Below, piece by piece: positions 1-38,949 of a DNA stretch of 38,949 nt. How positions within the stretch are numbered: the first letter of the stretch is position 1; each line of letters begins with the position of its first letter. The DNA lies in assembly GCA_947063875.1 (NCBI GenBank), contig CAMSTY010000033.1, forward strand, positions 1-38,949, read 5' to 3'. Below the pieces are notes generated by a model. The model was not told where the DNA came from and did not search any database. It worked only from the letters and a program-made list of their open reading frames with translations. The DNA is from an uncultured bacterium (lineage in GTDB: Bacteria; Bacillota; Clostridia; Lachnospirales; Lachnospiraceae). Position numbers and translations under genes: made by a program.

Positions 1-70
1 GGCTTTATGCGGCCTGCAGGTGTTTTTCTTTCTATTCAACTGTCAAACTTCCGGGAGAGTGTCTCTTTTT

Positions 71-95
71 TGACAAAATGCCGTTTTTTTTGTCA
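71..95. promoter_or_regulatory. Inverted repeat upstream of glnN
   Basis: TGACAAAA (71-78) and TTTTGTCA (88-95) form a perfect 8-bp inverted repeat separated by 9 bases. It lies about 57 bases upstream of the likely glnN -35 box. It could be an operator, or the hairpin end of the transcript that precedes this window. Nothing in the sequence decides between these. Confidence 0.3.
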
Positions 96-151
96 GGATG
101 ATGAAAAAACAGGGCAAACAAGACAAATCGGAGAAAAAGTGAAAAAAACGC

Positions 152-180
152 TTGCATTTTTGGGATAGATGGTATATTTT
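152..180 (+). promoter_or_regulatory. Likely glnN promoter
   Basis: TTGCAT (152-157) and TATTTT (175-180) are separated by 17 bases, in the AT-rich stretch just before the glnN leader. The spacing is ideal and the hexamers are moderate matches to the vegetative consensus. Transcription would begin about 10 bases before the leader hairpin at 191-228. Confidence 0.45.
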
Positions 181-190
181 AATAGGGAAC

Positions 191-228
191 AAAGGCGTTC
201 TTCCTTTATTGAGGGAAGGACGCTTTTT
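191..228 (+). terminator. Leader terminator-like hairpin (possible attenuator) before glnN
   Basis: GCGTTCTTCC (195-204) pairs with GGAAGGACGC (214-223) through ten pairs including one G-U, with a 9-base loop. The stem is extended by AAA/TTT pairs and followed by a T run (224-228). It sits between the likely promoter and the glnN start at 290, so it would stop transcription before the gene unless it is bypassed. Clostridial glutamine synthetase genes are known to be controlled by antitermination through ANTAR-type proteins; whether that applies here is inference. It could also be the terminator of an upstream gene if the real glnN promoter lies further downstream. Confidence 0.55.
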
Positions 229-289
229 CTGCTACTGCGGACGGGCATGCCCCACAGGGCAGAGATTCCAGGGAGAGGAAGGAAAACTT

Positions 290-2407
290 ATGAGCGAGAT
301 CGTAAAGATTACGGAGATATTCGGCAAGAATGTGTTTAATGAGGCAGTGATGAAGGAACGTCTGCCCAAGAGCGTTTTCAAAAAGATGAAGAAGACGATT
401 GAGGATGGGGCGGAACTGGACCCGTCGATTGCGGATGTGGTGGCCCATGCCATGAAGGAGTGGGCGATTGAGAGGGGCGCTACCCACTATACTCACTGGT
501 TCCAGCCTTTGACCGGGGTGACGGCGGAAAAGCATGATTCCTTTATCTCAGCGCCGGATGCTGAGGGCCGGGTGATTATGGAGTTCTCCGGCAAGGAACT
601 GATCAAGGGTGAGCCGGATGCCTCTTCATTTCCCTCCGGCGGCCTGCGGGCCACCTTTGAGGCCCGTGGCTATACGGCCTGGGATTGCACCTCTCCGGCC
701 TTTCTGCGGGAGGATGCCATCGGCGTGACCCTCTGTATTCCGACCGCATTCTGTTCTTACAAAGGAGAGGCCCTCGATCAGAAGACGCCGCTGCTGCGTT
801 CCATGCAGGCGATCGACGCACAGGCTTTGCGGATCATGCGGCTGTTCGGCAATACCACAGCGAAGCGGGTATGCCCCTCCGTGGGGCCGGAGCAGGAGTA
901 TTTCCTGGTGGACCGGGCAAAGTATCTGCAGAGAAAAGACCTGATCTATGCGGGCCGTACCTTGTTTGGCGCCATGCCGCCCAAGGGGCAGGAACTGGAG
1001 GATCACTACTTCGGCGCGATCCGTGAGAGAATCGGGTCTTATATGAAGGAAGTGAACGAGGAATTGTGGAAGCTGGGCGTGACAGCGAAGACCCAGCACA
1101 ATGAGGTGGCTCCGGCCCAGCATGAACTGGCTCCGATCTATGACCAGGCGAACCTGGCGGTGGATCACAACCAGATGGTGATGGAGACCTTAAAAAAGGT
1201 GGCCGGCCGCCATGGACTGACTTGCCTGCTGCATGAGAAACCCTTTGCGGGAGTGAATGGTTCCGGTAAGCATAACAACTGGTCCCTGACTTCGGATGAC
1301 GGGGTGAATCTGCTGAGCCCGGGGGATACCCCCCATGAGAACGTACAGTTTTTGCTGGTGCTGGCTTGTGTCCTGAAGGCGGTGGACGTCCATGCGGATT
1401 TGCTGCGGGAGTCAGCGGCGGACGTGGGAAATGATCATCGTCTGGGCGCAAACGAGGCGCCGCCGGCAATCATTTCCGTATTCCTGGGAGAGCAGCTGGA
1501 GGATGTGATTGACCAGCTGTGCAGCACCGGCGAGGCCACCCATTCCAAGAAGGGCGGTACGCTGAAGACCGGAGTCGCGACGCTGCCGGATCTGGATCAG
1601 GACGCTACAGACCGGAACCGTACCTCACCCTTTGCCTTTACCGGCAATAAGTTCGAGTTCCGTATGGTGGGTTCCTCCGATTCCATTGCGCCGCCGAATG
1701 TGGTTCTGAATACCATTGTGGCGGAAGCGTTTAAGGAAGCAGCCGATGAACTGGAGAAGGCAGAAGATTTCGATATGGCCGTTCATGACCTGATCAAGAA
1801 ACTGCTGAAGGAGCATAAGCGGATTATTTTCAACGGCAACGGCTATGCGGACGCCTGGGTGGAGGAAGCAGAGAAGAGGGGGCTTCCCAACATTCGCTCC
1901 ATGGTAGAGGCTATTCCGGCGCTGACCACGGAGAAAGCCGTGAAGCTGTATGAGGAGTTTGGCGTATTTACCAGGGCGGAGCTGGAGTCCCGTGCGGAGG
2001 TGGAGTATGAGGCCTATTCCAAGGTGATCAATATTGAGGCCAGAACTATGATTGATATGGCCAGCAAGCAGATCATCCCGGCGGCAATCCGGTATACGAC
2101 GGAACTTGCGGATTCGCTGAATGCAGTGAAGACGGCGTGCCCGGAGGCGGACAGCAGTGTGCAGGCGGAACTTCTGACGGAGACCTCCGCATTGTTGTCG
2201 GATATGAGGGTGGCTCTGGCTGGCCTTACGGATGTCGTGGATCAATGTGCACGGATGGAAGATGGGAAGACGAAGGCACATGCTTACCATAATAAAGTGG
2301 TGCCGGCGATGGCAGCCCTGCGGGCGCCGGCGGATCGGCTGGAAATGATTGTGGATAAGGAATTGTGGCCTTTCCCGAGCTATGGGGATTTGATTTTTGA
2401 GGTGTAA
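290..2407 (+). CDS. glnN: Glutamine synthetase type III
   Basis: A cytoplasmic ATP-dependent ligase that makes glutamine from glutamate and ammonia. The 705-residue length fits the GSIII family (about 700), well above the ~450 of GSI. Family signatures seen: the N-terminal [10 protein letters not shown] region, a metal-binding [11 protein letters not shown] strand, the [12 protein letters not shown] motif, an ammonia/ATP-site [13 protein letters not shown] stretch and [14 protein letters not shown]. The reading frame stays open upstream to 152, but the ATG at 290 is preferred: it has a purine-rich AGGAAGG ribosome site just before it, and family members start [12 protein letters not shown]-like. 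It is monocistronic, with a terminator at 2450-2491, and probably controlled by the leader hairpin at 191-228. The identification is firm; regulation is inferred. Confidence 0.96.
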
Positions 2408-2449
2408 GGGAAAGAGACAGAGTGAGTGGTAAGAGGCAGAAATAAGGTA

Positions 2450-2491
2450 AGCCGCCGGCAACCGGGAGAATCCTGGCTGTTGGCGGCTTTT
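2450..2491 (+). terminator. glnN intrinsic terminator
   Basis: AGCCGCC (2450-2456) pairs perfectly with GGCGGCT (2482-2488), with weaker pairing inside, and is followed by a short T run. It lies 42 bases after the glnN stop codon, the expected place for transcript termination. Confidence 0.8.
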
Positions 2492-2542
2492 CGGTTATTG
2501 TATGCAGTTCCTATCTTGCGTGGCTGGCATTGAACAGCTTTG

Positions 2543-2625
2543 GTGTCGGTTGCCGCCCGGTATGCGAATGTATCTATGTGTGTGTGTGTGTGTCGGTTGC
2601 CGCCCGGTATGCGAATGTATCTATG
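2543..2625. repeat. 36-bp perfect direct repeat around a TG microsatellite
   Basis: Bases 2543-2578 and 2590-2625 are identical over 36 bases (core GGTTGCCGCCCGGTATGCG), with a period of 47. The gap and edges carry a (TG)n run of about 16 bases (2577-2593). The rest of the 2408-2844 intergenic stretch holds only the glnN terminator and the lacI promoter; no convincing gene is seen. The open frame through the repeat has no ribosome site and low-complexity content. Confidence 0.85.
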
Positions 2626-2782
2626 CAGATGATGGTGCAGACCGCATTTTCCGGAATATCCAGATTGCGTACGATCTGATTTTATGGTTAAGGACCTATG
2701 CTCCTACCCCAATAATGGTATTTTGATTTTTACTTCCATGAATATCTCCCATGAAATAGTCTCCATACCCCCTTCCCTGATA

Positions 2783-2811
2783 TTGACATATTTAATTAAA
2801 TATAATAAGAT
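2783..2811 (+). promoter_or_regulatory. Promoter of the LacI-family gene with internal palindrome
   Basis: TTGACA (2783-2788) and TAAGAT (2806-2811) are 17 bases apart. Between them lies a perfect 16-bp palindrome, ATATTTAATTAAATAT (2788-2803), well placed for a LacI-type repressor to block RNA polymerase. Similar AT palindromes occur near the two mannan promoters, so this is likely an autoregulatory operator (inference). Confidence 0.55.
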
Positions 2812-2844
2812 TAAAATATATTAAAAATCGGGTGGGTAATTAAG

Positions 2845-3861
2845 ATGAAGAAGGCAGTGCGTTTGTCGGATATTGCGGAAAAGCTGCAGGTGAGCACGGT
2901 GACGGTCTCCAATGCATTGGCGGGGCAGAAGGGGGTCAGCGAGGAATTGCGGACCAGGATTAAGCAAGTAGCGGCGGAGATGGGGTATCAGGCCAGGGGG
3001 AGTGCCTCCGTATCCGGGGGGAAGCGGATTCTAAACGTAGGAGTGATTATCGGGGAGAAATATCTGGGGGCGTACCCCTCTTATTACTGGAAGGTTTATC
3101 AGGAATTGTCGCTGATTGCGGGCCTTCACAGCTGCGTGATCCTGTTTGAGGTGCTTCGCCATGAGCGGGAGGAGGCGTTGGAACTGCCTTTGTTTGCGGT
3201 GGAGCAGCAGATTCAGGGGTTGATTGTGATTGGGGAGATCGGCAGGGAGTATCTGGAGTTTTTGAACCGGCAGCCGGACATGCCGGTGGTGCTGGTGGAT
3301 TTTGCCATGCAGGGACTGCCTTGTCCTTCTGTGATGGCGGATAATTATTATGGAATGTACAAGATGGTGAATTATCTGATCGAACAGGGACACAAAGAGA
3401 TTGCCTATGTGGGAACGCTGATGGCCAGCAACAGTATTACGGACCGGTATTTCGGGTATCGGAAGGCGCTTTTGGAAAGTGGCCTGGAGGTGAATCCGGA
3501 CTGGGTGATCAATGACCGTACCATGGAGGGGCAGATCGGGAATATCCGGCTGCCGGAGAGGATGCCTACGGCCTTTGCCTGCAACTGTGACCTGACGGCC
3601 AGCGAACTGGTGAATCTTTTGGAAAGCAGGGGATATCGGATTCCGGAGGATATCTCCATAGTGGGTTTTGACAATTACCTTTATGAGGGCCTGTGTGATA
3701 TCAGCATTACCAGCTATGAGGTGGATATCAAAGAGATGGTGCGGTGCGCCATTAAGATTGTGGTTTCGCTGGCGGATCATGGAGAAGCGCCGTCGGATAT
3801 GAGGCTGGTTTCCGGGGTTGTCGTGGTGAAGGAGAGCGTGCGGAGAATAAAAGACGAATAA
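2845..3861 (+). CDS. LacI-family transcriptional regulator, likely mannan-locus repressor
   Basis: A 338-residue cytoplasmic DNA-binding regulator. The N-terminus (about 5-50) is a typical LacI helix-turn-helix, with LSDIAEKLQVSTVTVSNALAG followed by a hinge helix region. The rest (about 65-335) is a periplasmic-binding-protein-like effector domain, with GLIVIGE, VVLVDFAMQGLP, DRYFGYRKALLESG and the late SIVGFDNY motif typical of the family. It lies directly upstream of, and on the same strand as, the sugar ABC and mannanase genes, 388 bases before the binding-protein gene, with its own promoter and terminator. The likely effector is a manno-oligosaccharide or a mannose derivative; that is inference from position. 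No ribosome site is strong here; GGGTGG lies about 10 bases before the ATG. Confidence 0.88.
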   Translation: MKKAVRLSDIAEKLQVSTVTVSNALAGQKGVSEELRTRIKQVAAEMGYQARGSASVSGGKRILNVGVIIGEKYLGAYPSYYWKVYQELSLIAGLHSCVILFEVLRHEREEALELPLFAVEQQIQGLIVIGEIGREYLEFLNRQPDMPVVLVDFAMQGLPCPSVMADNYYGMYKMVNYLIEQGHKEIAYVGTLMASNSITDRYFGYRKALLESGLEVNPDWVINDRTMEGQIGNIRLPERMPTAFACNCDLTASELVNLLESRGYRIPEDISIVGFDNYLYEGLCDISITSYEVDIKEMVRCAIKIVVSLADHGEAPSDMRLVSGVVVVKESVRRIKDE

Positions 3862-3903
3862 AATGAGAGGCAGCGTGCGGGGGTGCCTGGAGAATGTGGG
3901 GGA

Positions 3904-3937
3904 GAGGCCTTTGATGGAAAAAAGGCTTCTTTTTTTG
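3904..3937 (+). terminator. Terminator after the lacI-type gene
   Basis: GAGGCCTTT (3904-3912) pairs with AAAGGCTTC (3921-3929), with one G-U pair and an 8-base loop, followed by seven T residues. It separates the regulator from the binding-protein operon. Confidence 0.75.
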
Positions 3938-4143
3938 TGAGGTTTTTCGTTTGCGGGAGCGAAAAAAGGGGGAGGAGAGAGGAGGGAGGGCCGAAAAAGG
4001 GATGGTGAGCGAAAAAACGGTTAGTAAAGCTAATTTTGAATTAAATAGAAATTAAATTAATGAAATATAATTAACTAAAAAAGATTAATAAATTAAGGTG
4101 GTCAAGATTTAATTGGTTAATATGTATAAAAAATACGAATAGA
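3938..4143. other. Purine-rich then AT-rich intergenic stretch
   Basis: Bases 3955-4018 are almost all purine on the plus strand. They contain a GGGGGAGGAGAGAGGAGGG-like tract and two copies of GAGCGAAAAAA (3957-3967 and 4007-4017). Bases 4030-4125 are strongly AT-rich with repeated ATTAAATTAA-like runs that could hold extra repressor sites. No gene is seen in it. Confidence 0.5.
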
Positions 4144-4222
4144 ATAGTGTGACTTCAACAAAAATACAAAAAGGCCCACTTTTCTATTGAAATTAAATTA
4201 AATCAATATTATAATTAATTTA
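4144..4222 (+). promoter_or_regulatory. Mannan promoter module 1
   Basis: TTGAAA (4187-4192), 17 bases, then TATAAT (4210-4215), giving a start near 4222 and a short leader to the ATG at 4250. About 43 bases upstream of the -35 box is ATAGTGT, then a CAACAAAAATA block. The same arrangement recurs at 16419-16498 before the alpha-galactosidase operon. The spacer and start region hold repeated TTAAATTAAAT/AATTAATTTAAA sequence that resembles the palindromes near the other promoters, so it is the probable target of the LacI-type regulator. Confidence 0.8.
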
Positions 4223-4249
4223 AAATTAAAAAGAAGGGCGGATAAGTTT

Positions 4250-5623
4250 ATGAAAGCTAAGGAAATGGTTGCTTTAGGAATCGCACTGACAATGGCTTTT
4301 TTGTTGGCGGCATGCGGGGAGGGGTCAGGCGACGGCGGAAACGTCGTAGCGGCGAATCTCCCCAGCATTGATAGTATTGAACTGGGGACGGATTATCAGG
4401 ATATCACAGCCAGTATTAAGGTTCTGACGAACCGTACGGACATTGTGGATACCACCTATAAGGGATATGCGGAGCAGTTCATGGAATTGTATCCCAATAT
4501 CACGGTGGAGTATGAGGCGGTCACGGATTATGAGGAAGCTTTGAATCTGCGGCTGCCTACCGGGGATTGGGGAGACATCTGCTATATACCCACTTCTGTG
4601 GCCAAGAGCGAGATGTCAGAGTATTTCTCACCTTTGGGAGATTTTGCTACCCTGAATGAGATTTATAATTTCCTGTCTGACAAGAATTACGGCGGAATCC
4701 AGTACGGAATTCCTAACGGCGGAACGGCGGGAGGCGTGATTTATAACAAGCGGATCTGGAAGGAAGCGGGTATTACAACGTTGCCTGCGACGCCGGACGA
4801 GTTTCTGGAATGCCTGCAGAAGATTAAGGATAACACGGGTGCGATTCCGCTGTATACCAATTTTGCGGCAGGCTGGCCCATGGGAGCATGGGATCAGTAT
4901 ATCGGGATTACGGCTACCGGAGATCCGGATTTTATGCTGAACAATCTGGCCCACACCAAAGACCCCTTTGCCAGGAGGGATGATATGTCTGGCCCATATG
5001 CTGTTTATTATGTGCTTTATGAGGCAGTCAGCAGGAAGCTGGTGGAGGATGACCCGGCCAGCAGTGACTGGGAGGCTTCCAAGGGCATGATCAACAAGGG
5101 CGAGATTGCCACTATGGTTCTGGGTTCCTGGGCAGTTGGGCAGTGCAGGGAAGCCGGTGCGACTCCGGAAGATGTGGGATATATGCCCTTCCCGATCACG
5201 GTAGATGGCAAGCGGTATGCTTCCGGCGACGGAAATTATTCTTACGCCATTAACAACAAGGCTGCGGAGGATAACCAGATTGCGGCTATGGTTTATCTGA
5301 AATGGCTGCTGGAAGAGTCGCCGATCTTTGCAGATGAGGATACCATCCCGGCGTTGAAGTCCGAGCCTCTTCCGGATTCTTTGTCTGAGTTTGACGGCGT
5401 GGAGATTCTCACCAACAATCCGGCTGTCGAGGGTGAGGAAACGTTATTTGATGATGTGAACAATGAGAGCGAGGTTGGCATCAACAACAATGACTATCCG
5501 GATTGTGAGATTCTGGAGAGCGCTCTTTATGGAACCAAGGATCTGGATACATTGATGGGAGAGTGGAATGCCAAGTGGTCCGCAGCCCAGGAAAGCCTGG
5601 GTGTGGATATTCTGAAATATTGA
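4250..5623 (+). CDS. Sugar ABC transporter substrate-binding lipoprotein
   Basis: A 457-residue extracellular solute-binding protein (family 1) that would capture oligosaccharides at the cell surface and pass them to the two permeases that follow. The N-terminus is a lipoprotein signal: a short charged start, a hydrophobic core and a LLAAC lipobox with the modified cysteine at residue 22, followed by a Gly/Ser-rich tether. The mature part has family-typical stretches such as FMELYPNITVEYE, a GGVIYNKRIWKEAGI block near residue 160-175 and a GEIATMVLGSWAVGQ block. A clear AAGAAGGGCGG ribosome site precedes the ATG. It is the first gene of the mannan import unit, so manno-oligosaccharides are the expected ligand; that is inference from context, not from binding-site residues. 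Confidence 0.9.
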   Translation: MKAKEMVALGIALTMAFLLAACGEGSGDGGNVVAANLPSIDSIELGTDYQDITASIKVLTNRTDIVDTTYKGYAEQFMELYPNITVEYEAVTDYEEALNLRLPTGDWGDICYIPTSVAKSEMSEYFSPLGDFATLNEIYNFLSDKNYGGIQYGIPNGGTAGGVIYNKRIWKEAGITTLPATPDEFLECLQKIKDNTGAIPLYTNFAAGWPMGAWDQYIGITATGDPDFMLNNLAHTKDPFARRDDMSGPYAVYYVLYEAVSRKLVEDDPASSDWEASKGMINKGEIATMVLGSWAVGQCREAGATPEDVGYMPFPITVDGKRYASGDGNYSYAINNKAAEDNQIAAMVYLKWLLEESPIFADEDTIPALKSEPLPDSLSEFDGVEILTNNPAVEGEETLFDDVNNESEVGINNNDYPDCEILESALYGTKDLDTLMGEWNAKWSAAQESLGVDILKY

Positions 5624-5647
5624 TAAGGGCGGAAAGGAGGATACAAC

Positions 5648-6655
5648 ATGGATAAAGTTGGGAATGCCATGGCAAGGAAGAAAACATTTGCCGAGAAGAT
5701 GAGAAGCAGGGAGGCGCAGCAGTTTTTAGTGATTGTGACCTTTTTGTTTGCACCTCTTTTGCTGCTGGTTGTATTTACCTATCTTCCGTTTCTGAGAATG
5801 GTGCAGTTCAGCTTCTACAATATGAAATATATCGGGCCGAAGAAATTTGTGGGGCTGGCCAATTATGTGGATGTATTTCACCGGACTGAGATTTTCCGTG
5901 CTTTGCTGGTAAGTGTGTATTATATGGGAGGCGCGGTGGTTCAGCTGGCGCTGGCGTTGTTTTTTGCCACTTTGATGGTATTTAAGGTGAAGGGGGAATC
6001 GGTGTTTAAGGCTGCTTTGTTCTTCCCTTATCTGATCTGCGGCATCGCGGTGGGTTTTATTTTCAAATTTTTCTATGCCCGTGGGTTTGTGCTGGATTCT
6101 TTGCTTCAGATGTTCGGAATGAAGCTGGAGGATATTCCCTATTGGCTCCAGGATCAGAGCATCAACAATGTGGCCCTGGCCGCAACCTCGGTGTGGCGGT
6201 ATACGGGGCAGAATATGGTCATGTTCCTGGGGGCCATGATGTCGGTGGATACGGACCTTTATGAGGCGGCGGCCCTGGATGGAGCCAACAACTGGCACAG
6301 GTTCCGCTACATCATTCTGCCCAGCATTAAGTCCATTATCGTACTGAATCTGATTCTTTCCATCAGTGGCTCTTTGAGCGCATTTGAGCCGCCCTACGTT
6401 ATCACAAACGGCACTATGGGAACCGGCACTTATTTCGTAATCATGAACCGTCTGGCTCATGAGAATCAGAAGGTGGGCCTGGCCTGTGCCATGGCAATCG
6501 TGCTGTTGGTTATCATTATTCTCTGTACCGTCGCCCAGAAGCTGTTCTTTGCCTATGTGTTTGACAATGGCACGGATGATGAGTCCAGGGCAGCGGTGAG
6601 AAAAAGGAAAAAGGCGGCGCAGAAAGGGAAAGCACGGAAAGGGGCGGCGGTATGA
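5648..6655 (+). CDS. Sugar ABC transporter permease 1 (MalF/UgpA type)
   Basis: A 335-residue inner-membrane permease with about six hydrophobic segments. The cytoplasmic coupling (EAA) loop is visible as EAAALDGANNWHRFRYIILP at about residues 200-220, which docks on the ATPase. The N-terminus and C-terminus are Lys/Arg-rich and cytoplasmic. An AGGAGG ribosome site lies 9 bases before the ATG. It starts 24 bases after the binding-protein gene and overlaps the next permease by four bases (ATGA), so the pair is translationally coupled. It would form the import channel for manno-oligosaccharides (inferred from neighbours). Confidence 0.93.
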   Translation: MDKVGNAMARKKTFAEKMRSREAQQFLVIVTFLFAPLLLLVVFTYLPFLRMVQFSFYNMKYIGPKKFVGLANYVDVFHRTEIFRALLVSVYYMGGAVVQLALALFFATLMVFKVKGESVFKAALFFPYLICGIAVGFIFKFFYARGFVLDSLLQMFGMKLEDIPYWLQDQSINNVALAATSVWRYTGQNMVMFLGAMMSVDTDLYEAAALDGANNWHRFRYIILPSIKSIIVLNLILSISGSLSAFEPPYVITNGTMGTGTYFVIMNRLAHENQKVGLACAMAIVLLVIIILCTVAQKLFFAYVFDNGTDDESRAAVRKRKKAAQKGKARKGAAV

Positions 6656-7497
6656 TGAAGAAAAAGAAAGGGATTTCGCTGGTATTTGAAATTTTAAAAT
6701 ATGTGTTTTTGACGTTGGCTGCCTTATGTGCGTTGATTCCGGTTTGCGTGTGTGTCCTGACGGCATTTAAGACGAATGAGGAGTATGCGGCTACCTCCGT
6801 TCTGGATTTGCCTCAGTCCTTTTTAAATTTTGATAACTTTGTGACTGCATTTCAGAAGGCCAACATGCTGCGGGGGTTTTTGAACACAGGCCTGGTACTG
6901 GTGGTGGTTTTGACGGCTTCCATTTTCATGGGTTCTATGCTGGCCTATGTTTTGAACCGGTTCAAATTCCCGGGGAGGGGACTGGTTCAGAATCTGTTTA
7001 TGTTTGCGGCGCTGCTTCCTGGTATTGCCATGCAGGTTACTATTTATCAGATCATGTATTCTCTGGGGCTGGTGAATCATCTGTATGGGTATATGATCGT
7101 GCTGATGGGTACGGATATTATTTCCATTTACATATTCCTGCAGTTTTTTGAGAACCTGCCGGTGTCGTTGGATGAGTCGGCGATTATGGATGGATGTACG
7201 TATTTCGGCGTGTTTTTTAAAATTCTGTTTCCTCTTTTGAAGCCGGCGATTATGACGTCCCTGCTGCTGAAGGGTGTGAGTGTTTATAATGAGTATTATG
7301 CTTCCAATCTGTATCTGCAGACTCCGAAGCTGAAGACTATTTCGACTGCTTTATATACCTTTACGGGGCCTTATGGAAACCAGTACAATTATATCTGTGC
7401 AGGTGTGCTGATTACCATCGCGCCGATTTTGATCCTGTTTTTGGTGTTTCAGAAGAGAGTGTATGGAGGTATGGCTGCAGGGGCAGTCAAGGGATAA
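6652..7497 (+). CDS. Sugar ABC transporter permease 2 (MalG type)
   Basis: A 281-residue permease with about six membrane segments, partner of the preceding one. The EAA loop reads DESAIMDGCTYFGVFFKIL, followed by the usual LFPLLKPA at about residues 175-200. The ATG lies inside the stop of the upstream gene (ATGA overlap), and a second in-frame ATG follows at once at 6655. No ATPase gene follows. In Firmicutes such transporters commonly share one MsmK/MalK-type ATPase encoded elsewhere, which is the probable case here. Confidence 0.93.
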   Translation: MMKKKKGISLVFEILKYVFLTLAALCALIPVCVCVLTAFKTNEEYAATSVLDLPQSFLNFDNFVTAFQKANMLRGFLNTGLVLVVVLTASIFMGSMLAYVLNRFKFPGRGLVQNLFMFAALLPGIAMQVTIYQIMYSLGLVNHLYGYMIVLMGTDIISIYIFLQFFENLPVSLDESAIMDGCTYFGVFFKILFPLLKPAIMTSLLLKGVSVYNEYYASNLYLQTPKLKTISTALYTFTGPYGNQYNYICAGVLITIAPILILFLVFQKRVYGGMAAGAVKG

Positions 7498-7525
7498 GCT
7501 GAAATTTCTGCTTTGAGGAGTGCGA

Positions 7526-7571
7526 GGGGGATGTCCCGGCACAGACGTTTTTTTGCCAGGGACGTACCCCC
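7526..7571 (+). other. Intergenic hairpin between permease and mannanase genes
   Basis: GGGGGATGTCCCGGC (7526-7540) can pair with GCCAGGGACGTACCCCC (7555-7571) in a long, slightly bulged stem with a loop that contains a T run. No T tract follows the stem, so it is unlikely to terminate on the plus strand. It may be a processing or stability hairpin that sets mRNA levels of the transporter part against the enzyme part of the operon (inference). Confidence 0.5.
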
Positions 7572-7612
7572 AAAACAAGAATCAGAACAAGCATATCTGG
7601 AGGTGTGCAGGG

Positions 7613-10600
7613 GTGAAGAGAGGATCAATAAGGATTAGGGAAGCGGCCGCCCTGATGATGGCAATTGCTTTGGCGGGTTCTCCCGTCTGCTCTGTGACTG
7701 CGTTCGGAGAACCGGAGGCAGGGGAAGTGGCGAGGGTCTGGGATTTTGAGGATGGGACGCAGGGCTGGGTATATGATGACAGCTGGTCCGGAGACAGCTA
7801 CAAGGGCGGCGGGAGCTGCGAATATGACGAGGAAAAGGGGATGCTGCGGCTGAACCTGGACTATTCTTTGAATACGGATAACAGTTACAGCCAGACGGGA
7901 ATCTGCCTAGCAGAGGAGGAAGGGATCGACTATTCTTCCTACAAGACACTGAATTTTGACCTTTATTATGACCCGGCGGCATTTTCTACGGGCCAGCTGG
8001 TGGTGAAGGCATTTTCCGATAATATTTTTGGAGAACAAAGCTGCAGGGTCATGGAGGCGCCTGCGGAGGATGTGGATGGATGGAAACTGGTGAATCTGTC
8101 CCTGAATTGTGATGAGAAATATACCCAGAGAGAGAAGCCGGGAAAGCTGATGCTTCTGATTGTGGGAGAATATACGGATTACCATGGATATGTGTGGTTG
8201 GATAATATCACACTGAGTAATGTGAAAAGAGAAAAATTTCTGAAGGAAAGCACGGTTTTGGTGAAGACGGAGACGGTGATTTCCGGCAGTGAAGGAGCGT
8301 TGTCAGTGAACGGGAAATCTTTTGACTATGCAAAAGAGGTGAAGCTGGCAGACCCGAAGGCGGATGCTTCGACGGTTGCGCTCTATCAATATTTGAAAGC
8401 GGTGGGGGAATCGGATGCCACCCTTTACGGGCATATGGAGGACATGGTGCTGAAAGCCGGGGCGGCAGATTTGTCGGATTCTGATACGGAGGATGTGACA
8501 GGGTCTTTGGCGGCGGTTGTGGGAATGGACTGCGGCGGGTTGTTTGGCGGGTTTGCCAGCAAGTATAATGAAAGGCACCCGGAGGCAAATATCCCGGATA
8601 CCAATGAGGGGAACATCAGGGCGGCGGCTCTGTTCAGCAACGAGGCCATTGACCGGGGGGCTATCGTTACCCTGTCGAGCCATATGCCGAACTTTTCGGA
8701 AGCCGTGAAGCTGGAAGGGAATTTTTCTCACAGCTATGACGGGTTTGATTTTACTGCGGCGGATTCCTATGTGCTGACCGGGAATTGCGCGAACCAGATT
8801 TTGCCGGGCGGGGCATTTAACGAGGCCTACCGCGCCCATCTGGATGTGATTGCAGATTATGTAAAGCAGGTTAAGGGGCCGGTGCTGTTCCGGCCGCTTC
8901 ATGAGAACACAGGAAGCTGGTTCTGGTGGGGCAAGGCGTTTTGTGATGCGGAAACCTACAAAAGTAATTACAAATATACGGTTGAATATTTGCGGGATGA
9001 GAAGGATGTCCATAATCTGTTATATCTCTATGGGCCAGGTTCGGAGGCGGCAAGCCTGGAGGAGTATGAGGAACGGTATCCGGGTGACGAGTATGTAGAC
9101 CTGGTAGGATTTGACACTTATGACAATAATCCGGCGCCGGATTCGGAAGGATATACCTTCCGGCAGAGTTTTGAAAATACCATAAAGCTGACGGATGCTT
9201 TTGCAAAGGAGCATAAAAAGCTGATGGCGGTGACGGAGACGGGGATGTCGCCCATGAAGGCGGGGGGAATCCCGGAAACGGGGAACCGGAGGCCGGAGTG
9301 GTATACGGAAGTCCTGGATATTATGACGAAACCAGAGTATGATTGCTGTTATTTTATGCTGTGGTCCAATTATGCCAGAAGCGGCGGGTATTATTCTCCC
9401 TTTGTGACGGAGAAAAGGGAGGGCGGCAAACTGTTTGGGCATGAATTGCTGGATTCTTTTATTTCCATGTACAATGATGAGAAAAGCATATTTGCGAAGG
9501 ATCAGGCGGGAGTGATGAAGGATATCCTTGCCGGAAGGCTGGCGGAAGCAGACAGCCTGCTTTACGGAAGGGTGACGGGTTATATCACCAGCCCGGTGGC
9601 CGGAGAGAGAATCCTGGAAGAGCAGGTCTTAATGGCAAATCTGAACCAGGAGGCGTCCAATGTGGAGTTCCGGCTGGAGGGCAGCGGAGAATCGGCTGTT
9701 ATCGCGGCAGATGTGGCCGGGAAAAAGGCGGAAGCCGTTTTGGATGAGAATGCCCTGGCAAAGCTGGGGGAGGTGGCAGACGGAAAGATCGGGTTGTATG
9801 CAGACGGCGAGAAGCTGCAGGAAATCCGCCTGATCTTCAATATTGCCCCCAGACCGGAGGACCCGCTTCTGGTTGACGATTTTGAAGCTTATGCAGGATT
9901 GATGAATCTTTTGCTGGACAGCTGGAGCAGCAATAAGGATGGCGGTTGCGAACTGAGCATCAGCCTGTCAGATGAGTGGAAACATGATGGGGAATATGCC
10001 CTGAAGTTTGATTACATGGAAACCAGCAACGGCTGGGCAGGCTGTGAATTCCCCAAGGAAGCGGACTGGTCGGATTGTGATGCCCTGCAGTTTTGGGTGA
10101 AGCCGGACGGAAACAATCAGAAGACGGTGGTGCAGATCAGCACGGCCAGCGGCGGTTCCTATGAAGCGTATCTGCAGGAGTATCCGGAGTATGCGTCCAC
10201 CACGGACCCGATGCTGGTTACTATGCCTTTTGGAGAATTTCAGGATAAGAACGGGAAAGGGAAGCTGACATCAGAAGCGGCAGCAGATATCTCCGGATTC
10301 GGACTGTGGGTCAATGCGATCGGGGATTCACCGGCTATCGACGAGAACGGCGAGGTTCGCGGTGTTCTGTATTATGATGATATTAAGGTGGTGGCATCCC
10401 AAAAGACAGCGCCGGAGTTTGAGATCACGGAACATGTAGGCGGAGAAGCTGATGCGGCGGACAATAAGAGCGCGGACGGCGGCGGGGCAAATGGCGCAGG
10501 TACGGCAGAGAGGGAGGAGGCAGCGGTAACGGCAGGAAATATTTCCTGGACGATGTATTTCGTACCGGCCGTTTCCGGACTGATTGCCCTGGTGGCTGTG

Positions 10601-10639
10601 GGCTGCATGGCTGTGCTGGCGGTGAAGAAGAGAGGATAG
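7613..10639 (+). CDS. Secreted membrane-anchored GH26 beta-mannanase with carbohydrate-binding modules
   Basis: An endo-beta-1,4-mannanase that would cut mannan or galactomannan at the cell surface. The start chosen is the GTG at 7613, with TGGAGG nine bases upstream. It gives 1008 residues beginning with a signal peptide (about 1-31); the longer open frame has no signal at its start. Order: N-terminal jelly-roll module resembling a CBM27-type mannan-binding domain (about 40-205), GH26 catalytic domain (about 255-630) with acid/base Glu431 in RPLHENTGSWFWWG and nucleophile Glu542 in VTETG, an Ig-like linker domain (about 650-745), a second CBM23/CBM11-like module (about 753-925), a Ser/Ala/Gly-rich spacer, and a C-terminal hydrophobic helix with a KKRG stop (about 975-1008). 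There is no LPXTG sorting signal, so anchoring is by the membrane helix. Module family names are judged by eye. Confidence 0.9.
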   Translation: MKRGSIRIREAAALMMAIALAGSPVCSVTAFGEPEAGEVARVWDFEDGTQGWVYDDSWSGDSYKGGGSCEYDEEKGMLRLNLDYSLNTDNSYSQTGICLAEEEGIDYSSYKTLNFDLYYDPAAFSTGQLVVKAFSDNIFGEQSCRVMEAPAEDVDGWKLVNLSLNCDEKYTQREKPGKLMLLIVGEYTDYHGYVWLDNITLSNVKREKFLKESTVLVKTETVISGSEGALSVNGKSFDYAKEVKLADPKADASTVALYQYLKAVGESDATLYGHMEDMVLKAGAADLSDSDTEDVTGSLAAVVGMDCGGLFGGFASKYNERHPEANIPDTNEGNIRAAALFSNEAIDRGAIVTLSSHMPNFSEAVKLEGNFSHSYDGFDFTAADSYVLTGNCANQILPGGAFNEAYRAHLDVIADYVKQVKGPVLFRPLHENTGSWFWWGKAFCDAETYKSNYKYTVEYLRDEKDVHNLLYLYGPGSEAASLEEYEERYPGDEYVDLVGFDTYDNNPAPDSEGYTFRQSFENTIKLTDAFAKEHKKLMAVTETGMSPMKAGGIPETGNRRPEWYTEVLDIMTKPEYDCCYFMLWSNYARSGGYYSPFVTEKREGGKLFGHELLDSFISMYNDEKSIFAKDQAGVMKDILAGRLAEADSLLYGRVTGYITSPVAGERILEEQVLMANLNQEASNVEFRLEGSGESAVIAADVAGKKAEAVLDENALAKLGEVADGKIGLYADGEKLQEIRLIFNIAPRPEDPLLVDDFEAYAGLMNLLLDSWSSNKDGGCELSISLSDEWKHDGEYALKFDYMETSNGWAGCEFPKEADWSDCDALQFWVKPDGNNQKTVVQISTASGGSYEAYLQEYPEYASTTDPMLVTMPFGEFQDKNGKGKLTSEAAADISGFGLWVNAIGDSPAIDENGEVRGVLYYDDIKVVASQKTAPEFEITEHVGGEADAADNKSADGGGANGAGTAEREEAAVTAGNISWTMYFVPAVSGLIALVAVGCMAVLAVKKRG

Positions 10640-10669
10640 GAAGCAGGAATAGAAGGGGAGGGAAGGAAT

Positions 10670-13600
10670 ATGAAGCATATTGCGAAACTTTGGGAAAATA
10701 TGCTGGCAAAGAGAGCTTTATCGATGGCGCTTTGCTTGGCTTTGGCAGTTACCTCCGGAGGAGTATGTATCGCGTCTACCAATAACCTGGTCCAGGAAAC
10801 CCGGGCAGCCGGAGGGGAGGAAAGCCAGCCGGAAAGTGAAGCAGAGACCGAAGCGGTTCGGGAAGAGGCTGGGACATCGCCGGAATCCGTGGAAATGGAA
10901 GGGGAGGTTCTGGAAGATGATACAAAGGCTGAGGAACCGGAGGATACCCGGTGCATTCATGAGTTTACTGCGGCATGGGTGGGTTATGAGTGCAAATTGA
11001 CGGATTTTGTGGATGGCTATGAGCCGGGGGATGAAGTAAGGATTTCCGTGTCCTTCAATAAAGCCGTTACCAGCCAGATCGGATTGTACATTGACGGTGT
11101 ATGGAATTCATTCCGCGGCGAGGGAAAGAAAAGAAACATTACCCTGGTGCCGGACAGTGATTATCTGAATATTCAGATTTCCGATCTGAAAGGCCAGGCA
11201 AGCGTGAACCTGACGGAGATTTCCGCGGAGATTGTCCGCAAGGGCGAGGCGGATACGGGAAGCTATCTGCACAAATTTACCGGGCTGTGGCAGGGATTTG
11301 AGACAAAATTTTCGGATTTTAATCCGGATTATGAGCCTGGGGATGAGGTCCGGGTGACAGTAAATTACAGCAAATATGTGTCCAGCCAGCTGGGGATGAA
11401 CATCGGCGGAGAGTGGAGCACCCTGACCGGGGACGGCAAGGAACTGATCAAGGACATGACGCCGGACAATGATTATCTGAATATCCAGATTACGGATATG
11501 TGGGCGAATTATAAGGTTGGGATCATCTCCATAAGCGTGGATATTCTGAAGAAAGGGCCTGGCGTGTCGGGATTTGGCGGCGGAGGCGGCCGCCTGGCGG
11601 CTACCCAATATAAGGAGCCGGGGGACTATGTATTATTTTCCGGGGAGGCCAACGGCAAATATGAGACGAATGACGGATGGATTCTGGACTGTGCAGATAC
11701 AGACTGGATCACTTTGAGGTATTCCTGTGCGCCGGAGCATGAGAACTGGGGCGTCCTGGGCTGGGGCGCCACGGTGGACGGCGAGTGGGTAGACGGGCCG
11801 GGGTATAGTGCAGACAGTTCCGATTCCACCAGGGAGGTCACTCAGACCTTCAGTGTAAAGTACCTGCGGAAAATGATGAAGATTACGCCGGAGAGCAATG
11901 TGAGTTATCTGAACCTGGGTTCCTATAGTGACGGGCAGATCGAGGAACTGACGCTGCATGTGGGGTCGGAGATTCCCAGGGAGAGATCTTTATTTAAGGA
12001 CGGGGCGCCCAACCAGGCGTGGAATTGTACGGATATCGAACGGATCTTGGATGCGCCGGATGAAAAATACCTCTGTGTTCAGTACCGCTGCGCCGTGTCG
12101 GATTTTAACGGCTGGACGATTCTTAATTGGGGCGCTTCGGTGAACGGAGAGTGGAGGAACGGGAAAAGCTACAAGGCTTCCTACAAGGAGGCAACCAGAG
12201 ATAAATTTACCAGTATGCGGATGGATTCGTTCCGGAATATGCTGCATTTGAGCTGGGATGTAAAGGTAGACTCTATTCAGCTGGCGGCTTATAATGACGC
12301 ACAGATTCTGGATATCTGGATCAGTGATGATAAAGTAGAAGATCCGGGAGAAGAGAAGAAAGAGCGGGAAGTGAGGGAGGGTTCCTATCACTCTTCCAAT
12401 ACCGGCGCCTATAATCAGATCCTGAGACAGCCGGGTGCCGAATATGTGCAGAACCTCACCCTTAAGGGCTGGGAATGGGGGGATTTGAAGGGAGCTCAGC
12501 AAATAATCCGCAGCCTGAAGAAAAACACATATCTGATAGTGGAATTTGAGGCAGAGGAAGGAGAGGAGCCAAACCTGCAGTTCAGCATGGCAGACGGAAA
12601 GCAGCAGGGAGTGACCCCTGTCTACATATCCGGCAATCAGGCGCTGTTTTCCTACGAGGATATCCAGGATTTCCTGCCAAGTTATCTGATTCCGCAGGAG
12701 GTCAGCAACCTGCAAATCAGTGCGGGGGAGAGCGGGATGACCATAAAAAGCGTGAAGGTGATTGCGTATGAAACAGAACTGGATGAAGATCCGATCGGAG
12801 TGCTGACCAGTTCCTGGAGCGGTTTTGGAACGCAGATCAGCAAGTGGCATTCGGATTATGAGCCGGGAAAGGATACGGTAAAGGTAACGGTAACCTTTGA
12901 CAAACCTGCACCGGGATCAATTGCCTTCAATATGGGAGGAGCCTGGAATAACGGCAGCTCCATGAATTCAACAACCATCACCCGTACGGCGAAGCCGGAT
13001 GATGATTATTTGGGCATTCAGTTGGGAGAGATGCCGAAGGGCAAGAGCTATGTGCTGATCAAGGATATCAAGGTTGAGATTGTAGGAAAGATTAATTTCA
13101 ATGAATTGGTGGAGGTGGAAGGAAGCCGAAGCGCCGGTATGCTGGCTTCGACAAAAAAGGAAGCGGCAACGGCTGTCCTAAGTGACGAAGAGATCAAAAA
13201 AGGAACGAAGGTGATTTTTGAACTGAAAAATTCTTCTCTGTCGGCAAAAGAACAGGCGGAGGTAAAGGCTCTGTTTGGCAGCCAGGCAGACAAGATAAGC
13301 ACCGGAAAGGCTGTGGATATTAACGTTTACAAAGAGGATGACGGAAAACGGACGCAGATCACGCAGACGGATGATCCGGTGAAATTTAAAATGTCAGTGC
13401 CGGATGAATTGCAGGGCAAAGGGTATGATTTTGCCGTAGTGGAGAATCATGGCAGAGAACGGATCAAACTGAAAGATTTGGATAGTAATCCGTCAACAAT
13501 TACCTTTGCCGTCAGTAAATTTTCAAAATTTGTAATTGTATATGGAGAAGAGGGATCTTTTGACGAACGGGTTCACACTTTCTATACGACCGGCGATTGG

Positions 13601-16099
13601 GAATTTGAATTAAAAAAATATTATCCGGATTATAACCCAAAAGAAGAAGTGACAATTAAAGCGGTCTTGAGTTCAGACGGATGGTTTAATGGCAGCTTTA
13701 AGGGAAATGCCGTAGATGGGTGGGTTCAGAAAGACTTTGAGAGCAATGGTGAAAACCGGGTGGAAGTAGAATGGACGGGATGCCCGTCTGGCGAAACGAT
13801 GCTGCTGAATGTCGGCTGGATATCTGGAAAAATTGTGAAGGTTGACAGACTGACGGTGGAGAAAAAAGCAGAGGAGCCATCCATTCACACCTATACTGCG
13901 GCAGGGGATTGGGAATTTAAATTATCAGATTATTGCGCAGGTTATAAACCGAAGGACAATGTGGAAATCAAGGCGACATTAAGTTCGGACGGGTGGTTTA
14001 ACGGCAGCCTTAAAGGCGATGCCGTGGAAGGCTGGGCGCAAAAGAATTTTGAAAGTAATAGTGAAAATCAGGTAGAGGTAGAGTGGGCGGGGTGTCCATC
14101 TGGCGAAACGATGCTGCTGAACGTGGGGTGGATATCCGGGAAAACCGTGAAGGTTGATAACCTGACGGTAGTAAAAAAATCTGCGGAACAGATCATACAT
14201 GAATTTACGGCCGAAGAGGACTGGGAGTTCACATTATCCGATTACTGTTCCGATTATAAACCGGAAGACGAGGTGGTAATCAAAGCGACTTTGAGTTCGG
14301 ACGCATGGTTCAACGGCAGCTTTAAGGGCAACGCTGTAGGCGGCTGGACACAGGAGGACTTCGAGAGTGATGGTGAAAACCGGGTGGAAGTGGAGTGGAT
14401 AGGGCGCCCGTCCGGAGGGACCATGCTTCTGAGAGTGGGGTGGCTGAACGGGAAGAAAGTAAATGTTGATCAACTGACGGTTACAAAAAAATCGGCAGGA
14501 CAGATAATTCATAGTTTCACTCAGACGGGCAGTTATGAATTGACTCTGAAGAAGTATTGCCCGGATTATGAAGAACGGGATACTGTGCTGGTGACTGTGG
14601 ATTTGAGTTCCGATCAGGGATTTGGAGGAATCCTGGAAGGGAATGTCCATAAGGCGGCCGATCCTGGATATGAGTGGGCAAAAGCAAATCAGGGGAATAA
14701 ATTTGAAGCTTCCATGAATCAGGGGAAATACAGATCCACTTTCACATGGACCGTAAGGCCTAGCGGCAGCAGCATCAATGTGAGCATCTGGAATATGGAC
14801 AGCGGCTCTACAGGCGTTGACATCAATAAAATTTCCGTGGTGAAAGTAGCGACGCCCTGTGACATTCCCAATCAGAAAAATGCGGAAGACGGCTATGATT
14901 CCTATCCGTTGGATCTGAAGGAGTATTTAAGCAGCATTGAAATAGGGAAAACCGAAATAAATGTCACGGTGGAATTAACCTCCAATAGTTACTTTAATGG
15001 CGTTCTGGGAGGAAATGCAGTCGATGATAGCAGTGAGGACGGCTATAGCTGGAAGCAATCAGATAGTTTTGAAGCAGCGTCATCCGGCGGTGTATATAAA
15101 GCGGCCGCTACATGGACCGGAGTACCCAGTGGCGACAGCGTCAATGTGAATATCTGGTGGATGAATAAGGATTCACAAGGAGTGAATGTGGAAAGGGTGG
15201 CCGTGACCGCGATAAAATCCTTCGATGGCATTATTCAATCGGAAGACTATGTTTATATGTTTACCGAGCCGGAAACCATTATTTTGGAACTGGCAGATTA
15301 TTATGACGAATATGAAGAAGGCCAGGGTGTGGCAGTAGAACTGAATCTGTTCTCGAACGGGAACTTCTACGCCATGGTAGAAGATGCCGATTATGTGACG
15401 GCTGTGATTTCGGACCAGGCATCCAAGGATGATAAGGCAGAGGAAGGCTTGCTTACAGCAACCGCTTCCAATGCAGAACCAGCAGTCGCGACGGCTTCCA
15501 ACGCTATGCCCGCCGAAACGAAAACAAAGACGAAAACAAAGACGAGAACAAAGGCGGAAGCAGCAAAGGCGACCCCTTCCAATGCAACTCCGGCAGAAGC
15601 GACCCCTTCCAATGCAACTCCGGCAGAAGCGACCGCTGTTTCCGGAGATTCGTCAACAAGGACGAGTAAGGCTGTAGCTTATGAGAGCGATGAAGATGGT
15701 ATTTTGACGGTTGTGTGGTTTGGAAATCCACAGTCGGGAAGCATTGCGGTGACGATTCTGGATATGGACGGAACACAGGTGAATATTGATACGATCGATG
15801 TGGAGGAAAAGGCGGGAGCAGTATCGGTCAAGGCGGTAGCCGCCTCGGCAGCAAACGATATGGCATCTGAGAATTCAAAGGAGAAAGGGGATTTTGCAGA
15901 ACCGGAGCCGGCGAAAAAGGAGGAAGAACTGACAGGATGTCCGGATGATGTGAAAAAGGAGGAAGAAGAATGGGAAGAACCGGAAAAAGAGACAGATGAG
16001 GAGCCGGACAAAGAAGAAATGTGGCCGGAATTGGACGATGCTTATGTGAATGAAGCTGACGAACCAGATCCGGATCTGGAAGAAAGGCTGCTGTCGTGA
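10670..16099 (+). CDS. Giant secreted multi-module protein of the mannan locus, no catalytic domain recognised
   Basis: 1809 residues, function unknown. A signal peptide (about 1-47) is followed by an acidic linker. Then come modules that start [IL]H-x-[FY]-T and carry a DY-x-P-x-D signature: three of type A (about 96-190, 200-297, 709-805), two Trp-rich type C (319-435, 440-556), a related single module (about 575-705), an Ig-like domain ending FSKFVIVYGEEG (about 806-965), and six of type B (starts near 968, 1072, 1176, 1280, 1398, 1527). The last is interrupted by a low-complexity SNA-x-P / Lys-Thr insert (about 1595-1660). The tail (about 1720-1809) is very acidic, and no LPXTG, cohesin, dockerin or SLH motif was seen. 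The modules look like beta-sandwich carbohydrate-binding domains with exposed Trp. It starts 30 bases after the mannanase with a strong GGGAGGGAAGGA site, so it is co-expressed. The likely role is polysaccharide capture or scaffolding at the surface; this is inference. Confidence 0.85.
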   Translation: MKHIAKLWENMLAKRALSMALCLALAVTSGGVCIASTNNLVQETRAAGGEESQPESEAETEAVREEAGTSPESVEMEGEVLEDDTKAEEPEDTRCIHEFTAAWVGYECKLTDFVDGYEPGDEVRISVSFNKAVTSQIGLYIDGVWNSFRGEGKKRNITLVPDSDYLNIQISDLKGQASVNLTEISAEIVRKGEADTGSYLHKFTGLWQGFETKFSDFNPDYEPGDEVRVTVNYSKYVSSQLGMNIGGEWSTLTGDGKELIKDMTPDNDYLNIQITDMWANYKVGIISISVDILKKGPGVSGFGGGGGRLAATQYKEPGDYVLFSGEANGKYETNDGWILDCADTDWITLRYSCAPEHENWGVLGWGATVDGEWVDGPGYSADSSDSTREVTQTFSVKYLRKMMKITPESNVSYLNLGSYSDGQIEELTLHVGSEIPRERSLFKDGAPNQAWNCTDIERILDAPDEKYLCVQYRCAVSDFNGWTILNWGASVNGEWRNGKSYKASYKEATRDKFTSMRMDSFRNMLHLSWDVKVDSIQLAAYNDAQILDIWISDDKVEDPGEEKKEREVREGSYHSSNTGAYNQILRQPGAEYVQNLTLKGWEWGDLKGAQQIIRSLKKNTYLIVEFEAEEGEEPNLQFSMADGKQQGVTPVYISGNQALFSYEDIQDFLPSYLIPQEVSNLQISAGESGMTIKSVKVIAYETELDEDPIGVLTSSWSGFGTQISKWHSDYEPGKDTVKVTVTFDKPAPGSIAFNMGGAWNNGSSMNSTTITRTAKPDDDYLGIQLGEMPKGKSYVLIKDIKVEIVGKINFNELVEVEGSRSAGMLASTKKEAATAVLSDEEIKKGTKVIFELKNSSLSAKEQAEVKALFGSQADKISTGKAVDINVYKEDDGKRTQITQTDDPVKFKMSVPDELQGKGYDFAVVENHGRERIKLKDLDSNPSTITFAVSKFSKFVIVYGEEGSFDERVHTFYTTGDWEFELKKYYPDYNPKEEVTIKAVLSSDGWFNGSFKGNAVDGWVQKDFESNGENRVEVEWTGCPSGETMLLNVGWISGKIVKVDRLTVEKKAEEPSIHTYTAAGDWEFKLSDYCAGYKPKDNVEIKATLSSDGWFNGSLKGDAVEGWAQKNFESNSENQVEVEWAGCPSGETMLLNVGWISGKTVKVDNLTVVKKSAEQIIHEFTAEEDWEFTLSDYCSDYKPEDEVVIKATLSSDAWFNGSFKGNAVGGWTQEDFESDGENRVEVEWIGRPSGGTMLLRVGWLNGKKVNVDQLTVTKKSAGQIIHSFTQTGSYELTLKKYCPDYEERDTVLVTVDLSSDQGFGGILEGNVHKAADPGYEWAKANQGNKFEASMNQGKYRSTFTWTVRPSGSSINVSIWNMDSGSTGVDINKISVVKVATPCDIPNQKNAEDGYDSYPLDLKEYLSSIEIGKTEINVTVELTSNSYFNGVLGGNAVDDSSEDGYSWKQSDSFEAASSGGVYKAAATWTGVPSGDSVNVNIWWMNKDSQGVNVERVAVTAIKSFDGIIQSEDYVYMFTEPETIILELADYYDEYEEGQGVAVELNLFSNGNFYAMVEDADYVTAVISDQASKDDKAEEGLLTATASNAEPAVATASNAMPAETKTKTKTKTRTKAEAAKATPSNATPAEATPSNATPAEATAVSGDSSTRTSKAVAYESDEDGILTVVWFGNPQSGSIAVTILDMDGTQVNIDTIDVEEKAGAVSVKAVAASAANDMASENSKEKGDFAEPEPAKKEEELTGCPDDVKKEEEEWEEPEKETDEEPDKEEMWPELDDAYVNEADEPDPDLEERLLS
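13571..14818 (+). repeat. Four tandem 312-bp module repeats inside the giant gene
   Basis: Modules begin at 13571, 13883, 14195 and 14507, exactly 312 bases (104 codons) apart. The first three encode near-identical protein (LSSDGWFNGS, FES-x-x-EN-x-VEVEW, PSG-x-TMLL-x-VGW) and remain similar at the DNA level, with many silent differences; the fourth is more diverged and longer. This indicates in-frame duplication followed by selection on the protein. Confidence 0.85.
15571..15630 (+). repeat. Two perfect 30-bp tandem repeats encoding ATPSNATPAE
   Basis: Bases 15571-15600 and 15601-15630 are identical 30-base units, in frame in the giant gene. They are preceded by a shorter 12-base repeat (ACAAAGACGAAA-like, about 15527-15550) that encodes the alternating Lys-Thr stretch. 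Such units are prone to length change. Confidence 0.9.
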
Positions 16100-16162
16100 T
16101 AAATTCGGCCATCCGTCAGGAAAACCGACAGCCAGAAAACGGCCAGAAATAAATGAAAAAAT

Positions 16163-16226
16163 AACAGCAATATAGCCGGAAAATGGCAGGAATTTGTCGG
16201 CAGTCCGGATATATTGCTGTTTTTTT
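16163..16226 (+). terminator. Terminator of mannan unit 1
   Basis: AACAGCAATATA (16163-16174) pairs perfectly with TATATTGCTGTT (16210-16221). An inner GCCGGA/TCCGG stem is also possible, and a run of about seven T residues follows. It lies 64 bases after the giant gene and ends the transporter-mannanase unit. Confidence 0.85.
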
Positions 16227-16418
16227 AACCTTTTGAAGAGGGCGGATGGGATGATTTTAAGCATTAGAGAACGCTTCATCCTTGTTTTGCAAAGTGGTAT
16301 CGCAGGATGAACTAAAGATAAAGAAAATATAAATTAAATTTAATGTGAGGAAAAAGAAAGAGGGCTAAAGGAAAAGAGAAAAGAGAATTGGTGATAACAT
16401 CTATAAAATCCATATAAA
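16227..16418. other. AT-rich intergenic stretch with palindrome
   Basis: No gene is seen here. It contains the perfect 12-bp palindrome ATTAAATTTAAT (16333-16344), similar to the palindromes at 2788-2803 and 16530-16543. It is therefore a candidate distal repressor site about 150 bases upstream of the unit 2 promoter. Confidence 0.45.
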
Positions 16419-16498
16419 ATAGTGTAAGATTAACAAAAATATGAAATTACTTTATTTTTCTATTGAAATTAAGCTAAATTAATACTATAATTAAACTA
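16419..16498 (+). promoter_or_regulatory. Mannan promoter module 2
   Basis: TTGAAA (16463-16468), 17 bases, then TATAAT (16486-16491). ATAGTGT lies at 16419-16425, 44 bases before the -35 box, followed by TTAACAAAAATA. The element matches module 1 at 4144-4222 along most of its length, including TTTTCTATTGAAATTAA before and into the spacer. It drives the alpha-galactosidase to mutase unit, with a leader of about 220 bases. Confidence 0.8.
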
Positions 16499-16529
16499 AA
16501 GAGAAGGGGCCATTCTCATTAGATATGTG

Positions 16530-16543
16530 AATTAAATTTAATT
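16530..16543. promoter_or_regulatory. Palindromic operator candidate in the unit 2 leader
   Basis: AATTAAATTTAATT is a perfect 14-bp palindrome about 32 bases after the predicted transcription start, a place where a bound repressor could block elongation. It shares its core with 16333-16344 and is related to the palindrome in the lacI-type promoter. The rest of the leader (16544-16721) contains a TAAGATCTTA palindrome (16645-16654) and no gene. Confidence 0.45.
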
Positions 16544-16721
16544 TATTAAAGCATCGTTTAAGAACGGATAAAGTATATTTAATTATGCTGGGGAAGGTGG
16601 ATGCGGTTTCAAGGAATGATGGATGAGAGGATGAGGGCGTGATCTAAGATCTTATGAAATAGATTATGGGTTTTCGCCAGGATTGTCTCTGAGAAAAACA
16701 GAGGTCAGGAGGACATTGGGA

Positions 16722-18932
16722 ATGAGAATTGAATATCTGGAGAGAGAAAAGCTTTTCCGGCTGACGGCGAAGGATACGGAGTATGTGATCGGAATTGCAG
16801 ACGAGAGATATATCGGGCACGTGCATTTTGGGAAAAAGATGGGGGAGAACCGGTGCGGCTGCCTGCTGCGGACAGAAGAGGCGCCCTTCGTGCCGTCAAA
16901 GAATCTGCGGGATAAATGTTCCTTTGCGGATGCGTTTCCGGCAGAGTACTCAACCTGGGGGGTGGGAGATTACCGGGACAGCTGCCTGAATGTGCGCAGC
17001 AGCGATGGATTCCGGGGATGTGAACTGCATTATGAAAATTACCGGACTGTGGATGGCAAGCCGGGTCTGCCGGGAATGCCGGCCACTTTTTGCCGGGAGG
17101 GAGAGGACGGAGCCGGAATGACCTTGGAACTGGAATGCCGGGACAAGGTGCTAGAACTGAAGGTGATTCTGCGCTACAGCGTGTTTGCAGACAGCGAGGC
17201 GGTAATTCGCAGTGCGGAACTGGTCAATGAGGGAAAGGGGCCCTTGTATCTGGAGCGTGTCCTGACGGCCTGTATGGACATGGATATGGAAGGCGGGGAT
17301 TTGCTGACGCTGGGAGGCTCTTGGGCCAGAGAACGGCATATGGCCCGGCGGCCATTGGCCTTTGGCAAGCAGATGGTTTCTTCCTTCCGGGGGGAGTCAG
17401 GGCATCAGGATCATCCTTTTCTTGCGGTGATGGGACAGGACGCGGGCCAGGACCGGGGAGAGATTTGGGCCATGCATTTTGTGTATTCCGGTAATTTTAT
17501 GGCGGAGGCAGAGGTGAACCAGTTTGGCATGGTAAGACTTTTAATGGGAATCAACCCGGAGGGATTCGAGTGGGTCCTGAAGCCAGGGGAAGCCTTTGCT
17601 ACGCCGGAGGTGGTATGTGTCTACTCGGATGAGGGGTTGGGGAAGATGAGCCGCATTTTCCATGACCTGTACCGGGGGCATTTGATCCGCAGTCCTTATC
17701 TGCACAGGAAGAGGCCGATTCTGATCAATAACTGGGAGGCTACCTATTTTGACTTTGATACGGAGAAGCTGCTGGAGATTGCCAGGGAGGCCGGTAAGCG
17801 GGGAATCGAGATGCTGGTTATGGATGACGGCTGGTTCGGAGACCGGAACAAGGATGAAGGCTATCTGGGAGACTGGGAGGTAAATGAGAAAAAACTTTCC
17901 GGCGGTCTGCCTTATCTGGTGGAACAGGTAAAGGCCCTGGGAATGGAGTTTGGAATCTGGTTTGAGCCGGAGATGGTTTCTCCGGATTCCAAGCTGTACC
18001 GGATGCATCCGGACTGGGCCATCCGGATTCCGGGAAGGGAGCCGGTTCAGAGCCGGGCTCAGTATGTGCTGGATTTGACCAGGCCGGAGGTTGTGGATTA
18101 TGTGTATGAGTCCGTGGCCGGGATTCTGCGGAGCGCTCCCATTTCTTATGTGAAATGGGATATGAACCGGCAGATGACGGATGTGGGAAGTGCTTATCTG
18201 GGGCGGGAGCATCAGGGAGAGTTGTTTCACCGGTATGTGCTGGGGGTGTATGAACTTCAGGAACGGCTGGTGAGGGAATTCCCGGAGTTATTGTTGGAAA
18301 ATTGTGCCAGCGGCGGGGCGCGGTTTGACCCGGGAATGTTGTATTACAGTCCTCAGATCTGGTGCTCCGATGATACGGATGCCATTGAGCGGCTGGCGAT
18401 TCAGGAAGGCACGGCCCTTTTGTATCCGTTAAGCGCCATAGGGGCCCATGTGAGCGCCTGTCCCAATCATCTTGTTGGGAGGGTAACGCCTTTTGGGACC
18501 CGGGGGCATGTGGCTATGGCAGGGACTTTTGGCTATGAACTGGATGTGACCAAATTGCCGGAGGAGGAGAAACGGCTGATTGAGGAGCAGGTGAAACTGT
18601 ACCACCGGTTCCAGCCTCTGGTGAGGGAGGGGGATTATTACCGGATTGCCTCCTGGAATGAGAATCATAAATATGATTGCTGGCAGATCGTGTCAAAAGA
18701 TAAGAGGGAGGCGCTGCTGACTTACGTGCAGGTACTGGCGGAGCCTAACGGGCATAGCAGGAAAATCCGGCTAAAGGGCCTGGACTTGGAGGCGGAGTAC
18801 CGCCTGGAGGGGGACCAGCTGGCAAAGGAAGGGCAGATATTTAAAGGGGCATTTCTGATGTACGGAGGACTCCTGATTCCCCGGATGCAGGGGGATTTTA
18901 CAAGTGTGATGATTTACCTTAAGCAAGTATAA
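16722..18932 (+). CDS. Alpha-galactosidase, GH36
   Basis: A cytoplasmic retaining alpha-galactosidase that would remove alpha-1,6-galactose side chains from imported galactomanno-oligosaccharides. The frame opens at a TTG at 16683, but the ATG at 16722 has a perfect AGGAGG nine bases upstream, so 736 residues are called, the usual length for clostridial GH36. Motifs: NNWEATYFDFD, LVMDDGWFG, GIWFEPEMVSPDS, the nucleophile Asp in YVKWDMNR and the acid/base Asp in WCSDDTDAIERL. There is no signal peptide, which agrees with intracellular action after import. It is the first gene of unit 2, behind promoter module 2; the next gene starts 115 bases later. Confidence 0.94.
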   Translation: MRIEYLEREKLFRLTAKDTEYVIGIADERYIGHVHFGKKMGENRCGCLLRTEEAPFVPSKNLRDKCSFADAFPAEYSTWGVGDYRDSCLNVRSSDGFRGCELHYENYRTVDGKPGLPGMPATFCREGEDGAGMTLELECRDKVLELKVILRYSVFADSEAVIRSAELVNEGKGPLYLERVLTACMDMDMEGGDLLTLGGSWARERHMARRPLAFGKQMVSSFRGESGHQDHPFLAVMGQDAGQDRGEIWAMHFVYSGNFMAEAEVNQFGMVRLLMGINPEGFEWVLKPGEAFATPEVVCVYSDEGLGKMSRIFHDLYRGHLIRSPYLHRKRPILINNWEATYFDFDTEKLLEIAREAGKRGIEMLVMDDGWFGDRNKDEGYLGDWEVNEKKLSGGLPYLVEQVKALGMEFGIWFEPEMVSPDSKLYRMHPDWAIRIPGREPVQSRAQYVLDLTRPEVVDYVYESVAGILRSAPISYVKWDMNRQMTDVGSAYLGREHQGELFHRYVLGVYELQERLVREFPELLLENCASGGARFDPGMLYYSPQIWCSDDTDAIERLAIQEGTALLYPLSAIGAHVSACPNHLVGRVTPFGTRGHVAMAGTFGYELDVTKLPEEEKRLIEEQVKLYHRFQPLVREGDYYRIASWNENHKYDCWQIVSKDKREALLTYVQVLAEPNGHSRKIRLKGLDLEAEYRLEGDQLAKEGQIFKGAFLMYGGLLIPRMQGDFTSVMIYLKQV

Positions 18933-19047
18933 ACGATTGTTAAAATAAGAAAAATTGTTTCAAAGGGGCATAAGGCAAATGCTTGCCGCCGAATGGCGGG
19001 TGAGAAGCAAAACAGAATATACAAATTATAGGCAGGAGGATACGAGA

Positions 19048-20061
19048 ATGAAAATTATTGCACCAGCGATTAAAAATATGCCATGGCAGGAGCCGGCAAA
19101 TGCGCCAGTGGATGCGCCGGTGTGGCGGTATCGGGAGAATCCGATAGTAGGAAGAAATCCGGTGAAAGGGGTCGCCAGAATTTTTAATTCGGCGGTGATC
19201 CCTTTTGAGGATGGGTTTATCGGCGTGTTCCGGGGGGAGCAGGTCAATGGGGTCCCTTATATTTACCTGGGAAGAAGCGAGGATGGGGTCCATTGGAACT
19301 TTGACGAGGAAAAGATCCATTTTGTGGATGAGAGCGGGAAGGAATTTATGCCCAGATATGCCTACGACCCAAGGCTGGTAAAGGTGGAGGATACTTATTA
19401 TCTGATCTGGTGCCAGGATTTTTACGGGGCTTCCATCGGCCTGGCAAAGACGAAAGATTTCAAACGTTTTGAGCGGCTGGAAAATCCTTTTATGCCCTTT
19501 AACCGGAATGCGGTGCTGTTTCCCAGAAGAGTCCATGGGAATTTTATGATGCTGTCCCGGCCCAGTGACAGCGGCCACACGCCCTTTGGAGACATTTTCC
19601 TCAGTGAGAGTCCCGATATGGTGTATTGGGGGAAACATCGCCATGTGATGGGAAAAGGCGACGAATGGTGGCAGATGCTGAAAATCGGCGGGGGCGCGGC
19701 CCCCATTGAGACGGATGAGGGGTGGCTGCTGTTCTATCATGGCGTGACAGGAACCTGTAATGGATATGTGTACAGCATTGGCGGGGCAATTTTGGATATT
19801 GACAATCCTTCTGTTGTGAAATACCGCTGTGAGAATTTCTTGCTGACACCGGAGGAATGGTATGAGGAACGTGGGTTTGTGCCGAATGTGTGCTTTCCTT
19901 GCGCAACCGTCTGCGACCCGGAGGACGGGCGGATCGCTATCTATTATGGGGCGGCGGACAGCTACATCGGGCTGGCGTTTACCAGGGCGGATGAGATCGC
20001 GGCTTATATCAAGGGGCACAGCCGGCTGACGGAGAGTGATCGGGAGATTGGCATCCGCTGA
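19048..20061 (+). CDS. GH130 beta-1,4-manno-oligosaccharide phosphorylase
   Basis: An inverting phosphorylase that would release mannose-1-phosphate from the non-reducing end of manno-oligosaccharides in the cytoplasm. The ATG at 19048 follows AGGAGG by 7 bases and gives 337 residues; the longer open frame to 18955 has no ribosome site. A five-bladed beta-propeller is expected for the family. The probable catalytic Asp107 lies in AYDPRLVK, with GRSEDGVHW before it and a DIFLSESPDM strand after it. The length and sequence type differ from the second GH130 of this locus (391 residues), so the two probably act on different chain lengths, as described for the Roseburia pair. Substrate assignment is by family and context. 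Confidence 0.87.
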   Translation: MKIIAPAIKNMPWQEPANAPVDAPVWRYRENPIVGRNPVKGVARIFNSAVIPFEDGFIGVFRGEQVNGVPYIYLGRSEDGVHWNFDEEKIHFVDESGKEFMPRYAYDPRLVKVEDTYYLIWCQDFYGASIGLAKTKDFKRFERLENPFMPFNRNAVLFPRRVHGNFMMLSRPSDSGHTPFGDIFLSESPDMVYWGKHRHVMGKGDEWWQMLKIGGGAAPIETDEGWLLFYHGVTGTCNGYVYSIGGAILDIDNPSVVKYRCENFLLTPEEWYEERGFVPNVCFPCATVCDPEDGRIAIYYGAADSYIGLAFTRADEIAAYIKGHSRLTESDREIGIR

Positions 20062-20099
20062 GAAAAGCAGGAGAATCTGATAGGGAAAAGGAGTGCAGA

Positions 20100-21293
20100 A
20101 TGGTACAGGAAATCGAGAAGCATTTGAGGGAAAAGCTGATTCCCTTCTGGGAGGGATTGGCGGACTGGCAGCAGGGGGGATTCTATGGTTATCTGGGATA
20201 TGATCTGAAACTGGATAAGCGGGCGGAAAAGGGGGTTATTTTAAACAGCAGGATTTTATGGTTCTTTTCTAATGCGTTTTTGACATTGGGAGAAAAAGGG
20301 TTATTGATTTATGCGGAACATGCTTATCTGTTCCTGCGGGATTGCTGCCTGGATAAAAAATTCGGGGGCGTGTACTGGTCCCTGACCTGTGAGGGAAAGG
20401 CGGAGGATGAGACAAAGCATACCTACAACCAGGCATTTGCAATCTATGCCCTTTCTTCTTATTATGCAGCTAGCGGGAAGCGGGAGGCTCTGGATCTGGC
20501 ATATGGGCTGTATGAGCTGATTGAGAAGCGCTGCCGGGATGAAGGCGGGTACGGGGAAGCTTATGACCGGGAATTTGTGCCGGTTTCCAATGAAAAACTT
20601 TCGGAAAACGGGGTGATGGCAACCCGGACCATGAATACTCTGCTTCACGTGTTTGAGGCTTACACGGAACTTTACCGGGTGGATCACCGGCCGGATGTGG
20701 CGGATAAGCTGCGGCAGATTCTGGATGTGTTTGCAGATAAGGTTTACAATCCGCAGAAACGGCGGCAGGAGGTGTTTTTTGACGGGGAGTGGAATTCTCT
20801 GATTGATCTTCATTCTTATGGACATGACATTGAGACGTCATGGCTTTTGGACCGGGGATGCCAGACGCTTGGGGATGAGAAGTACACTAAGAAGATGGAA
20901 CCCATGATCCTGGCGATGGCAGAGGAGATCTATGGGCGGGCCTACCGGAACCATAGTGTGATGAACGAATGTGAAAACGGGGTGGAAAATACGAACCGGA
21001 TCTGGTGGGTACAGGCGGAGTCGGTGGTGGGATTTTTGAATGCCTGGGAGAAATGGCCGGAGAAGGAGTATTTTTGGGAGGCGGCGAAGGATATCTGGAA
21101 GTATATCTGCCTGGTAATGGTGGATAAGCGGGCAGGTTCGGAGTGGTACTGGCGGGTGGATGAAATCGGAAAGCCGATCGAGGGCGAGCCGATCGTGGAA
21201 CCGTGGAAGTGTCCTTATCACAATGGAAGGATGTGTATGGAAGTGATTCGCAGGCAGAAGGGGAAACAGGAGCAGGAACCGGAAAACAGATAG
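20100..21293 (+). CDS. Cellobiose/mannobiose 2-epimerase (AGE family)
   Basis: A 397-residue cytoplasmic epimerase that would convert the reducing-end mannose of mannobiose to glucose, giving mannosyl-glucose for the second GH130. It has the (alpha/alpha)6-barrel family motifs: [47 protein letters not shown], the His-rich [26 protein letters not shown] and [15 protein letters not shown], which hold the histidines known to act in cellobiose 2-epimerases. An AAGGAG ribosome site precedes the ATG. It lies between the two GH130 genes. The last 12 codons are tandemly duplicated as a 36-base unit across the stop codon (see 21256-21325). N-acylglucosamine 2-epimerase is a less likely reading given the neighbours. 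Confidence 0.9.
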
Positions 21294-21325
21294 AAGGGGA
21301 AGCGGGAGCAGGAACCGGAAAACAG
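21256..21325 (+). repeat. 34-bp tandem repeat spanning the epimerase stop codon
   Basis: Bases 21256-21289 and 21292-21325 match at 32 of 34 positions with a period of 36 (12 codons). The TAG stop (21291-21293) falls at the junction. The second copy stays in frame and would add 17 residues, up to a TGA, if the stop were read through. Confidence 0.85.
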
Positions 21326-21351
21326 GAAGAATAAAAAGAAGAGGTGACGTT

Positions 21352-22527
21352 ATGGTTCATGAGAGATATCGGGAAGAGAAGGAAAAGCTGGAGAAACTGA
21401 TTGCCAAAAAGAACCGGAAGGCGGAGTTCTATAATGGGATTTATGACCGGTATGCAGACCCGGTGCTGACGAGGGAGCATGTGCCGGTGGAGTGGCGGTT
21501 TGACCTGGATGCGGAGACGAACCCTTATTTTATGGAACGTTTGGGTGTGAATGCAGTGATGAATGCGGGAGCCATCGAGATGGAGGGGAAGGTCTGCCTG
21601 GTAGTGCGGGTGGAGGGAAATGACAGGAAATCTTTCTTTGCGGTGGCGGAGAGTGAGAGCGGCGTGGATGGCTTTCGCTTCTGGGAGGAGCCGGTGGTGC
21701 TGCCGGATACCTGCCCGGAGGAGACGAATGTGTATGACATGCGGCTGACAAAGCATGAGGACGGGTATATTTACGGAGTGTTCTGCTCGGAGAGCAAGGA
21801 CACCTCGGTGAAGGATCTGTCGGCGGCGGTGGCGGCTGCCGGGATAGTGCGGACTAAGGATCTGAAAAACTGGGAGCGGCTTCCCAACCTGGTAACGCTG
21901 CGTTCTCCCCAGCAGAGGAACGTGGTGCTGCACCCGGAGTTCGTAAACGGGAAGTACGCCTTTTATACCAGGCCTATGGATGATTTTATCGATACGGGAA
22001 GCGGCGGCGGTATAGGCTTTGGGCTGTGTGAGGATATTACCCATGCGGTGATTGACGAAGAGGCTATGACCAGTCTGCGGAAGTATCACACCATTACGGA
22101 GTCAAAGAACGGGGCAGGGGCGGTGCCTATCCGGACAGAGAAGGGATGGATTCATATTGCCCATGGAGTCCGGAATACGGCTGCGGGACTGCGGTATGTG
22201 ATCTATGCCTTTGCCACCGACCTGGAACATCCCCAAAAGGTGATTGCGGAGCCGTCGGGATTTCTGATTGCTCCCAGAGAATGGGAACGGGTCGGTGATG
22301 TGTCCAATGTAGTGTTTACCAACGGGGCAGTGGTGCGGGAAAATGGTCAGACGCTGATCTATTATGCCTCTTCGGATACCCGGATGCATGTGGCGGAGAC
22401 CACGCTGGAGAAGCTGATGGACTATGTGTTTGAGACTCCAAAGGACCCGGGGAGAAGCGCGGACTGTGTGCGGCAGAGAATGGAGTTGATTCGGAGGAAT
22501 CAAAGATTGCTGGCCGGGCAGAGATGA
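21352..22527 (+). CDS. GH130 4-O-beta-D-mannosyl-D-glucose phosphorylase
   Basis: A 391-residue cytoplasmic phosphorylase of the longer GH130 type. It would split mannosyl-glucose with phosphate into mannose-1-phosphate and glucose, completing the epimerase route. The long N-terminal helix region ([20 protein letters not shown]) and the length of about 390 fit the mannosylglucose phosphorylase subgroup. The probable catalytic Asp129 is in [17 protein letters not shown], with [12 protein letters not shown] before it and [22 protein letters not shown] after it. The ribosome site is AAGAGGTGA, a few bases before the ATG. It is in operon order between the epimerase and the mutase. The subgroup call is by eye. 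Confidence 0.9.
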
Positions 22528-22598
22528 GGGCTGAGAAGAGCCGGTATTTTATCGGGAAGCAATTGTGATACAGGGAAGGAAAACGAGAGGTTGGGAAT

Positions 22599-24341
22599 AT
22601 GGCTGAGACAGAAAAGAAGGCGGCAGAGAGTTACCGGCTGTGGCTGGAGTCGCCGGTTTTTGATGAAGAGACCAAGGCAGAGCTGCGGGCCCTGGATGGA
22701 AATGAAACGGAAATCACAGACCGGTTTTGCCGGGACTTGGAATTTGGCACCGGCGGCCTGCGGGGAGTGCTGGGGGCAGGAACAAACCGGATGAATCTGT
22801 ATACCGTGCGGAAGGCTACCCAGGGGTTGGCCAATTATATCAGAAAGAATCAGGAGGAAAAGCGGGGGGTTGCCATCGCCTTTGATTCCCGGAAAATGTC
22901 GCCGGAGTTTGCCAGGGAGGCGGCCCTGTGCCTGGCGGCCAACGGAATCCGGGCCTATATTTTTGAATCCTTGCGGCCCACGCCTATGCTGTCCTTTGCG
23001 CTGCGCCATCTGGGGTGTATTGCGGGGATCGTGGTGACGGCAAGCCACAATCCGCCGGAATATAACGGCTACAAGGTCTACTGGGAGGATGGCGCTCAGA
23101 TCACGGCTCCCCGGGATAAGGAAATCATGGGGGAGGTCAATGCCATTACGGATTTCGGGAAGCCTTGCACGATGGATCAGGAAGAGGCAGGGCGTCTTGG
23201 CTTGTATCAGGTGATTGGGCCGGAGATTGACGACTGTTATATGGAAGAGCTGAAAAAACTGGTGATTCATCCGGAGATGATCCGGGAGCAGGAAAAGAAC
23301 CTGAAGATCGTGTACACTCCTCTGCACGGGACGGGAAACCTGCCGGTAAGACGTGTTTTGCGGGAACTGGGATTTGGGCAGGTTTACGTGGTGCCGGAGC
23401 AGGAATTGCCGGACGGGGATTTCCCCACGGTCAGCTATCCGAACCCGGAGGATAAGAATGCTTTCGCCCTGGCGTTGGAGTTGGCTGCAAGGGTAGAGGC
23501 TGATGTGGTTCTGGCTACGGACCCGGATGCGGACCGGCTGGGTATCTATGCCAGGAATCAGGAGACCGGGGAGTATGAGTCCTTTACCGGGAATATGTCG
23601 GGAATGATTATTCTGGAATATATTCTGTCCCAGAAGCAGGCCCTGGGTCTTATGCCGGAGAACGGGGCGGTGGTGACTACCATTGTTTCCGGAAAAATGT
23701 CCCGCGAGATAGCGAAGGCTTATGGTGTGGAGCGAATCGAGACCCTGACGGGATTTAAGTATATCGGGGAACAGATTAAGTTCTTTGAACAGGATGGGAG
23801 ACATGAGTTTCTGTTTGGATATGAGGAAAGCTATGGATGTCTGGTGGGAACCCATGCCCGGGATAAGGATGCGGTGGCGGCAGTGATGGCTCTGTGCGAG
23901 GCGGCGGCATATTATCGTTCTCTGGGGCTGACCCTGTGCCAGCAGATGGAAAGGCTGTATGAAAAATACGGATACTTTCAAGAGGGACTTTGCACCATAA
24001 CCATGAAAGGGCAGGAGGGAGTCCAAAAAATCCAGGAATTGATGGAAAAAATACGCAGGGAGGCGCCGTCAAAAATCGGCGAGTACCGGGTAGCCGGATT
24101 CCGGGATTATGGGAAGGGCGTTATTCTGGATGGCAGCACTGGAAGGGAGAGGCCTTCCGGATTGCCAAAGTCTGACGTACTGTATTTTGACTTGGAAGGG
24201 GATGCCTGGTGCTGTGTCCGCCCGTCGGGGACAGAGCCGAAGGTTAAGTTATATATGGGAGTGAAGGGGGAGAGCCGGGAGGATGCAAAGGGGAAGCTGG
24301 AGAGGCTGACGGAGGCTGTCCGGAAGCTGGCGGAGGAATAG
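22599..24341 (+). CDS. Phospho-sugar mutase (phosphomannomutase/phosphoglucomutase)
   Basis: A 580-residue alpha-D-phosphohexomutase that would convert mannose-1-phosphate to mannose-6-phosphate for glycolysis. Motifs: catalytic phosphoserine loop TASHNPPEYNGYKVYW, metal-binding DPDADRLGIYA, sugar-binding YEESYG and the phosphate-binding RPSGTEPKVKLY. The length fits the larger PgcA-like clostridial mutases. It is the last gene of the mannan unit and is followed within 5 bases by a very strong terminator (24346-24395). It may also interconvert glucose phosphates, so it would serve both products of the GH130 enzymes. The ribosome site (AGAGGTTGGG) is moderate. Confidence 0.93.
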   Translation: MAETEKKAAESYRLWLESPVFDEETKAELRALDGNETEITDRFCRDLEFGTGGLRGVLGAGTNRMNLYTVRKATQGLANYIRKNQEEKRGVAIAFDSRKMSPEFAREAALCLAANGIRAYIFESLRPTPMLSFALRHLGCIAGIVVTASHNPPEYNGYKVYWEDGAQITAPRDKEIMGEVNAITDFGKPCTMDQEEAGRLGLYQVIGPEIDDCYMEELKKLVIHPEMIREQEKNLKIVYTPLHGTGNLPVRRVLRELGFGQVYVVPEQELPDGDFPTVSYPNPEDKNAFALALELAARVEADVVLATDPDADRLGIYARNQETGEYESFTGNMSGMIILEYILSQKQALGLMPENGAVVTTIVSGKMSREIAKAYGVERIETLTGFKYIGEQIKFFEQDGRHEFLFGYEESYGCLVGTHARDKDAVAAVMALCEAAAYYRSLGLTLCQQMERLYEKYGYFQEGLCTITMKGQEGVQKIQELMEKIRREAPSKIGEYRVAGFRDYGKGVILDGSTGRERPSGLPKSDVLYFDLEGDAWCCVRPSGTEPKVKLYMGVKGESREDAKGKLERLTEAVRKLAEE

Positions 24342-24345
24342 AGAG

Positions 24346-24395
24346 AAAAAAGCGTGTCTGAAAATTGCAGGATGAATTTTCAGACACGCTTTTTT
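24346..24395. terminator. Bidirectional terminator between the mutase gene and the convergent small gene
   Basis: A perfect 20-21-bp stem, beginning AAAAAAGCGTGTCTG at 24346 and ending at TTTTTT 24395, with an 8-base loop. It has A and T tracts on both sides, so it can stop transcripts from both directions. The small minus-strand gene ends inside its right edge. Confidence 0.93.
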
Positions 24396-24666
24396 ATGCT
24401 AAGATACGGAGCCTTTCGCTGTGCTCAGAAATCACTTTCTTCATCAAATCGATATCGATCTGCATGGCCTCCAGCTGGGAAGCCGCCCGTTCATACTGCT
24501 TGGCTGCGGGAACATAATTTTCGGCCAGCAGGTTGATCTGGGGAGTGATAATGTTTTCGATATTTAACCGGATATCTCGAATATCGTCCCGCATGGGTTG
24601 CAGCTCGGATTTCAATTTCTTGTCTATCATATCGGATATTGCCAGTAAAAGTTCGTTGTCTGTCAT
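24394..24666 (-). CDS. Small coiled-coil protein, function unknown
   Basis: A 90-residue charged, helix-rich protein with no membrane segment or signal. Heptad-like spacing of Leu/Ile/Met runs through most of it (LLLAISDMIDKKLKSEL early, then LEAMQIDIDLMKKVISEH), suggesting a coiled coil. A strong AGGGAGGAAGC ribosome site precedes the ATG. A TATAAT (minus strand, 24731-24736) with a TTTTCA box 18 bases upstream is a plausible promoter. It overlaps the bidirectional terminator at its end. Similar small coiled-coil proteins are common and unassigned in Lachnospiraceae; no function is proposed. Confidence 0.75.
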   Translation of the reverse strand: MTDNELLLAISDMIDKKLKSELQPMRDDIRDIRLNIENIITPQINLLAENYVPAAKQYERAASQLEAMQIDIDLMKKVISEHSERLRILA

Positions 24667-24851
24667 ATGCTTCCTCCCTTTCTCTGATGACCGGAGTGGT
24701 TTTTGCTCATAACCATAAGTGTACTGAGCAATTATAAGATATTTTACTATATTCTGAAAAGAAAGTCACCCTATACTCAGATGATTGATAATATCCATAA
24801 ATGGATAATATTCGTAAAATAGAAGAATAAAGGGAAAAGAAGAGAAATCGG

Positions 24852-24880
24852 TTGTCGGTAAAACAAAAACACTTTATAAT
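24852..24880 (+). promoter_or_regulatory. Promoter of the GH1 gene
   Basis: TTGTCG (24852-24857) and TATAAT (24875-24880) are exactly 17 bases apart, about 85 bases before the GH1 coding start. It does not share the mannan promoter module, so the GH1 gene is probably controlled separately. Confidence 0.75.
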
Positions 24881-24963
24881 AGAAGAAATGAAAAAATAGC
24901 AGGTAATAATCCAACGAAGACAAAAACGATTGACAGGATATGAGAGTAAGGATGAATAAAATA

Positions 24964-26337
24964 ATGAAAAAAGGATTCGGAGAGGATTTTGTATGGGGGG
25001 CGGCTACTTCTTCTTATCAAATTGAAGGGGCAGCCAGAGAGGACGGCAAGGGCCTGCATATCTGGGATGTGTTTTGCCAGGAAAAGGGACGGGTGTTCGG
25101 AGGGCACACGGGAGATGTGGCCTGCGACAATTACCATCGATTCCGGGAAGACGTGGCAATCATGAAAGAAATGGGGTTGAAGGCGTACCGTTTTTCTTTG
25201 TCCTGGGCGCGGATTTTGCCGGATGGGACCGGAAGGGTCAATGAGGCCGGGATTCATTTTTATAATCAGCTGATAGATGAACTGCTGAATGCCGGGATTG
25301 AACCCTATATTACCTTGTTTCACTGGGATTATCCATACGAGTTATACAAACAGGGCGGGTGGATGAACGCAGAAAGTGCCGGCTGGTTTGGGGAGTACGC
25401 AAAGCTGGTTGCGAGACGGTTTTCGGACAGGGTGAGTAAGTTTATTACGCTGAATGAGCCGCAATGCTTCATCGGCCTTTCTTATCTGGATGGCATCCAT
25501 GCTCCCGGGGTATGCGTTCCGCTAAAGGACAGCTTTGAGATGGCCCATAATGTATTAAAGGCGCATGGCCTGGCGGTACAAATGCTGCGGCAGTATGCGA
25601 AACGGAAAATTGAGGTGGGTTATGCGCCTACAGGATCGATGAGTTATCCGGCAAGTGGGGACGCCAGGGATGTGGAGGCGGCACGAAAGCATTTGTTTGC
25701 CTTGCCGGAGGAGGACAGGGACTGGGCATGGAATGTGAGTTTCTGGAGCGACCCGGTATTTTTCGGGCATTATCCGGAGGAAGTGTTGAGACGATACGGA
25801 ACCTGTATGCCGAAGGTTTCGGCAGAGGATGAGAAACTGATCGCAGAGCCGATCGATTTTTACGGGCAGAATATCTATAACGGAAACCGGATACGGCAGG
25901 GGCCGGATGGAAGGCCGGAGATTGTGGAACGGTATGCAGGATTTCCCAGGACGGCGATCGGCTGGCCGGTAACGCCGGAGTGCCTGTATTGGGGGCCTAA
26001 GTTTCTGTATGAGCGGTATCAGAAGCCCATCTATATTACGGAGAACGGGTTATCCTGCCATGACGTGGTTTCTCTGGACGGAAAGGTACACGATCCCAAC
26101 CGGATCGATTTTACGCGAAGATATCTGGGGTATTTAAGGCAGGCGGTAGAAGACGGTATTGATGTGCGGGGGTATTTCCATTGGTCGCTGCTGGATAATT
26201 TTGAATGGCACAGCGGATATGGAGAGCGTTTTGGTATGGTCTATGTGGATTACCGGACAGGGGAGCGGATCTGGAAGGATTCGGCATATTGGTATCGGGA
26301 CTGGATCAGCAACGGCGGCAAAGACGGAAAAGGATGA
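24964..26337 (+). CDS. GH1 beta-glucosidase
   Basis: A cytoplasmic retaining beta-glycosidase. Acid/base Glu lies in TLNEPQ and the nucleophile Glu in YITENGL; the aglycone end has NFEWHSGYGERFG. It lacks a clear Ser-x-Lys phosphate-binding motif, so it favours non-phosphorylated substrates such as cellobiose or gluco-manno-oligosaccharides. In-frame ATGs occur at 24940, 24952 and 24964. The last has AAGGA 11 bases upstream and gives 457 residues starting MKKGFGEDFVWGAATSSYQ, close to the family's usual start; the first would give 465. It may remove glucose from glucomannan oligosaccharides beside the mannan locus, but it has its own promoter. It is followed 9 bases later by the ClpX-like gene. 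Confidence 0.9.
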   Translation: MKKGFGEDFVWGAATSSYQIEGAAREDGKGLHIWDVFCQEKGRVFGGHTGDVACDNYHRFREDVAIMKEMGLKAYRFSLSWARILPDGTGRVNEAGIHFYNQLIDELLNAGIEPYITLFHWDYPYELYKQGGWMNAESAGWFGEYAKLVARRFSDRVSKFITLNEPQCFIGLSYLDGIHAPGVCVPLKDSFEMAHNVLKAHGLAVQMLRQYAKRKIEVGYAPTGSMSYPASGDARDVEAARKHLFALPEEDRDWAWNVSFWSDPVFFGHYPEEVLRRYGTCMPKVSAEDEKLIAEPIDFYGQNIYNGNRIRQGPDGRPEIVERYAGFPRTAIGWPVTPECLYWGPKFLYERYQKPIYITENGLSCHDVVSLDGKVHDPNRIDFTRRYLGYLRQAVEDGIDVRGYFHWSLLDNFEWHSGYGERFGMVYVDYRTGERIWKDSAYWYRDWISNGGKDGKG

Positions 26338-26346
26338 GGTGGCAGC

Positions 26347-27807
26347 GTGGACGAGAAAGAAAAAAATCAGGATCAGGAGAGGGAATTGAGAGAGGGCGAA
26401 ATGGGAAAAGAGGACGAACAGGATTATGAAAAAATCTGCTATATATGCCGGAGGCCGGAGAGCAAGGCCGGGAGTATGATTGTCATGCCGGGAAATATGT
26501 GCTTGTGCCATGACTGCATGCAGAAAGCGTTTGACTCCGTGATAGGAGGGAACCTGGACTTGTCAAAGGTCGATTTTTCCCAGCTTTCCGGGATGCCGTT
26601 TATGAATCTCAACTTTGTGCCTTCCGGCAGCGGCGAAGATACGGCGCAGACGCAGATTCCCCGCAGGCAGCAGGTAAAAAAGAAGAAAAAGGAGAATGCG
26701 GGGCCGGCATTTACACTGAAAGATATTCCGGCGCCGCATAAGATCAAAAGCCGCCTGGATGAATATGTGGTCGGTCAGGATCAGGCCAAGAAGGTGGTGT
26801 CGGTAGCTGTTTACAATCATTATAAAAGAGTTTATGCAAACAGTATGCAGCTGGCGGAGAAAAATGCCGGGGCAGACGATGGCCAGGAAGAGGTGAGCAT
26901 CGAGAAATCGAATATCCTGATGATCGGGCCGACCGGAAGCGGCAAGACTTACCTGGTGCGGACGCTGGCGCGGCTTCTTGACGTGCCGCTGGCTATTGCG
27001 GATGCCACTTCGCTGACAGAGGCGGGATATATCGGGGATGATATAGAAAGCGTGGTATCCAAGCTCCTGGCAGCGGCCGGAAATGACGTGGAACGGGCGG
27101 AGCACGGAATCATCTTTATCGATGAGATTGATAAGATTGCCAAAAAAAGGGAGACGAATACCCGGGATGTGAGCGGCGAGTCCGTACAGCAGGAACTGTT
27201 AAAGCTTTTGGAGGGGAGCCGGGTGGAGGTCCCGGTCGGCTCTAACCAGAAGAATGCGCTGACCCCGCTGAAAACGGTGAACACCGACCATATTTTGTTT
27301 ATTTGCGGAGGGGCATTTCCCGATCTGGAAAGGATTATTAAGGAGAGGCTGAATCGGACGTCTTCCATGGGGTTTGGAGCAGAACTTAAGGATAAATATC
27401 AGGAAGATCCCAATGTTTTAAGTCATGTGACCAACAAGGATTTGCGGGAATTTGGTATGATTCCGGAGTTTCTGGGGAGGCTTCCGGTGACAGTCACGTT
27501 GGAAAAGCTGACGGAAAAACTGCTGGTAAAGATATTAAAAGAGCCGAGAAACGCGATTCTGAAACAATATGTGAAGCTGTTGGAAATGGATGAGGTGAAG
27601 CTGGTATTTGAGGAGGGCGCGCTGGAGTGGATTGCCCGGGAGGCGATAAAACGGGATACCGGGGCGAGGGCTTTGCGGGCGATCCTGGAGGAGTATATGC
27701 TGGACATCATGTATGAAATTCCCAAAGATCCTAATATCGGTTCTGTGGTGGTTACGCGGCCTTATCTGGAAAAGAAAGGGGGGCCTCTGATCCAGATGAG
27801 AAGATGA
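26347..27807 (+). CDS. clpX: ClpX-like ATP-dependent unfoldase, extended paralogue
   Basis: A AAA+ unfoldase subunit that would deliver proteins to ClpP. It has an N-terminal zinc-binding domain with Cys pairs in CYIC and CHDC, Walker A GPTGSGKTYLVR, the pore loop GYIGDD, Walker B IIFIDEIDKI, a pore-2 region TRDVSGESVQQELLKLLEG, an MGF tripeptide in the place of the ClpP-docking IGF loop, and sensor 2 GARALR. The GTG at 26347, nine bases after the GH1 stop and with GAGGTGG upstream, gives 486 residues; an ATG at 26401 would give 468. Both exceed the usual ~420 because of a charged N-terminal extension and a Lys-rich linker after the zinc domain. No clpP or tig lies next to it, so it may be a second copy. 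Confidence 0.88.
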   Translation: MDEKEKNQDQERELREGEMGKEDEQDYEKICYICRRPESKAGSMIVMPGNMCLCHDCMQKAFDSVIGGNLDLSKVDFSQLSGMPFMNLNFVPSGSGEDTAQTQIPRRQQVKKKKKENAGPAFTLKDIPAPHKIKSRLDEYVVGQDQAKKVVSVAVYNHYKRVYANSMQLAEKNAGADDGQEEVSIEKSNILMIGPTGSGKTYLVRTLARLLDVPLAIADATSLTEAGYIGDDIESVVSKLLAAAGNDVERAEHGIIFIDEIDKIAKKRETNTRDVSGESVQQELLKLLEGSRVEVPVGSNQKNALTPLKTVNTDHILFICGGAFPDLERIIKERLNRTSSMGFGAELKDKYQEDPNVLSHVTNKDLREFGMIPEFLGRLPVTVTLEKLTEKLLVKILKEPRNAILKQYVKLLEMDEVKLVFEEGALEWIAREAIKRDTGARALRAILEEYMLDIMYEIPKDPNIGSVVVTRPYLEKKGGPLIQMRR

Positions 27808-27884
27808 ACGGGAAAATGCCCCGATGAAACACGCCGGCCGGCAGCCGTTCCATCGGAAGGCAATTTTCAGGCAGAAATAGAGGA

Positions 27885-29618
27885 TTATTCCCGGTTCCTT
27901 AGAAAAGTCTGATAAAGATTTAACGTACCGTAACCCCAGATAGGGTTGGGGTAGGTAAACGCAGGGTTGCGGTCAGCGCCGCGAATCAGCAGGGAAGAGA
28001 CTGCGGTGTTGCTGAGATCAGGGTCATGGTTATAAGTGAACCCCCAGGTAAAAATATCGGCGATGGCGCCGGCGGCGACCGCAGCGGCGACCGAGGAACC
28101 GGAACGGCGGGTAAAACGGAGGGCGCTTTCGATGGCGGCGCCGACAACGGGCCCCTGGACATCCACACCGGGGGCGGCGAGATCGGGTTTGACGCGCCCG
28201 CTGAGCGTATAGCCGCGGCTGCTGTGGATATAGATGCTGTTGTTTGTGTGATTGTAGGCGGCGACGGTAAGCGGCATATCGGCGTTTCCGGGGTCCGTGG
28301 TGGTAGTATTCGGATCTGGCCGCAGGAAAATGGTGCTTTCGGAGATAAAGCCATGCATGGGAAGCCATGCATGGAACCGGCCAGTGATGAAAATAGTCGG
28401 ATAGACGCGAATCCGCCAGATGCCGGAGGTGGGATTTTCAAAGCGAATAAAGATCAGCTGGTTGCCGGAACCGCTCTCGAAATTTTGATAGGCGACAGTC
28501 AGGATGGTGGAATCAAGGCGGAAAGGAATGACTGTCTCGGCTCCCAATGGCAGAGTGATGCGGTCGACAACCTCGCCGGAAGGGGAGACGATGCCAATGG
28601 TATAGAGTTCTGGCTGCTGAGACCACATTTCCATGCAAAAACCCGTCTCGTCTGTTCCTATACGCAGTTCGATATCTTCATATTCCTGATCCGGGGCCAT
28701 ATTCCCCATGAAATGATGATGGTATCCCATTTCATTGCCGGCGCTGGCGACAATTGCAAGTCCCAGATAGCCGTTTAAATTGGACAGCTGCTGGCTTAAA
28801 GGCCCGTTGCCCTCGTGGTCTCCCTGGTTGGTGCCGACTCCCAGATAAATGACAAGGGGAAGCCGGTATTGGCCGGCCAGGCTCAGCAAATAGCTGACAG
28901 CGGCCATGATATCGTTTTCCTGAAAAACCGCTTCTTCCGTATGGACCAGAAAGAAGTCGCGCAGGTACTGCTTGGCAGGTTTCAATTTGACGACAGCGAG
29001 TGACGCTTTGGGGGCGGCTCCGGAGAAAGGCACAGGGCGGTCGATACGGTTGCCGGCGGCGACACCGGCCATAAAGGTACCGTGTCCGTCCGTGTCGCGG
29101 GAGGGAACCACCGTATAGGGATCTTCGGCCCGCAGGGCTTCATTGAGCTGTTCCTGATGGTATGTCGCTCCGTAGAATGGCTGGAAGCCGGAGATTTCCG
29201 GCGGCATTTCTCCGGTGTTGATGGTCTGGTCCCAGATGCTTAGGACCCGGCTGGTACCGTCCGGGTTGATAAACAGAGGATTTGTGTAATCGATGCCAGT
29301 ATCCACGATTCCCAGGATGACACCGGTGCCGTCCGCCTGCAGGGCCGGCTGGTCAAAGACGGGGAGGATGCCGCTGCTTTCCACGACCGTGGTGTCTAAA
29401 AGGCCGAAAAGCTTAGGGATGCTGCTGTAAGAATAGCGGGAAATGCTCAGCGGTTCCGTCTTATCTTTCAGGGTGTGAATGACGGCAAAACCCCGGCTGA
29501 CAAAGTTGATGCATTCGGTTTTTGCCAGTTCATAAAAGGATTGCAGGGAACGGGAGGGATAATGCAGGATAAAGTCCATGTAGTCTTCGGAAGAGGGAGG
29601 ATATAAACAAGAAGGCAT
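27885..29618 (-). CDS. S8 subtilisin-like protease, Csp family
   Basis: A 577-residue serine protease related to the clostridial CspA/B/C germination proteases. The catalytic triad is present: Asp106 in GIVDTGID, His179 in DTDGHGTFMAG, oxyanion Asn in ASAGNEMG and Ser509 in SGSSVAAAVAAG, where the usual GTSMAAP is replaced by GSSVAAA, as in Csp proteins. An inserted beta-rich jelly-roll region separates the Asn and Ser blocks. There is no signal peptide. The short N-terminal part (about 1-95) may be a prodomain. A CGGAGG ribosome site precedes the ATG. It stands alone, convergent with clpX. All residues needed for activity appear present; a germination role is by family only. Confidence 0.9.
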   Translation of the reverse strand: MPSCLYPPSSEDYMDFILHYPSRSLQSFYELAKTECINFVSRGFAVIHTLKDKTEPLSISRYSYSSIPKLFGLLDTTVVESSGILPVFDQPALQADGTGVILGIVDTGIDYTNPLFINPDGTSRVLSIWDQTINTGEMPPEISGFQPFYGATYHQEQLNEALRAEDPYTVVPSRDTDGHGTFMAGVAAGNRIDRPVPFSGAAPKASLAVVKLKPAKQYLRDFFLVHTEEAVFQENDIMAAVSYLLSLAGQYRLPLVIYLGVGTNQGDHEGNGPLSQQLSNLNGYLGLAIVASAGNEMGYHHHFMGNMAPDQEYEDIELRIGTDETGFCMEMWSQQPELYTIGIVSPSGEVVDRITLPLGAETVIPFRLDSTILTVAYQNFESGSGNQLIFIRFENPTSGIWRIRVYPTIFITGRFHAWLPMHGFISESTIFLRPDPNTTTTDPGNADMPLTVAAYNHTNNSIYIHSSRGYTLSGRVKPDLAAPGVDVQGPVVGAAIESALRFTRRSGSSVAAAVAAGAIADIFTWGFTYNHDPDLSNTAVSSLLIRGADRNPAFTYPNPIWGYGTLNLYQTFLRNRE

Positions 29619-29669
29619 AGGGCCTCCGATTTTGTTTTTTATAATAAGAATATGTGAAAAAGGATATAT

Positions 29670-29698
29670 TTGACCGTTGTCTGGGAAAATAGTATAAT
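29670..29698 (+). promoter_or_regulatory. Promoter of the lspA-type gene
   Basis: TTGACC (29670-29675) and TATAAT (29693-29698) are separated by 17 bases, about 58 bases before the ATG at 29756. This near-consensus promoter would drive the signal peptidase gene and probably the following CBS protein gene. Confidence 0.8.
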
Positions 29699-29755
29699 AG
29701 AGGACAGGAAATCGTGGCGAAATACCGTAAGAGCCGGGACAAGGAGGGAATCAAT

Positions 29756-30262
29756 ATGATATATTTGGGATTGATCGGAATATTGGCGGCGGGGGATCAG
29801 TGGCTGAAGCATGTGGTGGAGGCGCAGGAGCCGGAGAAATTTCCAAGGCCGTTAGAAGGGACGAAGGACCGGATATGGATATACCGTAACCATAATGCGG
29901 GCTTTCCGTTTGGATTTCTGGAGCAGCGGGAGGGACTGGTACGGACGGTTCCGTTGATTTTGACATCGGCTCTGGCGGGAAGCTTGTTTGCACTCAGAAA
30001 GAAAAAGGGGGAAGGGCTGAGGAATATTTCCGCGGCGCTGGTGATCGGAGGGTCTTTGAGCAATCTGTATGACCGCTATGTCAGAGGGTATGTGGTGGAT
30101 TATTTGAGCCTGCGTGTCGGGCCCCTGAAAGAAGTGGTGTTCAATCTGGGCGATATTTTTATCCTGCTTGGCGCAACGATTCATGCGGTGTGCATGGCAG
30201 GGGAAAAGGGAAATGACGCTCAGGGGAAAGTGGCAATTGACAAGAATAAGGAAATATTGTAG
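29756..30262 (+). CDS. lspA: Signal peptidase II-like protein
   Basis: A 168-residue membrane aspartyl protease that would remove signal peptides from prolipoproteins. The ATG at 29756 has AAGGAGG seven bases upstream; an earlier in-frame GTG (29714) lies too near the promoter to be likely. Family motifs: DQWLK early, NHNAGFPFGFL in the place of the usual N-x-G-A-A-F-G, and the two catalytic Asp in NLYDRYVRGYVVDYL. About four hydrophobic segments, with a charged C-terminal tail. It is somewhat divergent (Phe-Pro in the GAAF position), so it may be a second LspA or a specialised one. The locus contains at least one lipoprotein client. Confidence 0.85.
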   Translation: MIYLGLIGILAAGDQWLKHVVEAQEPEKFPRPLEGTKDRIWIYRNHNAGFPFGFLEQREGLVRTVPLILTSALAGSLFALRKKKGEGLRNISAALVIGGSLSNLYDRYVRGYVVDYLSLRVGPLKEVVFNLGDIFILLGATIHAVCMAGEKGNDAQGKVAIDKNKEIL

Positions 30263-30320
30263 AATCGGTAGCAATTCAGTCAAACGAATAAAATATCTGG
30301 AAGGAGATTAATGTAATTTT

Positions 30321-31649
30321 ATGTTAGATTCAGGAGACAGTACGGGCATACAAATCTGTACGGTTGTTGTGCTGCTTTGCCTCTCTGCCTTTTTTTCTTC
30401 GGCGGAGACGGCGCTTACTACGGTCAACCGCATGCGGGTGCGGACTCTGGCGGAGGCCGGAGACAAGAGGGCGCTTACGCTGACAAAGGTGATCGAAGAC
30501 CCGGGGAAAATGCTGAGCACCATTCTGGTAGGCAATAATATTGTGAACCTGTCAGCGTCTTCCCTGATGACAACCTTGGCGCTGCAGCTTTTCGGGAGCA
30601 AGGCGGTAGGAGCGGCAACCGGTATCCTGACACTGTTAATTCTGGTTTTTGGAGAGATTTCTCCAAAGACGCTTGCAACAATCCATTCGGAGCGGCTGGC
30701 ATTGCGTTACGCAGGATTTATTTATTTGCTGATGACCTTGCTGACTCCGGTGATTTTCTGCGTCAATCAGCTTTCTCTTGGCTTTTTGCTGCTTTTGCGT
30801 GTAGACCCGAATAAAAAGCAGGATGCGATTACAGAGGATGAACTGCGCACCATTGTGGAAGTGAGCCATGAAGAGGGTGTGATTGAGACAGAAGAGAAGA
30901 AAATGATCAACAATGTGTTTGATTTCGGCGATTCCGTGGCGAAAGATGTAATGGTGCCGCGGATTGACATGGTGATGGTCGATGTGGATACCACCTTTGA
31001 AGAACTGATGGAGATTTTCCGGCGGGAAAAGTTCACTCGTTTTCCTGTATACGAGGAGACTACGGACAATGTAATCGGTATCATTAACGTAAAGGATTTT
31101 CTCCTGGCGGAACGAAAGGCATTCACGATCCGGGATTTTCTGAGGCAGCCGCTGTACACGTATGAGTATAAGAAGACGGCGGAACTGATGGTGGAGATGC
31201 GGAAAACCTTTAATAATTTCATCATTGTCCTTGATGAGTATGGGGCTACGGCAGGCATGGTTACGCTGGAAGATATGCTGGAGGAGATCGTCGGGGAGAT
31301 CCGGGATGAGTATGATGAGGATGAAGAAGATGAGGTCAGGATGATTGCGGCGGATGAATACCTGGTCAGCGGCTCCACCAAGCTGGATGATCTGAACAGC
31401 TGGCTGAACCTGAAACTGGAATCCGAGGATTATGATTCCATCGGCGGCCTGGTGATCGGCCTTCTGGATCACCTTCCGGAGGCAGGAGAAGAAGTGAGCC
31501 ACGAGGGACTGCGCCTGGTAGTGGAGAGCGTCGAGAAGAACCGGATCGAGAAGATTCACCTGTATATCCTGGACGAAGAGGAGATCCGGATACAGGAGGA
31601 ACGGGGGAAGAAAAACGCTCAGGAAGAGGAAGAAAGTGCGGTGTCCTGA
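30321..31649 (+). CDS. CNNM/CBS-domain membrane protein (hemolysin/CorC family)
   Basis: A 442-residue membrane protein. The N-terminal DUF21/CNNM domain (about 1-180) has three to four helices, with AFFSSAETALTTVNRMR and VFGEISPKTLA signatures. A CBS pair follows (about 205-325, MVPRIDMVMVDVDTTFEELM and DEYGATAGMVTLEDMLEEIVGEI), then a CorC/HlyC-type C-terminal domain (about 345-425). The family is linked to Mg2+ export and homeostasis; the old hemolysin name is not evidence of haemolysis. The ATG at 30321 lies 14 bases after AAGGAG, while an ATG directly followed by a TAA stop (30311-30316) sits at ideal spacing. It probably shares the lspA transcript. Confidence 0.92.
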   Translation: MLDSGDSTGIQICTVVVLLCLSAFFSSAETALTTVNRMRVRTLAEAGDKRALTLTKVIEDPGKMLSTILVGNNIVNLSASSLMTTLALQLFGSKAVGAATGILTLLILVFGEISPKTLATIHSERLALRYAGFIYLLMTLLTPVIFCVNQLSLGFLLLLRVDPNKKQDAITEDELRTIVEVSHEEGVIETEEKKMINNVFDFGDSVAKDVMVPRIDMVMVDVDTTFEELMEIFRREKFTRFPVYEETTDNVIGIINVKDFLLAERKAFTIRDFLRQPLYTYEYKKTAELMVEMRKTFNNFIIVLDEYGATAGMVTLEDMLEEIVGEIRDEYDEDEEDEVRMIAADEYLVSGSTKLDDLNSWLNLKLESEDYDSIGGLVIGLLDHLPEAGEEVSHEGLRLVVESVEKNRIEKIHLYILDEEEIRIQEERGKKNAQEEEESAVS

Positions 31650-31704
31650 GGAAGGCATATATGAAAGAAGTACGGTGAAGGCGGCATTGCCTTAGACAGA
31701 ACGC

Positions 31705-31741
31705 GCCGGGGAATCCGAACAGCAGGAGGGGATTCTCCGGC
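31705..31741 (+). terminator. Weak terminator-like hairpin after the CBS gene
   Basis: GCCGGGGAATCC (31705-31716) pairs with GGATTCTCCGGC (31730-31741), with one wobble pair. The following ATTCTTTGAATATTTT is only moderately T-rich. It lies between two convergent genes and could end both transcripts. Confidence 0.5.
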
Positions 31742-31793
31742 ATTCTTTGAATATTTTGCATTCTGTTGATTTGAGGCGCTTGCCGAAAAGCAT

Positions 31794-32159
31794 TCAGCTA
31801 AACATCCCTCCGGCAGTTCCTCCTACGGCACAGCATGCCAGGATAGTGGCACTTTTAGACAGGTCAGGGATGGGGGCGGTTTCGCGGTTCAGCAGCCAGG
31901 AGACTGCGAACAGTACGGCAAAATACAGGATGCCGGTCAGCATTCCCCAGAAAAATCTGCGGGAGAGCGACGCCTTGCCGGCCAAAAAGCCGCCGAACAG
32001 GCAGGCGATCACATAGACCCCGTATACGGCAGTATCGATCTGCTGTTCTCCCAGTTTCAGCCGGTAGAGGGCGAAAGAGAGGATAAGAAGCAGAATGCCG
32101 GAGAGCAGATAAGCCATCAGCAGAGACCTCAGCAGTGCCTTTGATCTGGAAATATCCAT
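31794..32159 (-). CDS. Small membrane protein, TIGR04086 type
   Basis: A 121-residue protein with four predicted membrane helices (about 12-32, 45-62, 70-92, 103-120) and short charged loops, matching the layout of TIGR04086-family proteins of Clostridia. It has Gly-rich helices (CLFGGFLAGKASLS, CAVGGTAGG). The ribosome site AAAGGAA lies a few bases before the ATG. It is divergent from the ribosomal operon and shares that intergenic region. Function unknown. Confidence 0.78.
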   Translation of the reverse strand: MDISRSKALLRSLLMAYLLSGILLLILSFALYRLKLGEQQIDTAVYGVYVIACLFGGFLAGKASLSRRFFWGMLTGILYFAVLFAVSWLLNRETAPIPDLSKSATILACCAVGGTAGGMFS

Positions 32160-32220
32160 AAAGATTCCTTTCTTGTGCAGGTTTGTTCCATTTTATTCCC
32201 ATGATTTTGAAAAAATTCCC

Positions 32221-32249
32221 TTGACAGCATTTTATAATGTAGATATAAT
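32221..32249 (+). promoter_or_regulatory. Consensus promoter of the str operon
   Basis: TTGACA (32221-32226), 17 bases, TATAAT (32244-32249): a perfect match to the vegetative consensus, as expected for a ribosomal protein operon. Transcription would start near 32256, about 90 bases before rpsL. Confidence 0.9.
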
Positions 32250-32255
32250 GGTGAG

Positions 32256-32290
32256 GCGTGCAAAAAAACACGTTGTATTTTTTTGCGTGC
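32256..32290 (+). other. Hairpin at the start of the rpsL leader
   Basis: GCGTGCAAAAAAA (32256-32268) can pair with TTTTTTTGCGTGC (32278-32290) in a 13-bp stem with two G-U pairs and a 9-base loop. It lies at the very 5' end of the predicted transcript and may protect or regulate it. No T tract follows, so it is not a plain terminator. Confidence 0.5.
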
Positions 32291-32346
32291 AAAAAGCTGA
32301 AGACTTAACAGCAACCAACAGACAATATCACAGGAGGTGAAACGGA

Positions 32347-32769
32347 ATGCCAACATTTAACCAGTTAGTCAGAAAGGGAAGACAGACATCGGTGAAGAAA
32401 TCTACGGCACCGGCTCTGCAGAGAGGCTATAACTCTTTACGGAAGCGTGCAACCGATATCTCCTCCCCGCAGAAGAGAGGCGTCTGCACAGCGGTCAAGA
32501 CCGCTACCCCGAAGAAGCCGAACTCCGCACTCCGTAAGATTGCGAGAGTACGTCTTTCCAACGGAATCGAGGTTACCAGCTATATCCCCGGAGAGGGACA
32601 CAATCTGCAGGAGCACAGCGTGGTGCTGATCCGCGGCGGAAGAGTTAAGGATCTGCCCGGTACCAGATATCATATTATCAGAGGTACTCTGGATACCGCC
32701 GGCGTTGCCAACCGCAAGAAAGCCCGTTCCAAATATGGCGCGAAGCGGCCGAAAGCTGCTAAGAAGTAA
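32347..32769 (+). CDS. rpsL: 30S ribosomal protein S12
   Basis: A 140-residue decoding-centre protein of the small subunit. The signature [11 protein letters not shown] is complete, with the Lys equivalent to Lys42/43, and so is [13 protein letters not shown], with the Lys equivalent to Lys87/88. Both positions that commonly mutate in streptomycin resistance are therefore wild type. An AGGAGG ribosome site lies about 10 bases before the ATG. It is first in the rpsL-rpsG-fusA unit behind a consensus promoter. Confidence 0.98.
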
Positions 32770-32978
32770 GAAACTGTGGCGATAGGCAAAATCATCACAG
32801 CCAGGCTGCAGGAAAGCAGTGAATGAAGTACCACTAACGGCAGTAAAGTGACTGTAGTGCCGGTGATATTGACCTGTGGGTTGCAGGAATAGATCAAAGG
32901 ACCGAGCGCGAACACATTTTATGGAAACATGTGAGTACCGACGATTTAATCCATTGAATGATTAAGGAGGGAAGTAAC
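32770..32978 (+). promoter_or_regulatory. rpsL-rpsG spacer with hairpin (possible S7 control site)
   Basis: The 209-base spacer is long for a ribosomal operon. It contains a hairpin in which CACTA (32832-32836) pairs with TAGTG (32855-32859) and CAGT (32841-32844) with ACTG (32851-32854), with a bulge between them. In E. coli, S7 represses its operon by binding the rpsL-rpsG spacer; a similar role here is inferred from position only. Confidence 0.35.
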
Positions 32979-33449
32979 GTGCCACGTAAAGGACATATTC
33001 AGAAGAGAGATGTATTGGCAGATCCTTTATACAACAACAAGGTTGTAACCAAGCTGATCAACAACATCATGCTGGACGGCAAGAGAGGGATTGCCCAGAA
33101 GATCGTATACGGTGCATTTGCACGCGTGGAAGAGAAGACGGGAAAACCTGCGGTAGAGGTTTTCGAGGAAGCGATGAACAACATCATGCCGGTTCTGGAG
33201 GTTAAGGCCAAGAGGATCGGCGGCGCCACTTATCAGGTGCCGATTGAGGTTAAGCCGGAGAGACGCCAGACCCTGGCGCTTCGCTGGATCACCATGTTCT
33301 CCCGCAAGAGGAATGAGAAGACCCAGGAGGAGAGACTGGCGAACGAGATTATGGACGCTGCCAACAACACAGGCGCATCCGTGAAGCGGAAAGAAGATAT
33401 GCATAAGATGGCAGAGGCTAACAAGGCCTTCTCCCATTTCAGATTCTAA
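32979..33449 (+). CDS. rpsG: 30S ribosomal protein S7
   Basis: A 156-residue primary 16S rRNA-binding protein of the 30S head. It starts at GTG 32979, with AAGGAGG about 9 bases upstream, giving [20 protein letters not shown] as in the family; the longer frame from ATG 32958 would include the ribosome site and is rejected. Conserved [24 protein letters not shown] and AFSHFRF blocks. It lies between rpsL and fusA. Confidence 0.97.
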
Positions 33450-33464
33450 TAGGAGGACAAAGCT

Positions 33465-35582
33465 TTGGCTGGAAGAGAATATCCGTTAGAGAGAACCAGA
33501 AATATCGGAATTATGGCTCACATCGATGCCGGTAAGACCACATTGACTGAGCGTATTCTGTATTATACTGGCGTAAACTACAAAATCGGTGATACTCATG
33601 AAGGTACCGCGACTATGGACTGGATGGCCCAGGAGCAGGAGCGGGGAATTACCATCACTTCTGCGGCCACGACTTGTCACTGGACCCTGCAGGAGAACTG
33701 CAGGCCGAAAGAGGGAGCTCTGGAGCATCGGATCAATATCATCGATACTCCCGGACACGTGGATTTTACGGTTGAGGTAGAGCGTTCCCTGCGCGTGTTG
33801 GACGGCGCTGTCGGCGTGTTCTGTGCCAAGGGTGGTGTGGAGCCGCAGTCAGAAAACGTATGGCGTCAGGCAGACACCTACAACGTGCCCCGTATGGCAT
33901 TCATCAATAAGATGGATATCCTGGGCGCTAACTTTTTCGGCGCCGTGGATCAGATCCGCGAACGTCTGGGCAAGAATGCCATCTGCCTGCAGCTGCCGAT
34001 CGGTAAGGAAGACGAGTTTAAAGGCATCATCGATCTGTTCGAGATGAAGGCCTATATCTACAATGACAATAAGGGCGAGGATGTTTCCATCGTCGATGTG
34101 CCGGAAGATATGATGGTGGATGCCGAGCTGTATCGTACCGAGTTGGTTGAGAAGATATGCGAACTGGATGACGACCTGATGATGCAGTATCTGGAGGGCG
34201 AAGAGCCGTCCGTTGAGGAAATGAAGAAGGTTTTGAGAAAGGCTACCTGCGAGTGTACCGCAGTTCCGGTATGCTGCGGCAGCGCTTATCGGAACAAGGG
34301 TGTTCAGAAGCTTCTGGATGCCGTGCTGGAATATATGCCGGCACCCACCGACATTCCGTCAATCAAGGGTGTCGATATGGACGGCAACGAGATCGAGCGT
34401 CATTCATCCGATGATGAGCCGTTCTCGGCATTGGCTTTCAAGATCATGACCGACCCGTTTGTAGGAAAGCTGGCGTTCTTCCGGGTGTATTCCGGAACGT
34501 TGAATTCTGGTTCTTATGTGCTGAATGCGACAAAGGACAAGAAGGAGCGTGTGGGCCGTATCCTGCAGATGCATGCCAATAAGCGCCAGGAACTGGATAA
34601 GGTATATTCCGGAGATATCGCTGCGGCAGTGGGTTTCAAGCTGACCACTACCGGCGATACCATCTGCGACGAGCAGCATCCGGTTATTTTGGAATCCATG
34701 GAGTTCCCGGAGCCGGTTATCGATATCGCGATCGAACCCAAGACCAAAGCCGGCCAGGGTAAGATGGGCGAGGCGCTGGCGAAGCTGGCAGAGGAGGACC
34801 CGACCTTCCGCGCCAGAACCGATCAGGAGACCGGACAGACCATTATCTCCGGTATGGGAGAACTTCATCTGGAGATTATCGTAGACCGTCTGCTGCGTGA
34901 ATTTAATGTAGAGGCCAACGTAGGCGCGCCTCAGGTTGCCTACAAAGAGACCTTTACCAAGGCAGTGGATGTGGACAGCAAGTACGCCAGACAGTCCGGC
35001 GGCCGTGGTCAGTACGGACATTGTAAGGTGCACTTTGAACCCATGGACGCCAATGCAGAGGAGACCTTCAAGTTTGAGTCTGCCGTCGTAGGCGGCGCGA
35101 TTCCGAAGGAATATATCCCGGCTGTAGGCGAGGGTATTGAGGAAGCTTCCAAGACCGGCGTGCTGGCCGGATTCCCGGTATTGGGTGTGAAGGCAACCGT
35201 ATTTGACGGTTCCTATCATGAGGTTGACTCCAGTGAGATGGCATTTAAGATTGCCGGTTCCATGGCGTTTAAGGATGCCATGCAGAAGGCAGGCTCCATC
35301 CTGCTCGAGCCGATCATGAAGGTGGAAGTAACCATGCCGGAAGAGTATATGGGCGACGTAATCGGAGACATTAACTCCCGTCGCGGCCGTATCGAGGGCA
35401 TGGATGACCTGGGCGGCGGCAAGATCGTAAGAGCGTTCGTACCGCTTTCCGAGATGTTTGGCTATTCAACAGACCTGCGTTCCAAGACCCAGGGCCGCGG
35501 CAACTACTCCATGTTCTTTGAGAAGTATGAGCCGGTTCCCAAGTCCGTGCAGGAGAAGATTATTGCCGAGCATAAGCACTAA
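33465..35582 (+). CDS. fusA: Translation elongation factor G
   Basis: A 705-residue GTPase that drives ribosomal translocation. The start is TTG at 33465, with AGGAGG about 9 bases upstream, 15 bases after rpsG. G1 [19 protein letters not shown], switch [11 protein letters not shown] and G4 NKMD are all present, followed by the domain II-V blocks [26 protein letters not shown] and [14 protein letters not shown]. Length and order are typical. It ends the rpsL unit; tuf has its own promoter. Use of CGT and other favoured codons rises towards tuf, as expected for highly expressed genes. Confidence 0.98.
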
Positions 35583-35599
35583 GTAGTTGGAAAATAGGC

Positions 35600-35628
35600 T
35601 TGAAAATAATGCAGAAATCGCATATAAT
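35600..35628 (+). promoter_or_regulatory. tuf promoter
   Basis: TTGAAA (35600-35605) and TATAAT (35623-35628) are separated by 17 bases, in the 106-base fusA-tuf gap. This allows extra tuf transcription in addition to read-through from fusA. Confidence 0.8.
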
Positions 35629-35688
35629 AAGGACAGCCTATATATAAAGGAAAGCCCATTGTGGCCAAATTAAGGAGGACGTTTTAAA

Positions 35689-36882
35689 ATGGCAAAAGCA
35701 AAGTTTGAAAGAAACAAACCGCATTGTAACATCGGTACCATCGGCCACGTTGACCATGGTAAAACCACACTGACCGCTGCTATCACCAAGACCCTGCATG
35801 AGAGAAAGGGCACCGGTGAGGCTGTGGCATTTGAAAACATTGATAAGGCTCCGGAAGAGAGAGAGCGTGGTATCACCATCTCTACCGCTCACGTTGAGTA
35901 CGAGACTGACAACAGACACTATGCGCACGTGGACTGCCCAGGACATGCCGACTACGTTAAGAACATGATCACCGGCGCTGCTCAGATGGACGGCGCTATC
36001 CTGGTAGTTGCTGCTACCGACGGTGTTATGGCTCAGACCAGAGAGCACATCCTGCTGTCCCGTCAGGTAGGCGTTCCGTATATCGTTGTATTCATGAACA
36101 AGTGCGATATGGTTGACGATCCGGAACTGCTGGAGCTGGTTGACATGGAGATCCGTGAACTGCTGAACGAGTATGAGTTCCCGGGCGACGACACCCCGAT
36201 CATTCAGGGTTCTGCCCTGAAGGCTCTGGAGGACCCGACCAGCGAGTGGGGCGACAAGGTTCTGGAGCTGATGGATGCGGTTGACTCCTGGGTTCCGGAT
36301 CCGGAGCGTGAGACCGACAAGCCGTTCCTGATGCCTGTAGAGGATGTATTCACCATTACCGGTCGTGGTACCGTTGCTACCGGCCGTGTAGAGCGTGGTA
36401 CTCTGCACCTGAACGATGAAGTTGAGATCGTTGGTATCAAGGAAGAGACCAGAAAGACCGTTGTTACCGGTATCGAGATGTTCCGTAAGCTTCTGGACGA
36501 GGCTCAGGCTGGTGATAATATCGGCGCTCTGCTGCGTGGCGTACAGAGAACCGAGATCGAGCGTGGCCAGGTTCTGGTAAAACCCGGCTCTGTAAAGTGC
36601 CATCACAAGTTCACCGCTCAGGTGTACGTTCTGACCAAGGACGAGGGTGGCCGTCATACTCCGTTCTTCAATAACTATCGTCCGCAGTTCTACTTCAGAA
36701 CAACTGACGTTACCGGCGTCTGCGAACTGCCGGCTGGCACCGAGATGTGCATGCCTGGTGATAACGTAGAGATGAGCGTTGAGCTGATTCATCCGGTAGC
36801 TATGGAGCAGGGTCTTCGTTTTGCTATCCGTGAGGGTGGTAGAACTGTTGGGTCTGGTAGAGTAGTTTCTATCGTTGAGTAA
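35689..36882 (+). CDS. tuf: Translation elongation factor Tu
   Basis: A 397-residue GTPase that carries aminoacyl-tRNA to the ribosome. G1 [16 protein letters not shown], effector region [35 protein letters not shown], and the domain II/III signatures [13 protein letters not shown] and MPGDNVEM are intact. AAGGAGG lies about 10 bases before the ATG. Strong codon bias (GGT, CGT, ACC) marks high expression. It is followed by a clear terminator, after which sequence character changes. Confidence 0.98.
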
Positions 36883-36904
36883 TTATAATTTATTCAGTAA
36901 AATT

Positions 36905-36937
36905 AAGGCTTTCGGGGATTTCTCCGAAAGCCTTTTT
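36905..36937 (+). terminator. tuf terminator
   Basis: AAGGCTTTCGG (36905-36915) pairs with CCGAAAGCCTT (36924-36934), with an 8-base loop and a T run to 36937: a strong intrinsic terminator 23 bases after the tuf stop. Confidence 0.93.
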
Positions 36938-36942
36938 ACGTG

Positions 36943-36971
36943 AAAAGCCACTTTAGAGAACTAAAGTGGCT
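36943..36971 (-). terminator. Terminator of the minus-strand XRE gene
   Basis: AGCCACTTTAG (36946-36956) and CTAAAGTGGCT (36961-36971) form a perfect 11-bp stem with a 4-base loop. On the minus strand it is followed by TTTT, as expected for the end of the leftward transcript. Its right arm runs into the TGGCTAC repeat at 36967-36984. Confidence 0.65.
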
Positions 36972-36984
36972 ACAAAATGGCTAC
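36967..36984. repeat. TGGCTAC direct repeat, possible element end or integrase arm site
   Basis: TGGCTAC occurs at 36967-36973 and 36978-36984, 11 bases apart. It lies exactly where chromosomal sequence (tuf and its terminator) meets the AT-rich accessory segment. Short direct repeats of this kind are typical of integrase arm or core sites. That reading is inference; the matching right end is outside the window. Confidence 0.35.
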
Positions 36985-37009
36985 GATATTTTATTCTTGC
37001 ACTATTTTT

Positions 37010-37474
37010 CTATTTTATGTCTTTCAGATCAGCAGCTCTTTCAGGAGAAGTATGATTTTTCTTCAGCATTTTAGTATATTCAAAGAGGTCTCGTCTGGTT
37101 GTATCATCTAATACATATAAATCAGCAATCAATTCATCCACCATAGGCAGCTCTGTGTAATCGAACTTTTTCAGAATGCGGGCAGTGCGATCTGATATAT
37201 AGCTATTTTTATGACTGTCAATGTTCCGCTTTTCACTGTCAGATGGAAGTGCTGGTAAGGTCTCAATGTAGTCATATGGATTATCCTTGCAGATAGAACT
37301 GATAGGAATATCCAATATATTAGAAATTCTAAGCGCGGTGTCAAAACGGATAGCGGTATCCCTCTGAATAATGGAATAAAGCGTTGTTGGTGCAATCTTT
37401 GCTTTTAGGGCAAGTTCTTTCACTGTCATGCCCTTGCTGTCTAAAATATCTTTTAAATTTTGACCATAACCCAT
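37010..37474 (-). CDS. XRE-family HTH regulator
   Basis: A 154-residue DNA-binding protein. An N-terminal Cro/C1-type helix-turn-helix (about 5-60: LKDILDSKGMTVKELALKAKIAPTTLYSIIQ) is followed by a charged C-terminal part (about 75-154) of unknown type. It may be the repressor of the mobile segment, or the antitoxin of the gene upstream, whose stop lies only 19 bases before this start. An AAAGGAA ribosome site lies about 12 bases upstream. It probably forms one transcript with the 311-residue gene. Confidence 0.87.
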   Translation of the reverse strand: MGYGQNLKDILDSKGMTVKELALKAKIAPTTLYSIIQRDTAIRFDTALRISNILDIPISSICKDNPYDYIETLPALPSDSEKRNIDSHKNSYISDRTARILKKFDYTELPMVDELIADLYVLDDTTRRDLFEYTKMLKKNHTSPERAADLKDIK

Positions 37475-37493
37475 ATAATCATGTTCCTTTCTG

Positions 37494-38429
37494 CTAAATA
37501 TTATTTATTTCGCTTTTAGCTTTTCTTCCCAAATAGACGAAATCCATTAAAGAATAGAATGTCATCATTTCTTTTGAATTATCTCGTATCATGTCTCTTT
37601 TATAATTATTATAATGCTCAATAGCTTCTTCAAAACTTTTATACATTTTTCCAGATTCATTAATTGATGTCCTTGGATCGCTAATCTTAGCATACAGCAA
37701 ATCGTACATGTTATTGTATTCATCAAAATTTAGACTTACAAATGCTTGATATATTCCCGGCGATATCTCAATACTATTAATTCTATCATATTTTTCTATT
37801 TCGTATTTAGTTGGGTATAGTATTGCTTTTATCGTTTCGCTGTTATCATCTAACCATTTATATGCAATTTCCTTGTTAAAAAGTTTAATTATGGATAAAC
37901 ATAGTTTATCTGCTACTTGTATATTTTTTTTATCTTTTTCAAATAAATATTTCCATGTTTTATATCTAATAATAGGCGGTAAGAGCGAGAACATTTTTAA
38001 TACTTGAGGTGGCGAATATATACTTACTTGTATATCCAAAAAATATTTAATAAAAATAAGTGCATACAAATCTAAAATGGCATCCTCGACGCTTTCAACT
38101 TCTTCGTTAGAAAATTCCTCGGTATGTTGAGTATGAGTACTATCTCTTCCGAGAGGATTTATTTTACCTATTATTTCAATCAATCTATCACTTAATTCAT
38201 TACCTAAATTGTTCATTCCGCTATTTACAGCAGCATTACTTGATTTCTTTTTTACTTGACCTAACATTAGAGATTTACTATTACCAATATCCAAAATTTT
38301 TCTAACCATCACTTCTGCATGTTTCCTTAGGCCAGCCAATTTACCCATATTAGATATTTCTATATATTGGGTATCATGCAACAAATTTCCTATTAAGACT
38401 GCATATTCACTATCATTAAATTCATTCAT
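37494..38429 (-). CDS. Unknown protein with HEPN/DUF4145-like N-terminal half
   Basis: 311 residues, no signal or membrane segment, encoded in very AT-rich DNA unlike the chromosome to the left. The N-terminal half resembles DUF4145/HEPN-type helical proteins: LAGLRKHAEVMVRKILDIGN (about 31-50), then GRDSTHTQHTEEFSNEEVES (94-113), with an R-x6-H motif (Arg95, His102; His99 also near), then a long helix ending DAILDLYALIFIKYFLD. R-x4-6-H is the ribonuclease signature of HEPN proteins. The C-terminal half is unassigned. Its pairing with a downstream XRE gene fits a toxin-antitoxin or defence cassette carried by an integrative element. All functional claims are inference from motif and context. 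Confidence 0.7.
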   Translation of the reverse strand: MNEFNDSEYAVLIGNLLHDTQYIEISNMGKLAGLRKHAEVMVRKILDIGNSKSLMLGQVKKKSSNAAVNSGMNNLGNELSDRLIEIIGKINPLGRDSTHTQHTEEFSNEEVESVEDAILDLYALIFIKYFLDIQVSIYSPPQVLKMFSLLPPIIRYKTWKYLFEKDKKNIQVADKLCLSIIKLFNKEIAYKWLDDNSETIKAILYPTKYEIEKYDRINSIEISPGIYQAFVSLNFDEYNNMYDLLYAKISDPRTSINESGKMYKSFEEAIEHYNNYKRDMIRDNSKEMMTFYSLMDFVYLGRKAKSEINNI

Positions 38430-38551
38430 AAAATATCTTTCCTTCCAATTTATACTATTAACAACATAAACATATAAAACCTAGTTACATTATAACATTG
38501 CACGACATATTATGCAATTCGTAAATATCGAAAAATAATTTTAAAATAGTA

Positions 38552-38580
38552 TTGACAAAATACGCAATGAGTAATAATAT
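38552..38580 (+). promoter_or_regulatory. Promoter of the excisionase-integrase pair
   Basis: TTGACA (38552-38557), 17 bases, TAATAT (38575-38580). TACGCA (38561-38566) inside the spacer and TGCGTA (38602-38607) downstream form a spaced inverted repeat, and a related GCAATTCGTAA lies upstream near 38514. These are candidate operators for the XRE protein in this divergent region. Nothing else is seen in 38430-38641. Confidence 0.65.
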
Positions 38581-38641
38581 AAGATTAATCTAAACACGAA
38601 ATGCGTAATTAGAGAAAATATAATGCGAAAGGAGAATTGGT

Positions 38642-38836
38642 ATGGAAAAGACAAACTATATGATGACTGTTGATGATGTCGCTCAGGAGTTGGGTGTGTC
38701 AAAGCAGAAAGGGTATCGCATTATCCGTCAGCTCAACGAGGAATTGGCGGCTGCCGGATATATGACGGTGCAGGCAAAAGTGCCACATACATACTGGAGT
38801 GAAAGATTTTACTTCGGCAAAAGAAATATCGGATAA
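38642..38836 (+). CDS. Small HTH protein, excisionase-like
   Basis: A 64-residue protein with a helix-turn-helix at about 8-36 (MTVDDVAQELGVSKQKGYRIIRQ) and a basic, aromatic C-terminus. Proteins of this size and type commonly lie directly upstream of tyrosine integrase genes, where they act as excisionases or regulators. AAGGAG lies 9 bases before the ATG, and the integrase start follows 19 bases after the stop. Confidence 0.78.
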   Translation: MEKTNYMMTVDDVAQELGVSKQKGYRIIRQLNEELAAAGYMTVQAKVPHTYWSERFYFGKRNIG

Positions 38837-38855
38837 AGAAGGGAGTAATTATAGA

Positions 38856-38949
38856 ATGGCAGTATCCAAAGATACAGAAAAAGGCACATGGACTTCACAG
38901 ATATGGGTGGAGGACTGGCAGGGCAAGAAAAAACATAAGAAGAAACGGG
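38856..38949 (+). CDS. Tyrosine recombinase/integrase, N-terminal fragment (cut by window end)
   Basis: Only 31 codons are visible from the ATG at 38856 to the window end. The start, MAVSKDTEKGTWTSQIWVED, then WQGKKKHKKKR, resembles the arm-type DNA-binding N-terminus of phage and conjugative-element integrases. A GGGAG site lies about 10 bases upstream. The catalytic R-H-R-Y part would be outside the window, so the call rests on this short stretch and on the excisionase-like gene before it. Confidence 0.65.
   Translation, partial: MAVSKDTEKGTWTSQIWVEDWQGKKKHKKKR

Follow-up and report, generated by a model that had tools for sequence, protein, structure and literature searches.

The window analysed here, one complete contig (C33, 38,949 bases) from a draft genome of 3.49 Mb, encodes a giant multi-module protein without recognised catalytic domain (hereafter the big protein), which in our judgement is probably a detached, length-variable array of carbohydrate-binding modules (CBMs) capturing beta-mannan for an anchored GH26 mannanase and an ABC importer. 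As read from its sequence, the protein would supply the binding arm, itself non-catalytic, of a Gram-positive beta-mannan system; it is a polypeptide in its own right, encoded next to the membrane-anchored GH26. A conserved head (A1-A2-B1-B2, the CBM65-like module C, A3 and E), its modules presumably folded for glycan binding, would bind beta-1,4-linked mannan or glucomannan, and a variable run of further A modules would serve as an avidity array or a stalk. The interrupted module A9 and the acidic tail may hold the protein at or in the cell wall. Mannan captured by the array would be locally more concentrated at the GH26, whose products would then enter via the adjacent ABC importer (Table 1).

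Table 1. Positions of the features in the window, with the basis of each call.
Feature	Position	Strand	Basis or remark
LacI-family regulator	2845..3861	+	Pfam/NCBIfam scan
Promoter-like element before solute-binding gene	4184..4215	+	TTGAAA-17-TATAAT at 4187
ABC importer, solute-binding protein + two permeases	4250..7497	+	Pfam/NCBIfam scan
GH26 partner with CBM17_28-like region, CBM11 and C-terminal membrane-helix-like stretch	7520..10639	+	Pfam, hydrophobicity
Big gene, 1809-aa non-catalytic multi-module protein	10670..16099	+	ORF call, ATG start, Pfam + NCBIfam scans
Signal-peptide-like N-terminus, aa 1-36	10670..10777	+	hydrophobic aa 16-37; kept in orthologs
Module A1, aa 95-193	10952..11248	+	profiles; 89% mean column identity, 10 sequences
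Module A2, aa 199-295	11264..11554	+	profiles; 87% mean column identity, 10 sequences
Module B1, aa about 315-433	11612..11968	+	homologs on GH26 and GH5 enzymes elsewhere; 89% identity
Module B2, aa about 437-555	11978..12334	+	profiles; 82% mean column identity
Module C, aa 579-702, CBM65_1-like	12404..12775	+	Pfam on excised module; 67% identity
Module A3, aa 708-808	12791..13093	+	profiles; 73% mean column identity
Module E, aa 809-962, without tryptophan	13094..13555	+	68% mean column identity
Module A4 (= D1), aa 968-1068, opens variable repeat section	13571..13873	+	profiles
Module A5 (= D2), aa 1072-1170	13883..14179	+	profiles
Module A6 (= D3), aa 1176-1274	14195..14491	+	profiles
Module A7 (= D4), aa 1280-1394	14507..14851	+	profiles
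Module A8 (= D5), aa 1395-1517	14852..15220	+	profiles
Module A9 (= D6), aa 1525-1715, low-complexity insert with SNA repeats	15242..15814	+	profiles
Acidic tail, aa 1716-1809, PAKKEE motif in most orthologs	15815..16096	+	composition, motif search
Terminator-like hairpin + T run 3' of big gene	16198..16226	+	one among 21 in the region (shuffles: 12.2)
Promoter-like element before GH36 gene	16460..16491	+	resembles 4187 element; at 16463
GH36, GH130, cellobiose-type 2-epimerase, GH130, phosphohexomutase, GH1	16683..26337	+	beta-mannan-type locus, remainder

A giant protein encoded behind a putatively membrane-anchored mannanase

The original prediction had placed a secreted protein directly downstream of a membrane-anchored GH26, and the layout agrees with it. 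Only 30 nt separate the stop of the GH26 ORF from the ATG of the big gene, which is preceded by a purine-rich ribosome-site-like stretch. The GH26 ORF (Pfam: GH26, E 7.6e-38; CBM11, E 4.6e-11; a CBM17_28-like region at 22.5 bits versus a cut-off of 25) contains two hydrophobic stretches, at aa 41-63 and aa 1008-1039, the latter helix-like and ending in Lys/Arg. The big protein has a single one, signal-peptide-like and located at its N-terminus, where inspection by eye did not reveal a canonical lipobox. Scanned as a whole against Pfam and NCBIfam it gave no match above cut-off, hence no detected enzyme, cohesin, dockerin or SLH domain and no match to a known non-carbohydrate family. Sorting motifs are equally missing, as had been predicted: a loose LPXTG-like pattern matched at aa 160 and 1686 only, neither of them C-terminal, and the search for an LPXTG-type C-terminus, SLH domains or a dockerin found none. 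Whole-protein and profile searches against PDB sequences returned nothing usable, and among the matches listed from the open-licence PMC literature no title or abstract was recognisable as dealing with this protein.

Two features at the C-terminus go beyond the original prediction, namely the interruption of the last module and the acidic tail (37% D/E). The tail carries the motif PA(R)KKEE in seven of the eight proteins that reach it (the exception is L039; L045, whose contig ends behind the motif, is counted among the eight), compared with 0.0005 expected on shuffling, and the motif is absent from the more distant G158 and G161 proteins described below. The low-complexity insert and this tail are our candidates for keeping the big protein with the cell. 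The tail could also be enlisted for a structural scaffold that joins mannanase and importer via protein-protein contacts, a role that the tandem modules and the co-occurrence with GH26 would suit as well. We regard this as improbable, since neither cohesin nor dockerin nor another known docking domain was detected, and since a relative in which the array is fused to GH26 (G158, see below) needs no docking device. Part of the original prediction was a scaffold role, and no cohesin-like part was found for it in the big protein.

The surrounding genes combine GH26, an ABC importer, GH130, an epimerase, GH36 and a phosphomutase, the set by which Gram-positive beta-mannan loci are recognised when compared with those described in PMC6385246. 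SusC and SusD are absent among the neighbouring ORFs scanned; the importer is of the ABC type. The promoter-like element was found with its exact pattern before the solute-binding gene in five of eight ortholog loci and before the GH36 gene in both loci examined, while L032 has a variant, none was found in L036, and in L034 the position of the ORF start left too little upstream sequence for this check. Region scans exceed their shuffles for promoter-like sites (31 versus 18.2) and for terminator-like sites (21 versus 12.2), so that any single site is weak evidence. No palindrome could be assigned as the LacI site, and a single weak inverted repeat, rich in A and T, lies across the promoter-like element. 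Similar AT-rich elements of this kind precede two transcription units of the locus (4180-4215 and 16456-16491), which counts in favour of the capture reading, and a LacI operator may overlap the element. Elsewhere in the window, the stretch 27888-29618 (minus strand) has a partial likeness to models of the germination pseudoproteases CspC/CspBA, far below their cut-offs.

Thirteen modules of four sequence families

Hand delineation combined with iterated HMMs resolved the big protein into 13 modules, where about a dozen had been predicted, belonging to four sequence families (nine A, two B, one C and one E). They are arranged in the order A1, A2, B1, B2, C, A3, E and six more A-type copies (D1-D6, hereafter the distal A copies), followed by the acidic tail. 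The nine A copies score 42-106 bits with the D-seeded iterated profile and are repeats far beyond chance. The original prediction had distinguished two module types sharing motifs. The motifs are there, the exact pattern [IL]H-x-[FY]-T occurring five times and [DG]Y-x-P six times in the protein, but the types are sub-groups of a single family, A: profiles seeded with A and with D find each other's copies, and compared with each other they align with an hhalign probability of 95.5 (E 1.6e-8). Between families, on the other hand, profile comparison detected no relation (A-B, A-C, B-C and A-E), nor did A-B and D-B comparisons on small profiles. Tryptophan makes up 2-5% of eight of the nine A copies in the window and 0.5% of the interrupted A9. 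Conserved aromatic positions of the B alignment are W44, W49, W57 and Y63. Ranked by mean column identity over ten sequences, A1, A2, B1 and B2 (82-89%) stand above C, A3 and E (67-73%), and the A1-A2-B1-B2 part of the head is, on this sequence ranking, the likely core of binding.

Two families without a name in the libraries searched and a CBM65-like module

A new CBM family had been predicted, and A and B are the candidates for it. Neither the 93 members of A nor the 15 members of B consistently matched a Pfam family. Searched as profiles against PDB sequences, A, B, C and E did not lead to any meaningful relative, A and B yielding no more than scattered weak matches. A and B thus stand as families without a name in Pfam or a relative among PDB sequences, a novelty that holds for these libraries, and both now become directly testable. 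Among the 93 A members, one matched CBM_4_9 (E 0.0059), and weak matches to Big_12 (5/93), Fn3-like (4/93) and Big_15 (1/93) were seen; a Dockerin_1 match in one member (E 0.05) was taken as chance. We rejected the weak Pfam matches, which lie below cut-off and concern one or few members; they include CBM_48 (for module E), a MEIOB OB-fold, Big_12, InlB repeats, Dockerin_1 and PCuAC.

Module C, by contrast, resembles a described family. Once excised, nine of its ten copies match CBM65_1 (PF18259) at E <= 1 (best E 2.4e-5), and the window copy aligns along most of the profile (21-113 of 113; 18.8 bits, E 0.0019), below the curated cut-off of 25 bits; the whole-protein Pfam scan did not list the family. 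We thus describe C as CBM65-like and do not call it a member of CBM65. CBM65-type modules of R. albus, as reported in PMC4954948, bind Avicel and xyloglucan, and mannan and konjac glucomannan weakly. Module E contains no tryptophan and has no named relative in the libraries searched. No module copy of the window passes a curated Pfam CBM cut-off, and this counts against the capture reading, as do the lack of an anchoring motif and the lack of tryptophan in E.

Homologous modules on mannanases and other enzymes

In a family-wide set of 299 genomes from 298 genera, the B profile was found in seven and the A profile in six, the window's own genome being included in both counts. The sixth A genome, G128, owes its match to chance likeness with a repeat protein of the InlB type; it stays in this count and is left out of our reading. 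At the level of the class, the B profile was found in the window's genome only (1/391). GH26 is present in 46 of the 299 genomes of the family and in six of the seven with module B (Fisher 6e-5), and fusions of B are seen with GH26 (two genera) and with GH5 (one genus). A likewise shares a polypeptide with GH5 and, in G158, with GH26, so that both families occur joined to a carbohydrate-active enzyme, the general hallmark of a CBM. Together with the CBM65 likeness of C, the co-distribution with GH26 and the operon-like unit, these fusions bear out the predicted tie of the modules to the mannanase.

A whole-protein ortholog (1974 aa) occurs in G161, of another genus, where its gene directly follows that of a GH26 whose C-terminus has a hydrophobic stretch. 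This pair lies (L085, G161:C43, 1254-18435) among genes for a further GH26, carrying CBM35, and for a GH2 and a GH43, each carrying CBM6. The most instructive relative is found in G158 (genus g136), where one frame of 2278 aa joins the latter half of a GH26 domain to B-B-C-A-E-A(x8) and a charged tail, keeping the module order of the window minus A1-A2. The stretch between the half GH26 and the modules is alignable to the window's GH26 (567 aa, 41%), Pfam seeing no CBM11 in it, and a frame break separates this frame from the first part of the GH26, which belongs to the ORF before it. A search for the fused frame in 60 genomes related to G158 gave matches in four, all within the part of the query before B, and the fusion therefore rests on one genome. 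The G158 frame shows that array and GH26 can be one protein, where the lineage of the window has two, and the split and fused forms offer a natural experiment on the separation of capture from cutting. Further points against the capture reading are that the fusion rests on this single genome and that the fused protein lacks A1-A2, a pair ranking with the most conserved modules of the window's protein.

The same genome also encodes a GH5 protein with one A module. In G312, a 526-aa protein consists of B followed by GH26, and in G332 an 866-aa protein of GH5 followed by B and Big_2 repeats, the nearest solved relative of this GH5 being a xyloglucanase. Other carriers have no recognised enzyme domain: the G267 protein (1126 aa, with a hydrophobic stretch at its N-terminus) combines one B with two A and matches nothing in Pfam, and G273 has B and A on two ORFs at contig edges. 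In neither genome was an enzyme domain found on the B-bearing protein or a GH26 on the same contig, and B therefore need not be mannan-specific. The G267 gene (L086, G267:C3, 4490-12396) encodes repetitive linkers rich in Gly, Thr and Glu and lies near two MCPsignal chemotaxis-receptor genes and a DUF4397 gene.

The ligand might also be beta-glucan, xyloglucan or the mixed plant wall, the big protein then being a general plant-wall adhesin from which the mannanase benefits. The B module on a GH5 nearest a xyloglucanase fits such a ligand, and so do the CBM11- and CBM17_28-like regions of the window's GH26, both families being known for glucans. The pairing with GH26 in the genus and the position in a mannan-type locus speak for mannan instead, and we consider a general adhesin rather unlikely. 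The resemblance of C to CBM65 is a further point in its favour, the members studied binding xyloglucan and glucans (PMC4954948).

Comparison with described glycan-binding systems

The loci of Roseburia intestinalis, as described in PMC6385246, have in common with the window LacI, a solute-binding protein, two permeases, GH26, two GH130, an epimerase, GH36, GH1 and a phosphomutase, gene kinds which that paper reports as induced on beta-mannan. Its surface enzyme RiGH26 captures the polymer through binding modules, as we predict from sequence for the surface GH26 and the modules here. According to the same source, however, the R. intestinalis GH26 belongs to a separate small locus and bears its own CBM27 and CBM23, and the ORFs scanned here did not include the GH3, GH113 and esterases it lists. 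Whereas R. intestinalis has its binding modules on the mannanase, here the modules of binding type reside mostly on a second, larger, enzyme-free protein, as in Bacteroides ovatus (PMC6385246). The mannan PUL of B. ovatus, in the accounts of PMC5217682 and PMC6385246, likewise keeps binding separate from a surface GH26 within one locus; the organism is Gram-negative and has two surface binding proteins, which are likened to ours by description and not by sequence.

Among Gram-positive systems, CttA of Ruminococcus flavefaciens also uses tandem CBMs for substrate targeting, but docks by an X-dockerin on anchored ScaE (as described in PMC5301203), whereas no dockerin was detected in the big protein. 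Sas20 of Ruminococcus bromii, as presented in PMC9112005, is another multi-domain Firmicute glycan-binding protein with features hard to predict from sequence; it binds starch as a part of the amylosome, and the likeness is one of description, not of sequence. CBM112 is a recent example of a new mannan-binding CBM tied to GH26. As PMC13357471 describes it, this module is inserted in the catalytic domain of Bacteroidales GH26, and it too is likened by description and not by sequence.

A fixed head and a variable array

Matches to the big protein at E <= 0.001 were obtained in 14 of 61 genomes (the window's own and 60 relatives), and in nine of them, the own genome and eight of the same genus, the match covers the long N-terminal core. 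Core identity is 70-74% in seven genomes; in G004 it is 57% over aa 1-587 and 37% over aa 591-965. The remaining five matches are short, three of them to module E, one to the low-complexity insert and one to the N-terminal 160 aa. A scan of public genomes, with the alignment of the core as query, gave nine loci, six of them titled MAG. The order of the head modules is identical in the ten aligned sequences, whereas the number of distal A copies varies from 6 to 11 in the seven of them that are terminated by a stop (the count of 9 in L043 is possibly one too high, since a single interrupted module may account for its last two matches); the other three, L037, L040 and L045, run into contig ends after 5, 5 and 8 distal copies, respectively. 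The closest distal copies are 100% identical in DNA sequence in L045, 97% in L044 and 94% in L042. Such near-identical copies suggest that the A array is amplifying now, copy number in draft assemblies being uncertain.

This variability, with some copies being recent tandem duplicates, would also be expected of a stalk, and only B and C, perhaps with A1-A2, might bind glycan, the distal A copies being an Ig-like spacer that pushes the head outward. The few A members with weak matches to Big_12, Fn3-like and Big_15 point in this direction, and the evidence from fusion and CBM65 likeness favours B and C most strongly. Yet the tryptophan content of eight of the nine A copies in the window, the conservation of A1 and A2 as high as that of B, and the occurrence of A singly on a GH5 protein, a setting that fits a lone spacer less well, argue for binding by A, and we consider the spacer possible though doubtful. 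The protein may be a Gram-positive counterpart of surface glycan-binding proteins, with two undescribed CBM families (A and B) in a giant, tandemly amplifying capture protein, split from GH26 or never fused to it, in which species would adjust avidity or reach by varying how many distal A copies they carry while keeping A1-A2-B1-B2 fixed; we would give this wider proposal, judged from sequence, slightly less than an even chance.

Co-occurrence of the array with the mannanase

The order LacI, solute-binding protein, permease, permease, GH26, big protein is kept in all eight ortholog loci examined (the public locus L042 is not among these eight). The C-terminal hydrophobic stretch of GH26 is found in the eight loci and in the pair of the other genus (L085), and is absent from the fused protein. 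Within the genus, a profile of the B pair and the window's GH26 find the same nine of 24 genomes, both being absent from the other 15 (Fisher 7.6e-7, a value that ignores shared descent). This co-occurrence bears also on a host- or mucin-directed adhesin that would lie in the mannan operon by chance. Giant repeat-rich surface proteins are often adhesins, and the architecture of the big protein is of this kind. The kept gene order, the absence shared with GH26 and the module homologs on GH26 and GH5 proteins make such a role very improbable.

In one of the eight loci, L031 (G013:C20, 7420-9452), GH26 is in two pieces, while the frame of the neighbouring big protein is open throughout. Jointly the pieces lack residues about 347-680 of the window's GH26, a span that takes in a large share of the catalytic domain. 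This may reflect an assembly fault or a species that has kept capture and lost cutting. Another member of the genus encodes a second, more distant GH26 homolog with 46% identity (L116, G008:C72, 428-2890).
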